A DNA stretch of 64,000 nucleotides, from the NCBI GenBank assembly GCA_900109895.1, contig FOBR01000026.1, forward strand, positions 1 through 64,000, written 5' to 3'. How positions within the stretch are numbered: position 1 is the stretch's first letter; each line of letters starts with the position of its first letter. Under the pieces are notes generated by a model. That model saw only the letters and a list, made by a program, of their open reading frames with translations, did no database searches and had not been told where the DNA came from. The DNA comes from a bacterium A37T11. GTDB taxonomy: Bacteria; Bacteroidota; Bacteroidia; Sphingobacteriales; Sphingobacteriaceae. Positions 1 through 64,000 of the stretch are shown here, one piece after another. The translations under genes and the position numbers were made by a program.

Positions 1-887
1 ATCTGCACATGATTGGCTATGCCGTGTATGCCTACCGAATTATTACGGTCGGCGGCGATGATGCCAGCCACGTGGGTGCCATGCAGGGCATCCGGTCCAG
101 TCACATCCGCATTGCCGGTATGTGTTGCAGCCGGCACATAATTCAGGCTGTAATGGTAGTCTAAGTCGTTTTGCATCCGTTCCATGATGTCCAGAATATC
201 TTCCTGATAAAACTCAGCAAAAGTTTTCCGCTTCATTTTTAAATTTACCAATGACCGGACTTGGTTTTCGCCATCATTTTTCGGTGAGAAATCCAGGAAG
301 TCCTTCAACGCGGGTTCTTTCTTTCCCAATTGATGCACGATCAGATCTGTGGTGGCTTTCAGTTTTCGCAAATCGGCTAGTTGGTCTTTGATTTCCCTGA
401 CCTCGTTTTCAAATTTACTTACCAGGGTTTGATATTGGACAAATGATCCCCGGTCTTCTAAAATAACCGTTTGTAAAATTTGCTGGCCAAACCGCTGCTT
501 GCCTTGTCGAACCAGACGGGTCAGTTCAGCATTGTCAAATTTAAATGAGCTGTCTGACGTACTGAGAAAGTTCCAGCCATGTACATCATCAATGTAACCG
601 TTGCTATCGTCATCCACCCCGTTGCCGGGTTTTTCCTTATCATTTATCCACAGTATCGATTTTAGGTCTTCATGACCCGTATCAACACCCCCATCCAGCA
701 CGGCGACAATAACGGATGTGCCTGTTTTTCCACTTTGCAGCTCGGCATACGTACGATTATCGCTGATGCCAAATACGCCATCCTTTTGCAAATCAAGGTG
801 CTGCCAATCGGAATTTTCACGCTGTTGGCATCCTGTAAGTAAGAGACCTGTTGACAGTAAATAAAATATGATACTTTTTAATTCCAA
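1..887 (-). CDS. S8 (subtilisin-like) serine peptidase lipoprotein, N-terminal part, cut by window edge
   Basis: A secreted serine protease whose gene runs off the left end; about 295 codons are visible. There is no in-frame ATG after the upstream stop near 961, so I chose TTG at 887. This gives a lipoprotein signal peptide with lipobox LLTGC (Cys about residue 20). The catalytic Asp lies in VAVLDGGVDTGHEDL (Asp about 65) and the catalytic His in HGTHVAGIIAA (about 269). The Ser region is outside the window. The roughly 200 residues between Asp and His are far more than in classical subtilisins and are rich in charged, helix-like sequence, as in some Bacteroidota S8 proteins (family knowledge). 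It lies downstream of the susC/susD/tlpA-like genes on the same strand, which hints at a peptide-processing role. Family call is firm; the start codon is less so. Confidence 0.85.
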   Translation of the reverse strand, partial: MELKSIIFYLLSTGLLLTGCQQRENSDWQHLDLQKDGVFGISDNRTYAELQSGKTGTSVIVAVLDGGVDTGHEDLKSILWINDKEKPGNGVDDDSNGYIDDVHGWNFLSTSDSSFKFDNAELTRLVRQGKQRFGQQILQTVILEDRGSFVQYQTLVSKFENEVREIKDQLADLRKLKATTDLIVHQLGKKEPALKDFLDFSPKNDGENQVRSLVNLKMKRKTFAEFYQEDILDIMERMQNDLDYHYSLNYVPAATHTGNADVTGPDALHGTHVAGIIAADRNNSVGIHGIANHVQ

Positions 888-1039
888 TGTATAAAGATTA
901 ATGTTAAATATTTTGGTATTGCAACCATTTTTAGTTGTTCGTATAATCCCAGATCTAATCTAACAACTTGCCCATTGGAGGAAGATGTGGCATTACATGG
1001 AAATATTCCGGTTATTAGTTAATAAAACACCAATAAGTT

Positions 1040-1669
1040 TCAATGATTATCAGAGTTATTTTTACACCAAAATAGCTCTGGTATCATCTCCCTATCAATA
1101 TCCTTAAGAATTAAATCTCTAATTGCAGACCTTGATATTTCGGTCTCCTTTATACCTTTAACTATATAAAAGAAGCCCGGTCCAAAAGAAATAACGCCTC
1201 CACTTTTATCCAAAACTACGAGAGATGGATGCGCTTCAATTCTATAGTATTTCTGTATTGCTATTTCATTCTCCAACGGAGGCGCATTCAAATTAATTTC
1301 TCCAGGATGTGTATATAGCCCGCTAATTACACTCTTTTTCCATATATTTATGTCTTTATCAGTATTAATGGAAACGAATACTACGTCCTTCATTATTTTA
1401 CTTAAACTATCAGAAAGCTTATGAAGGGTTTTTGACATACCCGTGCAGGGCCCACATCCTGTATTCCAAAAATCCATTATTACTATTTTACCTTTAAAAT
1501 CCCGATTCGAATAAATTCGGCCGCTTGTATCAGGCAGATGGAACTGATAAGCTAAGGGATGACTCGCATTTATTTCATTTTTTGATTTTGGGACATATAT
1601 TGAGGACTGAGCATTTGCTAGCTTAAATAGTGAAGTAGTAAGAATTAATGATATTATTACGATTCTCAT
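1040..1669 (-). CDS. TlpA-like thioredoxin-fold protein, periplasmic
   Basis: A 209-residue protein with an N-terminal signal peptide (cleavage likely after ANA) and a redoxin/thioredoxin-like domain from about residue 40. The active-site motif FWNTGCGPC is followed by a helix, and a SHPSLVV-type loop (AHPSLVVLD, containing the cis-Pro) is present. It would act as a thiol-disulfide reductase or sensor in the periplasm. It begins 9 bp after susD and is probably the last gene of the fecI-fecR-susC-susD transcription unit. TlpA-like proteins are common partners of SusC/SusD pairs that lack glycosidases. The substrate is not visible from sequence. Confidence 0.85.
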   Translation of the reverse strand: MRIVIISLILTTSLFKLANAQSSIYVPKSKNEINASHPLAYQFHLPDTSGRIYSNRDFKGKIVIMDFWNTGCGPCTGMSKTLHKLSDSLSKIMKDVVFVSINTDKDINIWKKSVISGLYTHPGEINLNAPPLENEIAIQKYYRIEAHPSLVVLDKSGGVISFGPGFFYIVKGIKETEISRSAIRDLILKDIDREMIPELFWCKNNSDNH

Positions 1670-1677
1670 ATTATATT

Positions 1678-3054
1678 TTATCTGATGTTTTGTTGAATTC
1701 CACTAATGTTAATTTCATTATCTGGTATTGGCATTACATATCGCGGATCATTTGGTGGCAACGTGTAAGTAACTCCGTTGACCACCCTTGTCAATGTAAT
1801 ATTTGCACCTTCCTTATTTAAGCGTTTCAAATCACTCCATCTAAGTCCTCTCAAAATAAGCTCTTTCCTTCTTTCATTCAGAACCAATTGTAAGGCATCC
1901 GAGGCTGAATTAGCGGTGAGATCAGTGTAAACGCCAGAAAATCTATTTTTTAATAGAGTATTTAAGGTATTCATAGCTGCCCCAGTCTGGTTATTTCTCG
2001 CCTGGCATTCTGCTTTGATTAGGTAAATTTCATCGGTTGCCAAACCAGTAAAATTACCTCCAATGCCAGCATATGCAGTTTTAAAATAATATTGACCAGT
2101 CGCAGCATTTATTCGAAAGTATAACAATGGCCTCAAGTCATTACTAGAATAAGACGTTAAAAGGTCTTGGTTGACAACATAAGCCGTATTACCCGTTAAA
2201 GAGGTTCCATAATTAACGCTTAAATAAATAATTTCGTCATTGTTCAAATAGTTGAAGGGTGCATTAGAGGTTGTAGACCTTGTATTGTAATCATTTAAAA
2301 CACTATATAAAGTCAAGCAAATGTCCGCATAGGTCTCAGCCTTATCATATTGCCTCATGCTCAAATAGATTCTGGAAAGAAGGGCATAAGCTGCTGCTTT
2401 GGAACCATAGTGTGGCTTACTTCTATCATAACTAGCAGACAACAATTTACTTGCCTGTTCTAAATCGGTAATTACCTGATTGTAAGAATCATTTAAAGAC
2501 GCCCTTTGCAGAGTATTATTTACATCCGGACTTAACCGAAGTGGAATACCCAAATCTTGATTTTGCGTAGAGATATCGTAGGTTGGACTAAACGTTTGAA
2601 GTAATTGAAAAAAGGCCCAAGAACGGGAAAACAAAGCTTGGCCCTTAATATCATTCCATCTTTTATTATTTAGACTGTCAACTATTATCTTATCAAGTTG
2701 TTCAAGAACTACATTTGCACAAAAAACCTTTTTATATGGGGGACCCCAATTGTTATCTTGATTACCATCAAATATAACTTTATTCCATGTGGCTGCTGTT
2801 CTATAATAGCTTGCTCCTGCTGATTGAAATGCTGCGTAGTCCCTAAAATCATATTCATCTGCGGACAGTGTATTAAGTGCAGGATCAGCTGACAAATTAA
2901 TTATATTATATTCTAATAAACTTTGCAAATCGTCGAGCGTTGACGGAACGACAATTTTTGTGCTTGGCTTGTCATCTAGGAAGCCCATTTTACACCCTTG
3001 AATGATCACGCTCAAAAACGCAATCAGAAAATACTTTATATTAGACATTTTCAT
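1678..3054 (-). CDS. RagB/SusD family nutrient-uptake lipoprotein (locus 1)
   Basis: Surface lipoprotein that lids the SusC transporter and binds substrate. I place the start at ATG 3054, giving a compact signal peptide ending in the lipobox IIQGC and a 3-bp gap after susC; an upstream alternative start at 3072 would overlap susC. The body shows SusD traits: TPR-like helices with the segment ALFSRSWAFFQLLQTF near the N-terminal third, AAYALLSRIYLSMRQYDKAE in the middle, and the C-terminal RRKELILRGLRWSDLKRL motif, ending in a PIPDNEI stretch. The 458-residue length is on the short side for the family. It pairs with the adjacent SusC protein. Confidence 0.93.
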   Translation of the reverse strand: MKMSNIKYFLIAFLSVIIQGCKMGFLDDKPSTKIVVPSTLDDLQSLLEYNIINLSADPALNTLSADEYDFRDYAAFQSAGASYYRTAATWNKVIFDGNQDNNWGPPYKKVFCANVVLEQLDKIIVDSLNNKRWNDIKGQALFSRSWAFFQLLQTFSPTYDISTQNQDLGIPLRLSPDVNNTLQRASLNDSYNQVITDLEQASKLLSASYDRSKPHYGSKAAAYALLSRIYLSMRQYDKAETYADICLTLYSVLNDYNTRSTTSNAPFNYLNNDEIIYLSVNYGTSLTGNTAYVVNQDLLTSYSSNDLRPLLYFRINAATGQYYFKTAYAGIGGNFTGLATDEIYLIKAECQARNNQTGAAMNTLNTLLKNRFSGVYTDLTANSASDALQLVLNERRKELILRGLRWSDLKRLNKEGANITLTRVVNGVTYTLPPNDPRYVMPIPDNEINISGIQQNIR

Positions 3055-3058
3055 TAAA

Positions 3059-6000
3059 TTAAAAATTAGCATTTAGACCTATAGCATACACTTTGGGTGT
3101 TGGAATTCCAAAGGTTCCATAATCAGGATCAATTCCTTTTTTATTTGCTTTCCATAATATCCCGAGATTATTTATGTTTCCATAAATTCTAAAATTGGCT
3201 ATTTTCCATCTATTTAGGCATTTTTTTGGCAGAGTATATCCCAAATAAATTGATTGTAACCTGACCTGGTCGCCTTTTTCAATTAACGCCGATGAATAAT
3301 TATAAAATTCATCTCTTGAACCATTAGCAGGGAATATTAAGGCTGGTACTTCAGTAGAATTTTCATCGCCAGGTTTTTGCCACCTTAAGGCATAGTCTGC
3401 GATTTTCGAACTACCTGAATAAATACTTGAACTATTCAGAGATGATCGCCTGAAATAATAATGCAGTTTATAAATAATATTAATCGATACGTCAAAATCT
3501 TTATAGTTAAACGTATTTCTTAATGAGCCATATAAAGTAGGTGTGTATGAGCCATTATATACCAATTCTGATAAATTTGTTGAATTGCTTATGCTAAGAT
3601 AGTCTTCGGATACATTTCCATTTAATAATCCCTGTGGATTTCCATCCGCATCTAAACCTTTCCATTGGTAACTGAACAAAGCCGAAACTGGATATCCTTC
3701 TAACGGATTTTGATAATTACCTATCATATATGAAGCTACATTTGGTTGCTTTATTAAATTTTTAGTAACAATATCTTTTGCATAGCTCAGCATATAGTTA
3801 ATATCCCATTTAAATTCCCGTTTGAACGGTTTAACGTTTAATACAACATCAAATCCTTTTGTTTGTAAATTATTGACATTGCCTTTAAACTGCAATAATC
3901 CTGTTTGGGGTGATAATGGGCTAAAACCGATTAAATCAGTACCTCTCTTTTCAAATACTTCAATAGATCCTGTTATGATATCTCCCTTAATCCCATAGTC
4001 TACACCAATATTTGTAACATTGGTCTTTTCCCATCTTAAAGAAGGATTTGGAGGATTGATAATTTCAGACATTGGTAGACCGCTAATAAAGTTATTTGTG
4101 ACATAATTTGCAGTTGTAAATGCGGAAATACTTTTATCAAAATTCCCGTTATATCCATTGGTTACTCTTAATTTTAAATACGGCAACCAATTTATATGGT
4201 AAAACGATTCTTTGTGAATATTCCAAGCAGCACCTAATGACCATAACGGAACACCTTTTTGGTTAGTTTTAACACCGAATATATTGGCCTCATCCCGTCT
4301 GATGCTTCCCGATAGTGAATAACGTTCACGGTAAGCATATAGTCCATTAAACCAATAAGAAATAGAATGATCTGTTGTCCCTTGCAAATAACGTTCATGA
4401 GAAATCGAGTTTGTACTTCCGGTGACGTAATTTGTAAATGGCACATCATATTGGACAAATTGTTCGGCATCTATTGCCGGATCGTAGCCATATAACCGAT
4501 CACTTACAGAAACACGTGTATTATTGGAGTTTATCTCAACTCCTCCTGCCGCGCTAAAAATGCTATTACCATTAAATGATCTATTATAATCCAATTGCGC
4601 CCTTCCCCAATGACTGAAATAGCTTTCATTTACGCGATCCAAAATATCGCCTACAGGGATGTTTCTAACAAGAGACCCGGAAGAAAGATCCGAATATTGG
4701 TTAACCATATCTCGTACATAAAATGACTTTTTATCATACTGACTGTCATGATCAGCCACGCCTTTTTGGTATTGATATTTCAATGAAGCAGTTAGACCCG
4801 CTAAAATTTTGTATGATAAAGATATGTTGATCTTATAATCGGTTGTATTCCATGTTTGTATATTTTTACCGTTGTCAAGGGGGACATAGTGCCAGTCTAA
4901 TAATTGACTATTGGTTGAACTTTCCGTGTAATCTCTAGAATAGTTACTGAAGACGGGGATTGGATTTCCATTTTCGTCAGCTATTTTATCATATAAATTT
5001 ACTGGCTGATAATTATCTAAACTTGAAGATGTGAGAGAGGATACAAAATTAACACCCGTATTGACTTCCAGTCGGTCATTAAAAAGAAAATAACTATTAT
5101 TAACGTTTAATGTGAATCGCTTAAAGGAATTATCGATCTGGTTATTTAAGTTTTTATCAAACCCTCCTGAAAGATAGTATTTTTGGTTATTCGATCCTCC
5201 GGAAACGTTTAGCAAGTATTGCTGATTTACCTGGTCTCTGTAATAATATTTCAAGAGATCGTTCCTGGCATCATGCTTCGTAAGTTGATTTAGCTGCGAA
5301 TTGGCCTCGTCTTCATTAATTTTCTCCGATTTTAAATCTTCTAATATTTGAGCCACTGGAGGAAAAGCTTGATAGCTACTTTGAATAGCATCATTATAAG
5401 CCCCATTTTCATAGAGAAATTTCTGAACGTCTACCGCCTGCGCGGTTGATAAGCTAGAGGCATAAAATAAATCAGGCTTACCTGTGACAGTCACTGAACT
5501 AGTTAATTCTATTGTAGGTTTGCTATTAAGACTACCTTTTTTTGTCGTGATGACAATCACACCGTTTCCGGAGCGAACGCCCCAAATTGCCGAAGCCGCA
5601 GCATCCTTTAACACACTGATACTGAGTACATCATTTGGATTTATATTAGTCAGGTCTCCATCGTAGGGAAAATTGTCGACGACAACCAAAGGTTTGTTAT
5701 TCGCAAAGATCGTACTATTTCCCCTAATTATTATCCTATCTGCATCTCCATTTATTCCATGAGGAAGTAGAACTCCGCTTGCATTACCGTCTAATTGTTC
5801 AAGAATGGTAGTCGTTACCCGTTTGTCCAAAGTGTTTCGGCCTATTAGGTCAAAAGAACCTGTTGCATTTTTCTTAGAAAGTGTTTGGTAACCGGTGTTA
5901 ACGGTTACTTCTGCTTCCTGTAATTCAGAATTGGTGCGGAATAAAATGATGACATTGATTGAACTGTTGGCGGGTATTTCCTTGGTGGAATATCCGAGAA

Positions 6001-6586
6001 AGGAGATTTGGAGAATTGCGTCATCTTCGACACCTCTTAAACTGAATTCGCCGTTTTTGTTGGTGAAAGTGGCGCGGGGGGTGCCTTTGATCTTAACGGT
6101 AGCTCCGGGTAAGGGGGTGCCGAGGGAATCGGTGACGCGGCCAGTGATGGGTTGTTGGAGAGGTCCTGAATCAAGTTCAGGATGACGCGTTCCCCCTACC
6201 GCATCCCGGATGGCGTCCATAATCGATTTTTCCTTCTCCGACACCACCACCAATTTATGCTCTTCATTTATTTCATAGCTCAATGGCTGACCGGCGAAGA
6301 TCTGCTTCAGGGATTCTTCCAGGGGAACATGCTGAAGTTTCAGGCTGACGGGCTTGCTGCGCTGGAGGAGTTGTTTGTCTAATATAAAATCATACCCGCT
6401 TTGTGTGCGGATTTGCTGGATAACCTCATACAGGGAGGCCTTTTTAGGGGTCATAGTTATGGTCTGTGCCTTGCCGCTGCTGGCAAAGCTGTGCAGGATG
6501 ACCACAATAAGGATTGCAACAGTACTACTAAGCCGCATGATCCAATGTTTTAAGCGTCCGTAAGGACAAAAGTCTTTATTGTTCAT
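3059..6586 (-). CDS. SusC/RagA family TonB-linked outer-membrane transporter with STN domain (locus 1)
   Basis: 1175-residue TonB-dependent outer-membrane channel. Order: signal anchor about 16-40; STN domain about 46-115, which contacts the FecR anti-sigma factor; a linker; a carboxypeptidase-regulatory-like domain from about 146 (ITGRVTDSLGTPLPGATVKIKG); a plug with the SVLKDAAASAIWGVRSGNGVIVITTKKG motif split around residue 330; then the beta-barrel ending in aromatic Phe. The STN domain indicates control by the neighbouring FecI/FecR pair through trans-envelope signalling. The linker at about 133-142 (TRHPELDSGP) is encoded by a palindromic repeat element, see 6162-6188. Substrate unknown; lack of glycosidases nearby and presence of TlpA-like and S8 proteins favour peptides. 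Confidence 0.95.
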   Translation of the reverse strand: MNNKDFCPYGRLKHWIMRLSSTVAILIVVILHSFASSGKAQTITMTPKKASLYEVIQQIRTQSGYDFILDKQLLQRSKPVSLKLQHVPLEESLKQIFAGQPLSYEINEEHKLVVVSEKEKSIMDAIRDAVGGTRHPELDSGPLQQPITGRVTDSLGTPLPGATVKIKGTPRATFTNKNGEFSLRGVEDDAILQISFLGYSTKEIPANSSINVIILFRTNSELQEAEVTVNTGYQTLSKKNATGSFDLIGRNTLDKRVTTTILEQLDGNASGVLLPHGINGDADRIIIRGNSTIFANNKPLVVVDNFPYDGDLTNINPNDVLSISVLKDAAASAIWGVRSGNGVIVITTKKGSLNSKPTIELTSSVTVTGKPDLFYASSLSTAQAVDVQKFLYENGAYNDAIQSSYQAFPPVAQILEDLKSEKINEDEANSQLNQLTKHDARNDLLKYYYRDQVNQQYLLNVSGGSNNQKYYLSGGFDKNLNNQIDNSFKRFTLNVNNSYFLFNDRLEVNTGVNFVSSLTSSSLDNYQPVNLYDKIADENGNPIPVFSNYSRDYTESSTNSQLLDWHYVPLDNGKNIQTWNTTDYKINISLSYKILAGLTASLKYQYQKGVADHDSQYDKKSFYVRDMVNQYSDLSSGSLVRNIPVGDILDRVNESYFSHWGRAQLDYNRSFNGNSIFSAAGGVEINSNNTRVSVSDRLYGYDPAIDAEQFVQYDVPFTNYVTGSTNSISHERYLQGTTDHSISYWFNGLYAYRERYSLSGSIRRDEANIFGVKTNQKGVPLWSLGAAWNIHKESFYHINWLPYLKLRVTNGYNGNFDKSISAFTTANYVTNNFISGLPMSEIINPPNPSLRWEKTNVTNIGVDYGIKGDIITGSIEVFEKRGTDLIGFSPLSPQTGLLQFKGNVNNLQTKGFDVVLNVKPFKREFKWDINYMLSYAKDIVTKNLIKQPNVASYMIGNYQNPLEGYPVSALFSYQWKGLDADGNPQGLLNGNVSEDYLSISNSTNLSELVYNGSYTPTLYGSLRNTFNYKDFDVSINIIYKLHYYFRRSSLNSSSIYSGSSKIADYALRWQKPGDENSTEVPALIFPANGSRDEFYNYSSALIEKGDQVRLQSIYLGYTLPKKCLNRWKIANFRIYGNINNLGILWKANKKGIDPDYGTFGIPTPKVYAIGLNANF
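6162..6188 (-). repeat. REP-like palindromic element inside susC of locus 1
   Basis: Palindrome with perfect 7-bp arms TCCTGAA (6164-6170) and TTCAGGA (6176-6182) around the loop TCAAG, flanked by GATGACGC. The same element, with matching changes in both arms, lies at 7496-7522 in fecR in the opposite orientation relative to coding. It is read in frame as TRHPELDSGP in the linker between the STN and carboxypeptidase-like domains, without stop or frameshift. Confidence 0.75.
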
Positions 6587-6676
6587 TAAATGATCCGTGA
6601 TACAGGCTCCCCTAACGATTTTTTTTCGTTAAGTTTGCCCTGCTGGGTTTATACTACGATTGTTGAACGCAATTTT

Positions 6677-6753
6677 TCTCTTTCCGCCGCTAGGCGGGAG
6701 AGAATATGGGTAGGCCCAGCATCTGGCCAGGAGTGGTTCCAAGCACTTCTGGC
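6677..6753 (-). other. Structured susC leader between fecR and susC (locus 1)
   Basis: The 194-bp fecR-susC gap contains two strong hairpins. The first is 6677-6703, an interrupted stem of about 11 bp with core CCGCC/GGCGG and loop GCTA. The second is 6726-6753, nested stems GCCAG/CTGGC and AGTG/CACT. Closer to susC there is a small AT hairpin, TAACGA/TCGTTA around an A-run, at about 6617-6635. The second hairpin resembles the one in the same gap of locus 2 (18160-18190). It may be an mRNA leader structure, but this is inferred from folding by eye. Confidence 0.4.
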
Positions 6754-6780
6754 TTTTTGTTGGCTACCCGCTTGGTAAAG

Positions 6781-7986
6781 TTATGGCATCACCAATACCC
6801 TCCTTTCTGCCTTATCGGCATTTTCCACCCTGAAATGCACCTTACCAGTAGCTTCCAGGGCTTCCAGTACTTCCCCCAGGTTTTTATATCGGGAGATGTT
6901 GCCGATGAGCTCCACCTGCTGGTTGACACCTGAGCTATACACAACGGCTACATCGTACCAACGGCTGATCTGGTCCATAATGCTGTGGATGTTTCCATCA
7001 AACTTGAAATAGCCGTTTTTCCAGGCGCTGATGCGCTCTACATCCACCTTGCTTACCGTTAGGCTATCGCCTTTAACGACGGCTTGCTGATGAGGACTTA
7101 AAAGTTTTACATTAAAGGTTTTACGCTGTAAGTTTTCTGACCGGACCTGGACTTTTCCTTCTATTAACGTTGTTTTTGTTTCTTTTTCATCGTTAAAGGC
7201 GGTGACGTTGAATGTGGTGCCGAGGACGGTAATCTCTTGGTTACGGCTTTTGACTATAAATGACGAATTTGATTTACGATTTACGACGTACGATTTACGA
7301 TTATCCTGCATGGCGCCGATTGAAGGATTATTATTTACTTCGAAGTAGGCTTCGCCTTCTAAAACAACCTCTCTCCTATCTCCAGTAAATTTACTGGGGT
7401 ACTTTAACGTACTTGCTGCGTTTAACCAGACTTTGGTGCCGTCAGGTAATATTACTTGGTACTGACCACCTTTGGGAGTACTAAGTTGCAACAGCGCGTC
7501 ATGCTGAACTTGATTCAGCATCTCACCCGACTGGTGTGATTTTCCCGGCGCTCCAGAGCCTCTCCCCTTTTTCGCTAGAACGTTATTTCCGTTGCTGTAT
7601 TTTATATTTTCGTCATTAACAACGATCCCGCTTTGGGCTGAATCTAAGGCTATTTTAGTGCCGTCGGCCAGGGTAAGGGTAGCTTGGTTGTAGCCTGGGG
7701 CAATAATGGGCTGGTTCTTGGTGCTTTGGTAAAAGTATAGGCCAATAGCGATGGCTGCGATAAGCAGGGCGGCTACTTTTATATAAGCCTGTAGGGTGGT
7801 GGTGTGGCTGCGGCGGAGCTTGGCATACAGGGCTTTTCGCTCTTCCAGCAATTCTTCTTTGCTGATGATAGCAGACTCCTGGCTGGAGGTGAGGTTGTAC
7901 ACCTTTTCCACAAGGGCTTTTTCCTCAGGTGTACAGGTACCTGCCAGGTATTTGTCAATGAGTAGTTCTGCTTCTTTCTTTGTCAT
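6781..7986 (-). CDS. FecR family anti-sigma factor (locus 1)
   Basis: Inner-membrane anti-sigma factor, 401 residues from ATG 7986, where MTKKEAELLIDKYLAG aligns with the start of the second FecR in this window. An upstream start at 8016 would add 10 residues. Order: cytoplasmic sigma-binding region 1-65 with LIDKYLAGTCTPEE; membrane helix about 70-87; periplasmic FecR domain with STPKGGQYQVILPDGTKVWL and ASTLKYPSKF; C-terminal domain that meets the STN domain of SusC. Two insertions of repeated DNA are translated: about residues 153-164 (from 7496-7522) and about 226-242 (from 7271-7303). Both are in surface loops absent or different in the paralogue at 18261. Confidence 0.93.
   Translation of the reverse strand: MTKKEAELLIDKYLAGTCTPEEKALVEKVYNLTSSQESAIISKEELLEERKALYAKLRRSHTTTLQAYIKVAALLIAAIAIGLYFYQSTKNQPIIAPGYNQATLTLADGTKIALDSAQSGIVVNDENIKYSNGNNVLAKKGRGSGAPGKSHQSGEMLNQVQHDALLQLSTPKGGQYQVILPDGTKVWLNAASTLKYPSKFTGDRREVVLEGEAYFEVNNNPSIGAMQDNRKSYVVNRKSNSSFIVKSRNQEITVLGTTFNVTAFNDEKETKTTLIEGKVQVRSENLQRKTFNVKLLSPHQQAVVKGDSLTVSKVDVERISAWKNGYFKFDGNIHSIMDQISRWYDVAVVYSSGVNQQVELIGNISRYKNLGEVLEALEATGKVHFRVENADKAERRVLVMP
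7271..7303 (-). repeat. TACGATTTACGA repeat embedded in fecR
   Basis: The 12-mer TACGATTTACGA occurs at 7275-7286 and again at 7289-7300. It is translated in frame on the minus strand as part of an insert (NRKSYVVNRKSNSS) that the FecR paralogue lacks. Such CGTAAATC-type low-complexity sequence is more like intergenic repeat DNA than coding sequence. Confidence 0.55.
7496..7522 (+). repeat. REP-like palindromic element inside fecR of locus 1
   Basis: Arms TGCTGAA (7502-7508) and TTCAGCA (7514-7520) around loop CTTGA, preceded by GCGTCA. Same family as 6162-6188. The outer arm pair is G:C here and C:G there, a compensatory change. It is read in frame on the minus strand as SGEMLNQVQHDA. Confidence 0.75.
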
Positions 7987-8045
7987 GCCTTCGGTGCCCA
8001 TATAAGGGGCTAACAACTACATGGAACGTAACGGGGGCTAAGGTA

Positions 8046-8648
8046 TTAGAAGAAAAAGTAAAAAAATGCAAATAGATTGATAATGAGCTTGAAAAAATTC
8101 AGTTGATCAAGCTTTTTTCGCAGGATGCTCAGGGCATTGGCGATCTGGCGCTTTACGGTGTGCTCTGATATATCCAGCATGCCGGCAATTTCCTTGTGGG
8201 AATGGTAATGATTTCGGCTTAGTTCAAAGACTTCTTTCATGCGGGTGGGCAGCTTATCTATCTCAGCCTGGATAATTTGGTGCAATTCCCGTTCGCGGGC
8301 AATGTCATCGGTCACCGGGAGGTCCTGTTGGGCATATAGGATCAGGTTTTCGATGTATTTTTCGCTCACCTTGTTCCTGCGCACCACATTTAATACGGCA
8401 TGGCGTATGCCGGCATACAGGTATCCTTGCAAGGAGGAATGGATCTCCAGTTCCTGCCGCTTTACCCAAAGGTCGGTAAACACATCCTGCACAACATCCC
8501 TGGCCTGCTCCCGATCTTTCAGCATCTGGAGGCCATTAACAAATAAGGAATCAAAATAACGCTCATAAATGACAGTAAATGCTCGATTATTGCCTTCTTT
8601 TAGTAAGGAAATGAGTTCATGGTCGGTAAGTTTAGTAAAATCTGCCAT
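8046..8648 (-). CDS. ECF RNA polymerase sigma-70 factor, FecI-like (locus 1)
   Basis: 200-residue extracytoplasmic-function sigma factor. Region 2 spans about 20-90 (FTVIYERYFDSLF, ARDVVQDVFTDLWVKR). Region 4 spans about 130-185, with an LPTRMKEVFELSRNHYHSHKEI core and the helix-turn-helix GMLDISEHTVKRQIANAL. It is followed after 59 bp by fecR, so release of this factor by FecR should drive the downstream susC/susD genes. A perfect TACATTTG -7 box precedes it at 8669-8676. It is clearly diverged from the other FecI-like protein at 19490 (roughly half the residues match by eye). The very hydrophobic C-terminal tail (LFAFFYFFF) is odd but occurs in both copies. Confidence 0.93.
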   Translation of the reverse strand: MADFTKLTDHELISLLKEGNNRAFTVIYERYFDSLFVNGLQMLKDREQARDVVQDVFTDLWVKRQELEIHSSLQGYLYAGIRHAVLNVVRRNKVSEKYIENLILYAQQDLPVTDDIARERELHQIIQAEIDKLPTRMKEVFELSRNHYHSHKEIAGMLDISEHTVKRQIANALSILRKKLDQLNFFKLIINLFAFFYFFF

Positions 8649-8668
8649 TTACCTGTGATTGTTACTCA

Positions 8669-8700
8669 CAAATGTAGATAAACTTTTAGGATTTAAACAA
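8669..8700 (-). promoter_or_regulatory. Promoter of fecI (locus 1)
   Basis: Bacteroidota-type promoter read on the minus strand: TTG at 8698-8700, 21-bp spacer, TACATTTG (matches TAnnTTTG) at 8669-8676, 20 bp before the fecI start. Confidence 0.6.
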
Positions 8701-8767
8701 GCAGTTAATATATTAAATTTTTGAAATTCGGGATTTTAAGTATTTTTTATCCAAAAATGCAAAAAAT

Positions 8768-9736
8768 TTGGAAATTTATGGGCGATCCTTAAAACTTCAG
8801 CTTTCTAAAGTAGTATTGCCGGTCGTCGTCAGTTATGTCCCGCATCACATGGCATGGGTTTCCTACAGCAATTACATTTGCCGGGATATCCCTGATTGCC
8901 TGCAAAATAAAGAAGATAAGCCAATTAAAGATTCCCTGCCATCGTATATTGATTTTTTAAAAAAGACTGAATGGGTGGGTACAGACGATGGTGTGGGCAG
9001 CCAGTTTCCCCGGCCAGTAGACATAACTTTTGGTAATGACAGCTCGCTGGCTATTTATGCGGTTTACAACATTAGAACTGAAAACAGCAACAAGAATATG
9101 ATTAAAGCCGATAGTTTGCTGGGTAAAATAACAAAAATTGATAGCATAGCTGACGGAAGCACGCAAATCACAGTAAATTTTCCGGTCATGGGGGGTGATG
9201 AGGTGATCACCATTAAGGATAGAAAAAAACTGACGTTATTGTTTGCTGATCATAATAGCCCGCATTTAAATTCCTTTAACTACACCCTGGATCTATTTCC
9301 TGCTACCGGATTTTCATTAACCGATACTAAGTGGAGCGGTGCATTAGCCAACCCAGATGAAACCCCCGTAAACTATAGGTATAACTACCCTGACCTTAGT
9401 GCAGTGAATTTTCATACGACCTCAATAGGTAAGACGGCCTCTATTATTAAAAACGGTGGAGTAGCCTATGAGAATATCTACAAACAAATGGGTGCCCGGG
9501 TTTACGTAACGGGCTACAATGAAGGTTACAGCTGGGATATGGACATTGCAAGTGAAACTGGCAATTATACCGATTGGCGACAAGGCAGAACCATCATCTA
9601 TTACGGTGTAATACTCCCTACTGGTAATAACATGTATGTCGATGCGCGATCATCCAATGCCCGGTTGCCAAATTACACCCAAAGTTCTGAAATTTATGGC
9701 CCCAAAGGGGTTACTCCTAATATTAGTAAGCAGTAG
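8768..9736 (+). CDS. 5'-truncated secreted protein of unknown function, fused to antisense maa remnant
   Basis: The reading frame is open from TTG 8768, but its first 40 or so codons are the antisense strand of the maa fragment at 8789-8892. Genuine sequence appears to begin at 8893 with DCLQNKEDKP, where Cys followed by a polar tail looks like the first residue of a mature lipoprotein whose signal peptide has been cut off. The remainder is beta-rich with two similar openings, KKTEWVGTDDG and TDTKWSGALAN, suggesting two related beta domains, and ends in a Tyr/Asn-rich segment. I recognise no family. It is probably non-functional or at least mislocalised. It converges on the FAD oxidoreductase gene. 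Confidence 0.55.
   Translation: MEIYGRSLKLQLSKVVLPVVVSYVPHHMAWVSYSNYICRDIPDCLQNKEDKPIKDSLPSYIDFLKKTEWVGTDDGVGSQFPRPVDITFGNDSSLAIYAVYNIRTENSNKNMIKADSLLGKITKIDSIADGSTQITVNFPVMGGDEVITIKDRKKLTLLFADHNSPHLNSFNYTLDLFPATGFSLTDTKWSGALANPDETPVNYRYNYPDLSAVNFHTTSIGKTASIIKNGGVAYENIYKQMGARVYVTGYNEGYSWDMDIASETGNYTDWRQGRTIIYYGVILPTGNNMYVDARSSNARLPNYTQSSEIYGPKGVTPNISKQ
8789..8892 (-). pseudogene. 3' fragment of maltose O-acetyltransferase gene (direct-repeat copy A)
   Basis: On the minus strand this reads RDIPANVIAVGNPCHV..., continuing to YYFRKLKF and a TAA stop. It matches the last 33 codons of the intact gene at 20190-20789. In the 102-bp match 8791-8892 versus 20192-20293 I count four mismatches: one synonymous and three conservative (V/I, R/H, E/D). 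The match stops abruptly at 8892/8893. No start or upstream part is present, so it is a remnant. Confidence 0.9.
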
Positions 9737-9800
9737 GTTTTAGGAAAACCATTGGCGGAATTCTTAATTTTGGTCATGTCCTGTGCTTGCAGGCCTAAAA

Positions 9801-11444
9801 TCATTGGGCTAGCACTTGTTTTCTGCTTTCTAATACTTTTTTGAGTTGTTGATAATCGATATCCTGCACAGCCTTGTCTGAATCTATGGCCAGCACTGCT
9901 GCAGCAGCGGCACTTTGGCCAAGGATCATAAATACGGGCTCCATGCGAATGGAACCATAGGCAATGTGCGAGCTGGACACGCATACGGGCACAAGCAGGT
10001 TGCTGCATTCTTCTTTTTTAGGCGTGATGGAGCCGTAAGAGATCTGATAGGGTTTCTTCGGGATCACCCCTATATCTCCCTCATTCTGTACAAAACCGTC
10101 TGGTTTGATGTACCGCTGTGCATTGTGCGAATCAAGTGCATAGGAACCCATGCCCACTGGGTCTTTGATGGCTGACTCGCTGAAAGTATCGTGCTCTGTC
10201 ATCACATGCTGGCCGATCAGCCGGCGGGCCTCCCGAATGTATAACTGATGAGGCCAGTTGTCATTGTCTGTAAACTCGTCTTTGGCCAGCCTCCACTGCG
10301 ACATCTCTTTGCGTACGTCTTCGGGTACTTTTGGGTCGTTGGCCAGATAATACATCAGTCCTTGCTGGTAGTCCTTGTGGGCCTGAATGATTTTTTTGCG
10401 GTCCTCGTAGCTGGCTTCGGGATATGCGTAGTTCATCCCAATAAAATCGGTACTAAAAGGTCCGTGATTGTTGGTATCGGTCTTCCGGTTAGGAATAGGG
10501 TCAAACTTCCGGAACGTCTCTCTCCAGCCACTGGTAAAAACCCGCGCTAGCAATTCGTAATTGTCCGGATTGTAATTCGCTGGCTTCGGAAAGGGCACGC
10601 GGTTATCTGGGTTATTGCTGAGTGCCATCCGGAAGCAGTATGCTTGTACTTTTTTATCCGCCTCACCAAATTTGCCTGGAGGAAGGTCAGACACCCCATA
10701 CAATAGCCCACTGGAAGAGTCTCCGGGTATCTTATACGGGCTGATATTTTTTTTGAAATAATGGTAGTGGTGCAGTACCCCTACCTGTACCCCATTGTAT
10801 TTTTCGTTATAGGTACTGTTAGCTTCCCGGCCTACATGATAGCTCACCCCTGCTGCGGCCATCAGGTCGCCTTCATAGGTGGCGTCGATGAAAACCTTGC
10901 CGGTGAAGGTTTTTCCGCTCAGTGTTTTGATTGATAGGATCCGGCCATCTTTTTTGATAACCCCACCTTTGCTCCTGTCCAGCCACTCGTCCCGATATAC
11001 CTTGAGTTTATTTTCCTTCACAAAGTCTTCAAAGATTTGCCCGGCGGTATGCGGCTCAAAGATCCACATGGTGTGCGAGTCGCCATCAATGGCAGGAGTG
11101 CCCTGACCCTTATTGCCATATTCAGCATGTTTTTGCCATTTCCAAGCGGCTGAATCCTGGTAGTGCAGGTATACCCGGTGGTAAAACTCCCGTGCCAGAC
11201 CTCCGATGACGCCTTTATTGCCTGTATCGGTAAAACCGAGTCCTCCAGAAGAAAGACCTCCCAAATGCGTGTCTGGGGAAACTACAATTACCTTTTTGCC
11301 CGAATTCACAGCTTCAACTGCGGCAGTTATGGCAGCAGCGGTTCCTCCGTAAATGATCAGGTCGGCGGTGTAAGGATCAGATTTAGACTGACCAAGGGAT
11401 ATATTCAATAAAAATACAACTGAAAATAAAATATTTTTTTTCAT
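9801..11444 (-). CDS. FAD-dependent oxidoreductase, secreted (PF12831-type)
   Basis: 547-residue protein with signal peptide (about 1-20). A Rossmann dinucleotide motif follows at once (DLIIYGGTAAAITAAVEAVN), then the segment HLGGLSSGGLGFTD typical of the FAD-dependent oxidoreductase family often annotated in polysaccharide loci. Further features are IDATYEGDLMAAAGV and a C-terminal FAD-binding part with PVCVSSSHIAYGSIRMEPVFMILGQSAAAAA. The reaction is unknown; oxidation of a sugar or lyase product is a guess. It starts 2 bp before the end of the upstream glycosidase gene region and is the last gene of locus 2. No missing motif seen. Confidence 0.88.
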   Translation of the reverse strand: MKKNILFSVVFLLNISLGQSKSDPYTADLIIYGGTAAAITAAVEAVNSGKKVIVVSPDTHLGGLSSGGLGFTDTGNKGVIGGLAREFYHRVYLHYQDSAAWKWQKHAEYGNKGQGTPAIDGDSHTMWIFEPHTAGQIFEDFVKENKLKVYRDEWLDRSKGGVIKKDGRILSIKTLSGKTFTGKVFIDATYEGDLMAAAGVSYHVGREANSTYNEKYNGVQVGVLHHYHYFKKNISPYKIPGDSSSGLLYGVSDLPPGKFGEADKKVQAYCFRMALSNNPDNRVPFPKPANYNPDNYELLARVFTSGWRETFRKFDPIPNRKTDTNNHGPFSTDFIGMNYAYPEASYEDRKKIIQAHKDYQQGLMYYLANDPKVPEDVRKEMSQWRLAKDEFTDNDNWPHQLYIREARRLIGQHVMTEHDTFSESAIKDPVGMGSYALDSHNAQRYIKPDGFVQNEGDIGVIPKKPYQISYGSITPKKEECSNLLVPVCVSSSHIAYGSIRMEPVFMILGQSAAAAAVLAIDSDKAVQDIDYQQLKKVLESRKQVLAQ

Positions 11445-11445
11445 C

Positions 11446-12978
11446 TTATTCTATATAACTAATTTTTCCCTTTACATAGATCATTTGATCGTTGACCAAT
11501 AGTTTAATCGAGCCATTGATAGGCGACTCAATTCTTGAATTCCCCATAATATCTGTAATTTTTAATGAATGAGTGGTATGGAAGATCACCTGCATACTCT
11601 TATGTGCATACATGACTCTCACCGACTCGTGATCTTTCTCAAATAAATAACTAAAGGTGGGTGCCTTTTCTGTCTTCAAAAACCGACCACCTGATAATTC
11701 TCTGATAAGTACTCCATAGGAAACATAGGCTGGTTTGGGAACGTATGCACCCAACACATCATCCGGGTGACGGATCAAACCAAAATTACTCTCCCGATCA
11801 CGGCTAAGGGTATCCTGGTTCTGTAAATTATATATACTAACCTTTGAAATACCATGTGCAAGGGCAGTTATTATTCTTCTAACGGTGTACCCAGCTTGCA
11901 AATAGACATCTATGCTGGTATTGCTGTTACCTGTTTCTGACAGAATCATAGGAACTGTGTGGCCATTTGCCTGAGATTTGACATAATTACGGTACTGGTT
12001 AATTACTGTGATGATATTTTCTGGTAGCAAGCCGTACGCATGAAAACTGAATTGGTCAACATATGAAAGCGCTCCTTGCAAAAATAACTTATCAAGAAAA
12101 CCCACCGTAGTGAATTTTGGATTGCCGCTCAGGACAAAGCCTGTTATCAGAACATCCGGTCTGGTAATTTTGAGATAGACGAAGCTACTTTTCAGAAGAT
12201 TTAAATAGGCTTCAGCCCGCTCGTCCCATGAAGTTAATCCTTTGCTGTATGTAGGCAGATCCGGTTCATTCCATATTTCTACTTCTTTTACTTGGGGATA
12301 ATGATCGATCACGCGCTTTATATAGTTGGTAAAGGCCGCTACAGATTCTTTCGTTACCGGGAAATGCCCCTGATCATATAAAGGATTATACACACCCATT
12401 GTTGCATACAACCGGATGCCATAGCCGGTTATTTGTTCCATAACTGTATCAAATTTGGCCGGAAACCGATAGATACCTTTGGTTTTTTCAATTTCTTGCC
12501 AACGGAAACAATCACGTACATATTTTACTCCCAACCTTGCCACGACTGGAATTGTTTTCGAATAATCTTCCCATGAATGGGTTTGAACCATAAAAGGTGA
12601 GGAAGCAAATTTAGAGGGATCAAATTCAGTGAGAACCGCAAAGCTGGTCGTTTTCTCTAATAGGGCAGTTCCGTTACGGATTGATTTCACTGTTAAACTA
12701 AACCAACCTAATTTTTCAGTCTGTATATGAATACTTGCCGTATCGCCTGATACCGCGAGGGTATCAGTGCCTAGTAGCTGGTTCCAATAATCCTTGTAAG
12801 TGAATGTAATTAACTGGGTAGTCGTTTGAATCTTAAATATGATGGGTTCTGTTTTTAAGAATACATTGCCGGTGACACTCTGCCGGATGATCAGGTAATC
12901 TTTGCCTGCATTTTTGGCCATCAGACTTTCCCCTGAAAAGACAGCCAATAAAATTAGTATAATTACACTATTTTTCAT
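11446..12978 (-). CDS. Clan GH-A-like glycoside hydrolase, secreted
   Basis: 510-residue protein with signal peptide. An N-terminal beta-sandwich-like region (about 25-120) precedes a TIM-barrel: GVKYVRDCFRWQEIEKTKGIYRF (split around residue 160), the acid/base motif EIWNEPD (Glu about 238) at the end of strand 4, and the nucleophile candidate ILSETG (Glu about 348) at strand 7. This layout fits clan GH-A, with resemblance to GH39/GH5-type enzymes; I cannot assign the family. A small C-terminal beta domain follows. It is co-directional with susD (19-bp gap) and the FAD oxidoreductase (1-bp gap), so it is the glycan-cleaving enzyme of locus 2. Confidence 0.8.
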   Translation of the reverse strand: MKNSVIILILLAVFSGESLMAKNAGKDYLIIRQSVTGNVFLKTEPIIFKIQTTTQLITFTYKDYWNQLLGTDTLAVSGDTASIHIQTEKLGWFSLTVKSIRNGTALLEKTTSFAVLTEFDPSKFASSPFMVQTHSWEDYSKTIPVVARLGVKYVRDCFRWQEIEKTKGIYRFPAKFDTVMEQITGYGIRLYATMGVYNPLYDQGHFPVTKESVAAFTNYIKRVIDHYPQVKEVEIWNEPDLPTYSKGLTSWDERAEAYLNLLKSSFVYLKITRPDVLITGFVLSGNPKFTTVGFLDKLFLQGALSYVDQFSFHAYGLLPENIITVINQYRNYVKSQANGHTVPMILSETGNSNTSIDVYLQAGYTVRRIITALAHGISKVSIYNLQNQDTLSRDRESNFGLIRHPDDVLGAYVPKPAYVSYGVLIRELSGGRFLKTEKAPTFSYLFEKDHESVRVMYAHKSMQVIFHTTHSLKITDIMGNSRIESPINGSIKLLVNDQMIYVKGKISYIE

Positions 12979-12997
12979 CAGTCATTTAATTCAAATT

Positions 12998-14599
12998 TCA
13001 GTATCCTGTATTTTGAGTCACCAATTTATTTAAAGACAACTCATAACTTGGAATGGGCAATAAGAGGTTCCTGTCCGAAATGGCGGTGGCTGCGGTCGTT
13101 ATTGCGAGTGTAGTTCCACCGTTTGCCCGTGCATATGCCAAATAGTTTTTCATGTCTCCTATAAAATTACCCCACCTGATCAAATCTGGCTTTCTTAAGG
13201 CTTCGAAACACAATTCCCTCGCTCTTTCCTCCTTAATAGCTTGTAAGAATTGATCCTTACTGAGATTCTCTGCTAGGTCGGGATGAGCATTGGGGTGCGG
13301 TGGACTAGGCAGCATAAACCCATAGGCTCTACGGCGCACGGTATTTATAGCGTCATACGCTTCGGATGTGGGACCATTGTGCACAGCATTTTCTGCTTCT
13401 GCGTACATTAACAATACATCGCTGTATCGTAGTAACGGAAAATTTTGTGGAGTATAGTTTGAATTTTTTGGAATTACCACTTCGTATTCACGCCTCCATT
13501 TCCCAGCGCACATCTGCCAAATATTAGTAACAGCGGTCTTAACTCCTACCGTTTTTGTACCCCAGTTATAGTTGGCACATGCCCAATCCCTGCGTAGGTC
13601 AAGGGAGCCCTTATTCGGGCTACTTTCACTTTCGGGATCGATCTCATATAAATCATACAGGTATCTGGTTGCCACTATGCTTCCCGTGCTAAATCCAATA
13701 TTTGCATCACTGCACCTGATGCCACACCACCTTCCGGCATATGTTCCGCCTTTATTGGTCAAACCATCGTTATTCCGATAAAACTCCAGTTCCCATATAC
13801 TTTCTTTAGTATCATATTTATCCGTTGCATAATTTAAATATATTTGGGCATAGTCCGGATTTAACGCATGCTCCCCGGATTCAATCACTTTTTTTGCCCA
13901 ATCGCTCGCTTCCTGATACTTTGATTGATCATTAACCGGATACCCTGCCATGTAAAGACACACTCTGCTGAGAATACCTTCTACCGCTGTCTTGGTCACC
14001 TTCCCCCCGTAACCTAAAGAAGTGACGGTTTGGCTTGCCAGCAATCCTTCTGCTATTTCCATATCATGGATAATTTGAGCGTAAACTTCTTTGCTTGCCG
14101 TCCTGGCAATATCAACCTCAGATACAGATGAAGTTGATGAGAGCTTTAGTGGAACATCTCCATAATTGCTAACGAGCAAAAAATAAAAATAGGCTCTTAA
14201 AAACAATGCTTCTCCTTTGATAATTTGGCGGCGGCTTTCATTCATAGTGGGTTTGTCAACATTCTCCAGTAAGAGATTAGCTCGTTCAATCGCTATATAA
14301 CAACTCTGCCAAAACAGATTCAGTTTATCATAAGCTGCATCGTACTGATAGGAGGTTTCTAATTTTACATTAAAATCATACGATTCATCAGTGTTTACAT
14401 TAAAAATGTATAAGTAGTTATTGCCATAACAATCAACATGGGTTAATTGGGAATAAACGCCGTCTAAGGCAGCTTGCAGCTCAGTTTCATTTGAATAGTA
14501 AAGTTCAGGAACAACAAAGTCTGTAGGCTCGGTCTCAAGAAAGCTTTTACAAGAAAACAGGCACGTAAGTCCCATAAAAAGCAAAATAAATTTTGTCAT
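12998..14599 (-). CDS. RagB/SusD family nutrient-uptake lipoprotein (locus 2)
   Basis: 533-residue surface lipoprotein with lipobox LTCLFSC (Cys about 17). SusD traits are the opening FLETEPTDFVVPELYYSNETELQ (split by the family's usual N-terminal helix), GEALFLRAYFYFLLVSNYGDVPL, AVEGILSRVCLYMAG, and the C-terminal KEERARELCFEALRKPDLIRWG and LLPIPSYEL. It starts 6 bp after susC of locus 2 and forms the substrate-capturing lid of that transporter. Confidence 0.95.
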   Translation of the reverse strand: MTKFILLFMGLTCLFSCKSFLETEPTDFVVPELYYSNETELQAALDGVYSQLTHVDCYGNNYLYIFNVNTDESYDFNVKLETSYQYDAAYDKLNLFWQSCYIAIERANLLLENVDKPTMNESRRQIIKGEALFLRAYFYFLLVSNYGDVPLKLSSTSSVSEVDIARTASKEVYAQIIHDMEIAEGLLASQTVTSLGYGGKVTKTAVEGILSRVCLYMAGYPVNDQSKYQEASDWAKKVIESGEHALNPDYAQIYLNYATDKYDTKESIWELEFYRNNDGLTNKGGTYAGRWCGIRCSDANIGFSTGSIVATRYLYDLYEIDPESESSPNKGSLDLRRDWACANYNWGTKTVGVKTAVTNIWQMCAGKWRREYEVVIPKNSNYTPQNFPLLRYSDVLLMYAEAENAVHNGPTSEAYDAINTVRRRAYGFMLPSPPHPNAHPDLAENLSKDQFLQAIKEERARELCFEALRKPDLIRWGNFIGDMKNYLAYARANGGTTLAITTAATAISDRNLLLPIPSYELSLNKLVTQNTGY

Positions 14600-14605
14600 G
14601 ATCTG

Positions 14606-17600
14606 TTAAAAATTTATGTCAGCACCAAATGTAAAGGTCCGCGCCCTCGGATAGGCAGAATAGTCAAAACCAGGTGTCAGGGTTGAATTTCGGATGGATA
14701 CCTCAGGGTCAGGACCAGAATAATTAGTCCAGGTAATCAAATTTTGCGCTGATAAATAAAACCTAAAAGATTTTATATTCAATTTTTTAGTCAATTCTTT
14801 TCCTATCGTATACCCGAGCGCAAGCGTCTTAAGGCGGATATATGATCCGTCTTCAATAACCCTGTCTGAGTAGGCGAATGGTCCCTGCCCGCCTGCTCTG
14901 AAAAGCGTGTTGCTGGGATTGTCAGGTTCCCATCGTTCTTTTACGGTCGCAAATTGATTTAAGTGGGAAAGGTTAGACGGATTTCCTTCCAGGATGAGGC
15001 GATTGGCATTCAGTAGATCATTCCCATATGACCATTGAAAAAACACGTTCAGGTCAACGTTGCGATATGTGAAGTTATTGGTGATACCTCCTGCGTGGAT
15101 GGGAATTCCTTTTCCAATAGTCGTAATATCGTCATTGTTAATAACAAGATCTCCATTTAGGTCTTTATATTTGTTATCGCCGGGTTTGATATTGGCTCTT
15201 GGGTTGCCATTAGTGGTTATATTGCTTTTTAGTACGTACACGTTATTATTAAGATCAAAATCGTCATATTGATACACACCATCCCAACGATATCCTCTCA
15301 TTTGGGCTACTGATTGGCCAACGATGGCGGTATACGGAAATAACGAATTATACTGTTGTGAAAATAATACAGTGCTTAATAACTCATCTTGGTTTTCTGT
15401 TAATTCCAATACATTATTCTGATTAAATCCGATATTAAAGCTGGTTTCCCATTTAAAATTTTCATGGACGATATTCATCGTATTTAAAGTAATTTCCAAC
15501 CCTTTGTTCCGGATCTTACCAATATTTTTTAAGGCGGAACTAAATCCCATGGAATAAGGTAGGTTAGCCAACAATAACAGGTTGTGGGTATCTTTTTTAT
15601 AGACATCCACTATTAATGTAATGCGTTGGTTAAACAGGCCCAGATCCAATCCAACATCCGTTTGCGCCATGGTTTCCCATTTCAAATTTGGATTTCCAAG
15701 AGTTGATATCTGAGCTCCTGTGGAAGTATTTGCATTTTGGTAAGGATATCCTGCTTCTGATCCCAGATAGATTTGTGTAAGGTAACCAAAGTCTGATACA
15801 CGGTTATTTCCTACAAGGCCATAGCTAATCCTCATTTTCGCGTCGGAAACAACCGCTGCGCTTTTCATAAATTGCTCTTTTGCTATATTCCAAGCAAAAG
15901 CTCCTGAAGGAAAATAGCCCCACTGGTTTCCACTTTTAAATTTAGAAGATCCATCCGTCCGAAATGAAACTGTAAACAAGTATTTGGATCGGTAACCATA
16001 ATTGATCCGGGAGAGAAATGAGGCCAACTTCCACCGAGAGCTTGAAGCTGCTGCTGACAGTGACGTGGTTTGATCTAGCCCGTCAAGGCCAAGGGCCTCA
16101 TTAGGTATATGATTGGCATAATACCCATTTCTTGATGTGGTGAGTCCTTGCAGTGTAAAACCTGCAACGACATTCAGCGTATGCGATTTTTTAAAAATTT
16201 TATTATAGGTCAACGTGTTTTCATTTAGCCACGACCTGGGGTTGGTGTAGTAAACAGAACCATTAACCCCAGCTGGATTGTAGATACTTCCCCTTGCCGT
16301 CATAGAATTGAAGAAATTCTCACTTTTTACCATGTTATTGGAAATTCCTCCTGTGATTTTTAATTTAAGTTCTGGAAAGAAAGCATATTCTGCATATGCA
16401 TTTGCATATAGATTGTCTGTAAAAGTATTACTGATCTGATTCTTGGTTGATATAACCGGATTAACGCGATAATCGGCGCCGTTTCCATCCAGCTCGGGAT
16501 CTATGAACTGCCCGAATAGGTCCGAATTATCATCTTTTCCCGTAACCGGCCTGTAACCCCAGACTGAATAAAACAGATTATTGGAGTAGGATACGTTCAG
16601 GCCGTTTTCAGCAGGATTGACTCCATGTGTTTTGCTGCTACTATAATTAATGTTTACGCCCGCCTTCAATTTATTACTGATGGTCTGGTCTAAATTCACC
16701 CTTCCCTGATATCGCCTGAATCCTGAATTCAATACAATACCGTCCTGATCCAGGATATTTCCTGAAATGGCATATTTTGTTTTATCATTTCCCCCTCTTA
16801 GTGCGATAGAATAATTTTGAATCGGGGCGGTCTGGTATATATAATCTTGCTGATCTATACCTTTTATATTTTTATAGGATTCTAGGGTCTTTCCGTTGGT
16901 CAAATAAACATTTTCAGCTTCCGTCAGATTAATTTCCATTTGATATTTAACAAATTCATATGGATTCAGTAAATCCATTTTTTTTCCAACTTTTTGTATA
17001 CCATAGTAGGTATTAAAAGCTAATTGTGCAGGTCCGGAGGTTCCTCTTTTTGTGGTGATGATGACTACACCGTTGGCACCTCGCGCACCGTAGATGGCGG
17101 TAGCTGAAGCATCCTTTAGCACTGTAATGGAGGCTATGTCCATATTATTTAGGGAGTTTCCCATATTTTCTTCCATAGGAAATCCATCGATGACGTACAA
17201 GGGAGAATTATCTTGTGTTATGGAGCCGGCTCCCCTGATGACGATATTGTTATTTTGACCGGGCTGACCGTCATTTCCACTCACTGCCACCCCAGCGACC
17301 CGACCTGCCAAAGCCTCATCGAAAGATTTAACAGGGGCCTTATCCATATCATGAATATTGACAGATGCTACTGAACCAGTTTGATCTGCTTTTTTAATCT
17401 CGCCATATCCGATCACCACAACCTCATTTAAATTGTCCTTTTGGAGACTCATCGAAACATTAACCGCAGTATTGTCTCCTATCTTTCTTTCAACTGTTCC
17501 ATAGCCTATATAGCTAAATACCAATACTACGCTACCATTTATCACTTTGATACTATATCCGCCCTGTGCATTGGTCACTACACCCGTTGCTACTCCTTTT

Positions 17601-18088
17601 ATCCGGACAGTTACTCCGGCTAATGCTTGGCCTTTATCATCGGTCACTTTCCCTGTAATAGTCCGTTGCTGATTTTGAGCATATACTAACGAGGGCATAG
17701 GTATTTTGTTAGTTGTTGCCATATTTAATGCTTTTCCAATCAAAATGGTGTTATCTTTGAGTTCATAGGTAAGCGATAACGGATTTAGTATTTTCTTTAG
17801 AAGGTCCTCAAGGGGCATTTCTGTTGCCGAGACGTTAATGGCTATAGCAGGATTGACAAAGCGATCATTATAGATAACTTTGTGATTTGTTTGCTGACGG
17901 ATCATGTCAAAGATCTGGCTTATGGGCCTATTTTTGACATTTATTGTAATAGTTTGCGACATGGAAGCAGCGCTTACGTGTAGACATCCCCAAATTATTA
18001 GTAAAGTAGTTACTTTCATAACTAAGATTAACTGGTTTATCCGATGTGGCAAGCTAATGCCACAACAAGAAATTACATAATTTATCAT
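14606..18088 (-). CDS. SusC/RagA family TonB-linked outer-membrane transporter with STN domain (locus 2)
   Basis: 1160-residue outer-membrane transporter. Signal peptide about 18-45, within a long N-terminal extension; an internal ATG at 18019 is an alternative start. STN domain about 50-115 (NRPISQIFDMIRQQTNHKVIY), carboxypeptidase-regulatory-like domain from about 143 (RTITGKVTDDKGQALAGVTV), a VVVIGYGEIKKAD segment, and a plug with NMDIASITVLKDASATAIYG and GANGVVIITTKRG. The C-terminus is a barrel ending in Phe. The STN domain and the adjacent fecR/fecI pair indicate regulation by trans-envelope signalling. Unlike its locus 1 counterpart it has no palindromic insert in the STN linker. Confidence 0.95.
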   Translation of the reverse strand: MINYVISCCGISLPHRINQLILVMKVTTLLIIWGCLHVSAASMSQTITINVKNRPISQIFDMIRQQTNHKVIYNDRFVNPAIAINVSATEMPLEDLLKKILNPLSLTYELKDNTILIGKALNMATTNKIPMPSLVYAQNQQRTITGKVTDDKGQALAGVTVRIKGVATGVVTNAQGGYSIKVINGSVVLVFSYIGYGTVERKIGDNTAVNVSMSLQKDNLNEVVVIGYGEIKKADQTGSVASVNIHDMDKAPVKSFDEALAGRVAGVAVSGNDGQPGQNNNIVIRGAGSITQDNSPLYVIDGFPMEENMGNSLNNMDIASITVLKDASATAIYGARGANGVVIITTKRGTSGPAQLAFNTYYGIQKVGKKMDLLNPYEFVKYQMEINLTEAENVYLTNGKTLESYKNIKGIDQQDYIYQTAPIQNYSIALRGGNDKTKYAISGNILDQDGIVLNSGFRRYQGRVNLDQTISNKLKAGVNINYSSSKTHGVNPAENGLNVSYSNNLFYSVWGYRPVTGKDDNSDLFGQFIDPELDGNGADYRVNPVISTKNQISNTFTDNLYANAYAEYAFFPELKLKITGGISNNMVKSENFFNSMTARGSIYNPAGVNGSVYYTNPRSWLNENTLTYNKIFKKSHTLNVVAGFTLQGLTTSRNGYYANHIPNEALGLDGLDQTTSLSAAASSSRWKLASFLSRINYGYRSKYLFTVSFRTDGSSKFKSGNQWGYFPSGAFAWNIAKEQFMKSAAVVSDAKMRISYGLVGNNRVSDFGYLTQIYLGSEAGYPYQNANTSTGAQISTLGNPNLKWETMAQTDVGLDLGLFNQRITLIVDVYKKDTHNLLLLANLPYSMGFSSALKNIGKIRNKGLEITLNTMNIVHENFKWETSFNIGFNQNNVLELTENQDELLSTVLFSQQYNSLFPYTAIVGQSVAQMRGYRWDGVYQYDDFDLNNNVYVLKSNITTNGNPRANIKPGDNKYKDLNGDLVINNDDITTIGKGIPIHAGGITNNFTYRNVDLNVFFQWSYGNDLLNANRLILEGNPSNLSHLNQFATVKERWEPDNPSNTLFRAGGQGPFAYSDRVIEDGSYIRLKTLALGYTIGKELTKKLNIKSFRFYLSAQNLITWTNYSGPDPEVSIRNSTLTPGFDYSAYPRARTFTFGADINF

Positions 18089-18159
18089 TAAGTTTGTAAA
18101 GTTTGGATGGTTTCAATATCCGGTTTAATACTGGCTTATAACATTTCCGTATCCGAACA

Positions 18160-18190
18160 GCACAGGGGGGTGGTGACAACACTTCCCTGC
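18160..18190 (-). other. Leader hairpin upstream of susC (locus 2)
   Basis: In the 172-bp fecR-susC gap an imperfect hairpin GCAGGG-AAGTG / CAC-CCCCTGTGC can form. It shares the AAGTG...CCAC layout with the hairpin at 6726-6753 in locus 1. The remainder of the gap is AT-rich. Confidence 0.3.
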
Positions 18191-18260
18191 ATTGTTTTGC
18201 TTGATTTTTTTACGTTTTTTCCATAATATTTATTTTCTTTTGTGTTTAATTGATATGTAA

Positions 18261-19433
18261 TTAATCAATGTATAGTCTTCTTCCTTCTAAATGAAAGCGA
18301 ATACCTGATATTTTCAACAATTCTAATACGGTCCTCAAACTTGCATTTCTAGGCATATCGCCGGTAAATGTTTCTTTGGGGATAGGGCTTTTGTAAGTAA
18401 CTTCAATATCATACCATCGTATAAGCTGTTGCATCATATCTTCCAAAGTGGTATTTTTAAAGTAAAAGTCGCCGGATTTCCATGCTATGGCGGTGTTAAT
18501 GTCTATGGCTTTAACTTCGATTTCTCCGTTATGATTAATGACTTGTTGGCCAGGAATTAAGCGTTTAATGATTGATTGGTTTTTTGGTTTATTTTCATCA
18601 TAGGCTGACACCTGTACAACTCCGGTGATGAGGGTGGTTTTGACAGAGGGATCTTCTGCATAGGCAGAAATATTAAAAGATGTGCCCAAGACATCCACCA
18701 CTTGCCTCCTACTCTTCACTTTGAAAGGTTTGTCTTTTACCTGAGCTACGTCAAAGAAAGCTTCACCGGAAATTTCAACTTCTCTGCTATTTCCACTGAA
18801 GCGGGATGGGTACTTAAGGGTGGAGGCGGCGTTAAGCCATACCTTAGTGCCGTCTGAAAGGGTGACTTGGTATTGGCCGCCCTTAGGAGTGGTTAATGAT
18901 AGTAAAGAATTGGGCAGTCCGCGCGGGGATTTCACTCTTCCTTCACTCAGGAAGACGCCGGTGACGGAACCTCCACTTTGGTATTTTATGTCTTCATTAA
19001 TTACTATAATTCCGCTTTGGGCTGAATCCAGAAGTACCTTCTTACCATCAGCTAACGTTAAGGTGGCTTGATTATAACCCGGTAAGATGTCTGACTGTGC
19101 AGTTCTTCCGCCTTTGGATTTATCCGAGCTTTGTGAATATCCTGACCTGTTGTGACTGATGGTAAAGTATAGTGCTGAGGCTAAGGTTAATAGAAGTATC
19201 GCGGCGGCGGCAATGCGAATATAGTTTTGTAGTGTGCGTATTTTTTTAGTGCTATTACGGCGAAGACTGGTATATACACGCTTGCGCTGCTGTTCTAATG
19301 CAGCTTTGTCGATTTCCCCGGCATTTTCCCCATAGGTGGCTGTATACGCTTTTTCTATAAGCGCCATTTCTTCCGGGGTACAGCTACCTGCCAGGTATTT
19401 ATCGATCAGCTTGTCTACTTCGTCCTTTGTCAT
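18261..19433 (-). CDS. FecR family anti-sigma factor (locus 2)
   Basis: 390-residue inner-membrane anti-sigma factor. Cytoplasmic sigma-binding region with LIDKYLAGSCTPEEMALIEK, membrane helix about 70-90, periplasmic FecR domain with TTPKGGQYQVTLSDGTKVWL and ASTLKYPSRFSGNSREVEISG, and a C-terminal TTLEDMMQQLIRWYDIEVTY domain that meets the STN domain of SusC. The linker before the FecR domain (GVFLSEGRVKSPRGL) is encoded by a palindrome (18936-18955) at the same relative place as the insert in the locus 1 FecR. It is followed by susC and preceded by fecI with a 56-bp gap. Confidence 0.93.
   Translation of the reverse strand: MTKDEVDKLIDKYLAGSCTPEEMALIEKAYTATYGENAGEIDKAALEQQRKRVYTSLRRNSTKKIRTLQNYIRIAAAAILLLTLASALYFTISHNRSGYSQSSDKSKGGRTAQSDILPGYNQATLTLADGKKVLLDSAQSGIIVINEDIKYQSGGSVTGVFLSEGRVKSPRGLPNSLLSLTTPKGGQYQVTLSDGTKVWLNAASTLKYPSRFSGNSREVEISGEAFFDVAQVKDKPFKVKSRRQVVDVLGTSFNISAYAEDPSVKTTLITGVVQVSAYDENKPKNQSIIKRLIPGQQVINHNGEIEVKAIDINTAIAWKSGDFYFKNTTLEDMMQQLIRWYDIEVTYKSPIPKETFTGDMPRNASLRTVLELLKISGIRFHLEGRRLYID
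18936..18955 (-). repeat. Palindrome inside fecR of locus 2
   Basis: Perfect 7-bp arms TCTTCCT (18936-18942) and AGGAAGA (18949-18955) with loop TCACTC. It is translated in frame within the same variable linker that holds the palindromic element in the other fecR, but its sequence is different. Confidence 0.45.
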
Positions 19434-19489
19434 CTTCCTGCCCTTTTGGGGTTTTTTCAGATGTATGGGACTTTGTGGCGGTTAAAAGT

Positions 19490-20092
19490 CTAGATGAAAA
19501 AATGAAATAATAACAAAACACTGATTTCTAGAAAGAAAAAATTCATTTGAGTTAGCTTTTCTTTTAATATTCGCAGGGCGTTGGCTACTTGGTTCTTAAC
19601 GGTGCTCTCTGTAATACCGAGTAATGCGGCTATCTCGTGGTTGGTATAATGCTGCTTATTCTTTAGTTCAAACACTTCGCGCATGCGTGGGGGGAGCCTG
19701 CTGATCTCTGATTCTATGATCTGATTGAGTTCGCGTTCGCGGGTCAGGTCGTCTGTCATAGGCAGCTTTTGGTCTGCAAATTGGATGACATGCTCCCGGA
19801 AGCGGTCTGCTACCTGGCTGCGACGGATGACCTTAAGTACGGCATGCCGTGTGCTGCTATATAAATAGGCTGAAAGGGAGCTTTGGATATGGATGGCCTC
19901 TCGGTGCTCCCAAAGATATGCGAACACATCCTGCACTACGTCTCCGGCTAATGCGCTATCTCTTAGAATTTGCATGGCGTGCCGATACATCAACTCAAAG
20001 TAGCTTTCATAAATAATAGTAAATACCTGCTCATCGCCTTGTGTGAGGAGGTCGATCAGTTGGGAATCGGTATATTTACGATAGTCTGCCAT
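19490..20092 (-). CDS. ECF RNA polymerase sigma-70 factor, FecI-like (locus 2)
   Basis: 200-residue ECF sigma factor. Region 2 contains FTIIYESYFELMYRHAMQIL and AGDVVQDVFAYLWEHRE. Region 4 contains LPPRMREVFELKNKQHYTNHEIAALL and the helix ITESTVKNQVANALRILKEKL, each split by a short turn. It should direct transcription of locus 2 when released by the adjacent FecR. It starts 98 bp from the end of maa on the same strand and has its own TAGCTTTG -7 box. It is a distant paralogue of the factor at 8046, so the two loci are probably controlled separately. Confidence 0.93.
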   Translation of the reverse strand: MADYRKYTDSQLIDLLTQGDEQVFTIIYESYFELMYRHAMQILRDSALAGDVVQDVFAYLWEHREAIHIQSSLSAYLYSSTRHAVLKVIRRSQVADRFREHVIQFADQKLPMTDDLTRERELNQIIESEISRLPPRMREVFELKNKQHYTNHEIAALLGITESTVKNQVANALRILKEKLTQMNFFFLEISVLLLFHFFI

Positions 20093-20110
20093 GGTTTATT
20101 TGGTATGGGA

Positions 20111-20118
20111 CAAAGCTA
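20111..20118 (-). promoter_or_regulatory. -7 box of the fecI promoter (locus 2)
   Basis: TAGCTTTG on the minus strand, matching TAnnTTTG, 18 bp upstream of the fecI start. No clear -33 TTG at the usual spacing. Confidence 0.45.
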
Positions 20119-20189
20119 TAGAAAAATTATTGCATGTAGATGTGCATGAAAATTTATTTTCTATAATTGAGGAGTATTATAGAGCCATC

Positions 20190-20789
20190 CTAAAACTTCA
20201 GCTTTCTAAAGTAGTACTGCCGGTCGTCTTCAGTTATGTCCCGCATCACACGGCATGGGTTTCCTACAGCAACTACATTTGCCGGGATATCCCGGGTGAC
20301 TACACTGCCTGATCCGATTACGCTGTTATCACCAATTGTGACACCCGGATTTATCACCACATTCCCCCCGATCCACACCCGATGGCCGATGGTTATGGGA
20401 AACGCATATTCATATTGTTTTGTTCGTGGCTCATGATGGATGGGATGGCCTGCGGTAAAAAGGCTCACATTGGGTGCAAATAGCACATCGTTTCCAATGG
20501 TAACTGCGGCGCAGTCCAGTATGGTACAATTATAATTGCTAAAAAAATTTTCACCGATTACAATGTTATAACCATAATCACAACGAAACGGGGGTTCCAG
20601 AAAAAAACGTTTACCCGTGCCACCCAACAAGTCCTTGATTATCTTTTCCCGTTCTTTTACTTTATCGGGTGGCAACGCATTAAATTCATGCAGCAGGTTT
20701 TTGGCATACTGCCGTTCAGCAGACAATTCCTTTCCAAATGCGCTATAAGGCTCACCTTGCAGCATTTTTTCTTTTTCTGTTTTCTTCAT
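20190..20789 (-). CDS. maa: Maltose O-acetyltransferase-like hexapeptide acetyltransferase
   Basis: 199-residue sugar O-acetyltransferase. The N-terminal Mac helical domain (about 1-60, KMLQGEPYSAFGKEL...ERQYAKNLLHEFN) is followed by left-handed beta-helix hexapeptide repeats (IGENFFSNYNCTILD, ITIGHRVWIGGNVVINPGVT, IGDNSVIGSGSVVTRDIP). The catalytic His is in LFTAGHPIH. It transfers acetyl from acetyl-CoA to a sugar hydroxyl in the cytosol. Its last 102 bp are duplicated at 8791-8892. The gene is complete and of normal length. Confidence 0.92.
   Translation of the reverse strand: MKKTEKEKMLQGEPYSAFGKELSAERQYAKNLLHEFNALPPDKVKEREKIIKDLLGGTGKRFFLEPPFRCDYGYNIVIGENFFSNYNCTILDCAAVTIGNDVLFAPNVSLFTAGHPIHHEPRTKQYEYAFPITIGHRVWIGGNVVINPGVTIGDNSVIGSGSVVTRDIPANVVAVGNPCRVMRDITEDDRQYYFRKLKF
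20192..20293 (-). repeat. Direct-repeat copy B, 3' end of maa
   Basis: The intact partner of 8791-8892, same orientation, 98 of 102 positions equal. Together the two copies bracket about 11.3 kb containing the truncated lipoprotein gene and all of locus 2. Confidence 0.9.
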
Positions 20790-20855
20790 TTGGCCCCTAA
20801 AATACGTATATATAACCCGCTAGTGCGGCGTTTTATCAAGATTTTTAAATAATTT

Positions 20856-20884
20856 TTGTGAACATCGGTTAATTGCTATATTTG
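20856..20884 (+). promoter_or_regulatory. Promoter of tRNA-Ser
   Basis: TTG at 20856-20858, an 18-bp spacer, and TATATTTG at 20877-20884, 25 bp before the mature tRNA 5' end. Confidence 0.65.
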
Positions 20885-20909
20885 CAGCCCGATCGATCGG
20901 AATGTATTT

Positions 20910-20999
20910 GGTGAGGTGCCTGAGTGGCCGAAAGGAACAGTTTGCTAAACTGTCGTACTGGAAACGGTACCGAGGGTTCGAATCCCTCCCTCACCGCCA
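20910..20999 (+). tRNA. tRNA-Ser (anticodon GCU)
   Basis: Class II tRNA. The acceptor stem GGTGAGG (20910-20916) pairs with CCTCACC (20989-20995), followed by G and an encoded CCA (20997-20999). Anticodon arm ACAGT-TTGCTAA-ACTGT gives anticodon GCU, reading AGC/AGU. A long variable arm GTACTGGAAACGGTAC is present, as expected for serine. The T arm contains GGTTCGAATCC. Confidence 0.97.
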
Positions 21000-21013
21000 A
21001 CTCTAATTGGAAG

Positions 21014-21036
21014 CCCAGGCTATCGCCTGGGTTTTT
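21014..21036 (+). terminator. Intrinsic terminator of tRNA-Ser
   Basis: CCCAGGC-TATC-GCCTGGG followed by TTTTT, starting 15 bp after the tRNA CCA end. Confidence 0.85.
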
Positions 21037-21096
21037 CTGTTATAGGGCAGCCTCTAAGTGAGGAACGAACTTAAGGGCTGCCCTATAACAGAAAAA
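21032..21096. repeat. 21-bp perfect inverted repeat
   Basis: Arms 21032-21052 and 21076-21096 are perfectly complementary over 21 bp, with a 23-nt loop that itself pairs partly (AAGT/ACTT). The left arm starts with the T-run of the tRNA terminator and the right arm ends in AAAAA, so the T/A ends are part of the stem and do not form a U-tail on either strand. Confidence 0.85.
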
Positions 21097-21098
21097 CT

Positions 21099-21136
21099 AT
21101 TCCGCGCAGCGGAATGAGCTTCAGTTAAGTTGAAGC
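21099..21136. repeat. Two further small hairpins in the tRNA-pgpH gap
   Basis: ATTCCGC-GCA-GCGGAAT (21099-21115) and GCTTCA/TGAAGC (21118-21123 and 21131-21136). Together with the 21-bp inverted repeat they form a REP-like cluster. Confidence 0.6.
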
Positions 21137-21179
21137 CTCCCCCTTTGGGATCACCGAGCGCAGATTAAGATACCCACCT

Positions 21180-23252
21180 TTAACCTATTTTTTCAGTAGA
21201 CACCGTTTTAGCCGTTTTATCATAATCGATCCGCACATGATAAATACTCATGAGCATGTTTTTAAATATTTCCCGGATAACCTCTATATCACGAAGGGTG
21301 ATGTTGCTGTTCTTTAGTTGGTGCTGGGCAAGTTTGTAGTCAATAATTTTATCCACCAAATTATTAATGCTGACGGCATCGGGTTCTTTAATGCTCCGGG
21401 AGGCGGCTTCGACCGAATCTGCCAGCATAAGAACTGCCGTTTCGCGCGAATAGGGAATGGGGCCGGGATACCGGAAGACGTCTTCGTCGACAAATTTCTC
21501 GGGGAAGGTCTTGATATATGACTGATAAAAGTAGTCAACCCGGGTGGTTCCGTGATGTGTGCGTATAAAATCAATAACGGGTTCGGGCAATTGTGCCTTC
21601 CGGGCCATTTCGACGCCTTTGCTGACGTGCATGATAATGATCTGCGCACTTTGCTCAAAGGTTAGCCCATCATGCGGGTTATAACCCTTGGTTTGGTTTT
21701 CAATAAAATATTGCGGATTGGAAATCTTACCGATATCATGATAAAGAGCGCCGGCACGTACTAACAGCGCGTTGCCCCCTATTTTATAGATGGCGGCTTC
21801 AGCCAAGTTGGCTACCTGCAGGGAATGCTGGAAGGTGCCGGGTGCTTTAAAGGATAATTCGCGAAGCAGCTTGGAGTTGGTATTGGTAAGTTCCATGAGC
21901 GTAACATCTGAGATGAGGCCAAACAGCCGCTCGAAACCATAAATAAGTGGATATGCCAGCAGTGTGAGCAGCACGCTGATAATAAAAGGTACAAAATTAC
22001 CCCAGTTTATGTCTGTAATGGACCCGTCTTTAATGAGGGCCATCCCTAAAAAGCTCACGAAGTAGGTAACGAGGATGATGGCTGACGACATTAAAAACTG
22101 TTCCCGCTTGACGAGGGTTTTAATACTATAGATAGATACCATGCCTGCCGTGACCTGCAAAAAGGAAAATTCAAAGCTATTAGGCACGAAAAAGGCGCCA
22201 ACCAATACCATTAGCAAATGTATATTTAGTGCCAGGCGGGTGTCAAAGAGGATGCGCATAATAATAGGCACTATACAAAAGGGCAAATAATAAATGCTGG
22301 GCAGACGAATTTTGATGCCCCACGACAATACGACCAGCATACTTGTAATTACAAAGAGAATTAGAAGCAATAGGCGGTTGTTCTCAAAAATATCCCGTCT
22401 GAACAGGTATAAAAATACCATGAGCAGTGTAACAACCAGCGCTACGATAAGAAATTGCCCAAATACAACCACCAGGCGATTACCGCCGATGCGTGCTTCC
22501 TCTTCATACACTTTGCGCAATGATTCCAGCTTTTGGTAAGTGTCTTTATTGACGGTGGTACCGGTGGCGATGATCAGCTCTCCTTTTTGTACCATGCCCC
22601 GTGTAGTGGAAATACTGCTGAGCGCATCGGCTTCCAATTTATTTGTCAACTGTTCATTAAATACGTAATTGGCCATCACGTAATCTTTCAGCAGGTTTTT
22701 GAGCCATTCCTTTTCTTTGATCACGCTACGCTTATCCACCTCATCGCTGATATATTGCTGCGCAGTTTCCACGGTGAATACGTCGGCGGTGTTTAAACTG
22801 GTAACCAGATTATCTGTAACGAGTGAAAAATTGTAATTGGGACCTGTGATCTGGAATTTTTTGGTGAGGGAGATAATCCCTTCGTCATATATGTGCTGCA
22901 ATAGTTGGCTGCCTATTGATTGGTAGGTTTCCAGATCCTTTTCATCAAAATTTGTATTCTTCCATTTGGCGCCCAATTCATCCTGAAAACGTGCCACTTG
23001 CTGTTTACCGGCTTGCACATGGTTGTCATAGATGGGATAGACCGATTTAAGCACCTGCTCCCGGTCATCTTCGATTTCATCCTGCGTTTTCAGGATGGCA
23101 AAATTGTAGGGTGAAACCAGATCCTCGTGCATCCAGACCATTCCTTTTTCATATTCATACCTAAAGCGGGCTTGTTTAGGCAAAAATAGTGTAATAAGGG
23201 ATACACAGGCGATCATCATACCATATTTGGATATCAATGGATATTTACCCAT
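21180..23252 (-). CDS. pgpH: 7TM-HD family membrane phosphodiesterase, PgpH-like
   Basis: About 690 residues from ATG 23252; a GTG at 23288 would add 12. Order: one membrane helix near the N-terminus; a large extracytoplasmic 7TMR-HDED domain; seven membrane helices about 270-460; and a cytoplasmic HD domain with the metal motif AGALYHDIGKI, HGTTRVDYFY and MLADSVEAASRS. Family members (Listeria PgpH) hydrolyse cyclic di-AMP; that substrate is transferred from the family and not proven here. It is transcribed away from the thiolase gene, with a TACGTTTG box at 23305-23312. Confidence 0.88.
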   Translation of the reverse strand: MGKYPLISKYGMMIACVSLITLFLPKQARFRYEYEKGMVWMHEDLVSPYNFAILKTQDEIEDDREQVLKSVYPIYDNHVQAGKQQVARFQDELGAKWKNTNFDEKDLETYQSIGSQLLQHIYDEGIISLTKKFQITGPNYNFSLVTDNLVTSLNTADVFTVETAQQYISDEVDKRSVIKEKEWLKNLLKDYVMANYVFNEQLTNKLEADALSSISTTRGMVQKGELIIATGTTVNKDTYQKLESLRKVYEEEARIGGNRLVVVFGQFLIVALVVTLLMVFLYLFRRDIFENNRLLLLILFVITSMLVVLSWGIKIRLPSIYYLPFCIVPIIMRILFDTRLALNIHLLMVLVGAFFVPNSFEFSFLQVTAGMVSIYSIKTLVKREQFLMSSAIILVTYFVSFLGMALIKDGSITDINWGNFVPFIISVLLTLLAYPLIYGFERLFGLISDVTLMELTNTNSKLLRELSFKAPGTFQHSLQVANLAEAAIYKIGGNALLVRAGALYHDIGKISNPQYFIENQTKGYNPHDGLTFEQSAQIIIMHVSKGVEMARKAQLPEPVIDFIRTHHGTTRVDYFYQSYIKTFPEKFVDEDVFRYPGPIPYSRETAVLMLADSVEAASRSIKEPDAVSINNLVDKIIDYKLAQHQLKNSNITLRDIEVIREIFKNMLMSIYHVRIDYDKTAKTVSTEKIG

Positions 23253-23304
23253 TATGCCTGAAGATAGTGTTTTTGTTGTGCGTACCACAGGAATATTTTT
23301 TTAT

Positions 23305-23312
23305 CAAACGTA
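23305..23312 (-). promoter_or_regulatory. -7 box upstream of the 7TM-HD gene
   Basis: TACGTTTG read on the minus strand, 52 bp before ATG 23252. Confidence 0.45.
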
Positions 23313-23357
23313 CTAAAAATTCTTAACTTGCGGCCATAACCGATTGTTTTTATTCGA

Positions 23358-24536
23358 ATGAAAGATGTTTTTATAGTAGCCGCAGCCCGTACACCGATCG
23401 GAAGTTTTGGAGGATCATTGGCTGGCCTTTCAGCAACCCAGCTTGGGGCGCAATTGGTCAAAGAATTGATCATTCGCACTGGGATTGACCCGGTACAGGT
23501 TGATGAGGTGTATGCTGGCAATGTATTGTCGGCCAATTTAGGGCAAGCGCCGGCCACGCAACTGGCCAAGTTTGCTGGTTTGCCCGACAGGTCGGCCACA
23601 ACGGTAAATAAAGTGTGTGCCTCGGGGATGAAAGCGGTGATGCTGGCTTCCCAAAGTATTGAATTGGGCATAAACGGGCTGGTACTGGCCGGAGGCACTG
23701 AAAGCATGAGCAACGTGCCTTACTATCTGGACAAGGCCCGCACCGGATACCGACTTGGACATGGCCAGTTAACAGATGGCCTCATAAAGGATGGTTTGTG
23801 GGATGTGTACAATGATTTTCATATGGGGTCGGCTGCTGAGCTTTGTGCTGTGGAATGCGGGATAAGCCGGGAAGCGCAGGATGCTTTTGCCATAGAATCC
23901 TATAAGCGGGCTCAAGCTGCGCAAGCTGCTGGGAAGTTTACTGATGAGATCATCCCGGTTGAAATAACGGGCCGTAAAGGCGACGTGCAGCGCATAGATG
24001 CCGATGAGGAGGTAAACGCGGTCGATTTTAATAAAATTCCCGGCTTAAGGCCAGTATTTAAAAAGGATGGTACGGTAACAGCTGCCAATGCGTCATCTTT
24101 GAATGACGGGGCGGCGGCCCTGATATTGGTGAGCAAGGAAAAACTGGAAGAGTTACGGCTGAAGCCGATAGCCCGGATACGGGGCTATGCAGATGCCCAA
24201 CAAGCACCAGAATGGTTTACGACCACACCTTCAAAAGCCATCCCGCGGGCACTATTGCATGCCGGGGTGAGTTCCGGGGAAGTAAATTTTTACGAGATCA
24301 ACGAGGCTTTTTCGGTAGTTTCACTGGCAAACAACCAATTGCTGGACCTGGACCCTGCCAGGGTAAATGTAAATGGAGGTGCGGTTGCGTTGGGTCATCC
24401 GTTGGGAGCATCCGGTGCCCGAATTATAGTGACGCTGCTATCGGTTATTCGTCAGAATAACGGACGTATTGGTGTAGCGGGCATTTGTAACGGCGGTGGC
24501 GGGGCTAGTGCTGTGGTGGTGGAGTTGGTTAATTAG
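23358..24536 (+). CDS. Acetyl-CoA acetyltransferase / thiolase
   Basis: 392-residue type II thiolase. It has the N-terminal DVFIVAAARTPIGSFGGSL, the acyl-enzyme Cys about 87 in VNKVCASGMKA, the NEAFSV loop, the active-site His in GGAVALGHPLGASGAR, and the second catalytic Cys in ICNGGGGAS. All catalytic residues are present. It condenses two acetyl-CoA or cleaves acetoacetyl-CoA in the cytosol. The start is followed by the canonical N-terminus, so it is secure. It stands alone between the divergent PgpH-like gene and an unknown secreted protein, so its pathway cannot be read from neighbours. Confidence 0.95.
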   Translation: MKDVFIVAAARTPIGSFGGSLAGLSATQLGAQLVKELIIRTGIDPVQVDEVYAGNVLSANLGQAPATQLAKFAGLPDRSATTVNKVCASGMKAVMLASQSIELGINGLVLAGGTESMSNVPYYLDKARTGYRLGHGQLTDGLIKDGLWDVYNDFHMGSAAELCAVECGISREAQDAFAIESYKRAQAAQAAGKFTDEIIPVEITGRKGDVQRIDADEEVNAVDFNKIPGLRPVFKKDGTVTAANASSLNDGAAALILVSKEKLEELRLKPIARIRGYADAQQAPEWFTTTPSKAIPRALLHAGVSSGEVNFYEINEAFSVVSLANNQLLDLDPARVNVNGGAVALGHPLGASGARIIVTLLSVIRQNNGRIGVAGICNGGGGASAVVVELVN

Positions 24537-24575
24537 ATTTTTTGGTTTATTAGTTAATTAGGATAATGTTGGGAC

Positions 24576-25376
24576 ATGTTTTTTAAATTTTTCTGGTTGT
24601 TGCTGTTTCCGATAGGGCTTTTTGCCCAGGATCTAAATACCTTAAAAAAGTTGGGATACCAGATGTACAATGAGCCGGGTGAACCGGAGCGTATGCAGGC
24701 AAATTATGCGTTTATCCCGGCCTTGGTGAATTTGCTGAAATCACCGCGTTCTTTTGACCATCCGCTCGATTCACTGAAAATGATCTCCATACAGTACCCT
24801 CCAGATCGTTCGTTTAGGATTTTTTCTTGGTTTATTCAGTTGGCAGATGGTTCTTACCGGTATTTTGGAGCTATACAACGCAACACCAAAGATGGCTCAC
24901 TTAATTTGTTTCCGCTGGTAGACCAGTCATCAGCCATTTCTGATCCGCAATTAGCGGTGCTAAATTCTGAGAAATGGCTGGGTGCGCAATATTATCGCGT
25001 CGTGGAATTGGACAAAACCAAGGGGATATATATATTGTTGGGCTGGAAGGGCAAAAATTTAAAAACAACGCAAAAAGTGCTGGAGATTTTGCAATTCAAG
25101 AATAATGAACCTTTATTGGGTGCTACCGTTTTTAACGCTAAAGGTCTGGAAGCTTTTACGCGAATAATTTATGAATACAGCAAACAGGCAGCTATGTATA
25201 TGGAATATGATGCAGCCTCCAATCGCATTGTGGTTGATCATCTTGCTGCCTCTGAGGATAAGTATCAAGGTGATTTTGCCTTTTACGGCCCTGACATGTC
25301 GCAGGATGCCTGGATAATTCAGCAAGGTAAGCTACAATTGCAAGAGAATATTCCATTTAAAAAACCCGGGAAGTAA
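24576..25376 (+). CDS. Conserved secreted protein of unknown function
   Basis: 266 residues with a clear signal peptide (FFWLLLFPIGLFA, cleavage before QDLN). The mature part is soluble with mixed alpha/beta character, aromatic-rich (DRSFRIFSWFIQLADGSYRYFGAIQ) and with an Asp-rich DEGK-type region later. I know similar uncharacterised proteins from Bacteroidota but no domain with a known activity. It sits 39 bp after the thiolase on the same strand and before dipeptidyl peptidase IV, which has its own promoter. Confidence 0.75.
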   Translation: MFFKFFWLLLFPIGLFAQDLNTLKKLGYQMYNEPGEPERMQANYAFIPALVNLLKSPRSFDHPLDSLKMISIQYPPDRSFRIFSWFIQLADGSYRYFGAIQRNTKDGSLNLFPLVDQSSAISDPQLAVLNSEKWLGAQYYRVVELDKTKGIYILLGWKGKNLKTTQKVLEILQFKNNEPLLGATVFNAKGLEAFTRIIYEYSKQAAMYMEYDAASNRIVVDHLAASEDKYQGDFAFYGPDMSQDAWIIQQGKLQLQENIPFKKPGK

Positions 25377-25401
25377 AGCCCAACTTTTTCTAACTTTTAG
25401 C

Positions 25402-25409
25402 TAAGTTTG
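25402..25409 (+). promoter_or_regulatory. -7 box upstream of dipeptidyl peptidase IV
   Basis: TAAGTTTG, perfect match to TAnnTTTG, 34 bp before the start codon. Confidence 0.55.
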
Positions 25410-25443
25410 CAGAAAATTAACCTAAGACTTTAATTAATCATAT

Positions 25444-27621
25444 ATGATTAAATATTTGTGGATCCTTTTTACCGCGCTCAGCACCGCTTGTTTTGCGCAG
25501 ACAACAAAACCGATTACATTGGAGGATATATTTATAAAAGGTCTTTTTTCCAAAAAGGAAGTAGAAGGCCTGCGCTCCATGAAAGACGGCAAGACGTATG
25601 TTGCGATTGAAACGGACCCAGCTACCAAGATTCCTTATGTGGCCCGCAATAACTATCGTGACGGCAAGCAGGCACAAGTGCTATTTACCCAAGCCGACCT
25701 GACCTATAAAGGACGGCAGCTGGAAATGGGTACTGATTTTAACGAGGACGAAAGCAAGGTGATCATTGGGATGGACGAGGAGCAGATGTACCGGCGTTCC
25801 AGCAGGGCTAACTATTATGTGTTTGACCTTGCCACCAAGCAGGTAAAAGAGGTATCTCCCAATGGTAAACAGTTTTTTGCGACGCTTTCACCAGATGGCA
25901 CCAAGGTAGCTTTTGTGCGTGACAACAACATCTTCATCCACGACCTGGCCCATGACACGGAAAAACAGATAACTAATGACGGCGAAGTTAACCACATCAT
26001 CAACGGCCTGTCTGACTGGGTATACGAAGAAGAATTTGAGTTTGCCAAGGCCTTTTTCTGGAATGCGGATGGAACCAGCATTGCCTATTACCGGTTTGAT
26101 GAAACGGAGGTGCCTGAGTTTTCCATGACGATGTATGAGCGCCTCTACCCTGCCGAATACCGATATAAATACCCTAAAGCGGGTGAAAAAAACTCTGTGG
26201 TTAGCATCCATATCTACCACCTTACTGACGGGACTACTAAAGCAGTGGATGTAGGCACTGAAACGGATCAGTACCTTCCACGCGTTAAGTGGACGCGCAA
26301 TCCGGCCCAATTGTGCGTTCTGCGAATGAATCGTCACCAAAACAAGTTGGAATACTTGTTTGCAGATGCGGCAACCGGAAGAAGCCGTGTTATACTTACC
26401 GAAGAGGACAAGTGCTACATTGACATTAACGACGACCTGACCTTCCTGAAGGACGGCAAGCGGTTTATAATTTGCAGCGAGCGGAATGGCTTCAACCATT
26501 TATACCTGTATAGCATGGATGGCACTTTGTTAAGCCAGCTAACTCAGGGCAACTGGGAGGTGACAGCCTTTTATGGTATTGATGAAAAGAACAAATGCAT
26601 TTATTATCAAAGTACGGAGTTCTCACCGCTTGAGCGGGATGTGTACCGCATAGGGCTCAATGGCAAAGGTAAGCAACTGCTGAGCACCTCACGGGGAACC
26701 AATAGCGCCACCTTTAGCGCAGACTACAGTTACTATATATTGAATCACGCGGATAAGAATACACCAAATGTGATCACACTGCTAGACCATAAAGCCAGAG
26801 TGGTACGGGTACTGGAAGACAATGCCCAGCTGCAGCAGGTGACTACCACCTTTGGTATACAGCCGGTAGCCTTTATAAAAATACCGGCCGGCGGTACGGA
26901 ACTGAATGCATACATACTTAAGCCGGCCGGGTTTGATGCGTCAAAAAAATATCCGGTACTGATGTATGTTTACGGCGGGCCGGGAAGCCAAATGGTAGCC
27001 AATGCCTGGGGCAGCTACCGCGACACGTGGTTTCAATACCTGGCGCAACAGGGCTACATCATTGTGTGTGTGGATAACCGCGGAACGGGTTTTCGCGGTG
27101 CGGATTTTAAAAAATCGACCTATTTGAACCTGGGTAAGGAGGAAGTAGCTGACCAGATCGAAGCGGCCAGGTGGCTGGGCCAACAACCATACGTGGATGT
27201 GACGCGTATCGGGATTTGGGGATGGAGTTATGGTGGCTATATGTCTTCGCTGTGCATTACAAAAGGTGCGGATGTTTTTAAAATGGCGATAGCGGTAGCC
27301 CCGGTTACTAACTGGCGATTTTATGACAGCATTTATACGGAGCGATACCTGCGTTCGCCCAATGAGAATGCGGCGGGCTATGATGAGAATTCGCCCATTA
27401 ATTTTGCCGATAGGCTGAAGGGTAAATTCCTGCTGGTGCATGGTACGGGGGATGATAATGTGCATTTTCAAAACAGCGTTATGTTTTCTGAAGCGTTTAT
27501 CCAGGCCAACAAACCATTTGAGCAAGCGTATTATCCAAATAAGAATCATGGTATCAATGGGGGTTATACAACATTACACCTTTATAATAAACTATCTGCT
27601 TATATTTTAAATAACCTTTAA
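25444..27621 (+). CDS. Dipeptidyl peptidase IV (S9B prolyl oligopeptidase family)
   Basis: 725-residue exported peptidase that releases N-terminal Xaa-Pro/Ala dipeptides. Signal peptide ends about residue 19 (ACFAQTTKP). An eight-bladed beta-propeller occupies about 40-480, with the substrate N-terminus-binding YEEEFEFAKAFFWNADG segment (double Glu). The alpha/beta-hydrolase domain has the nucleophile in GWSYGGYMSS, Asp in VHGTGDDNVHFQN and His in NKNHGI. All catalytic residues are present. Two oligopeptide transporters follow, making a functional peptide-use group with periplasmic dipeptide release. Confidence 0.95.
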   Translation: MIKYLWILFTALSTACFAQTTKPITLEDIFIKGLFSKKEVEGLRSMKDGKTYVAIETDPATKIPYVARNNYRDGKQAQVLFTQADLTYKGRQLEMGTDFNEDESKVIIGMDEEQMYRRSSRANYYVFDLATKQVKEVSPNGKQFFATLSPDGTKVAFVRDNNIFIHDLAHDTEKQITNDGEVNHIINGLSDWVYEEEFEFAKAFFWNADGTSIAYYRFDETEVPEFSMTMYERLYPAEYRYKYPKAGEKNSVVSIHIYHLTDGTTKAVDVGTETDQYLPRVKWTRNPAQLCVLRMNRHQNKLEYLFADAATGRSRVILTEEDKCYIDINDDLTFLKDGKRFIICSERNGFNHLYLYSMDGTLLSQLTQGNWEVTAFYGIDEKNKCIYYQSTEFSPLERDVYRIGLNGKGKQLLSTSRGTNSATFSADYSYYILNHADKNTPNVITLLDHKARVVRVLEDNAQLQQVTTTFGIQPVAFIKIPAGGTELNAYILKPAGFDASKKYPVLMYVYGGPGSQMVANAWGSYRDTWFQYLAQQGYIIVCVDNRGTGFRGADFKKSTYLNLGKEEVADQIEAARWLGQQPYVDVTRIGIWGWSYGGYMSSLCITKGADVFKMAIAVAPVTNWRFYDSIYTERYLRSPNENAAGYDENSPINFADRLKGKFLLVHGTGDDNVHFQNSVMFSEAFIQANKPFEQAYYPNKNHGINGGYTTLHLYNKLSAYILNNL

Positions 27622-27770
27622 AATATTTACTATAAAATGTGATGATACAAGATATTTATTCTGATTTTACAGATATTTACAGGTATTGTTTGTTTTCTTC
27701 CCGATGTCTGATTATCTTGGCCCACTAATTACTTGTAAATAGAAAATTTAAACCCACAATAAATTAAAAT

Positions 27771-29486
27771 ATGAGTAAATCGACGAAGTTGACACAGGAT
27801 CTTGAGCAGAACTCCAAGGGTCATCCCAAAGGCCTTTTTGTGCTTTTTACCACCGAAATGTGGGAACGGTTTAATTTTTATGGAATGCGTGCATTACTAA
27901 CCCTATTCTTAGTGAATGCCCTAACCTTTTCGGATAAGGATGCCTCCATCATCTATGGTGGATTTCTGGGTTTGAGCTACCTAACACCAATGATAGGTGG
28001 CTATATTGCCGACCGTTATTTAGGAAATCGGAGCTGCATCATTCTGGGTGGCTCAATCATGGGACTTGGTCAGTTATTTTTGTTTTTAAGCGGTTATATA
28101 TATGCCACCAACCTGGATGCGGCCAAACTAACTATGTGGCTGGCACTGGCTGTGATTATCATCGGCAACGGTTTCTTTAAACCCAATATTTCTTCGATGG
28201 TAGGTCAGCTTTATAAAAAAGGGGACAATAGGCTCGATTCGGCATTTACCATTTTTTACATGGGTATCAATGTGGGCGCCTTTTTGGGGATGTCCATCTG
28301 CCCTTTTTTGGGGGATGTAAAAGTTGGTGATGTACGGGTTGTAGAAGCGTTTAAATGGGGATTTCTGGCGGCCGGTGCTGCAATGTTTTTCGGCACATTC
28401 CTGTTTTTTATCCTCAAAAATAAATATGTGGTGGCGCCGGATGGCCGTCCGGTAGGCGACAAACCGAAAGCCATTACTGGCAGCAATAAGTCGCTGGATG
28501 GGGGAGAATCAGAGCAGGCAAAATTTACTACGAGTTCTATCTTGACTTCGGTGGTGTTGATGATTGTATTATATGTGGTTTTTCACTTCCTTTCACTGGA
28601 TCCTAACCCGATAAAAAGCTGGGTTTACCCATTTATTTATGCATCTGCTATCAGCCTGGCATTTTTGATTCTGACTGATAATACCATTACTAAAGTGGAG
28701 CGCGACCGCATCATTGTGATGTATATTATTGCTTTTTTTGTGATTTTCTTCTGGTCTGCTTTTGAGCAGGCGGGTTCCTCACTCACCTTTGTGGCAGATA
28801 AACAAACTGATCTTCACTTTTTAGGTTTTCAGCTCCCCCCAAGTTCTATCCAGAATGCCAACTCTATATTTATTGTAATCTTTGCCCTTCCATTCAGCTG
28901 GCTTTGGTTGAGGCTACAAAAGAAAAACCTGGAGCCGATCTCACCGGTTAAACAGGCCATTGGGTTATTTCTGTTGGCAGCCGGTTATTACATCATAGCG
29001 GTACAGGTGGGAAAGATCGGATTAACCGGTAAATTGGCTGTTCACTGGTTGTTTTTGATGTACCTATTTCACACATTGGGTGAGTTGTGCTTGTCCCCTA
29101 TCGGGCTTTCTTTGGTATCTAAATTAGCTCCAAAACGTTTTTCTTCCCTGCTGATGGGCGTATGGTTCATTGGCAACGCGGCAGGCTACGCGTTGGCTGG
29201 AACATTAGGGGCATTGATTCCACCTACTGGTGATAAATTTGAGTTTGCCACTTCTAAAGGGATAGACTTGCAGGCAGTATTGGATGGCCGGGTTAGTCCC
29301 AGCACCGAACAACTGGCGCTTTTGGCCCAGGAAAAAATAGATGTGGTCTATCCGACCTTTGTAGGTTTCACTATCCATAATTTGTATGAGTTTTTTATGG
29401 TGTTTGTTACCTTGTCCGGCACGGCAGCCATCATCTTGTTCCTGATATCGGGAATACTCAAAAAGATGATGCACGGTATTCATTAG
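27771..29486 (+). CDS. POT/PTR2-family proton-dependent oligopeptide transporter
   Basis: 571-residue inner-membrane transporter of the major facilitator superfamily, for di- and tripeptides. Family signatures are the first-helix segment TEMWERFNFYGMRALLTLFL (the ExxER-type motif, here EMWERF), the GGYIADRYLGNRSCIILGG loop, the FYMGINVGAFLG motif and GELCLSPIGLSLVSKLAP. The predicted membrane segments span the whole length, with a central soluble loop about 220-260. It is 15 bp upstream of a second POT gene, probably co-transcribed. Confidence 0.93.
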   Translation: MSKSTKLTQDLEQNSKGHPKGLFVLFTTEMWERFNFYGMRALLTLFLVNALTFSDKDASIIYGGFLGLSYLTPMIGGYIADRYLGNRSCIILGGSIMGLGQLFLFLSGYIYATNLDAAKLTMWLALAVIIIGNGFFKPNISSMVGQLYKKGDNRLDSAFTIFYMGINVGAFLGMSICPFLGDVKVGDVRVVEAFKWGFLAAGAAMFFGTFLFFILKNKYVVAPDGRPVGDKPKAITGSNKSLDGGESEQAKFTTSSILTSVVLMIVLYVVFHFLSLDPNPIKSWVYPFIYASAISLAFLILTDNTITKVERDRIIVMYIIAFFVIFFWSAFEQAGSSLTFVADKQTDLHFLGFQLPPSSIQNANSIFIVIFALPFSWLWLRLQKKNLEPISPVKQAIGLFLLAAGYYIIAVQVGKIGLTGKLAVHWLFLMYLFHTLGELCLSPIGLSLVSKLAPKRFSSLLMGVWFIGNAAGYALAGTLGALIPPTGDKFEFATSKGIDLQAVLDGRVSPSTEQLALLAQEKIDVVYPTFVGFTIHNLYEFFMVFVTLSGTAAIILFLISGILKKMMHGIH

Positions 29487-29501
29487 AAAGCGGTCCTGAC
29501 A

Positions 29502-31013
29502 ATGAAGGAGGTGGTTTTCATAGAGGATATACAAGGTTTTAAGGGAAAATACCCCAAACAAATTTGGTCTCTTTTTTTCTCGGAGATGTGGGAGCGGTTT
29601 TGCTTTTACGGCATGCGTGGAATGCTGTATTTCTTCATGGTGCACCACTTGATGATGGATGATCGGGTTGCCAATCTTCAATATGGAGCTACACAGGCTT
29701 TTGTTTATGCTTTTACATTTATTGGGGGGCTGTTTGCCGACAAGATTTTGGGTTATCGCAAATCGTTATTTTGGGGTGCCCTGCTTATGATCATCGGCAG
29801 CTGCATCCTGGTAGCCGATCCGGTACGTTTTTTCTTTCCGGGGGTAAGCTTTACCATCATCGGCACAGGTTTTTTTAAGCCCAATATTTCTACGATGGTG
29901 GGGTTTCTTTACCGGGAAGGCGACCATCGCAGGGATGCCGGGTTTTCTTTATTCTATGCTGGGATCAACCTGGGTGCCTTGATTGGGGGCTATCTGTGTA
30001 TTGCCATCGGCAAAGGCGAATTATTTAGCAGTTTTATACCAGCCAGCCTGACCTGGAACGTGGCTTTCGGATTGGCAGCTGTGGTCATGATGATCAGCTT
30101 GCTGACCTTCTTGAACACGCAAAAAGGTTTGGCAAATATAGGTATCTCTCCTTTGCTAAATATGGCTCCGTCCAAAAGAAGGACCTACGAATGGATTACG
30201 TACGCCGGCTCCCTGTTGGTGATCCCGCTAATCATGCTCATGGTGTCCAAAACGGAATATACCGACTATTTTATGTTTACCATTGGGCCTTGTACGTTGT
30301 TGTATCTGCTGTATGAAATGCGTGGTTTTTCCTTAAAGGAAAACAAGAAACTGATCGCTGCCTTGGTATTCATCATCTTCTCCATATTTTTTTGGGCTTT
30401 TTTTGAGCAGAGTGGCGGTTCGCTGAGCGCTTTTGCAGCCAACAACCTGACCAATACGGTACTGGGTTTCAAACTGGATCCAAACGGGGTGAATAACTCG
30501 GCCAATTCATTTTTTGTGATCATTTTTGCTGCTTTGCTGGGGATGGTTTGGATCTGGCTGGCCAAACGAAAGATGGAACCCAATACGATCGTTAAGTTTG
30601 GTTTGGGCTTTTTATTCCTTGCGGGAGGATTTTACGTATTTTACTATACTAAATTTTTCGCCAATGCGGCCGGGGTAACCTCGTTAGATTTATTCACCTT
30701 CGGTTGGTTTATCATCACGTTTGGGGAACTATGCCTCTCCCCCATCGGCATGTCAATCATGACCAAACTCTCTCCTCAAAAGCTTCAGGCTGTCATGATG
30801 GGCGTTTGGTTTTTGGCAAGTGCTTACGGACAATACTTCGCTGGCCTGCTTGGCGCAAACATCGCCGAGGCTTCTGAAAACTCTACTAATTTGCAAAAAC
30901 TCATTGTCTATGCGGACGGATATAAGCAGCTGGCTATCTATGCGCTGGTGGCCGGGGTTCTCCTGATCATATTGTCTCCTTTCGTGAAGAAATTGATGCA
31001 GGAAGTCAGATAA
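29502..31013 (+). CDS. POT/PTR2-family proton-dependent oligopeptide transporter, second copy
   Basis: 503-residue paralogue of the preceding transporter with the same signatures: SEMWERFCFYGMRGMLYFFM, GGLFADKILGYRKSLFWG, FYAGINLGALIGG and GELCLSPIGMSIMTKLSP. It lacks the longer central and C-terminal loops of the first copy. The tandem arrangement after a dipeptidyl peptidase suggests different peptide preferences, which the sequence alone does not reveal. Confidence 0.93.
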   Translation: MKEVVFIEDIQGFKGKYPKQIWSLFFSEMWERFCFYGMRGMLYFFMVHHLMMDDRVANLQYGATQAFVYAFTFIGGLFADKILGYRKSLFWGALLMIIGSCILVADPVRFFFPGVSFTIIGTGFFKPNISTMVGFLYREGDHRRDAGFSLFYAGINLGALIGGYLCIAIGKGELFSSFIPASLTWNVAFGLAAVVMMISLLTFLNTQKGLANIGISPLLNMAPSKRRTYEWITYAGSLLVIPLIMLMVSKTEYTDYFMFTIGPCTLLYLLYEMRGFSLKENKKLIAALVFIIFSIFFWAFFEQSGGSLSAFAANNLTNTVLGFKLDPNGVNNSANSFFVIIFAALLGMVWIWLAKRKMEPNTIVKFGLGFLFLAGGFYVFYYTKFFANAAGVTSLDLFTFGWFIITFGELCLSPIGMSIMTKLSPQKLQAVMMGVWFLASAYGQYFAGLLGANIAEASENSTNLQKLIVYADGYKQLAIYALVAGVLLIILSPFVKKLMQEVR

Positions 31014-31097
31014 CGCCGGTATCTTTTTAGTTGGTCGCTTGGTTTACAATAATTATCCTTAATATTGCAGTCTTGTATTAACCCATATTTGTCAACT

Positions 31098-31823
31098 GTG
31101 GCCGATAGCATTGTCATTATCCCGACCTATAACGAAATAGAGAATATAGAAAGGATTATCCGGAAAGTATTTTCCCTGGAAGTCCCTTTTGATCTGTTGA
31201 TCGTGGATGATGGTTCTCCAGATGGCACAGGCCATATCATCAAAAATCTTCAGTTAGAATTTTCAGGCAGGCTTCATTTGGAGGAGCGGCGGGGTAAACT
31301 TGGGTTAGGAACGGCCTACATCCATGGCTTTGACTGGTGCCTAAAAAGGGATTATGCTTATATTTTTGAAATGGATGCCGACTTTTCGCACAATCCGGAC
31401 GATCTGTTACGATTGAGGGAGGCCTGTGATAATGGGGCTGACATGGCTATCGGATCCCGTTATGTACGTGGTGTTAACGTGGTCAATTGGCCCATGAGCC
31501 GGGTATTGATGTCTTACTTTGCTTCTAAATATGTGCGTTTTATCACAGGCATTGACGTTCAGGATGCCACAGCAGGCTTTGTGTGCTACCGGAGACAAGT
31601 GCTTGAAAAAATTGGCCTGGATAAAATCAGGTTCGTGGGATATGCTTTCCAAATAGAAATGAAATTCACTGCTATAAAATATGGTTTTAAGGTAGTGGAA
31701 GTTCCAATAATTTTTACTGACCGCACGGAGGGAACTTCTAAAATGAGTACCCGCATCTTCCGGGAAGCTTTCTTTGGGGTCATCCAAATGAAGATTAGTA
31801 GTTGGTTCAAGAAATATAACTGA
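31098..31823 (+). CDS. Polyprenol-phosphate mannosyltransferase-like GT2 glycosyltransferase
   Basis: About 241 residues, related to dolichyl-phosphate mannose synthase (DPM1). Motifs are SIVIIPTYNEIENI, the nucleotide-binding LLIVDDGSPDGTG, the metal site FEMDADFSHNP, and GSRYVRGVNVVNWP. It would move a sugar from a nucleotide donor to a lipid-phosphate carrier at the inner membrane; no C-terminal membrane helices are present. I chose GTG 31098 because it fits the usual N-terminus and because a TAATATTG promoter-like box at 31060-31067 overlaps the earlier TTG at 31065. Sugar specificity is not visible. Confidence 0.85.
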   Translation: MADSIVIIPTYNEIENIERIIRKVFSLEVPFDLLIVDDGSPDGTGHIIKNLQLEFSGRLHLEERRGKLGLGTAYIHGFDWCLKRDYAYIFEMDADFSHNPDDLLRLREACDNGADMAIGSRYVRGVNVVNWPMSRVLMSYFASKYVRFITGIDVQDATAGFVCYRRQVLEKIGLDKIRFVGYAFQIEMKFTAIKYGFKVVEVPIIFTDRTEGTSKMSTRIFREAFFGVIQMKISSWFKKYN

Positions 31824-31862
31824 CATTGAACTAATATATTAAATCCAAATTGGTAAGCTAGG

Positions 31863-31924
31863 TAGCGACCTTTGGAACGAAACGAAGGAGACCGAGGCTC
31901 CGTAGTGAGAATTCCCGATCGCTA
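31863..31924 (+). repeat. Structured repeat, copy 1, upstream of ruvB
   Basis: Outer stem TAGCGA (31863-31868)/TCGCTA (31919-31924), middle stem GGAA/TTCC, inner hairpin GGAG-ACCGAGG-CTCC (31887-31901). Same plan as copy 2 at 31979-32036. Confidence 0.65.
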
Positions 31925-31978
31925 GATGGATTATATGATTTGAAGTCCGCTTCAAATTAAATTCCGTTGGGCATGCGA

Positions 31979-32036
31979 CCGGCATGGGAATAATAGGCGA
32001 AGGGACCGAGGCCCGTAGCCGAATTGTTCCAGCCGG
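31979..32036 (+). repeat. Structured repeat, copy 2, upstream of ruvB
   Basis: Outer stem CCGGC (31979-31983)/GCCGG (32032-32036), middle stem GGAA (31987-31990)/TTCC (32027-32030), inner hairpin GGG-ACCGAGG-CCC (32002-32014). The loop ACCGAGG is identical to copy 1 while the stems differ but still pair. The 301-bp gap 31824-32124 otherwise holds an AT-rich stretch and a TATCTTTA promoter-like box at 32103-32110. Confidence 0.65.
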
Positions 32037-32124
32037 AAGCAGTACAATGGAATTTATAATAAAAGCTAAAATTCCAAATCTTTTTAAATCCACAAATTTT
32101 AGTATCTTTACCACCGGACAGCAT

Positions 32125-33147
32125 ATGAACGAGCATTTAGATCCAAACGCTGAAAAACTGAGCGGTGCAGAGCGCGAGCTAGAAAAAGTATTGCGGCCTC
32201 AGGTTTTTGAAGATTTTACCGGCCAGCAAAAGATACTGGACAATCTGAAGGTTTTTGTACAGGCAGCTAAATTGCGCGGTGAGGCCTTGGACCATGTGCT
32301 GCTACATGGCCCTCCTGGCTTAGGAAAAACAACCTTGTCTAATATTATTGCCAATGAAATGGGTTCAGGAATTAAAATAACATCCGGACCCGTGCTCGAT
32401 AAACCCGGCGATTTAGCAGGATTACTAACTAACCTTGAACAGGGTGACATCTTATTTATTGACGAAATCCACAGGCTGAGCCCACTGGTAGAAGAATACC
32501 TGTATTCAGCCATGGAAGATTTCAAAATTGATATCATGCTTGAATCCGGGCCAAACGCCCGTTCAGTACAGATTACGCTTAACCCGTTTACCTTAGTGGG
32601 AGCAACTACCAGATCCGGGCTTTTGACGGCACCACTTAGAGCCCGCTTTGGTATTAATGCACGTTTACAGTATTACGATTCAAAGATCCTTACCACCATT
32701 GTACTGCGATCTGCCAGCATTTTACGAACACCGATCAGCGAAGAAGGGGCTTTTGAGATAGCCCGGAGAAGTCGTGGTACGCCGCGTATAGCCAATGCCT
32801 TACTGCGTCGCACACGCGACTTTGCCCAAATTAAAGGCAATGGAAATATTGATACAGCCATCGCCAATTACGCACTGAACGCCTTGAACGTAGACCAGCA
32901 TGGCTTAGACGAAATGGATAACCGCATCCTATTAACCATTATAGAAAAATTTAAGGGAGGCCCGGTTGGACTTAAAACCATTGCTACCGCCGTGGGAGAA
33001 GACGAAGGTACTATAGAAGAAGTTTACGAGCCTTTCCTGATTCAGGAGGGATATATTATGCGAACGGCCAGGGGTCGTGAATGCACCGAACTAGCCTATA
33101 AACATTTGGGTAAGCTTAATTTTCCGAAAGGGAATACCTTATTTTAG
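32125..33147 (+). CDS. ruvB: Holliday junction branch migration DNA helicase RuvB
   Basis: 340-residue AAA+ motor of the RuvABC complex. ATG 32125 begins [20 protein letters not shown] followed by the usual [12 protein letters not shown]; an open frame reaching back to 31984 runs through a structured repeat and is not coding. Walker [11 protein letters not shown], Walker [13 protein letters not shown], sensor 1 [18 protein letters not shown] and Arg finger region all present, then a winged-helix C-terminus with [17 protein letters not shown]. Length is normal for the family. It is followed closely by an ABC-F gene with its own promoter. Confidence 0.97.
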
Positions 33148-33151
33148 TTAG

Positions 33152-34798
<1,647 letters not shown>

Positions 34799-34832
34799 AG
34801 AAATTTGTTTTTTAGGCTGATACCTGTAAATA

Positions 34833-34864
34833 TTGTTTAAATTTAAATTAATATTTTATCTTTG
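34833..34864 (+). promoter_or_regulatory. Promoter of the histidine kinase gene
   Basis: TTG at 34833-34835, 21-bp spacer, TATCTTTG at 34857-34864, about 53 bp before the start codon. Confidence 0.55.
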
Positions 34865-34917
34865 GAAGCTGCAGTATTGCGGTAATGGTTTGTTAGTTTA
34901 AATGCAAGTTAATTCCT

Positions 34918-36876
34918 ATGAAGGTATTGGTATGGCTTCTGATACGTGGATGTTTTTGCTGTGGTCTTTTTACTTTATTTTTTACGAAGTATTGCCATGG
35001 ACAAACAGCTGAAATAAGCCTTATTAAAAAGGAGCTTTCATATACCAAGGATAGCTTGAAGTATATTGACCTACTCAATTCCCTTTCCAAATATTATAGT
35101 TTTCAAGCCCTGGATTCGTCGTTGTACTACGCCATGAAAGCAAAAACCCTGGCTGAACGCAAGTCCTATAAAAAGGGTCTGGCCAATGCTTTTTATAACT
35201 ACGGAGTTTATTATTCAGAAATCCCGGAGCTTTATTTGGCTTATAAGTTTATGAATGAAGCCCTCGATATGTTTCGGTCTATCGGCGACAAAGTGGGCGA
35301 ATGCCGTACTTATATCTATATAAGCCTTATTTTAGGACGCGAGGATAAAGCGGAACAAAGCCTGGCCTACCTTGATAAGGCCTACGAAAAAAGCAATTCA
35401 ATAAAAAACGATTCATTGCTTTCTGTAATTTATACCTTTCAGGTTAATGCAAAATCGTTCTTGCAGGGAAATTGGCTGGAGCAAAAAAATTTGGTGGACA
35501 TGGCCATCAGTATTGCTAAAAAGTATAAGGATTGGGTAGCGTTAATGAACGCCGAAATAACGTTAGCCAACTTAGGCTTCATGAATGGCATGCGTAAAGG
35601 TAAGTGCCTAGAATTATTGCATTCGGTGGACACAAGGGCACAAGCATCTGGTGCCGTAGCTTTTGCAGGATTGGCGAATTTGGGAATAGCGAATATATAT
35701 CAGCAATTACAGCAAACAGATTCTGCCGATTTTTTTTACCAAAAAGCACTTGCTCTTTCTGATTCAGGAAAAATGACAGCGATGCAACAAAGTATTTTGA
35801 AAGGTGCATTAAAAAATGTTACAGGTAAATCAGGCTTTGAAAAAGAATTGACCAAATACACCCGGATGGAAATGGCCATGCAAGAGCGATGGGAACTTAC
35901 TTCTCAAAAAGAGGGATTTAGCATGCTGGAGTCAACACTTAAGGAAAATGAATTGCGCGTATCGTCGGCAAACGATAAAGGAAATAAAATGTGGATCAGC
36001 TTTTTGGCGGCTGCGAGTTTTTGTCTGTTAATGTCCGTCTTTTTTTTATACCGCTTATTCCGGCAGAAACATAATTTCATGAAAACGCAACACTTATTGA
36101 TTGAAGAGCTGGAAATGAAGAATAAGGTTCTGCAGGAAAATAATGAATTCAATAAAAGTCTAATTTCCATTATGGCCCATGATCTGCGCCAGCCTTTCTC
36201 ATCCATCATTATGCTTGACCGAACAAATGCCAAAGATACGATGCAAAAAGAGCATTACTTAGCCATGATTAAGCAAATGCGCATTACCTCCGAAAAAAGT
36301 ATTCAGGTAATGGACGGTCTGTTGCAATGGATGAAGCTGCAGTTATTGGGCATTGGATACCAGCCTAGTCCTATTAACCTATTTGATAATATCAATGAGG
36401 CGATCAGCTTTAATGCAGACCTGATTGCCCGCAAAAAGATTAGAATAGTAAACATGGTCGATTGCGATATGATGGTGAATGCGCAGCAGGAAATGCTTTT
36501 GTTTATAAATAGGAATATTATAAATAATGCGGTAAAATTTTCCCCTCTCAATGGAGAAATATCCGTTATGGCAAAAAAAACCTTGCATGAAATTCATTTA
36601 AGCGTGTGTGATTCTGGAGAAGGCATACCATCCAACGAACTGGCGAATCTTTTCAAAAATCCTTCAAGGAATAGCAAAGGTGCTCCTGCAGTATTGGGAG
36701 CTGGAATCGCTTTGTTTATATGTAAAGACATGATTTCAAAAATGAATGGTAAAATTTGGGCGGAGAATAATCTCGAGGGCAAAGGTGCCATTTTCACCTA
36801 TTCGCTTTCCATTCCGCATGAAAAAACCTCTTTAAATACGTTGTTGGAAATAAACGGACCCAGTTCTCTAAATTAG
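34918..36876 (+). CDS. TPR-containing sensor histidine kinase
   Basis: 652 residues. Signal peptide or signal anchor 1-28, then a periplasmic tetratricopeptide-like helical sensor region about 30-300, one membrane helix about 358-379, a coiled-coil stretch, and the kinase core. The phospho-accepting His is His421 in AHDLRQPFSS; N box NIINNAVKFSP (about 533-543), G1 DSGEGIP, G2 LGAGIALFICKDM. Histidine kinases of this type usually signal to a separate response regulator, but none is encoded next to it here. It converges on holA with a 1-bp gap. Confidence 0.9.
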   Translation: MKVLVWLLIRGCFCCGLFTLFFTKYCHGQTAEISLIKKELSYTKDSLKYIDLLNSLSKYYSFQALDSSLYYAMKAKTLAERKSYKKGLANAFYNYGVYYSEIPELYLAYKFMNEALDMFRSIGDKVGECRTYIYISLILGREDKAEQSLAYLDKAYEKSNSIKNDSLLSVIYTFQVNAKSFLQGNWLEQKNLVDMAISIAKKYKDWVALMNAEITLANLGFMNGMRKGKCLELLHSVDTRAQASGAVAFAGLANLGIANIYQQLQQTDSADFFYQKALALSDSGKMTAMQQSILKGALKNVTGKSGFEKELTKYTRMEMAMQERWELTSQKEGFSMLESTLKENELRVSSANDKGNKMWISFLAAASFCLLMSVFFLYRLFRQKHNFMKTQHLLIEELEMKNKVLQENNEFNKSLISIMAHDLRQPFSSIIMLDRTNAKDTMQKEHYLAMIKQMRITSEKSIQVMDGLLQWMKLQLLGIGYQPSPINLFDNINEAISFNADLIARKKIRIVNMVDCDMMVNAQQEMLLFINRNIINNAVKFSPLNGEISVMAKKTLHEIHLSVCDSGEGIPSNELANLFKNPSRNSKGAPAVLGAGIALFICKDMISKMNGKIWAENNLEGKGAIFTYSLSIPHEKTSLNTLLEINGPSSLN

Positions 36877-36877
36877 A

Positions 36878-37897
36878 CTAGTGCAGTATTTTAAAGATCA
36901 ATTCTTTCAATAGTTCACCTTGTTCTACATTAACAGCATTCACACCCTTTGATTTTAGGTCGTACTCCCGGAGGTAAGAAATGATCTGAAAGGTCTTCCA
37001 ACGGCCGAAGTTTTTGGCGGCCACATCATATTCTTTAGTGAAAAATGGATGGACGCCCAACACGCGTGCTACATTCTGCGGGTTTTTGTCTGATAGGTAG
37101 TGGTATTTTAATACTTTTACGAAATAGGTGCTGATGGCGCCGAGAATGACTACGAATGGATTCGCTTTAGGATTGTCACCAAAATAATCGATGATTTGGT
37201 TCGCTTTAAATACGTCTTTATGAGCCAGGGCAGTGTTTAGCTCAAACACATTAAAATCTTTGCTAATGCCAATATTGTTTTCTACATCGCTTACAGTGAT
37301 CTCCCGTTCAACAGCGACATTTAGCATGAGTTTTTCAAGTTCATTAACTACCTTAGATAGGTCAGTACCCAGGTACTCCCCCATCAGGGCTGATGCCCTG
37401 GGCTGAATATGCCTTCCCTGTTCCCGCATCCACTCGTCAATCCAGGGACCAACTTTGTCTGCATAGATCTTGGCTGATTCGAGTACTACACCTACTTGTT
37501 CAGCAACTTTATAGAGCTTTTTGCGTTTGTCAAATTTGGCATACTTATAACATATAACCAGTATAGTACTAGTTAAAGGTTGCTCAAGGTATTTTAATAA
37601 TAAGTCATCAGCCTTCCCTTCACCTTTGTCCCATTTTAAATTCTGGGCTTCTTTCACTATGATGACCTGATAATCGCTCATCATGGGATAACGTTTGGCC
37701 GCATTGACAATGCTGACAGCATCGGTATCTTTTCCGTAAAGAATAGTTTGGTTGAAGCCCTTTTCAGCATCGCTCAGTGCATGTTTTTCAATATAATTAC
37801 TGATAAAATCAATGTAATAGGGTTCTTCTCCGTGTAAAAGGTAGATGGGTTTAAACTGACGCTTTTTTATAGAAGCTAAAACGGTGTTTGCATTCAT
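36878..37897 (-). CDS. holA: DNA polymerase III subunit delta
   Basis: 339-residue clamp-loader subunit that opens the sliding clamp. It has the N-terminal PIYLLHGEEPYYIDFISNYI motif region, the DDLLLKYLEQPLTSTILVICYK part of the AAA-like fold without an intact Walker A (normal for delta), and a C-terminal helical collar with VNELEKLMLNV and the C-terminal ELLKELIFKILH. The start at ATG 37897 is supported by a TAGGTTTG box 19 bp upstream. It is divergent from the HsdR-N protein gene with the two promoter boxes 5 bp apart. Confidence 0.94.
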   Translation of the reverse strand: MNANTVLASIKKRQFKPIYLLHGEEPYYIDFISNYIEKHALSDAEKGFNQTILYGKDTDAVSIVNAAKRYPMMSDYQVIIVKEAQNLKWDKGEGKADDLLLKYLEQPLTSTILVICYKYAKFDKRKKLYKVAEQVGVVLESAKIYADKVGPWIDEWMREQGRHIQPRASALMGEYLGTDLSKVVNELEKLMLNVAVEREITVSDVENNIGISKDFNVFELNTALAHKDVFKANQIIDYFGDNPKANPFVVILGAISTYFVKVLKYHYLSDKNPQNVARVLGVHPFFTKEYDVAAKNFGRWKTFQIISYLREYDLKSKGVNAVNVEQGELLKELIFKILH

Positions 37898-37916
37898 AAA
37901 TTCTTTTTTGCCGGAC

Positions 37917-37937
37917 CAAACCTAAAAAATATCTTTG
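37917..37937. promoter_or_regulatory. Back-to-back -7 boxes of holA and the HsdR-N gene
   Basis: Minus strand TAGGTTTG at 37917-37924 serves holA. Plus strand TATCTTTG at 37930-37937 serves the HsdR-N gene and ends only 3 nt before its ATG at 37941. Confidence 0.6.
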
Positions 37938-37940
37938 TAA

Positions 37941-38399
37941 ATGTTTAATGGCGTAACCCTTAATTTACCAACCTATCCGTTTAGATTGCGTGAGGAACAG
38001 GGTAAATGGTATATTTTTGATGAATTGCGAAAAAAAATGCTGGTACTGACGCCCGAAGAATGGGTAAGACAACACTGGATACATTTTTTGTGGGAAGATA
38101 AAGGATACCCGAAAGGCTTGATGAAAACGGAAGGTGGACTGGTGCTCAATACCCTGCATAAAAGAAGCGACTTGCTGATCTCCGATTCTTCTGGAAATGC
38201 CATATTGTTGGCAGAATTTAAGGCTCCACATATCCCACTTACACAGGTGGTTTTTGATCAGATAGCCCGCTACAACATGATACATAAGGTTCCGTTATTA
38301 TTACTAAGTAATGGTTTGCAGCACCGCTATTGCCGTATTGACTTCAAAAAGGCGTCTTTTGAATTCCTTTCAGAGCTGCCTGCGTATGACAGGGGATGA
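37941..38399 (+). CDS. Stand-alone HsdR N-terminal-like PD-(D/E)xK domain protein
   Basis: 152-residue protein matching the N-terminal endonuclease-like domain of type I restriction R subunits (HSDR_N_2 type). Catalytic-like residues are Asp77 in RSDLLI and Glu92-Phe-Lys94 in AEFKAP; FDQIARYN follows, as in the family. No helicase part and no hsdM/hsdS nearby, so it is not a restriction system as seen. In Bacteroidota such a gene often lies beside holA (recalled from genomes). The start is supported by the abutting promoter. Function unknown; DNA repair or processing is possible. Confidence 0.85.
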   Translation: MFNGVTLNLPTYPFRLREEQGKWYIFDELRKKMLVLTPEEWVRQHWIHFLWEDKGYPKGLMKTEGGLVLNTLHKRSDLLISDSSGNAILLAEFKAPHIPLTQVVFDQIARYNMIHKVPLLLLSNGLQHRYCRIDFKKASFEFLSELPAYDRG

Positions 38400-38437
38400 A
38401 AACGTGCTATTTCATCCCACTGCCTCACAGTATGTGG

Positions 38438-39079
38438 TTATTTTGCTGAAATACTTAGTTCTACCAACTTTACATCCATAAATTCCATGGCTTTGTCAGA
38501 TGATTTAGCTTCTTCCTGTTTCTTAAAATCTTCCAAAACATTGACGTCGATCTGCTTTTGCTTTTCTATGTCAAGCATACCCCCAAGACAAGGATATTTT
38601 GTGCCCAGATCGCCTCCGTTAAAACTTTTTATGCGGCCAAATCCGTCTAAATGCGCAAAAAAGTTGGAGAAGGTTATGGGTTGAAAATTGTTAGCGCTCT
38701 TCAGTTCGCTTAAACTGGCACCAATTCCGATACCACCTTCCAATGTATAAGGGCTGCCTTCATTGGTGATGGCCAGTTTTGTGGCCTTTGCATACGGGGC
38801 GGCCTTTTCTGACCAATACACCGTTACTTCTTCAGGGCTGTCTTTAAATACCCTGGTTATATGCTCAGAGACATTTTTCTCATTCTGCTTATCCTCGTCA
38901 ATCAATTTGTCGGCCCCAAATTCTTTTTCCAGGTCTGCATGGCTATAACTTAATTTTACCGGACCAATAGCTTCGCATGTGATGGCATTTTTGTCAGCCC
39001 CGGATGAATTCTCCTTTTTTTGTGGTTGCTGGCAAGCCACCACTACCCCTATAAGAGCAACACTTAACAACTTCTTCAT
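38438..39079 (-). CDS. Putative lipoprotein of unknown function
   Basis: 213 residues with a lipoprotein signal peptide and lipobox GVVVAC (Cys about 16), then a Gln/Lys/Ser-rich linker. The mature domain has ITCEAIGPVKLSYSHADLEKEFG and a GGIGIGASLSELKSAN segment, which recall periplasmic proteins with a repeated 'I..G.SL.ELK' motif. No enzyme motif seen. It has a C-terminal Asp/Lys-rich helix. It is separated from valS by 79 bp on the same strand. Confidence 0.75.
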   Translation of the reverse strand: MKKLLSVALIGVVVACQQPQKKENSSGADKNAITCEAIGPVKLSYSHADLEKEFGADKLIDEDKQNEKNVSEHITRVFKDSPEEVTVYWSEKAAPYAKATKLAITNEGSPYTLEGGIGIGASLSELKSANNFQPITFSNFFAHLDGFGRIKSFNGGDLGTKYPCLGGMLDIEKQKQIDVNVLEDFKKQEEAKSSDKAMEFMDVKLVELSISAK

Positions 39080-39158
39080 ATACTTTAAATATGGTTTAAT
39101 TTCAGGGCTAAAATAATCATTTTTTTATAAGACACCGGCTATTTATCAAATTAGCAAT

Positions 39159-41810
39159 TTAGATATGGTCTAATGCGGTGAGACTTTCCTGCAGGATACG
39201 CATTTTGACTTCCGCATCTACCTGTTTTTTGCGTTCATTTTGCACAATTTCTGGTTTGGCATTTTGTATAAAGCGCTCATTGGCCAACTTGGTTGTGACA
39301 GACTTTAAGAAACCTTGTAAGTGTTGCAGGTCTTTTTGTATACGTACGCGTTCTGATTCAGGATCAAGCTGCCCGGCTATATTTACAAAAAATTCATCAA
39401 CGCCTACCAAAAATGCGGAGGCGCCGCCTAGTTTTTCAGTAATGTATTGTATATTATTTATGTTTGCCATTTTTTGCACCAAGGCCTCGAAGCGCGAATA
39501 ATCTATATCAGAGGTGGCTATTATAGCTAACGGCAGGGGCTCCTTTTGCGGAATCTGCTTGCTGTTACGGATATTCCGGATTTCAGAAATTACTAGCTGC
39601 AAAACCTGAAAATTTCTGAGCTGCCTTTCGTCTATGTTGCCCGCTATGGGGTAAGGGGCTACAATGCAGCAATCGCGCTCAGCCCGCTCGCCAAAAAAAG
39701 TTTCGTGCCAGAGTTCTTCGGTAATAAATGGCATAAAAGGGTGCACCAATTTTAAAAGGGTCTCAAAAAACGATTTGGTCTGTAGTAGGGTTACTGACGA
39801 TATGGGTTGTTGATAAGGGGGTTTTATTAATTCCAGGTACCAAGAGCAAAAATCGTCCCAAACTAATTTATAAACGGCCATCAGTGCATCAGACAGGCGA
39901 TAATGGGCATAATGGTCTTCGATCTCACGGATGGCCTGATTGAGCCTGCTTTCAAACCATTTGATGGCTTCCTGATCCCCTGTGTTGGTGGGTTGTTCCT
40001 TGATTTCCCATCCGCTTACTAGTTTGAAGGCATTCCATATTTTGTTGGCAAAATTTCGGCCCTGCTCACAATAAGATACGTCAAACATAAGGTCATTGCC
40101 AGCTGGGGAAGACAATAGCATACCTACGCGCACCCCGTCTGTGCCGTATTGTTTCATTAATTCAATAGGATCTGGCGAATTCCCTAAAGATTTAGACATT
40201 TTTCTTCCCTGCTTGTCACGAACGATACCCGTGAGGTACACATTTCGAAAGGGAGGTTGCCCCCTGAATTCATGTCCGGAAATAATCATACGCGCTACCC
40301 AGAAAAACAGGATTTCAGGCGCGGTAACCAGGTCATTGGTCGGGTAGTAATAGTTGATATCGGGATTGTTTGGGTTTTTAAACCCATCAAACACCGATAT
40401 GGGCCACAGACCCGATGAAAACCAGGTATCCAAAACGTCTTCTTCCTGGCGAAGGCCCGCTGCGGTCTTTCCTTGCTGGTTAAACTTTAGCTGGGCCTCT
40501 TCGGCTGTTTTTGCAACCACCCATTCCTGCTGCTCGTTATACCAGGCCGGGATGCGCTGGCCCCACCATAATTGCCGGCTGATGTTCCAGTCCTTGACAT
40601 TTTCCATCCAGTGACGATAGGTGTTTACATACTTATCAGGGATGAGCTTAATTTCGCCATTTAGGACATAGTCCAATGCGGGCTTGGCCAGATCCTGCAT
40701 TTTACAGAACCACTGCATGGATAATTTGGGCTCAATGGCTGCATCGGTGCGCTCGGAGAAACCGATCTGCGATTTGTAGTCTTCTACTTTTTCAAGTTGC
40801 CCGGCTTCTTTTAACAACACTGCGATCTTTTTGCGTGCTGCAAAGCGGTCCTCCCCTATCAGGATTTGTGCCCGCTCGTTGAGCGTACCATCATCATTCA
40901 GGATGTCGATTACCTCCAGCTTGTGCTTTTGCCCTAATTCATAGTCATTCAGGTCATGGGCTGGGGTTACCTTCAAGCAACCTGTTCCAAAATCCATTTC
41001 GACATACTCATCCTCGATGACCGGAATTTCCCGGTTTATCAGCGGAATGAATACCTTTTTTCCTTTGAGGTGATGGTACCTTTCGTCGTGGGGGTTGATA
41101 CAGATAGCACTATCAGCCATGATGGTTTCAGGGCGCGTTGTTGCTATAACCAGGTAATTTTGTATGTTATTCTGATCATCAATTTCTGTACTTCCGACTA
41201 GTTGATACCTTATATAATAGAGTTTTTGATGGACTTCTTTACGAATGACCTCCTCGTCAGAGACAGCGGTTTTGCCCTGCGGATCCCAATTGATCATACG
41301 GACGCCCCGGTAGATATAGCCTTTTTGGTACAGGTTTATAAATGTATCGATCACTGCCTCGCTCAGGTCGGGATCCATCGTAAAACGGGTACGGTCCCAA
41401 TCGCAGGAGGCTCCTAATTTTTCGAGTTGCTTAAGAATGATGCCTCCATATTTTTCTTTCCATTCCCAGGCGTATGCCAAAAATTCGTCGCGGCTGATGT
41501 CTTTTTTGTTAATTCCCCTTTCCTTAAGCATCGCAACAACCTTAGCTTCTGTAGCAATGGAGGCATGGTCAGTGCCGGGCACCCAACAGGCGTTTTTACC
41601 CTGCATGCGTGCGCGACGGATGAGTACATCCTGTATCGTGTTATTGAGCATATGGCCCATGTGCAGCACCCCGGTTACATTAGGTGGGGGCATCACGATG
41701 GTGTATGGTTCCCTTTCATCGGGTACCGATCGGAAGAATTTTTTATCAAGCCAATAGGCATACCATTTTTCCTCTGCCTCTGTTGGATTATAGGTCTTAG
41801 CGATATTCAT
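39159..41810 (-). CDS. valS: Valyl-tRNA synthetase
   Basis: 883-residue class I aminoacyl-tRNA synthetase charging tRNA-Val. The HIGH motif appears as PPPNVTGVLHMGHMLNN, KMSKS as GRKMSKSLGNSPDP. The editing domain (about 190-350) includes TTRPETIMAD and DVLDTWFSSGLWP follows; a C-terminal coiled-coil is present (QLDPESERVRIQKDLQHLQGF). I chose ATG 41810 over an upstream start at 41870 because MNIAKTYNPTEAEEKWYAYW is the usual N-terminus and because a TAAATTTG box lies 5 nt before it. Divergent from cmk. Confidence 0.97.
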   Translation of the reverse strand: MNIAKTYNPTEAEEKWYAYWLDKKFFRSVPDEREPYTIVMPPPNVTGVLHMGHMLNNTIQDVLIRRARMQGKNACWVPGTDHASIATEAKVVAMLKERGINKKDISRDEFLAYAWEWKEKYGGIILKQLEKLGASCDWDRTRFTMDPDLSEAVIDTFINLYQKGYIYRGVRMINWDPQGKTAVSDEEVIRKEVHQKLYYIRYQLVGSTEIDDQNNIQNYLVIATTRPETIMADSAICINPHDERYHHLKGKKVFIPLINREIPVIEDEYVEMDFGTGCLKVTPAHDLNDYELGQKHKLEVIDILNDDGTLNERAQILIGEDRFAARKKIAVLLKEAGQLEKVEDYKSQIGFSERTDAAIEPKLSMQWFCKMQDLAKPALDYVLNGEIKLIPDKYVNTYRHWMENVKDWNISRQLWWGQRIPAWYNEQQEWVVAKTAEEAQLKFNQQGKTAAGLRQEEDVLDTWFSSGLWPISVFDGFKNPNNPDINYYYPTNDLVTAPEILFFWVARMIISGHEFRGQPPFRNVYLTGIVRDKQGRKMSKSLGNSPDPIELMKQYGTDGVRVGMLLSSPAGNDLMFDVSYCEQGRNFANKIWNAFKLVSGWEIKEQPTNTGDQEAIKWFESRLNQAIREIEDHYAHYRLSDALMAVYKLVWDDFCSWYLELIKPPYQQPISSVTLLQTKSFFETLLKLVHPFMPFITEELWHETFFGERAERDCCIVAPYPIAGNIDERQLRNFQVLQLVISEIRNIRNSKQIPQKEPLPLAIIATSDIDYSRFEALVQKMANINNIQYITEKLGGASAFLVGVDEFFVNIAGQLDPESERVRIQKDLQHLQGFLKSVTTKLANERFIQNAKPEIVQNERKKQVDAEVKMRILQESLTALDHI

Positions 41811-41815
41811 ACGCG

Positions 41816-41854
41816 CAAATTTAGGCAAAATCCTCCATAAAATTCTTACTTTTG
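41816..41854. promoter_or_regulatory. Divergent abutting promoters of valS and cmk
   Basis: Minus strand TAAATTTG at 41816-41823, 5 nt from the valS ATG. Plus strand TACTTTTG at 41847-41854, 6 nt from the cmk ATG at 41861. Both would give leaderless or nearly leaderless mRNAs. Confidence 0.6.
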
Positions 41855-41860
41855 CACAGT

Positions 41861-42565
41861 ATGATGGCAAAGGAACCGATTGTAGTGGCTATTGATGGAT
41901 ATTCGTCTTGTGGGAAAAGTACAACTGCACGCGCCCTGGCCCATAGACTAAATTTTGTTTATGCGGATAGTGGAGCACTTTATAGGGCAGTGACTTTATT
42001 TTTCCTGCGAAAAAAAGTAAATTTTTCTGATCTTGGTGAGGTAAACCATGCATTACATAATATTCAGCTGGATCTCCGGCCTATAGACGGTGATTTGCAG
42101 GTTTGGCTCAATGGAGAGGATGTGACCTCTGAAATCCGCCAAATGTATGTATCTGATGCCGTAAGTGAGGTAGCTGCTATTAAAGCAGTGCGTGAAGAAT
42201 TGCTTAAGGTACAACAAGAGATGGCAAGCCAGAAAAGCCTAGTCATGGATGGGCGGGACATTGGCACCACGGTATTTCCGCATGCCCAATTGAAGATATT
42301 TATGACTGCAGACCCAAAGGTTAGGGCCCAACGCCGTTACAAAGAATTGACAGAAAAAGGTGAGCACACTACTTACGAGGAAGTTTTTGCCAACTTAGCT
42401 CATCGAGACCTCATTGATACGACACGCAAAGAAAGCCCCTTAGTGCAGGCGCAAGACGCTATAGTTGTGGACAATACGCATCTAAGTAAGGGAGAACAGC
42501 TTGACCTAATCCTCGGTATGGTGAGGGCAATCATTAAATCTGCTGAAAATCACGGTTTCGCTTAA
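41861..42565 (+). CDS. cmk: Cytidylate kinase
   Basis: 234-residue NMP kinase that phosphorylates CMP and dCMP with ATP. P-loop IDGYSSCGKSTTA, followed by ADSGALYRAV, the CMP-binding DVTSEIRQMYVSD region, VMDGRDIGTTVFPHAQLKIF and the lid RRYKEL. The start is ATG 41861 or the following ATG at 41864; a TTG at 41852 lies inside the -7 promoter box and is rejected. Upstream of rpsA, as in many bacteria, though rpsA has its own promoter. Confidence 0.95.
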   Translation: MMAKEPIVVAIDGYSSCGKSTTARALAHRLNFVYADSGALYRAVTLFFLRKKVNFSDLGEVNHALHNIQLDLRPIDGDLQVWLNGEDVTSEIRQMYVSDAVSEVAAIKAVREELLKVQQEMASQKSLVMDGRDIGTTVFPHAQLKIFMTADPKVRAQRRYKELTEKGEHTTYEEVFANLAHRDLIDTTRKESPLVQAQDAIVVDNTHLSKGEQLDLILGMVRAIIKSAENHGFA

Positions 42566-42607
42566 AATAATACAAAAATTTTTGGAAGTTAAAAAAATAT
42601 TTTTTTC

Positions 42608-42644
42608 TACCTTTGCAGTCCTGATTAAAAATCGGGAAAAGGAG
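42608..42644 (+). promoter_or_regulatory. rpsA promoter -7 box and Shine-Dalgarno
   Basis: TACCTTTG at 42608-42615, then a leader with AAGGAG at 42639-42644, 12 nt before the start codon. It is one of the very few leaders in this window with a recognisable Shine-Dalgarno sequence. Confidence 0.6.
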
Positions 42645-42656
42645 ATAAATTAATTA

Positions 42657-44600
42657 ATGGCAAAAAAACAAGAAGCAGAAAAAGAGCTACAGGCTACACA
42701 AGCCGAACTCCATGACACTGAAGAAAAATCAGTTAAGGAAAAAGAGAACATTGAATCTGAAGCAGATTCTTCGTTCATCGAAGAAATTAAGTCTAATACA
42801 TGGATCACACCCGAAGGGGATTTTGATTGGGATTCTGACGACAAAGGTTTCGGAAACTACAGTAATGATGAGCGTGCTAAATTGGAAGAACAGTACGCTG
42901 GCACGTTCAACTCCATTAACAAAGGAGAGATTGTTGAAGGTACGGTAGTATCTATCAACAACAAAGATGTGGTACTTAACATCGGTTTTAAATCAGATGG
43001 ATTGGTATCTCTTTCTGAATTCAGGGATCATCCTGAGCTGAAAGTTGGCGATTTGGTCGACGTATTTGTCGAATCACAAGAGGATGCCAATGGTCAGCTT
43101 GTACTTTCACGGAAACGTGCAAAAACCCAAAAATCATGGGAAGCGATCAATGAGGCCCTGGAAAATGATACCATTATTAATGGCTTTGTTAAAAGCCGCA
43201 CTAAAGGTGGCCTAATTGTGGATATTAAAGGGGTTGAAGCCTTTTTACCAGGTTCACAAATTGACATCAAACCAATCCGTGATTATGATATTTATGTGGG
43301 TAAAACAATGGAATTTAAGGTTGTTAAAATCAATCATGAATTTAAGAACGTTGTTGTTTCGCATAAAGTCCTTATCGAGGACGATTTAGAAAACCAAAAA
43401 ATTGAAATCGTTGCCCGCCTTGAAAAAGGTCAGGTATTGGAAGGGACTGTTAAAAACATTACCGACTTTGGTGTATTCATTGACCTTGGTGGTGTGGATG
43501 GTTTACTGCATATTACCGATATTTCTTGGGGTCGTATTGAGCATCCAAAAGAAGTATTGTCATTGGATGAAAAGATCAATGTGGTTGTTCTTGATTTTGA
43601 CGATGAGAAAAAACGGATTGCTCTTGGCTTAAAACAACTGACCCCGCATCCTTGGGAATCCTTAGATGCTACATTGGCTGTTGGTTCAAAAGTAAAAGGA
43701 AAGATCGTAACAGTTGCTGATTACGGTGCATTTTTGGAAATTATCCCTGGTGTAGAGGGTTTAATTCACGTTTCAGAAATGTCATGGTCCCAAAACTTGC
43801 GCAGTCCGCAAGAATTTCTGAAGGTTGGAGATGAGGTAGAAGCTCAGATCCTGACCTTAGATCGGGATGAACGTAAAATGAGTTTAGGCATCAAACAACT
43901 GACCCCTGATCCATGGAAGAATATTGCTGGCCGCTATCCGGTAGGTTCCCAACACAAAGCGGTTGTTAAAAATATGACCAATTTTGGTGTATTTGTTGAA
44001 CTGGAAGAGGGTATTGATGGTTTGATCCATATTTCTGACCTTTCCTGGTCTAAAAAAGTTAACCACCCGAATGAATTTACCAAAGTTGGTGAAGAACTGG
44101 ATGTAGTGGTACTTGAATTAGATGAAGATAACCGCAAGTTAAGCCTTGGTCATAAACAATTGGAAGAAAACCCTTGGGATACGTTTGAAACGGTGTTTGA
44201 ATTGGGTTCTGTACATGAAGGTACGGTTCTTAAGGTGACTGACAAAGGTGATATTGTTGCGCTTCCATATGGGGTTGAGGGTTTTTGCCCAAGCAAGCAC
44301 AGCGTGAAGGAAGACGGTACTTCATTGAAAGTTGAAGAAACAGTCGAATTCAAGATCATCGAATTTAACAAGGATTCTAAACGCATTGTAATCTCTCATT
44401 CACGTATTTGGGAAGATGAGCGTGCTGAAGCTCGTGTAGAAGAATTCAACAACCGCAAAAAAGAAGCGAAAGCTGCATCAAGCGCGGTGAAGAAGGTTAA
44501 AGATTCTGTTGAAAAATCTACTTTGGGTGATTTGGACGTACTTGCTCAACTGAAAGAACAACTGGAAGGTGAGGAAGAAACCAGTAAAAGAACGAAATAA
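42657..44600 (+). CDS. rpsA: 30S ribosomal protein S1
   Basis: 647 residues. An acidic Glu/Lys-rich N-terminal extension (about 1-75) typical of Bacteroidota S1 is followed by six S1 RNA-binding domains; examples are GEIVEGTVVSINNKDVVLNIGFKSDG (first, split around residue 90), VLEGTVKNITDFGVFIDLGG (third), and HKAVVKNMTNFGVFVELEEG (fifth). It brings mRNA to the 30S subunit. The C-terminal tail is Lys/Ala- and Glu-rich. A good terminator follows at 44625-44654. Confidence 0.97.
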   Translation: MAKKQEAEKELQATQAELHDTEEKSVKEKENIESEADSSFIEEIKSNTWITPEGDFDWDSDDKGFGNYSNDERAKLEEQYAGTFNSINKGEIVEGTVVSINNKDVVLNIGFKSDGLVSLSEFRDHPELKVGDLVDVFVESQEDANGQLVLSRKRAKTQKSWEAINEALENDTIINGFVKSRTKGGLIVDIKGVEAFLPGSQIDIKPIRDYDIYVGKTMEFKVVKINHEFKNVVVSHKVLIEDDLENQKIEIVARLEKGQVLEGTVKNITDFGVFIDLGGVDGLLHITDISWGRIEHPKEVLSLDEKINVVVLDFDDEKKRIALGLKQLTPHPWESLDATLAVGSKVKGKIVTVADYGAFLEIIPGVEGLIHVSEMSWSQNLRSPQEFLKVGDEVEAQILTLDRDERKMSLGIKQLTPDPWKNIAGRYPVGSQHKAVVKNMTNFGVFVELEEGIDGLIHISDLSWSKKVNHPNEFTKVGEELDVVVLELDEDNRKLSLGHKQLEENPWDTFETVFELGSVHEGTVLKVTDKGDIVALPYGVEGFCPSKHSVKEDGTSLKVEETVEFKIIEFNKDSKRIVISHSRIWEDERAEARVEEFNNRKKEAKAASSAVKKVKDSVEKSTLGDLDVLAQLKEQLEGEEETSKRTK

Positions 44601-44624
44601 CCGCTGTTATTTCTGATGATAAAA

Positions 44625-44654
44625 GGGGTTGCCATTTGTGCAGCCCCTTTTTTT
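44625..44654 (+). terminator. Terminator of rpsA
   Basis: GGGGTTGC (44625-44632) pairs with GCAGCCCC (44640-44647) with one wobble, followed by seven T. Confidence 0.88.
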
Positions 44655-44668
44655 ATGGCCTTTTTTTT

Positions 44669-44676
44669 TAACTTTG
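44669..44676 (+). promoter_or_regulatory. -7 box abutting purB start
   Basis: TAACTTTG, 6 nt before ATG 44683. A second ATG at 44698 would leave a leader of about 16 nt. Confidence 0.55.
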
Positions 44677-44682
44677 CCGTGA

Positions 44683-46041
44683 ATGAACAATCCAACCATG
44701 AGTTTAACCGCACTAACCGCCATCTCGCCGGTTGATGGACGATATCATACGTCTACCAAGGAGCTTTCGGCCTATTTTTCAGAAGCTGCCCTGATCAAAT
44801 ACCGTGTGTACGTAGAGATTGAATACTTTATTGCTTTAATGAATAGCAATATAACCGCATCCCCGCTAACGGATGAATCGTTAACGGTTAAGCTGCGAGA
44901 CATCTACAACCAATTTACGCTGGAAGATGCCCAGCGCATCAAAGAAATCGAAAAGGTCACCAACCACGACGTCAAAGCGGTAGAATACCTGATTAAGGAG
45001 AAATTTGACGGATTGGGTTTGGCCGATTATAAGGAATTTATTCATTTTGGCCTTACTTCGCAGGATATTAATAATACAGCCATCCCATATTCCTGGAAAT
45101 TGGCGTTACAGGAAGTCTATTTTCCGGCATTGCGCGACTTGCAGGATAAATTGGCTTCGCTGAGTAACCAATGGAAAGCGGTTCCGATGCTGGCCCGCAC
45201 CCACGGACAGCCTGCCTCACCCACCCGCCTGGGCAAAGAATTGGCGGTATTTACCGAAAGGCTTGGGGCACAACTGCACTTATTGCAGGCAGTTCCATTT
45301 TCTGCCAAATTTGGCGGGGCAACCGGCAATTTTAATGCGCATCATGTTGCCTATCCGCAAACGGATTGGATTGCTTTTGGAAATATTTTTGTAAATGAAG
45401 TGCTGGGACTTCACCGATCGCAGCACACAACTCAAATAGAGCATTACGATAATTTTGCCGCGCAGTGCGACGCATTAAAGCGCATTAACAATATATTGAT
45501 AGACCTGTGCCGCGACATTTGGACCTATATTTCCATGGAGTATTTTAAACAGGAAATTGTTGCCGGACAGATTGGTTCTTCAGCCATGCCACATAAGGTG
45601 AACCCCATAGATTTTGAAAATGCCGAAGGGAATTTTGGTATTGCAAACGCCGTTTTGGAGCACCTGGCCGCCAAACTTCCCATATCGCGCTTACAGCGCG
45701 ACCTCACTGATTCCACGGTACTTCGCAATATTGGTGTGCCCTTGGCACATACACTTATTGCCTTTAAATCACTTATGCGGGGATTGAAAAAGCTCATTCT
45801 AAATGAAGAGGCTATCCGCGTGGACCTTGAAAACAACTGGGCGGTGGTGGCTGAAGCCATCCAAACGGTTTTGCGGAGGGAAGGATATCCTAAACCGTAT
45901 GAAGCGTTGAAAGATCTTACACGCACGCATGCAGGCGTCAATGAACAGACCATTGCTGCTTTTGTGGAAGGATTGGATGTGCCGGATGCTATTAAAACCG
46001 AAATTAAAGGGATTACACCTTGGAATTATGTCGGGATTTGA
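44683..46041 (+). CDS. purB: Adenylosuccinate lyase
   Basis: 452-residue fumarase/aspartase-superfamily enzyme in purine synthesis (cleaves SAICAR and adenylosuccinate). It has ISPVDGRYHTSTKELSAYFS, the catalytic segment KVTNHDVKAVEYLI, the His-containing ARTHGQPASPTRLGKE, and the signature loop GQIGSSAMPHKVNPIDFENAEG (split, catalytic Ser in SSAMPHK). The start at 44683 follows the promoter spacing seen in other genes; ATG 44698 aligns better with the E. coli N-terminus, so the first five residues are uncertain. Confidence 0.96.
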   Translation: MNNPTMSLTALTAISPVDGRYHTSTKELSAYFSEAALIKYRVYVEIEYFIALMNSNITASPLTDESLTVKLRDIYNQFTLEDAQRIKEIEKVTNHDVKAVEYLIKEKFDGLGLADYKEFIHFGLTSQDINNTAIPYSWKLALQEVYFPALRDLQDKLASLSNQWKAVPMLARTHGQPASPTRLGKELAVFTERLGAQLHLLQAVPFSAKFGGATGNFNAHHVAYPQTDWIAFGNIFVNEVLGLHRSQHTTQIEHYDNFAAQCDALKRINNILIDLCRDIWTYISMEYFKQEIVAGQIGSSAMPHKVNPIDFENAEGNFGIANAVLEHLAAKLPISRLQRDLTDSTVLRNIGVPLAHTLIAFKSLMRGLKKLILNEEAIRVDLENNWAVVAEAIQTVLRREGYPKPYEALKDLTRTHAGVNEQTIAAFVEGLDVPDAIKTEIKGITPWNYVGI

Positions 46042-46078
46042 TTACTCCCATCTGACGGTATTTAGAATTAATTTTTAT

Positions 46079-46086
46079 TAGATTTG
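46079..46086 (+). promoter_or_regulatory. -7 box upstream of the NifU-like gene
   Basis: TAGATTTG, 19 bp before the ATG at 46106. Confidence 0.5.
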
Positions 46087-46105
46087 TATTTTAATATGAA
46101 TCAAC

Positions 46106-46660
46106 ATGGCGACTATTAACGTATATACAGAAAGTACTCCTAACCCGGCAACCATGAAGTTCTTGGTCAACAAGTTGTTGTATAACGGAAGTTTGGACTT
46201 TCCGGATAGGGAAAAAGCTCAATCTTCTCCTTTTGCCCGAGAGCTATTTAAGTTTAATTTCGTTTCAGGCGTTTTTTTCGCCAGTAATTTTGTCACCGTG
46301 ACAAAGGTAGCCGAGGTAGAATGGGAAGATATTGAAGGGTTGTTGAAAGACTTTGTAAAAGGTGCCGTAGAGTCTGAATTGAAGGTTCAGGAAATCGTGA
46401 CCGATGAAAATGTCAATTTTGAGGGTACTGAGACTGAGATTAAGATCCAACAGATTCTGCACGACTATGTGCGTCCGGCTGTGGAACAGGACGGTGGGGC
46501 AATTAGTTATAAATCATATGACGAGGGCACGGTTACAGTTGAACTACGCGGATCATGTAGCGGCTGCCCTTCTTCAACTTTTACGTTGAAGGCAGGAATT
46601 GAAGGTTTATTGAAACGCATGGTTCCTGAAGTACAGGAAGTGATAGCTGAGGCGATGTAA
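46106..46660 (+). CDS. NifU-like Fe-S cluster scaffold/carrier (Nfu type)
   Basis: 184 residues in two domains. The N-terminal Nfu_N domain (about 1-90) opens with YTESTPNPATMKFLVNK. The C-terminal NifU domain (about 108-184) has HDYVRPAVEQDGGAI and the cluster-binding motif GSCSGCPSS. It carries a 4Fe-4S cluster to target apoproteins in the cytosol. It ends at a bidirectional terminator shared with gltA. Confidence 0.94.
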   Translation: MATINVYTESTPNPATMKFLVNKLLYNGSLDFPDREKAQSSPFARELFKFNFVSGVFFASNFVTVTKVAEVEWEDIEGLLKDFVKGAVESELKVQEIVTDENVNFEGTETEIKIQQILHDYVRPAVEQDGGAISYKSYDEGTVTVELRGSCSGCPSSTFTLKAGIEGLLKRMVPEVQEVIAEAM

Positions 46661-46673
46661 TTATAAAAGCAAG

Positions 46674-46710
46674 AAAAAGCCTGCTTTCGTTTCGGAAGCA
46701 GGCTTTTTTT
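46674..46710. terminator. Bidirectional terminator between the NifU-like gene and gltA
   Basis: AAAAA-GCCTGCTT (46679-46686) / AAGCAGGC (46696-46703)-TTTTTTT: a hairpin with a T-run on both strands between convergent genes. Confidence 0.92.
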
Positions 46711-46733
46711 ATTTACTTATTTTGTAAGGAACA

Positions 46734-48020
46734 TTATCGCTTCTCAATATCCACATAGTCGCGTGGTGTACTGCCAACATAAATTTGCCTGGGACGCCCA
46801 ATTGGCTCTTTGTTAATTCTCATTTCTTTCCATTGAGCAATCCATCCTGGTAAACGACCAAGGGCAAATAAAACGGTGAACATATCTGTTGGGAAACCCA
46901 ACGCCCGATAAATGATACCAGAATAAAAATCAACATTGGGGTATAATTTGCGCTCTACAAAATAGGGATCGTTCAGTGCGGCTTCTTCCAACTGCTTGGC
47001 TATGTCCAGCACCGGATCATTGATGCCTAATTTTTCCAAGACATCGTCACAGGCCTTTTTTATGATTTTAGCCCGTGGATCAAAGTTCTTATAGACACGG
47101 TGACCAAAGCCCATGAGGCGGAAAGGGTCATTTTTATCTTTAGCCTTGGCCAACCACTTGGCACTATCGCCGCCGTCATTTTTAATGCTCTCAAGCATTT
47201 CAATTACCGCTTGGTTGGCGCCACCGTGCAGAGGACCCCACAGGGCGCTGATCCCGGCTGAGATGGATGCATATAAATTGGCATTGGATGAACCAACAAT
47301 GCGAACGGTAGATGTGGAGCAATTCTGTTCATGATCGGCATGCAGGATTAACAGGATGTGCATAGCCCGCACGATAACCGGATCGAGCTCAATTTCTTCG
47401 GTAATTTGGCCAAAGGTCATCTGTAAGAAATTATGCACGTAGTTCATGTTGTTCCTGGGATATATCACTGGATGCCCGAGCGACTTTTTATAGATCCAGG
47501 AAACGATCGTCGGCATTTTAGCCAGTAATTTGACAATGGTTAGATTTTCCTCCTCTTCTGTCGCATTCGGGTTAAGGGATTCAGGATAAAAAGCAGAAAG
47601 TGCCCCCACCAACGCAGACAATTGTCCCATGGGATGCGATTTTGATGGAAAACCATCAAAAAACTTTTTCATGTCTTCGTGAATGAGCGTATGGCGACTT
47701 ATGAGGTGTCTGAAATCCAACAATGTCTGTTCTTTTGGGAGTTCACCATAAATCAATAGGTAGGCTACCTCAAGAAAAGTGGAATTTTTTGCTAATTGTT
47801 CAATGGGATACCCTCTATAATGTAATATGCCATTTTCTCCATCCAAAAAGGTAATGGCGCTTTTGGTAGCTCCTGTATTTTTAAATCCTGTATCCAGGGT
47901 TACATAACCAGATTGGTCACGTAATTTAGAAATATCGATAGCCTTCTCTTGTTCAGTACCTGTTATAATGGGAAGCTCATAAGAATTACCATCAATTGTT
48001 AATAACGCTTTGTCAGACAT
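46734..48020 (-). CDS. gltA: Citrate synthase
   Basis: 428-residue type I/II hexameric-type citrate synthase of the TCA cycle. An N-terminal beta domain with YVTLDTGFKNTGATKSAITFLDG (split) is followed by the catalytic part with HADHEQNCSTSTVRIVGSS, WGPLHGGANQAV (active-site His), GFGHRVYKNFDPR (His) and the Asp-containing VDFYSGII. All catalytic residues are present. A -7 box TATTTTTG sits 20 bp upstream. Confidence 0.97.
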   Translation of the reverse strand: MSDKALLTIDGNSYELPIITGTEQEKAIDISKLRDQSGYVTLDTGFKNTGATKSAITFLDGENGILHYRGYPIEQLAKNSTFLEVAYLLIYGELPKEQTLLDFRHLISRHTLIHEDMKKFFDGFPSKSHPMGQLSALVGALSAFYPESLNPNATEEEENLTIVKLLAKMPTIVSWIYKKSLGHPVIYPRNNMNYVHNFLQMTFGQITEEIELDPVIVRAMHILLILHADHEQNCSTSTVRIVGSSNANLYASISAGISALWGPLHGGANQAVIEMLESIKNDGGDSAKWLAKAKDKNDPFRLMGFGHRVYKNFDPRAKIIKKACDDVLEKLGINDPVLDIAKQLEEAALNDPYFVERKLYPNVDFYSGIIYRALGFPTDMFTVLFALGRLPGWIAQWKEMRINKEPIGRPRQIYVGSTPRDYVDIEKR

Positions 48021-48039
48021 TTTCTTTATTGGTTTAAAG

Positions 48040-48047
48040 CAAAAATA
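48040..48047 (-). promoter_or_regulatory. -7 box of gltA
   Basis: TATTTTTG on the minus strand. The remaining 48048-48314 gap is AT-rich with no gene or strong hairpin that I can see. Confidence 0.5.
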
Positions 48048-48314
48048 ATTAAAAGTGTAAGAAAATAAGGCTCAGCATCTATACTGATTGCCATCATATT
48101 GTTAAAAAATTGTTATCATAACCAGTCCCTTTATACTTGTCTGCAAAAGGTACCCATCATTTATTGAGAAACATCCATGTGGCTAAAGTAATCATTTTGT
48201 AGCTAACGTTCAATAGAAAAAGGCAATATTTATGATACTTTACAACTTAAAGAAAACTATTTGTCTTTTTTTTTACTTATATTGCAAAAAAAAGACATCA
48301 GTAATTAAAAAGCT

Positions 48315-48791
48315 ATGGAGACTTCTGCTAAAATATTTGGACGTATATTGATCGCTGTTGAAGATAGCAGCTATTCAGAGCTGGCATTGCAATATGGTTT
48401 TGATTTGGCTTCCAAAACCGGAGCCACCGTTGCTTTGGTGCATGTAATAGATCCACCTTCCGCTGCTACATATGGATCCAATCCGTTGGTAGGCCAGGAT
48501 GATTCTATCATTCTTCCGGAAATAGCGGATATACAAGAAGAAAACTCTAAAGCATTGCTTGAAAGATTAAGCCGTCAATGGAATCAGGAAGGTGGATTAT
48601 ATACCTTTCAAAAAATAGGCCACCCGAGCACAGAAATTCTGCTTACAGCCGAAGAATGGGGAGCTGATCTTATCGTTCTGGGCACCCATGGACGAACAGG
48701 ATTTGACCATTTTATCTCGGGCAGTGTAGCAGAAGGCGTGGCCAGAAGGTCAATATTTCCGGTACTTATAGTGCCCAATAAAACAGCCTAA
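48315..48791 (+). CDS. Universal stress protein A family protein
   Basis: 158-residue single-domain UspA protein. It begins GRILIAVEDSSYSELALQYGF, has the middle ATVALVHVIDPP strand, and ends with the ATP-binding-type motif LIVLGTHGRTGFDHFISGSV (G-2x-G-9x-G-S pattern satisfied). The role is stress survival, with no specific target visible. It converges on the ferredoxin gene with a 2-bp gap. Confidence 0.93.
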   Translation: METSAKIFGRILIAVEDSSYSELALQYGFDLASKTGATVALVHVIDPPSAATYGSNPLVGQDDSIILPEIADIQEENSKALLERLSRQWNQEGGLYTFQKIGHPSTEILLTAEEWGADLIVLGTHGRTGFDHFISGSVAEGVARRSIFPVLIVPNKTA

Positions 48792-48793
48792 AT

Positions 48794-49147
48794 TTATCCT
48801 TCAGCGTGCAACCAGGACTTTTTGGCCAAAAGCTCATCCTGACTTTCGCGTACGTCTTCGTCATCAACACAGCAATCAACGGGACATACAGCGGCACATT
48901 GGGGTTCGTCATGAAATCCTACGCACTCCGTACATTTGTCTGAAACAATATAATACACTTCATCCGATATGGCTGACTGGTTTTCGTCGGCATTTAACGT
49001 ATTACCATCCCCGAAATCAATAACTCCGTGTAGTTCTGTCCCATCCGAGAAACGCCATGTAGCGCCTGCATCATAAATAGCATTATTCGGGCATTCTGGT
49101 TCGCAAGCCCCACAATTTATGCACTCATCTGTTATTTTAATTGCCAT
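48794..49147 (-). CDS. 4Fe-4S dicluster ferredoxin
   Basis: 117-residue acidic electron carrier. First cluster motif CINCGACEPECP near the N-terminus, second CTECVGFHDEPQCAAVCP, in the style of Allochromatium-type ferredoxins with a longer spacing in the second site. An insert of about 35 residues lies between the two halves. It is divergent from the LuxC-like acyl-CoA reductase, a pairing I recall from other Bacteroidota, suggesting it may donate electrons to that enzyme or a shared pathway. Confidence 0.93.
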   Translation of the reverse strand: MAIKITDECINCGACEPECPNNAIYDAGATWRFSDGTELHGVIDFGDGNTLNADENQSAISDEVYYIVSDKCTECVGFHDEPQCAAVCPVDCCVDDEDVRESQDELLAKKSWLHAEG

Positions 49148-49174
49148 TGCTCTTTAAAGATCCTTTTTAAAACT

Positions 49175-49182
49175 TATTTTTG
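49175..49182 (+). promoter_or_regulatory. Candidate -7 box of the LuxC-like gene
   Basis: TATTTTTG, about 103 bp before the start codon, leaving a long AT-rich leader. Confidence 0.35.
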
Positions 49183-49285
49183 CAAAAGAATGATTTCATC
49201 CATTTCAACTACAAAGTTAATGGATATTCTATTACTAAACAATTTAATTGCACTGCAAATATAATACATTCCTAGCTAGAAAATT

Positions 49286-50326
49286 TTGGAAAATAAGATT
49301 TTGACGATAAATGAACGCATTAAAGCCTTTACAGCGTTGGGTGAATATATGCGTGTACAAAACGATGAGTTAATTAAAATCATGGAAGAGGCAGGTCGCT
49401 ATAATCCTTGGTATATGTACAGTCAGGTGAAAAATGCGGTATTAGCGATCGGTAATTTGCTATATAACGATAATTTGGAAAACTGGTTGCAACCTTATTA
49501 TGAAACATTTAAATTCCCTTCAAATAATTCTGTGGGACTTATTTTGGCAGGCAATATCCCCTTAGTGGGATTTCATGATATGCTGGTTTGCTTAATAGCA
49601 GGTTTTAACATCCAGGTAAAACCTGCAGCAGATGATCGCATACTGCCTACTCATATTTTAAATATTCTTCAAAATATTGAACCCGCTTTTAGGGAAAAAA
49701 TTCAGATTGTGGAAAGATTGCACAGTTATGACCTCATCATTGCTACCGGAAGTAACAATACTTCCCGCTATTTTGATTATTATTTTAGTCATGTTCCCCA
49801 TATAATTCGTAAAAACCGGAATGGCGTAGCGATTTTAACGGGTCAGGAAAGCATGAACGAATTAGCTGATTTGGGCCATGATATTTTTGATTATTTTGGT
49901 TTGGGGTGTAGAAATGTTTCTAAACTTTATGTGCCCGAAGGATTTAATTTTTCATCTTTTTTTGAGGCGATTGAGCCTTTTTCGGACATCGCAGATCATC
50001 ATAAATACTTTAACAATTATGAATATAATAAAGCTATTTATCTGGTTAATGGCGACAAACACCTGGATAATGGTTTTTTATTATTAAAAGAGGATGAGCG
50101 AATTGCCTCACCCCTAGCGGTGGTCCATTATCAAACTTATCTTCACCTTGATGAGCTTGAAAGTCTGTTACAAACTCATAAAGATGAAATACAGTGTTTG
50201 CTAAGCAGTGAATATATACCAGTTACCAATATCCCAACGTTCGCTTTTGGCGAAGGTCAGAAGCCGGCACTGAATGATTATGCTGATGGTATAAATACCC
50301 TTGCTTTTCTTGCGACCTATGTTTGA
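49286..50326 (+). CDS. LuxC-like acyl-CoA reductase
   Basis: 346 residues. The start is TTG 49286: the frame is closed by TAG two codons upstream and there is no ATG. Motifs are SVGLILAGNIPLVGFHDMLV (N-terminal nucleotide-binding part), KPAADDRILPTHI, a DLIIATGSNNTSRYFDYYF region, and the catalytic Cys in DYFGLGCRNVSKLYVP. It would reduce acyl-CoA to aldehyde with NADPH, as LuxC does for luciferase, but no luxAB are present; the physiological substrate is unknown. It is followed by a small gene with its own promoter. Confidence 0.88.
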   Translation: MENKILTINERIKAFTALGEYMRVQNDELIKIMEEAGRYNPWYMYSQVKNAVLAIGNLLYNDNLENWLQPYYETFKFPSNNSVGLILAGNIPLVGFHDMLVCLIAGFNIQVKPAADDRILPTHILNILQNIEPAFREKIQIVERLHSYDLIIATGSNNTSRYFDYYFSHVPHIIRKNRNGVAILTGQESMNELADLGHDIFDYFGLGCRNVSKLYVPEGFNFSSFFEAIEPFSDIADHHKYFNNYEYNKAIYLVNGDKHLDNGFLLLKEDERIASPLAVVHYQTYLHLDELESLLQTHKDEIQCLLSSEYIPVTNIPTFAFGEGQKPALNDYADGINTLAFLATYV

Positions 50327-50344
50327 AACTTACCCAATAAATTC

Positions 50345-50352
50345 TAACTTTG
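50345..50352 (+). promoter_or_regulatory. -7 box abutting the small gene at 50359
   Basis: TAACTTTG, 6 nt before ATG 50359. It probably also serves ftsE downstream. Confidence 0.55.
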
Positions 50353-50358
50353 GCGAAC

Positions 50359-50562
50359 ATGTATGTGATTAAAGTAAAAGGCGTTGCTAAAATACCCGAT
50401 TATGTGCAGTTGCGTGATGATCAATTTACGTTACTGGCTTATTTCAGGGTAGATCGTCCCGATAAATCACTTGAAAAGTTGGGGCTGGGTGGTAGGGCCC
50501 CCTATATTATGGATATTGTGAAATCAATGCCTTTTGGACAGATCAAAAAGTTAGAACTTTAA
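50359..50562 (+). CDS. Small conserved protein of unknown function upstream of ftsE
   Basis: 67 residues from ATG 50359; a TTG at 50350 lies inside the promoter box and is rejected. The protein is MYVIKVKGVAKIPDYVQLRD followed by a strand-rich core (TLLAYFRVDRPD) and a C-terminal helix (YIMDIVKSMPFGQIKKLEL), likely a small cytosolic alpha/beta fold. The stop is 1 bp from the ftsE start, so the two are translated together. Similar short genes precede ftsE in Bacteroidota (recall); no function is known to me. Confidence 0.8.
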   Translation: MYVIKVKGVAKIPDYVQLRDDQFTLLAYFRVDRPDKSLEKLGLGGRAPYIMDIVKSMPFGQIKKLEL

Positions 50563-50563
50563 A

Positions 50564-51244
50564 ATGATTGAAAATACGGTTATTACACTTAAAAGTGTGG
50601 ATATCTTTCAGCAAAAACATTTGGTCCTGTCAAATGTGAACCTGAAAATTGACAAAGGCGAATTCGTTTTTTTAATTGGGCAAACCGGTTCTGGTAAGAG
50701 CAGCCTGCTAAAAATCATTTATGGTGATTTGTATATTGGAAACGGTGAAGGGATGGTTGCCGGATTTGATTTAAAAAAATTATACGAACGTGATGTTCCT
50801 TTTTTGAGGAGAAAACTGGGGATCGTATTTCAGGATTTTCATTTATTAACAGATCGCAGCGTCGAAAAAAATCTGGAATTTGTTATGCGGGCTACCGGTT
50901 GGAAAGATAAAAAATTAATTTCCGCCAGAATGCTGGATGTACTTGAAAAGGTTGGGCTAAGGTCAAAACTAAAGAAAATGCCCCATGAACTTTCTGGTGG
51001 TGAACAGCAACGGGTGGTGATAGCCAGGGCTCTGGTCAACGATCCGGAAATTATTTTGGCAGACGAGCCTACTGGAAACCTCGATCCGGATACTTCAGAG
51101 GAAATTGTATTATTATTAAAGGAAATCAGCCGATCAGGGACTGCCGTTTTGATGGCAACCCATGATTACCAAATAATCCGAAATTTGCCATCCCGTATCA
51201 TTAAAACAATCTCTGGCCATTTAGCCGATAACGTGCAACTTTAA
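50564..51244 (+). CDS. ftsE: Cell-division ATP-binding protein FtsE
   Basis: 226-residue ABC ATPase. Walker A IGQTGSGKSSLL, Q-loop VFQDFHLLTDRS (the FtsE-type hallmark), signature ELSGGEQQRVVIARAL, Walker B EIILADEPTGNLDP and the H-loop MATHDY all intact. With FtsX it controls septal cell-wall hydrolysis. ftsX is not adjacent here; grpE follows after a 200-bp gap. Confidence 0.92.
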   Translation: MIENTVITLKSVDIFQQKHLVLSNVNLKIDKGEFVFLIGQTGSGKSSLLKIIYGDLYIGNGEGMVAGFDLKKLYERDVPFLRRKLGIVFQDFHLLTDRSVEKNLEFVMRATGWKDKKLISARMLDVLEKVGLRSKLKKMPHELSGGEQQRVVIARALVNDPEIILADEPTGNLDPDTSEEIVLLLKEISRSGTAVLMATHDYQIIRNLPSRIIKTISGHLADNVQL

Positions 51245-51269
51245 TGTGATTAATTTTTGATCGTGTGGC

Positions 51270-51319
51270 ATGACACGTCATTTTGTTAGTTTGTTTAAGA
51301 AAAAGACTGACAGGCTGTC
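51270..51319 (+). promoter_or_regulatory. Palindromes upstream of grpE-dnaJ
   Basis: ATGACACGTCAT (51270-51281) and GACAG-G-CTGTC (51309-51319), both containing TGACA. They lie in the 200-bp ftsE-grpE gap and could be operator sites for heat-shock control, but this is inference. No CIRCE (TTAGCACTC inverted repeat) is present. Confidence 0.35.
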
Positions 51320-51345
51320 GCCAATCCTTATCTGGCAGTTTTTTT
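51306..51345 (+). terminator. Possible terminator after ftsE
   Basis: ACTGACAG/CTGGCAGT pairs except one position around an 18-nt loop and is followed by TTTTTTT. It overlaps the second palindrome, so the RNA could fold in alternative ways. Confidence 0.45.
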
Positions 51346-51445
51346 GTTACCCTGCAGGTTTGGTAGATGAGTTGTAGGTAAAGGGATGCCTTTAAATGGA
51401 AAAATACCAAAATAATTTCTTGATCAACATTTTTTTATAGTTAAT

Positions 51446-52018
51446 ATGAAAGAACAAAATAAAAAAGATAAATTGACGGATAATACAGATGATTTTCTGG
51501 AGCAAATGGACCATAGCGAGGAAGGGGGAGATCATTTGGAAGAGGTTTCTGCACAGGATGAAGGTGGCAAAGATGAAGCCAATATTAGCGCGCAGCTAGC
51601 TGAGGCTAATGATAAATATTTGCGTTTATACGCAGAATTCGATAATTATAAACGCCGTACAACTAAAGAACGCCTGGATCTTTTACAATCTGCCGGTAAA
51701 GAAGTTATTGCTGACATGTTACCTGTTTTGGATGATTTTGAAAGAGCTTTGAAGGCATTGGATAATTCTCCTGAATCTGATGCCCTGAAAGAAGGTATTA
51801 AATTGGTTCACCAAAAATTACTTAAAATATTAACTCAAAAGGGATTAAAAGAGATGGCCTCGATTGGAACTATATTTAATCCAGACCTACAGGAAGCTAT
51901 TACTAATATACCGGCACCAACTGATGATCTTAGGGGCAAAGTAATTGATGAGGTTGAAAAAGGTTATTATTTGAATGATAAGGTTTTGAGATATGCTAAA
52001 GTGGTTGTAGGAAACTAA
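51446..52018 (+). CDS. grpE: Nucleotide exchange factor GrpE
   Basis: 190-residue partner of DnaK. Acidic disordered N-terminus (about 1-50), long coiled-coil (ANDKYLRLYAEFDNYKRRT), and C-terminal beta domain with LKEMASIGTIFNPDLQEAIT and VIDEVEKGYYLNDKVLRYAKV. Length typical. It is followed by dnaJ after 15 bp on the same strand; dnaK is not in the window. Confidence 0.95.
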   Translation: MKEQNKKDKLTDNTDDFLEQMDHSEEGGDHLEEVSAQDEGGKDEANISAQLAEANDKYLRLYAEFDNYKRRTTKERLDLLQSAGKEVIADMLPVLDDFERALKALDNSPESDALKEGIKLVHQKLLKILTQKGLKEMASIGTIFNPDLQEAITNIPAPTDDLRGKVIDEVEKGYYLNDKVLRYAKVVVGN

Positions 52019-52033
52019 AAATACCTTAAATAA

Positions 52034-53185
52034 ATGTCTAAAAGAGATTACTATGATATATTAGGTGTTTCTAGAAATGCCGAACAAGCTGATATTAAAT
52101 CTGCTTACAGGAAGCTGGCCATTAAATATCATCCTGATAAAAACCCTGATAATAAGGAAGCCGAAGATAAATTTAAAGAGGCTGCCGAAGCTTATGAGGT
52201 ATTGAGCAATCCGGAAAAGCGGAAACGCTATGACCAATTTGGTCATGCTGGTGCTCAGAGTAATGGTGGCTACGGCGGTGGCGGTATGAATATGGAAGAT
52301 ATATTCAGCCAATTCGGGGATATTTTTGGTGGTGGTGGCAGCCCCTTTGAAAGCTTTTTCGGTGGTGGACAATCTCGTGGCGGCAGGCGTGCTATGCGCG
52401 GCAGTAATCTTCGTATAAAAGTTAAGCTTACCCTAGAAGAGATTGCGAAAGGAACGGAAAAGAAAATTAAAGTAAATAAACAGGTAATTTGTAAAACCTG
52501 TGATGGTACTGGTGCGAAAGATCGTTCTTCATTTTCTACTTGTAAAACCTGCGGGGGCAGTGGCTCAGTAAGAAGGGTAACCAATACTATTCTTGGCCAA
52601 ATGCAGACAACAAGCACCTGCCCTACCTGTAACGGTGAGGGAACTGTTATTACTGCTAAATGTTCGGTTTGCCATGGCGAAGGCTTGGAACGGGGCGAGG
52701 AAACAATATCGATTAATATTCCTGCTGGTGTAGCTGAAGGTATGCAGCTTTCCATGAGTGGCAAAGGGAATGCAGCACCCAGAGGTGGTATCCCTGGCGA
52801 TCTTATTATTTTGATTGAAGAAACTCCTCATGAGTCATTAAAACGAGAAGGGGTCAATGTTGTTTATGACCTGCATATTAGTTTTGTGGATGCTAGCCTG
52901 GGAGCATCAATTGAAATACCAACTATTGATGGCAAAGCAAAAATAAAGATTGAACCTGGAACGCAAGCAGGTAAAATATTACGACTGAAAGGTAAAGGTG
53001 TACCTGAAGTGAACTCTTACCACAGGGGCGACCAATTGGTTTATGTAAATGTTTGGACTCCAAAGGCTATATCAAGCGAAGAACGGGATATTTTAGAACG
53101 ACTTCGTAATTCAGCAAATTTTAAACCTCAGCCCGGAAAAAATGAAAAGAGTTTTTTTGATAGAATTCGCGAATATTTTGAGTAA
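52034..53185 (+). CDS. dnaJ: Chaperone DnaJ
   Basis: 383-residue Hsp40. J domain with the HPD in [10 protein letters not shown], Gly/Phe-rich region about 75-120 ([19 protein letters not shown]), four zinc-binding CxxCxGxG motifs ([32 protein letters not shown]), and the C-terminal substrate-binding domain. All parts complete. It is translated with grpE and ends at a strong terminator. Confidence 0.97.
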
Positions 53186-53231
53186 TTAATTCAATTCTAT
53201 ATTATTAATTCCATTCACTAGTTGAATTTGC

Positions 53232-53271
53232 AAATGCTACCTACCGATCCGCTGGGTGGCATTTGTTTTTT
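53232..53271 (+). terminator. Terminator of grpE-dnaJ
   Basis: AAATGCTACC (53232-53241) pairs with GGTGGCATTT (53255-53264), one wobble, followed by GTTTTTT. Confidence 0.85.
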
Positions 53272-53345
53272 GTAACAATTCGGCATGGGCAATATCTAAT
53301 TATATATCTTTATTGCCTTAGACTTAAAATTCCAGCTCTGACCAT

Positions 53346-54284
53346 ATGCTGACTATTAAAAATATTGTTAAAGAATATGCTGCTCACCGTGCGCTGGATA
53401 ATGTATCCATGCAAGTGAAAAAGGGTAGTATCTTTGGCCTTTTAGGGCCAAATGGAGCCGGGAAAACTTCGTTAATCCGCATTATTAATCAAATCACCGC
53501 ACCAGACAATGGGGAGGTATGGTTTGACGGCGAACGCCTCGGCCCGAGTCATATTCATCGCATTGGCTACCTGCCAGAGGAAAGAGGTCTTTATAAAAAA
53601 ATGAAGATCGGTGAGCAGATGCTTTACTTGGCCCAACTCAAAGGGATGAGTAAGCAAGAAGCCATCCAACGCTGCAAATATTGGTTTGAAAAAATGGAAA
53701 TGACATCCTGGTGGGGCAAAAAGGTGGAAGACCTGAGTAAGGGGATGCAGCAAAAAGTTCAGTTTGTAGCTACGGTGCTTCACCGTCCGGACTTAATTAT
53801 ACTTGATGAGCCTTTTTCGGGTTTTGACCCAGTAAATGTTAATGTGATTAAAGAGGAAATATTGGCACTTAACAAGGACGGGGCTACCATTATTTTTTCA
53901 ACACACCGAATGGAATCGGTTGAAGAGCTTTGTGATTACATTGTTTTGCTCAACAAGTCAAAAAAGATTATGGACGGCAGCGTTCGTGACATAAGAAATA
54001 CGTATCGTACCAATACGTATCGCATTGTATACATGCACACAGATCAGGCTATTAAAACTAACGCCAACTTGTTTATCATCGATCAGCAGAATACCGACGG
54101 GGAGACTGGCTCACTTACCGTTAAAGTTGCCGATGGAAAAACAATTAATGAGGTCCTCGCCTTCCTGATACCCCAAGTAACAATACAGGAACTGAAAGAA
54201 GTCATCCCTAGCATACATGATATTTTTGTGCAACAAGTTACTTCTCCTTCCCAACACACATTAAGCAATAGTCTCTATGAATAA
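53346..54284 (+). CDS. ABC transporter ATP-binding protein (NatA-like)
   Basis: 312 residues. Walker A GPNGAGKTSLIR, signature LSKGMQQKVQFVATVL, Walker B LIILDEPFSGFDP, H-loop STHRME; then a C-terminal DUF4162-type extension about 215-300 (NTYRIVYMHTDQAIK). It energises the permease encoded next, whose start overlaps its end by 8 bp. Family members include sodium exporters NatAB; the substrate here is unknown. Confidence 0.92.
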   Translation: MLTIKNIVKEYAAHRALDNVSMQVKKGSIFGLLGPNGAGKTSLIRIINQITAPDNGEVWFDGERLGPSHIHRIGYLPEERGLYKKMKIGEQMLYLAQLKGMSKQEAIQRCKYWFEKMEMTSWWGKKVEDLSKGMQQKVQFVATVLHRPDLIILDEPFSGFDPVNVNVIKEEILALNKDGATIIFSTHRMESVEELCDYIVLLNKSKKIMDGSVRDIRNTYRTNTYRIVYMHTDQAIKTNANLFIIDQQNTDGETGSLTVKVADGKTINEVLAFLIPQVTIQELKEVIPSIHDIFVQQVTSPSQHTLSNSLYE

Positions 54285-55563
54285 AATTTGGTTGATCATT
54301 CAGCGGGAATACAGCAGCCGAGTAAAGAAGAAATCCTTTTTACTGGTGACATTCCTTGTTCCGCTATTTTTTATTGGTGCCTATGCTCTTTTGTTTTTTC
54401 TCACCAAAGACAGTTTTGAAAATAAGCATGCCCAGGTGCAGGTATTGGATGAAAGTGGCTTTGTGAGGGATGGCCTGAGAAATAACAGCAATGTAACTTT
54501 TATAAACGCTATTGGGACTTCGGAACAAGCTAAAAACCACATCAGCACAGCAAAAAAAGAAACGTATTTATTGATTGTCCCCAAAGATGTTCTTAATTCA
54601 CAGCGGATAGAATTGTATTCTTCAACTAAAGCCAGCTTTACTATACAGGAGATCATCAGCAACCAAATTGAAGGAATCATTCGCAACCAAGCCCTGAAGT
54701 CGGCTGGCATTGATATCAACTTGTTGGAAACTATCAGACCTCATGTCAGCATTTCGGCTAGAGAATTGACTGCTGAAGGCGAAAAAGACAGTAGCACGGG
54801 CGCGGCGATGGGTATAGCTATTTCCCTTTCTATCATTATCTATGTGGCACTTTTCCTGTATGGTACACAGGTAATGCGGGGTATCATAGAAGAAAAGACC
54901 AACCGCATTATCGAAGTTGTTATCTCTTCTGTCAAGCCTTTTCAGCTAATGATTGGTAAAATCATTGGTATTGGTCTGGTGGGGCTGACCCAATTTGCTC
55001 TTTGGATTGTTCTAACCTTAGGCCTATCGAGTGTCACTGGCACACTGATGTCTCCGGCAAATGACCATAAACAAGGCACCGAGCATGTGGACCAGGCCGG
55101 GGTAAGTGCAAAAATAATGGACGCTATGAAAACCGTCGATTTTACGCGCATCATTGGTTATTTCCTCGTATTTTTTATTGGAGGATACATGTTGTACAGT
55201 GCCTTATTTGCTGCTGTTGGTTCAGCCGTAGACAATGAAACAGAGACCCAGCAATTCACATTTCCCATCATTATGCCGTTGTTGTTTACTTATATCCTCT
55301 CATTCGGAGTGCTGATCAATGATCCGAATGGAACATTGGCCATTTGGCTTAGCATGATTCCCTTTACTTCACCTGTAGCTATGCTGGTGCGTATCCCGTT
55401 TGGTGTGTCTGACTGGCAAATTCTACTCTCCATTGTATTTCTCGTAGCCGGTTTTGTCTTTACGACGTGGGTTGCCAGCCGTATTTACCGTGTAGGAATA
55501 TTGATGTATGGTAAAAAGGCAAGCTTCAAAGAGATTTTCAAATGGTTCCGTTACCGTTCATAA
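54277..55563 (+). CDS. ABC transporter permease (NatB-like, ABC-2 type)
   Basis: 428-residue inner-membrane permease. First membrane helix about 21-43, then a large extracytoplasmic domain about 45-175, then five membrane helices from about 178 with the loop RGIIEEKTNRIIEVVISSVKPFQLMIGKI typical of ABC-2 family exporters. It overlaps the ATPase gene, so the two form one transporter. Confidence 0.92.
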   Translation: MNKIWLIIQREYSSRVKKKSFLLVTFLVPLFFIGAYALLFFLTKDSFENKHAQVQVLDESGFVRDGLRNNSNVTFINAIGTSEQAKNHISTAKKETYLLIVPKDVLNSQRIELYSSTKASFTIQEIISNQIEGIIRNQALKSAGIDINLLETIRPHVSISARELTAEGEKDSSTGAAMGIAISLSIIIYVALFLYGTQVMRGIIEEKTNRIIEVVISSVKPFQLMIGKIIGIGLVGLTQFALWIVLTLGLSSVTGTLMSPANDHKQGTEHVDQAGVSAKIMDAMKTVDFTRIIGYFLVFFIGGYMLYSALFAAVGSAVDNETETQQFTFPIIMPLLFTYILSFGVLINDPNGTLAIWLSMIPFTSPVAMLVRIPFGVSDWQILLSIVFLVAGFVFTTWVASRIYRVGILMYGKKASFKEIFKWFRYRS

Positions 55564-55572
55564 ATATCAATT

Positions 55573-56136
55573 TTAAAGCAATTTTCTTAGCTCTCTGAAA
55601 AGTCTAGCTGTTGGCAAACCTACTACATTGGTGTAAGTACCCTCCAATCTTGTGATGCCCACCAGCCCTATCCATTCCTGGATGCCGTAGGCGCCTGCCT
55701 TATCATAGGGCTTAAATTGATCCGTATAATATTCGATCTCATCTTGGGTAAGTTCTGCCATGTGTACTTTGGTAACCTCAACAAATAAACTTATTTCATT
55801 GGATACAACCAGCCCGACTGCAGTAATGACTTCATGTACCCTGCCCGAAAGTAATGCCAACGTATTAATGGCATCATTGCGGTTAACAGGTTTCCCGATG
55901 ATTTTCTGATCGATCGTAACGATCGTATCTGCAACGATCACGATTTCATCATCTTTTCTTTCCTCTTTAAAGGCAGCTGCTTTTTTGCCTGCAATATGGA
56001 TAGCCGCATCCATCGGTGTTAGGTGCGCCGGGAATGATTCGTCCACCTCTTTGGTCCGTACCTCAAAGGTATAACCCATCTGTTTTAACAATTCCTGTCG
56101 TCTTGGTGACTTGGAAGCAAGTATTAATTTCATCAT
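55573..56136 (-). CDS. maf: Maf-like nucleoside triphosphate pyrophosphatase
   Basis: 187-residue Maf protein. Substrate loop LILASKSPRRQELLKQMG, catalytic Asp region IVIVADTIVTIDQKIIGKP, and the family's YDKAGAYGIQEW motif. It hydrolyses non-canonical or dTTP/UTP-type nucleotides to monophosphates. It is the last gene of the ccmE-ccmF-DUF2520-kdsC-maf set and starts 3 bp after kdsC. Start is ATG 56136 or the adjacent ATG 56133. Confidence 0.93.
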   Translation of the reverse strand: MMKLILASKSPRRQELLKQMGYTFEVRTKEVDESFPAHLTPMDAAIHIAGKKAAAFKEERKDDEIVIVADTIVTIDQKIIGKPVNRNDAINTLALLSGRVHEVITAVGLVVSNEISLFVEVTKVHMAELTQDEIEYYTDQFKPYDKAGAYGIQEWIGLVGITRLEGTYTNVVGLPTARLFRELRKLL

Positions 56137-56139
56137 ATA

Positions 56140-56658
56140 TTAAACGCTTTTTACGGAAGTGTCTTCGTCCCACTTCCCCTGTAACTTTAGCACTTTTTCG
56201 AGCACATCCCTCACCGCAGCATCACCCCCTTTTTTAGGTGAGATGTAATTACACAGAGCTTTAACTTCTTCCACTGCATCTTTGGGGCATACAGCGACAC
56301 CAACAACGCCCATCGGTAATAGGTCAGGTATATCATCGCCCATATAGAGTACCTCTGCGGGTTGCAGGACGTGCATTTCCATCCATTGGGATAATACAGG
56401 CAGCTTATCGCTTATTCCCAGATGTATGTCTTGCACGCCAAGGCCGTTGAAGCGCTTACGAATACTGGCAGACTGTCCGCCGGTAATAATGGCTATTTTA
56501 AAACCCTGCTTTACGGCCAACTGTATGGCATACCCATCCTTCACGTGATAAATACGGAGTTGTTCTCCATTTTCGGTAATAAAAACGCGACCATCGGTAA
56601 GAACTCCATCCACATCCAGCACCAGGCCCCTTATTTTTTTAAACTGATCAAAAAACAT
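56140..56658 (-). CDS. kdsC: KdsC-like HAD phosphatase (KDO 8-phosphate phosphatase)
   Basis: 172-residue capless HAD phosphatase. Motif I LVLDVDGVLTDG, motif II IITGGQS, motif III/IV LYMGDDIPDLLPM. It would dephosphorylate 3-deoxy-manno-octulosonate 8-phosphate for lipid A core synthesis. Its start overlaps the end of the DUF2520 gene by 11 bp, pointing to translational coupling. Family assignment from length and motifs; other small HAD substrates cannot be excluded. Confidence 0.88.
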   Translation of the reverse strand: MFFDQFKKIRGLVLDVDGVLTDGRVFITENGEQLRIYHVKDGYAIQLAVKQGFKIAIITGGQSASIRKRFNGLGVQDIHLGISDKLPVLSQWMEMHVLQPAEVLYMGDDIPDLLPMGVVGVAVCPKDAVEEVKALCNYISPKKGGDAAVRDVLEKVLKLQGKWDEDTSVKSV

Positions 56659-57421
56659 GACGGCTATTGGTTATCCCTTGGCTTAGTAATCGATACAGCA
56701 CTTTCCAGTCTGGATGGACTTCCAACAATTCGAGGTGCTCTTTGACTATATTTTCATCGGCACGCATGGCCGGTCCAGTCTGCACGTCAGCCGGATTATG
56801 CTCCTGCACCTTTTGCGCAGTCTCAGCGATCAATGGGCGTAGTAAATTAAAGTCGACCTCTTTTTCACCCAAAAATTGGTGTGCAATGGTATAAAGGTAA
56901 TTGGTGAAGTTACAGCTGAGCACCGCACCCAAATGCAGGCAACGTCGCTGAAGAGAATTGTACTCATAGATAAGTGGCGAAATTTTAACAACGAGATTCA
57001 TTACCTTGGTTTTCGTATTGGCTTCCGAAAATTCCATGATCAAGGGTATTTTGGTGAAATCAACGGGCACCTCTTTAGAGAATGTTTGAAGGGGGTATAA
57101 TACACCATAGCCTCCCTGCGATCCTGACAGTACAGAAATATCTGTGCTTCCAGAGGTATGCAAAACAACACCTGATACCTTCTTCAGTGCTGTCGCTACT
57201 TCGGCAATCGCGTCGTCCTTGACCGCAATAATATAAAAATCAGCGTCGCGGATTATTTCATCTAAATCTGTAATGGCTTTCTTTGCCCCCAGGTTGTCGG
57301 CCAGCATTTGGGCATGTTCTTCAGTTCGGCTATAGATCTGGTCAAAAAGGAATCCGGCCCTGCTGATGACATAACCCAAATGGGTGGCCAAATTGCCACT
57401 TCCCACCATCACAACGCCCAT
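56648..57421 (-). CDS. Rossmann-fold DUF2520 protein (F420-type oxidoreductase-like)
   Basis: 257 residues. N-terminal dinucleotide-binding motif VVMVGSGNLATHLGYVI, then YIIAVKDDAIAEVATAL and VVLHTSGSTDISVL, and a C-terminal helical domain (LHLGAVLSCNFTNYLYTIA) as in the DUF2520 family, which resembles ProC-like or ketopantoate reductases. The reaction is unknown. It overlaps ccmF by one base (TGATG arrangement) and kdsC by 11 bp. Confidence 0.85.
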   Translation of the reverse strand: MGVVMVGSGNLATHLGYVISRAGFLFDQIYSRTEEHAQMLADNLGAKKAITDLDEIIRDADFYIIAVKDDAIAEVATALKKVSGVVLHTSGSTDISVLSGSQGGYGVLYPLQTFSKEVPVDFTKIPLIMEFSEANTKTKVMNLVVKISPLIYEYNSLQRRCLHLGAVLSCNFTNYLYTIAHQFLGEKEVDFNLLRPLIAETAQKVQEHNPADVQTGPAMRADENIVKEHLELLEVHPDWKVLYRLLSQGITNSRHVF

Positions 57422-59907
57422 CAGGCCTCCTTTTTATTTAGTTCCTTACTTCTGCGCAATATTGACATAAAAAAGCCTACCGTCATAATGATGGTACCGC
57501 ACCAAAAAAAGTTTATATACGGAAATTCGATCGCCTTCATAACAATCCATTTTTTCTCAGGTTTCGGTTTTTGATATACGGTTAGTTCCAACCGATCTTT
57601 TTGGGGCATGATATTCGAAAATCTTAATTTAAGACCCTCTTGGGCCACATCTTTACCAAAATCATAGATTCGTCCTTCTTTGATGAGCAGAACCGGTTCA
57701 GCAGTATATACCTTCTCATCATTTGCGTGCACTTCTACCGTAAGCCCCACAAGTACATCATTGGCACCTAGTGGTATATTTTCTAGTTTAGCGGCTTTAT
57801 TTACCCCTTTTATCAGCATATATCCAGTTCGGTAGCTGATGGTATCACCCACTTTGACTTCATGAATAACAGGCTCTTCATATCCTTTTAGTGGGTCTTC
57901 TTCTTGCCCATCGGCGTGATCATGCCCATCACCAGCCAAAGACTCAATCCTATTTGCAGCCGTGATGATCGTATAAATATCCCGATTTATGTAATGCCGT
58001 GTACTCGGAGTACCAATGAGTCCCATTTTAGCATTTTGCTGTGCTTTAGGCTGAAGCTGAAACTTTTCAGTCACTTTACCGGATTTGTCAAGTCGCTCAT
58101 AATTTACCTTATAAAATACGTCCACACCAGAAACGCTGTCACCCACATACGTAATGCGATATTGGCCCATATTGGCAGGCACACCTTCATTTAGAAATAG
58201 ATTATCCCCAGGCTTTTCCACATCTTCAAAACCTGCCACTGGTATATCACCGCTCTGGTTTACGGAAACAATTTTATTAGTCGCCGCAGCCACCAGTCCA
58301 CCTATTAGCAGCAAACCAAAACCAATGTGTGCAACCGCCGAACCAGCCAATTTCCATTTTCCCTTCAGTGCATCTCCTAGTATTCGCGCATTGGAAACAA
58401 TGGAAAATATGGCGGCAAAGGTGAGCAAAATGTAAACCAAATTGTGGTAAGCTCCAGTAATGTATGCAACGATTGCCGTGATCACAGCCGCCACAATAAC
58501 CGATACCACAAGGCTTGCATAAAATTTCCTAGGATCCGTCCGCTTATATTTAAGAAATTGTGTAACTCCTGTCAGCAGGGTAATAATAACTGCAAAGCCC
58601 GATTGCCACTGATTATAGTGCGCCACAATATTAACAGGAGGAGCTATTTTGGTACCAAACAACTTATTAACTACAGGTATGGAAGTAAAGGCGATAATAT
58701 GTAAACAAGCAAGCACAAGGAACAAAGCTCCTATAAACAACCAAAACTCGCGGGAGTAGGTTTCTTCATCCTTTTTGGAGATGGGCATTTCTTTGCGACT
58801 ATATACTAATACCCAGATCATCAATCCCAAGAAAATCAAGTTAAAAATAATCAACTGCCATGACATGCCCAAGTCGGTAAATGCGTGTACGGATGTGTCG
58901 CCCAAAACGCCGCTTCGTGTCAAGTAGGAAGCATAGACCACCAGGACAAAACTTAGAAGAAGCAGAAATGCAGCCGTAAAATAAGCATGGCCGGAATTGC
59001 GGTAAGCCAACATGACGTGTATACCGCCTATCAAGGTAAGCCATGGAATTATGGAGGCATTTTCTACTGGATCCCATGCCCAGAACCCCCCAAAATTAAG
59101 TGCTTCGTAAGCCCAGAATGAGCCCATAATGATGCCTGTACCTAAAACCATGGCCGCAAATAATGCCCAGGGCATAGCTGCTTTCATCCATTCTTTATGC
59201 CTGCCTTGCCATAAGCCAGCAAATGCAAAAGAAAATGGGACAATCATCGAAGCAAATCCCAGGAATAACGTAGGCGGGTGGATTACCATCCAATAATTTT
59301 GTAACAGTGGGTTTAATCCTTCTCCGTCCTGAATATAATTCAGATAATTGGAAAGATTTGTAGGATCGGCAAATAGTACAGGTGCCATTTCTTTCAGATC
59401 TAACGCATTTCTCAGCAAGATAAATGGAGAGCTGCCTATACGCTGCCCAAACACTTCTACACCAATCAGCATGAGACCAAGCAACGTTTGGCAAAGCATA
59501 ACTGACACCATTACTGGACGCTCCCAAGTCTTGGCTTTGAAAACGAGTACCGCCCCTAAGACGGCCTCCCAAAAAGTCCATAGCCAGAAACTTCCTTCTT
59601 GTCCTTCCCAGAAAGATGAGATGATAAAATAAACCGGCAAGGCCCGCGAGGAATGCGACCAGGCATAATAATATTCAAATTGGTGGCTGTATATTATATA
59701 AAAAAGGCACGAACCGATGCCCACTACTGAGATCAGGTTGATCCAAAATGCTGAACGGGCAATCCGCTGCCAGGAAAAATCATCTTTGTTCTTGGTAGCA
59801 AAAAAATAAGAGATAAATGATAGCAGCGCCGATCCAAATGCCAGCACCACAAAAAATTGACCTAACTGGCCCGGCAAAAGGCTTTCGCCTGCATATTTTA
59901 TAGCCAT
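57421..59907 (-). CDS. ccmF: CcmF/CcsA-family cytochrome c biogenesis protein
   Basis: 828-residue inner-membrane heme-handling protein. About 14 membrane helices; WWD domain GGFWAWDPVENASIIPW at about 273-289 for heme, conserved His in MVIHPPTLFLGF (about 210) and further His residues in the C-terminal third. The extra-cytoplasmic C-terminal part (from about 545) has a periplasmic domain with beta character and ends in a last helix. It joins heme to apocytochrome c together with other Ccm proteins. It follows ccmE by 2 bp. Confidence 0.9.
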   Translation of the reverse strand: MAIKYAGESLLPGQLGQFFVVLAFGSALLSFISYFFATKNKDDFSWQRIARSAFWINLISVVGIGSCLFYIIYSHQFEYYYAWSHSSRALPVYFIISSFWEGQEGSFWLWTFWEAVLGAVLVFKAKTWERPVMVSVMLCQTLLGLMLIGVEVFGQRIGSSPFILLRNALDLKEMAPVLFADPTNLSNYLNYIQDGEGLNPLLQNYWMVIHPPTLFLGFASMIVPFSFAFAGLWQGRHKEWMKAAMPWALFAAMVLGTGIIMGSFWAYEALNFGGFWAWDPVENASIIPWLTLIGGIHVMLAYRNSGHAYFTAAFLLLLSFVLVVYASYLTRSGVLGDTSVHAFTDLGMSWQLIIFNLIFLGLMIWVLVYSRKEMPISKKDEETYSREFWLFIGALFLVLACLHIIAFTSIPVVNKLFGTKIAPPVNIVAHYNQWQSGFAVIITLLTGVTQFLKYKRTDPRKFYASLVVSVIVAAVITAIVAYITGAYHNLVYILLTFAAIFSIVSNARILGDALKGKWKLAGSAVAHIGFGLLLIGGLVAAATNKIVSVNQSGDIPVAGFEDVEKPGDNLFLNEGVPANMGQYRITYVGDSVSGVDVFYKVNYERLDKSGKVTEKFQLQPKAQQNAKMGLIGTPSTRHYINRDIYTIITAANRIESLAGDGHDHADGQEEDPLKGYEEPVIHEVKVGDTISYRTGYMLIKGVNKAAKLENIPLGANDVLVGLTVEVHANDEKVYTAEPVLLIKEGRIYDFGKDVAQEGLKLRFSNIMPQKDRLELTVYQKPKPEKKWIVMKAIEFPYINFFWCGTIIMTVGFFMSILRRSKELNKKEA

Positions 59908-59909
59908 TA

Positions 59910-60320
59910 TTAAACTGCTGATGCTGCTTTTATTTCTACTTTATCTTTGTTGTACTTTGATGGACATTTCATCAATATTTTTGAGGCCCTAAACTCATTA
60001 CCCATCATTTTACCTGTGAGGACAATTTGCTCTGAACGTTCTATATCTTGTGGTTTAGCACCAATAAATACCACCTTGCATTCTACACTGTCTTTATCGT
60101 ACATGTAAAAAGAAAATAAATTAGCATCTTTAACCGGATCGTAATGCAATTCTTTGGTTTTGTTTAAATAACCCACCACATGCAGCTCCTCTTTGGCTGC
60201 TTTAGCTTCCGTAAAATTGGCGTAGGTGCTTGAATCGGTAAAAATACTTATGATCATAGCGATCGCAATGGCGATGACAACAATTCCTATAATAGCCCCT
60301 CTCTTCATGTTAATATTCAC
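59910..60320 (-). CDS. ccmE: Cytochrome c maturation protein CcmE, Cys-type heme site
   Basis: 136-residue periplasmic heme chaperone anchored by one N-terminal membrane helix (about 8-27). The OB-fold follows (ELHVVGYLNKTKELHYDP, YMYDKDSVECKVVFIG). At the heme-attachment place, where E. coli CcmE has His in HxxxY, this protein has Cys in LMKCPSKYNKDK, i.e. CxxxY. This variant is known in some archaea and delta-proteobacteria. It is encoded upstream of ccmF. An ATG at 60308 is a possible later start. Confidence 0.88.
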   Translation of the reverse strand: MNINMKRGAIIGIVVIAIAIAMIISIFTDSSTYANFTEAKAAKEELHVVGYLNKTKELHYDPVKDANLFSFYMYDKDSVECKVVFIGAKPQDIERSEQIVLTGKMMGNEFRASKILMKCPSKYNKDKVEIKAASAV

Positions 60321-60438
60321 TTAATCCTGCAAATTTACAAATAGAAACTTGAAGCAGCGAATTAAGAAAGGGACCATGCCTTTTTAGAATTATTCTAATT
60401 AAGATAATTTTTCCTACTATAGAGGCTATAAATCAGAA

Positions 60439-60477
60439 TTGAGGGTTACTGCTAATATAAATAGCAGTAACCCTCAA
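60439..60477. repeat. 16-bp perfect inverted repeat between tnaA and ccmE
   Basis: Arms TTGAGGGTTACTGCTA (60439-60454) and TAGCAGTAACCCTCAA (60462-60477) around ATATAAA. It lies downstream of tnaA but its A-run side is wrong for a classical U-tail on the minus strand, so terminator function is uncertain. Confidence 0.75.
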
Positions 60478-60509
60478 AAAAGTTACAAAAATTTACACTG
60501 GTTTGAATT

Positions 60510-61880
60510 TTAGATTAGCTCAAATTGAGCAGTAAAATGGCGCAACATGGGAGATTCATAAGTAATTTTAAGGCCACCGTATTCTTTACGGCGCTTATAA
60601 ACCTCCACGATTACCTCAGCAACATAGTCTATATGACTTTGGGTATAGACACGCCGAGGAAAAGCAAGCCTGACAAGTTCCATCGGCGGTGATATGAGGC
60701 TACCATCAGTTCCATATTTTCCGAACATGACCGAACCGATTTCTACACTACGGATACCCCCTTCCAGGTATAATGCCGAACTCAATACCTGGCCGGGATA
60801 TTCGTGTACAGGGATATGATCCATAAACGCTTTGGCATCCAGGTAGACAGCATGGCCCCCTGTTGGTTTTATATAAGGGATACCATATTCGTCTAGTTTC
60901 TCGCCTATATAAGCAATGCTCCGGATGCGGTATTTTAAGTAGCCCTCTTCCATAATCTCTTGCAAGCCGATGGCAATGGCCTCCAAGTCGCGACCAGCCA
61001 AACCACCATAGGTTGGGAAGCCTTCAGTAATGATCAGCAAATTGCGGCATTGCTCGGTAATGGTTTCGTCCTTAAGGGCAATGAAACCACCAATATTGGC
61101 AAAGGCATCTTTCTTGGCACTCATGGTACAGCCATCTGCATAAGAAAACAGTTCTTTAGCAATGTTGGCGATTGTGGTGTGTGCATATCCTTCTTCGCGC
61201 TCCTTGATAAAGTAACAATTTTCTGCAAACCTGCAAGCATCAATAAACATAAGTATTCCATGCTGCTTACAGATTCGGCTCACCTCGCGAATATTGGCCA
61301 TGCTCACGGGTTGCCCTCCACCGGAATTATTGGTGACAGTTATCATAACCATGGCAATGGAGGCTGGTGTACGCTCTTCAATAACTCGACTCAGAGCTGC
61401 AGTATCCATGTTACCTTTAAAGGATGCCGGTATGGCGGGGATTTTACCCTCCGGACATAACAGGTCTATACCTTCAGCGCCGGAAAACTCCACATTGGCA
61501 CGCGTTGTATCAAACAACGTATTGCTGATGACACATTTGCCCTCTCCACCAATTACCGTGAATAGGATTTTTTCAGAAGCTCGGCCCTGATGGGTAGGGA
61601 TTACATAAGGCATTCCCGTTAAGTCTTTGATAACTTTCTCAAAACGGAAAAAGCTTTCACTGCCGGCATAACTTTCGTCGCCCCGCATTATGCCTGCCCA
61701 TTGTTCACTGCTCATGGCACTTGTACCACTGTCGGTGAGCAGGTCAATGATCACGTCACGGGCATTTAATAAGAATGGATTATAATGAGCTTTTTGAAGC
61801 AAACCCTCGCGTTGCTGGCGTGAAGTAAAATAAATGGGTTCAACAGATTTAATCCGGAACGGTTCTATGATCGTTTTCAT
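60510..61880 (-). CDS. tnaA: Tryptophanase
   Basis: 456-residue PLP-dependent beta-eliminating lyase. It opens IEPFRIKSVEPIYFTSRQQR; has DLLTDSGTSAMSSEQWAG, the PLP lysine in TMSAKKDAFANIGG (Lys257), and TEGFPTYGGLAGRDLE. Tyrosine phenol-lyase has Arg381 and Phe448 at its specificity positions; here these are Ile381 (SVEIGS) and His448 (LRHFTAQ), the pattern of tryptophanase. It splits tryptophan to indole, pyruvate and ammonia. No tnaC-like leader peptide with Trp seen upstream. Confidence 0.92.
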   Translation of the reverse strand: MKTIIEPFRIKSVEPIYFTSRQQREGLLQKAHYNPFLLNARDVIIDLLTDSGTSAMSSEQWAGIMRGDESYAGSESFFRFEKVIKDLTGMPYVIPTHQGRASEKILFTVIGGEGKCVISNTLFDTTRANVEFSGAEGIDLLCPEGKIPAIPASFKGNMDTAALSRVIEERTPASIAMVMITVTNNSGGGQPVSMANIREVSRICKQHGILMFIDACRFAENCYFIKEREEGYAHTTIANIAKELFSYADGCTMSAKKDAFANIGGFIALKDETITEQCRNLLIITEGFPTYGGLAGRDLEAIAIGLQEIMEEGYLKYRIRSIAYIGEKLDEYGIPYIKPTGGHAVYLDAKAFMDHIPVHEYPGQVLSSALYLEGGIRSVEIGSVMFGKYGTDGSLISPPMELVRLAFPRRVYTQSHIDYVAEVIVEVYKRRKEYGGLKITYESPMLRHFTAQFELI

Positions 61881-62202
61881 GTTGTATTAAATTAAAAATG
61901 ACTGCTTCCGTATGCAAAAAAATTACAGCACGGTGCAAGCAGGTCATCAACTGCCTTTGAAAATTGTAAGAATGAAAATTAGTTGGATTTACTTAACGTA
62001 AACTGTACTCAATACTTTGTATTTAAAACTCAATACGCTGTAATGAAAATCAGGAGGGCCTTTTAATAATATTTTTCCAATGGATATTCACAGGACAAAC
62101 ATAGGAAAAATGATCTTATAAAAAAACCGGATTGTCTCCAATCCGGCTTATCATACACAACAATTATTAACTTAACTTATAATGAAATTAAAAAACCTAC
62201 TT
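61881..62202. other. Intergenic region tnaA-asnB (322 bp)
   Basis: Holds the asnB terminator at 62120-62146 and, presumably, the tnaA promoter, for which I see no perfect TAnnTTTG box. CTCAATAC occurs twice near 62008-62036. No gene-like frame with credible start and context. Confidence 0.5.
62120..62146 (-). terminator. Terminator of asnB
   Basis: Read on the minus strand: CCGGATTG / CAATCCGG (arms 62139-62146 and 62127-62134) followed by a T-run (A's at 62120-62126). Confidence 0.88.
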
Positions 62203-63891
62203 TTATATCACCGATTCTGTAGCTTTATCATAGCTTTCATTATGGACTGTGCTAACAGCACGCCCGGAGGGATCATTCAAGTTCTGAAATGAGGCGTCCC
62301 AAGCAAGCGCTTGTGGCGTACTACACGCTACTGACTTTACAGAAGGCACCGTAGCTGCCGCTGTATCTGAAGGAAAGTGTTCGCTAAATATGGTGCGGTA
62401 TAAATATTCTTCTTTAGACATGGGTGGATGAATCGGAAAAGCGTAGGCTGCGTTGTTCAGCTCCTCATCCGTAACCTTCAGGGCTGCCTGTTCTTTTAAG
62501 GTGTCTATCCAACTATATCCTACACCATCCGAAAATTGTTCTTTTTGCCGCCAGGCAATACTTTCTGGCAGATAGTCTTCAAAAGCTTTACGCAAGATCC
62601 ATTTTTCCATTTTGCCGTTCCTAATCATTTTATCTTCAGGATTCAAGCGCATAGCAATGTCAATAAATTCTTTGTCAAGAAAGGGTACACGGCCCTCAAT
62701 ACCCCACGCGGCTAATGATTTGTTTGCTCTAAGACAATCATAAAGGTGCAGTTTATCTAATTTACGAACCGTCTCTTCATGAAATTCATAGGCATTAGGG
62801 GCTTTGTGAAAATAAAGGTAACCACCAAAAAGCTCATCTGACCCTTCACCAGACAATACCATTTTTATACCCATTGATTTGATGACACGTGCAAGGAGAT
62901 ACATGGGAGTAGCCGCCCGAACCGTAGTGACGTCATACGTTTCCAAATGATATATGACATCCCGAATGGCATCAAGGCCTTCCTGGATGGTAAAATTAAT
63001 TTCATGATGGATCGTTCCAATATGTTCTGCAGCTTTCCTGGCAGCTGCCAGATCTGGGGATCCATGCAGGCCTACCGCAAAAGAATGTAATTGCGGATAC
63101 CAAGCCAGTTCTTCATCATTGGTTTCAATACGGTGTGAAGAGAATTTTTTGGTTACCGCCGCAATAATAGACGAATCAAGACCTCCTGATAAAAGTACTC
63201 CATAAGGCACGTCTGACATCAATTGACGGTGAACGGCATCTTCCAACCCCTTACGCAGTGAAGCGATGTCAGAGGTATTATTTTTAACATTTTCAAAGGA
63301 TTCCCAATCCCGCTTGTACCAGCGCTGTGGTTGGCTGCTTTCCAAACTATAGATATAGTGACCAGGCTGAAACTCTTCAATATGATTACATACTCCTTCA
63401 AGCGATTTAAGCTCTGATGCTACATAAAATGTACCCATACGATCCCACCCCATATACAGAGGTACAATACCCATGTGATCGCGGGCAACGAGATAGACGT
63501 CTTTTTCAATATCATACAAAGCAAACGCAAAAATACCGTTCAGGTCTTCCAGAAAAGATGCTCCCTTTTTGTCGTATAAGGCAAGAATGACTTCACAATC
63601 AGACTGCGTTTGAAATTGATAATCGCTTAGTTCAGCCCGCAATTCCTGATGGTTATAAATCTCTCCATTTACCGCCAATACAAGGCTCCGATTATTATTA
63701 AATAGTGGTTGTTGACCTGATTTCGGATCGACAATCGCCAAACGCTCGTGAGCCAGTATTGCTTTTTCCCCACTAAAAATACCCGACCAGTCCGGACCGC
63801 GATGCCTTACTTTTTTAGACATTTTGAGCACTTGAGGTCTCAAATCTTCTGATTTGCCTTTCAGATCAAATGCTCCAATGATTCCACACAT
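62203..63891 (-). CDS. asnB: Asparagine synthetase B (glutamine-hydrolysing)
   Basis: 562-residue enzyme making asparagine from aspartate, glutamine and ATP. Cys2 after the initiator Met is the glutaminase nucleophile (CGIIGAFDL); NGEIYNHQELR and a DCEVILALYD segment follow. Synthetase domain with the PP-loop VLLSGGLDSSIIAA and GEGSDELFGGYLYF, and a RVPFLDKEFIDIAM motif. All key residues are present, length typical. The C-terminal about 45 residues are low-complexity (Ala/Ser-rich). Its mRNA ends at a strong hairpin. Confidence 0.96.
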   Translation of the reverse strand: MCGIIGAFDLKGKSEDLRPQVLKMSKKVRHRGPDWSGIFSGEKAILAHERLAIVDPKSGQQPLFNNNRSLVLAVNGEIYNHQELRAELSDYQFQTQSDCEVILALYDKKGASFLEDLNGIFAFALYDIEKDVYLVARDHMGIVPLYMGWDRMGTFYVASELKSLEGVCNHIEEFQPGHYIYSLESSQPQRWYKRDWESFENVKNNTSDIASLRKGLEDAVHRQLMSDVPYGVLLSGGLDSSIIAAVTKKFSSHRIETNDEELAWYPQLHSFAVGLHGSPDLAAARKAAEHIGTIHHEINFTIQEGLDAIRDVIYHLETYDVTTVRAATPMYLLARVIKSMGIKMVLSGEGSDELFGGYLYFHKAPNAYEFHEETVRKLDKLHLYDCLRANKSLAAWGIEGRVPFLDKEFIDIAMRLNPEDKMIRNGKMEKWILRKAFEDYLPESIAWRQKEQFSDGVGYSWIDTLKEQAALKVTDEELNNAAYAFPIHPPMSKEEYLYRTIFSEHFPSDTAAATVPSVKSVACSTPQALAWDASFQNLNDPSGRAVSTVHNESYDKATESVI

Positions 63892-63944
63892 ATACTTCTA
63901 TTCTAAACAAATTAAGTTACTTTATAATTATTAATGCAAATAAA

Positions 63945-63952
63945 CAAAAATA
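63945..63952 (-). promoter_or_regulatory. Candidate -7 box of asnB
   Basis: TATTTTTG on the minus strand, about 53 bp before the start codon, in strongly AT-rich sequence, so chance occurrence is possible. Confidence 0.3.
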
Positions 63953-64000
63953 ATATTTAAAATTAAAAAAATTTAGAAACATTTTAACAATTTTATAACA

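Follow-up and report, generated by a model that had tools for sequence, protein, structure and literature searches.

A displaced 3' end of maa beside a Sus-type locus as the candidate scar of a single integration

A short direct repeat of the 3' end of a maa-like acetyltransferase gene brackets an 11.3-kb segment carrying a Sus-type locus (locus 2), and this repeat is rather likely to be the scar of a single integration that combined homology in maa with one illegitimate joint. The window, the whole stretch of DNA that was analysed, comprises 64,000 nucleotides of one contig of the bacterium A37T11 (Sphingobacteriaceae). The repeat search gave two copies of 103 nt in the same orientation with 96% identity, four mismatches and a spacing of 11,401, which confirms the direct repeat of the original prediction. 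Copy A, the displaced end, is found at 8790-8892 on the minus strand, with its stop codon TAA at 8789-8791. Copy B (20191-20293, minus strand) is the 3' end of the intact gene (20190-20789, minus strand), a Mac and Hexapep protein that matches the galactoside and maltose O-acetyltransferase models below their cut-offs. A search of the whole genome (60 contigs) with the repeat returned these two and otherwise three matches of 14-21 bases.

The insert is bracketed by direct copies of the maa end, one of them in the intact gene, as in a Campbell-type integration. Joining the flanks in silico, with the segment removed, gave an uninterrupted maa frame of 199 codons with the three substitutions of copy A, so the predicted deletion that leaves an intact maa works on paper. 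Excision of the segment by recombination between the copies is feasible in the same way but should be rare, since the longest identical run is only 26 bp.

The inner edge of copy A is a non-homologous joint. A lipoprotein gene convergent to locus 2 is cut at its lipobox exactly at this joint (8892/8893), and the remnant (8894-9736, plus strand) is open for 280 residues from the lipobox Cys to the stop. In an alignment with 10 homologues, from which a weak match outside the family (G098, E 4.9e-4) was excluded, the Cys of the remnant aligns with the lipobox Cys; the lipobox Cys is retained and the signal peptide is lost. The remnant has no family match in Pfam or NCBIfam. Its 280 codons contain no internal stop, and under a simulated drift of 5%, with settings of our own choice, the frame was still open in 26% of the runs without indels, in 6% with indels at 5% of substitutions and in 1.4% with indels at 10%. 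This favours copies that already differed, as alleles of two strains.

The segment contains seven frames, the lipoprotein remnant and the six genes of locus 2, all of the latter on the minus strand. These encode an ECF sigma factor (TIGR02985; 19490-20092) and a FecR-type anti-sigma factor (18261-19433), both by profile match, a SusC-type TonB-dependent transducer with STN, CarbopepD_reg_2 and Plug domains (14606-18088), SusD (12998-14599, profile match), a PslG-like putative glycoside hydrolase (11446-12978; 5jvk with E 1.7e-14, PslG with 3.2e-9, no match in Pfam or NCBIfam) and an FAD-dependent oxidoreductase (PF12831 in Pfam; 9801-11444). With a sigma/anti-sigma pair, an STN-containing SusC, SusD and predicted degradative enzymes in one direction, locus 2 is of the Sus type as judged from its genes. 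The genes lie close together, none of the gaps exceeding 172 bp. None of the seven frames matches a recombinase; for the lipoprotein remnant and the PslG-like protein, Pfam gave no match at all.

Colinear relatives of locus 2 are present in three other genomes of the family (L102-L104), with 60% identity for SusC and 71% for SusD, and maa was not found in the 19 kb retrieved for them. The N-terminus of the locus 2 SusC shares 30-33% identity with the three relatives, while the remainder shares 67-68%. A hand calculation from the values among the relatives themselves (87-89 vs 94-97%) gives an expected identity near 37% even without a swap, and a regulator swap in locus 2 is therefore unproven by the N-terminus; the sigma tree described below is firmer. 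A search of a plasmid collection in 'near' mode, which may omit very near records, gave no match.

On the other side of copy A lies locus 1, with its ECF sigma factor (8046-8648) adjoining the repeat, followed by a FecR-type anti-sigma factor (6781-8016), SusC (3059-6586) and SusD (1678-3072), all on the minus strand; the first two were assigned by profile match and the Sus proteins by domain match. Between the loci, protein identity is 52% for sigma, 42% for anti-sigma (50% in the own-genome search) and 28% for SusC. By these comparisons loci 1 and 2 are distinct paralogues. The SusD of locus 1 belongs to a broad family; among the matches listed, identity is at most 50% over nearly the full length, and one partial match reaches 52% (G259, residues 107-464).

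The integration would have started from donor DNA of a chromosome in which locus 2 adjoined maa, the piece comprising the maa 3' end, locus 2 and part of the lipoprotein gene, and from a recipient cell in which maa was followed by locus 1. Homologous recombination would have taken place within maa, and the broken ends of the piece would have been joined illegitimately, linking the truncated maa with the lipoprotein gene in its signal-peptide region. Most economically, the piece would have been circularised at this joint and would then have entered by one crossover inside the 103 bp; the same product would result from a linear piece of which one end recombined by homology and the other was joined illegitimately. 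The order would then be locus 1, the old maa end (copy A), the broken lipoprotein gene, locus 2, the new maa end (copy B) and the rest of maa, leaving maa intact and both loci retained. We infer the donor, the circle and the order of events, and the sole genome compared for the genus is the one on which the model was built.

The evidence for this integration is that copy A and the lipoprotein gene are cut at one point, that the segment is densely packed with genes of which none matches a recombinase, that the colinear relatives of locus 2 have no maa in the 19 kb retrieved, that the divergence of loci 1 and 2 is too great for a duplication as old as a repeat of 96% identity, and that joining the flanks yields the full maa gene. 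The original prediction had offered an element inserted into maa that rebuilt its 3' end. This agrees with the integration in that the locus 2 DNA supplied the present end and the displaced end is on the far side, but not as a self-recombining element, because none of the seven frames matches a recombinase and the left end is inside the broken lipoprotein gene.

Searches of collections that may omit very near records turned up no genome representing a donor, an empty site or another strain, which counts against the integration, as do three further observations. The changes in copy A look unconstrained, and drift after the event would fit them no less than two alleles would. Read on the maa strand, the coding changes comprise V>I, R>H, E>D and one synonymous change (CAG/CAA), and the stop codons also differ (TAG in copy B, TAA in copy A). 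The differences had been described as synonymous or conservative, which is correct by residue class, although three of the four coding differences are nonsynonymous. That copy A was once part of a working gene, as had been suggested, does not follow from such changes, since the R>H site has R or K in 24 of 24 homologue rows (hand-picked and aligned, the same gene being present twice). Secondly, the match ends approximately at the maa stop codon, with a BLAST alignment extending a few bases further with one gap, and an end of homology at this codon is explained only if the strains differed there. Thirdly, codon usage is no independent sign of foreign origin. Five of the seven segment genes are at the 50th-59th percentile, the FAD oxidoreductase at the 11th and sigma at the 2nd, relative to 239 frames of at least 150 amino acids (those above 450 nt were used; one stretch, L177, overlaps the window). 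The composition analysis proposed with the original prediction thus placed the segment mostly inside the range of the genome, and a foreign composition of locus 2 was rejected; such a signature would not be expected from a conspecific donor.

The drift-like changes also suit a repair patch: locus 2 would always have been in place, a deletion would have taken away the start of the lipoprotein gene, and the gap would have been filled by copying 103 bases of the maa 3' end. One event without foreign DNA would account for both edges of copy A and for the truncated gene. A copied patch that starts at the maa stop codon would however be due to chance, and the lipoprotein frame shows no matching decay, so that this origin is considered unlikely.

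Another rival is site-specific integration, in which the integrase of an island used the maa 3' end as att site, carried a replacement end and was later lost. The repeat extends to the stop codon as in islands that rebuild the 3' end of a gene, and removal of the segment restores maa on paper. The other edge of the repeat coincides with the edge of a 10-bp palindrome, GGGATATCCC (8883-8892, at the joint 8892/8893), which has a 14-bp form in the intact maa, CCGGGATATCCCGG (20282-20295). The palindrome was noticed post hoc in a palindrome scan, and for about 2% of positions the centre of a palindrome at least 10 bp long is no more than 8 bp away. Against such an origin, which appears quite improbable, are the seven frames without recombinase, the lack of any gap above 172 bp and the broken gene directly at the supposed att site. 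When translations of the maa surroundings of 11 relatives were inspected by eye, no integrase-like frame was found directly at maa; the only one downstream (L047) is separated from it by a tRNA-Pro, according to a tRNA scan that covered 9 of the 11. An integrase island was therefore rejected.

In the relatives examined, the window genes tested do not adjoin the maa homologue, the sole exception being a SusC-type frame in L073. A tRNA-Ser(GCT) is located at most about 210 bp from a 7TM-HD gene in seven of eight relatives, picked out of 38 of 46 genomes having a match, and at 1.7 kb in the eighth (L194). No maa orthologue was found at this site in any of the eight, one of which (L193) is cut by a contig end; in L198 an acetyltransferase with 37% identity is present about 7 kb away.

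The original prediction had also named a tandem duplication junction. Duplication of the unit from the maa end through the locus to the truncated lipoprotein gene, with the left copy later lost or replaced, or with the repeat copies kept alike by gene conversion, is highly doubtful. In its favour, a maa end is found 140 bp from the sigma gene of locus 1 and 97 bp from that of locus 2. Within its own genome, the locus 2 sigma has its best match in the locus 1 sigma (52%), and the two form one clade with one other sequence (98/93) in a tree of 33 rows. The two sigma-maa intergenic regions taken whole do not align above mononucleotide shuffles (128 of 1000 reach the score). SusC at 28% and anti-sigma at 42%, or 50% in the search, contrast with 96% for the repeat, 12 other own paralogues outscore the locus 1 anti-sigma as match to that of locus 2, and this origin needs a second event whose end falls at the maa stop codon. 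A recent tandem duplication was rejected, since the units are not alike over their length and the relatives of locus 2 in three genomes are without maa in the 19 kb retrieved. An assembly error joining unrelated contigs via the repeat is extremely improbable even in a draft of 60 contigs, as the copies share no 27-mer and a k-mer path would have no reason to switch between copies with four internal differences.

Many Bacteroidota carry dozens of Sus-type loci, and their route of arrival is often unclear because no mobile-element trace remains. The scar suggests one concrete and testable route, in which homology in a neighbouring gene is combined with an illegitimate joint. It also provides a signature that can be searched for: a stray gene 3' end flanks one side, and the gene at the joint is truncated. 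Such scars would be useful mainly as a record of the stacking of gene blocks. A more speculative and improbable extension is that the maa end is a recurrent docking point, where alternative sigma/Sus loci of different strains are exchanged or stacked by maa homology, similar to T6SS arrays. On this reading the two adjacent sigmas would be alternatives for a single chromosomal slot, and this would account for the locus 1 sigma being the nearest own-genome match of that of locus 2.

Genomic islands in tRNA or protein genes can rebuild the 3' end of the gene and leave the displaced end on the far side. The integration proposed here resembles them in the displaced end and in the replacement end from the insert, and differs in that the gene at the joint is truncated and no integrase was found. 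In Vibrio cholerae, T6SS modules stack at a conserved stretch, for which HFIR is the proposed mechanism (PMC5361080). Common to both, and comparable to Rhs loci, is a new module at a conserved stretch that displaces the old 3' end and the downstream genes, but in the T6SS arrays the displaced gene belongs to the module. The present anchor, an acetyltransferase gene, is unrelated to its cargo, a Sus-type locus, and a single event rather than an array is proposed. The proposed integration shares with HFIR one homologous and one illegitimate side and the capture of foreign genes beside a conserved anchor. According to PMC3240628, HFIR is expected to delete recipient DNA at the target; here no deletion is seen, and maa is instead partly duplicated. 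PMC3240628 also describes partial target duplications in E. coli conjugation, attributed to single crossovers of truncated, re-closed circles: a duplication PCR product was obtained in 56 of 60 clones, and in the 14 clones sequenced the duplication measured 109-950 bp. The explanation given is that the circle, from which part of the homology was missing, integrated by a single crossover. Those integrants arose from a plasmid in a selected event, whereas the present insert is an 11.3-kb chromosomal locus with a broken neighbour gene at the joint. They are like the present case in carrying foreign DNA between direct partial copies of the target gene end without a recombinase of its own, with 103 bp here just below their size range, and a leftover of this kind is already known from laboratory recombination.

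As originally predicted, the 3' end of maa is found twice in the window in direct orientation; the copies lie at 8790-8892 (copy A, the stray end) and 20191-20293 (copy B), both on the minus strand, with 96% identity over 103 nt in the repeat search. The repeat is not an obvious artefact since no 27-mer is common to the two copies. No further copies exist in the genome itself, where the only other matches were three of 14-21 bases. Copy B ends an intact acetyltransferase gene of 199 codons, whose product has Mac and hexapeptide domains; the nearest curated models are galactoside/maltose O-acetyltransferases, with scores below their cut-offs. Relatives of maa are widespread (some match in 57 of 60 genomes), and their surroundings, where fetched, differ from those in the window. 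The best named maa matches, from Sphingobacterium, suggest Sphingobacteriaceae as the family and a Sphingobacterium-like identity for the three genomes with relatives of locus 2 (see below).

To the right of maa are a tRNA-Ser(GCT) gene (20910-20999) and a 7TM-HD gene (21180-23288), which were compared in eight picked relatives (L192-L199). None has a maa orthologue beside this pair. The tRNA gene is near the 7TM-HD gene in seven; in the eighth (L194) it is 1.7 kb away, and only there does it point against the 7TM-HD gene as in the window. The sequence beyond it differs among the relatives. Between the two genes is a terminator-like inverted repeat (21031-21097; 29 nt, 93% complementary, 9 nt between the arms).

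Read on the strand of maa, copy A carries V>I, R>H and E>D substitutions relative to copy B, a single synonymous change, and a TAA stop codon in place of TAG. The original prediction described copy A as if it had been part of a working gene. Three of the four coding differences are nonsynonymous (about 27% synonymous expected from random changes), and R>H affects a site occupied by R or K in all 24 aligned homologue rows, which were picked and include one gene twice; copy A therefore does not resemble a gene end under constraint, contrary to that prediction, although four differences are few.

The genes between the copies, all on the minus strand, encode a sigma factor, a FecR-type anti-sigma factor, SusC (STN, CarbopepD_reg_2 and Plug domains), SusD, a PslG-like protein and an FAD oxidoreductase (locus 2). 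Adjoining copy A is a truncated lipoprotein gene on the plus strand (8894-9736), which runs on in frame from copy A. Across 399 genomes of the family, a search with the lipoprotein gene found matches in 10, 11 in all when the window's own gene is counted. The ten homologues have a signal peptide and a lipobox Cys, as judged by eye, and residue 2 of the remnant aligns with this Cys; the joint 8892/8893 therefore cuts maa and the lipoprotein signal peptide at once. The joint coincides with one edge of a palindrome, 10 bp long here and 14 bp in maa. Such closeness to a palindrome, shared by about 2% of positions, is a hint that was noticed post hoc.

A recent tandem duplication was rejected because the locus left of copy A (locus 1: sigma, anti-sigma, SusC, SusD, thioredoxin-like) is far too diverged from locus 2 to share an origin with a 96% repeat, with identities of 52% for sigma, 42% for anti-sigma (50% in the own-genome search) and 28% and 24% for two stretches of SusC. 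Between the sigma gene and the adjacent maa end there are 140 bp in locus 1 and 97 bp in locus 2. The locus 1 sigma is the best of 92 other own-genome matches of the locus 2 sigma, and in a tree of 33 sequences (30 of them the best matches within the genome, three from relatives) both form a supported clade (98/93) with one other sigma, without resolved order inside. The anti-sigmas do not show this pairing, 12 own paralogues outscoring that of locus 1 against the locus 2 query. Locus 1 also contains an inverted repeat of 33 nt (6157-6189 and 7495-7527; 88% complementary), whose arms lie in its SusC and anti-sigma genes.

The PslG-like protein has full-length relatives (41-42%) in three of the 399 family genomes and, its own genome aside, weak, partial matches in 16 more. 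Locus 2 is colinear in the three (SusC about 60%, SusD 71%, FAD oxidoreductase 43%), next to mraZ and other dcw-type genes in two (names by eye), and neither maa nor the lipoprotein gene is present in the 19 kb fetched around it. When 14606-20092 was compared with these loci (L102-L104) and with L181-L184, locus 2 looks mosaic in sequence. Identity to L102-L104 is 67-68% in the SusC plug/barrel and 71% in SusD, and 30-33% in the SusC N-terminus (1-228), 34-35% in anti-sigma and 33-35% in sigma. The SusC N-terminus (48-49%) and anti-sigma (46-50%) are nearer own-genome paralogues on C39/C45, and the sigma is nearer that of locus 1. A faster rate of the SusC N-terminus accounts for part of this pattern. 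Own-genome matches number 93 for sigma, 81 for anti-sigma and 143 for the SusC N-terminus, a large ECF/FecR/SusC set for a 5.1 Mb genome.

A self-moving island is disfavoured because no recognisable recombinase is found in any of the seven frames between the copies, no gap between them exceeds 172 bp and a truncated gene lies at the joint. Most likely the repeat is a commonplace scar of a recombination that added a second Sus-type locus. One integration event combining homology within maa with a single illegitimate joint accounts for copy A, the truncation of the lipoprotein gene, the uninterrupted maa and the retention of both loci.

The 280-codon remnant has no stop or frameshift. In a drift simulation, with settings chosen for this analysis and 5% drift, it stayed open in 26% of cases without indels, and in 6% and 1.4% at the two indel rates tried. 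Had the whole 5% difference of copy A arisen after the event, the remnant should usually have gained a stop or frameshift, which favours copies that already differed, as alleles from two strains; the R>H substitution argues for the opposite.

A limited literature search, a thin basis for absence, gave no account of such integration for Sus-type loci. Homology-facilitated illegitimate recombination has been proposed to explain how effector-immunity modules become stacked, with 3' ends displaced (PMC5361080). In the E. coli experiments described in PMC3240628, 56 of 60 clones gave a duplication PCR product, with duplications of 109-950 bp in 14 sequenced clones; four of 60 showed homology-facilitated illegitimate recombination with deletion. 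The study explains the duplications by single crossover of a circle that was missing part of its homology, and they are products of the same kind as that proposed here for maa and locus 2.
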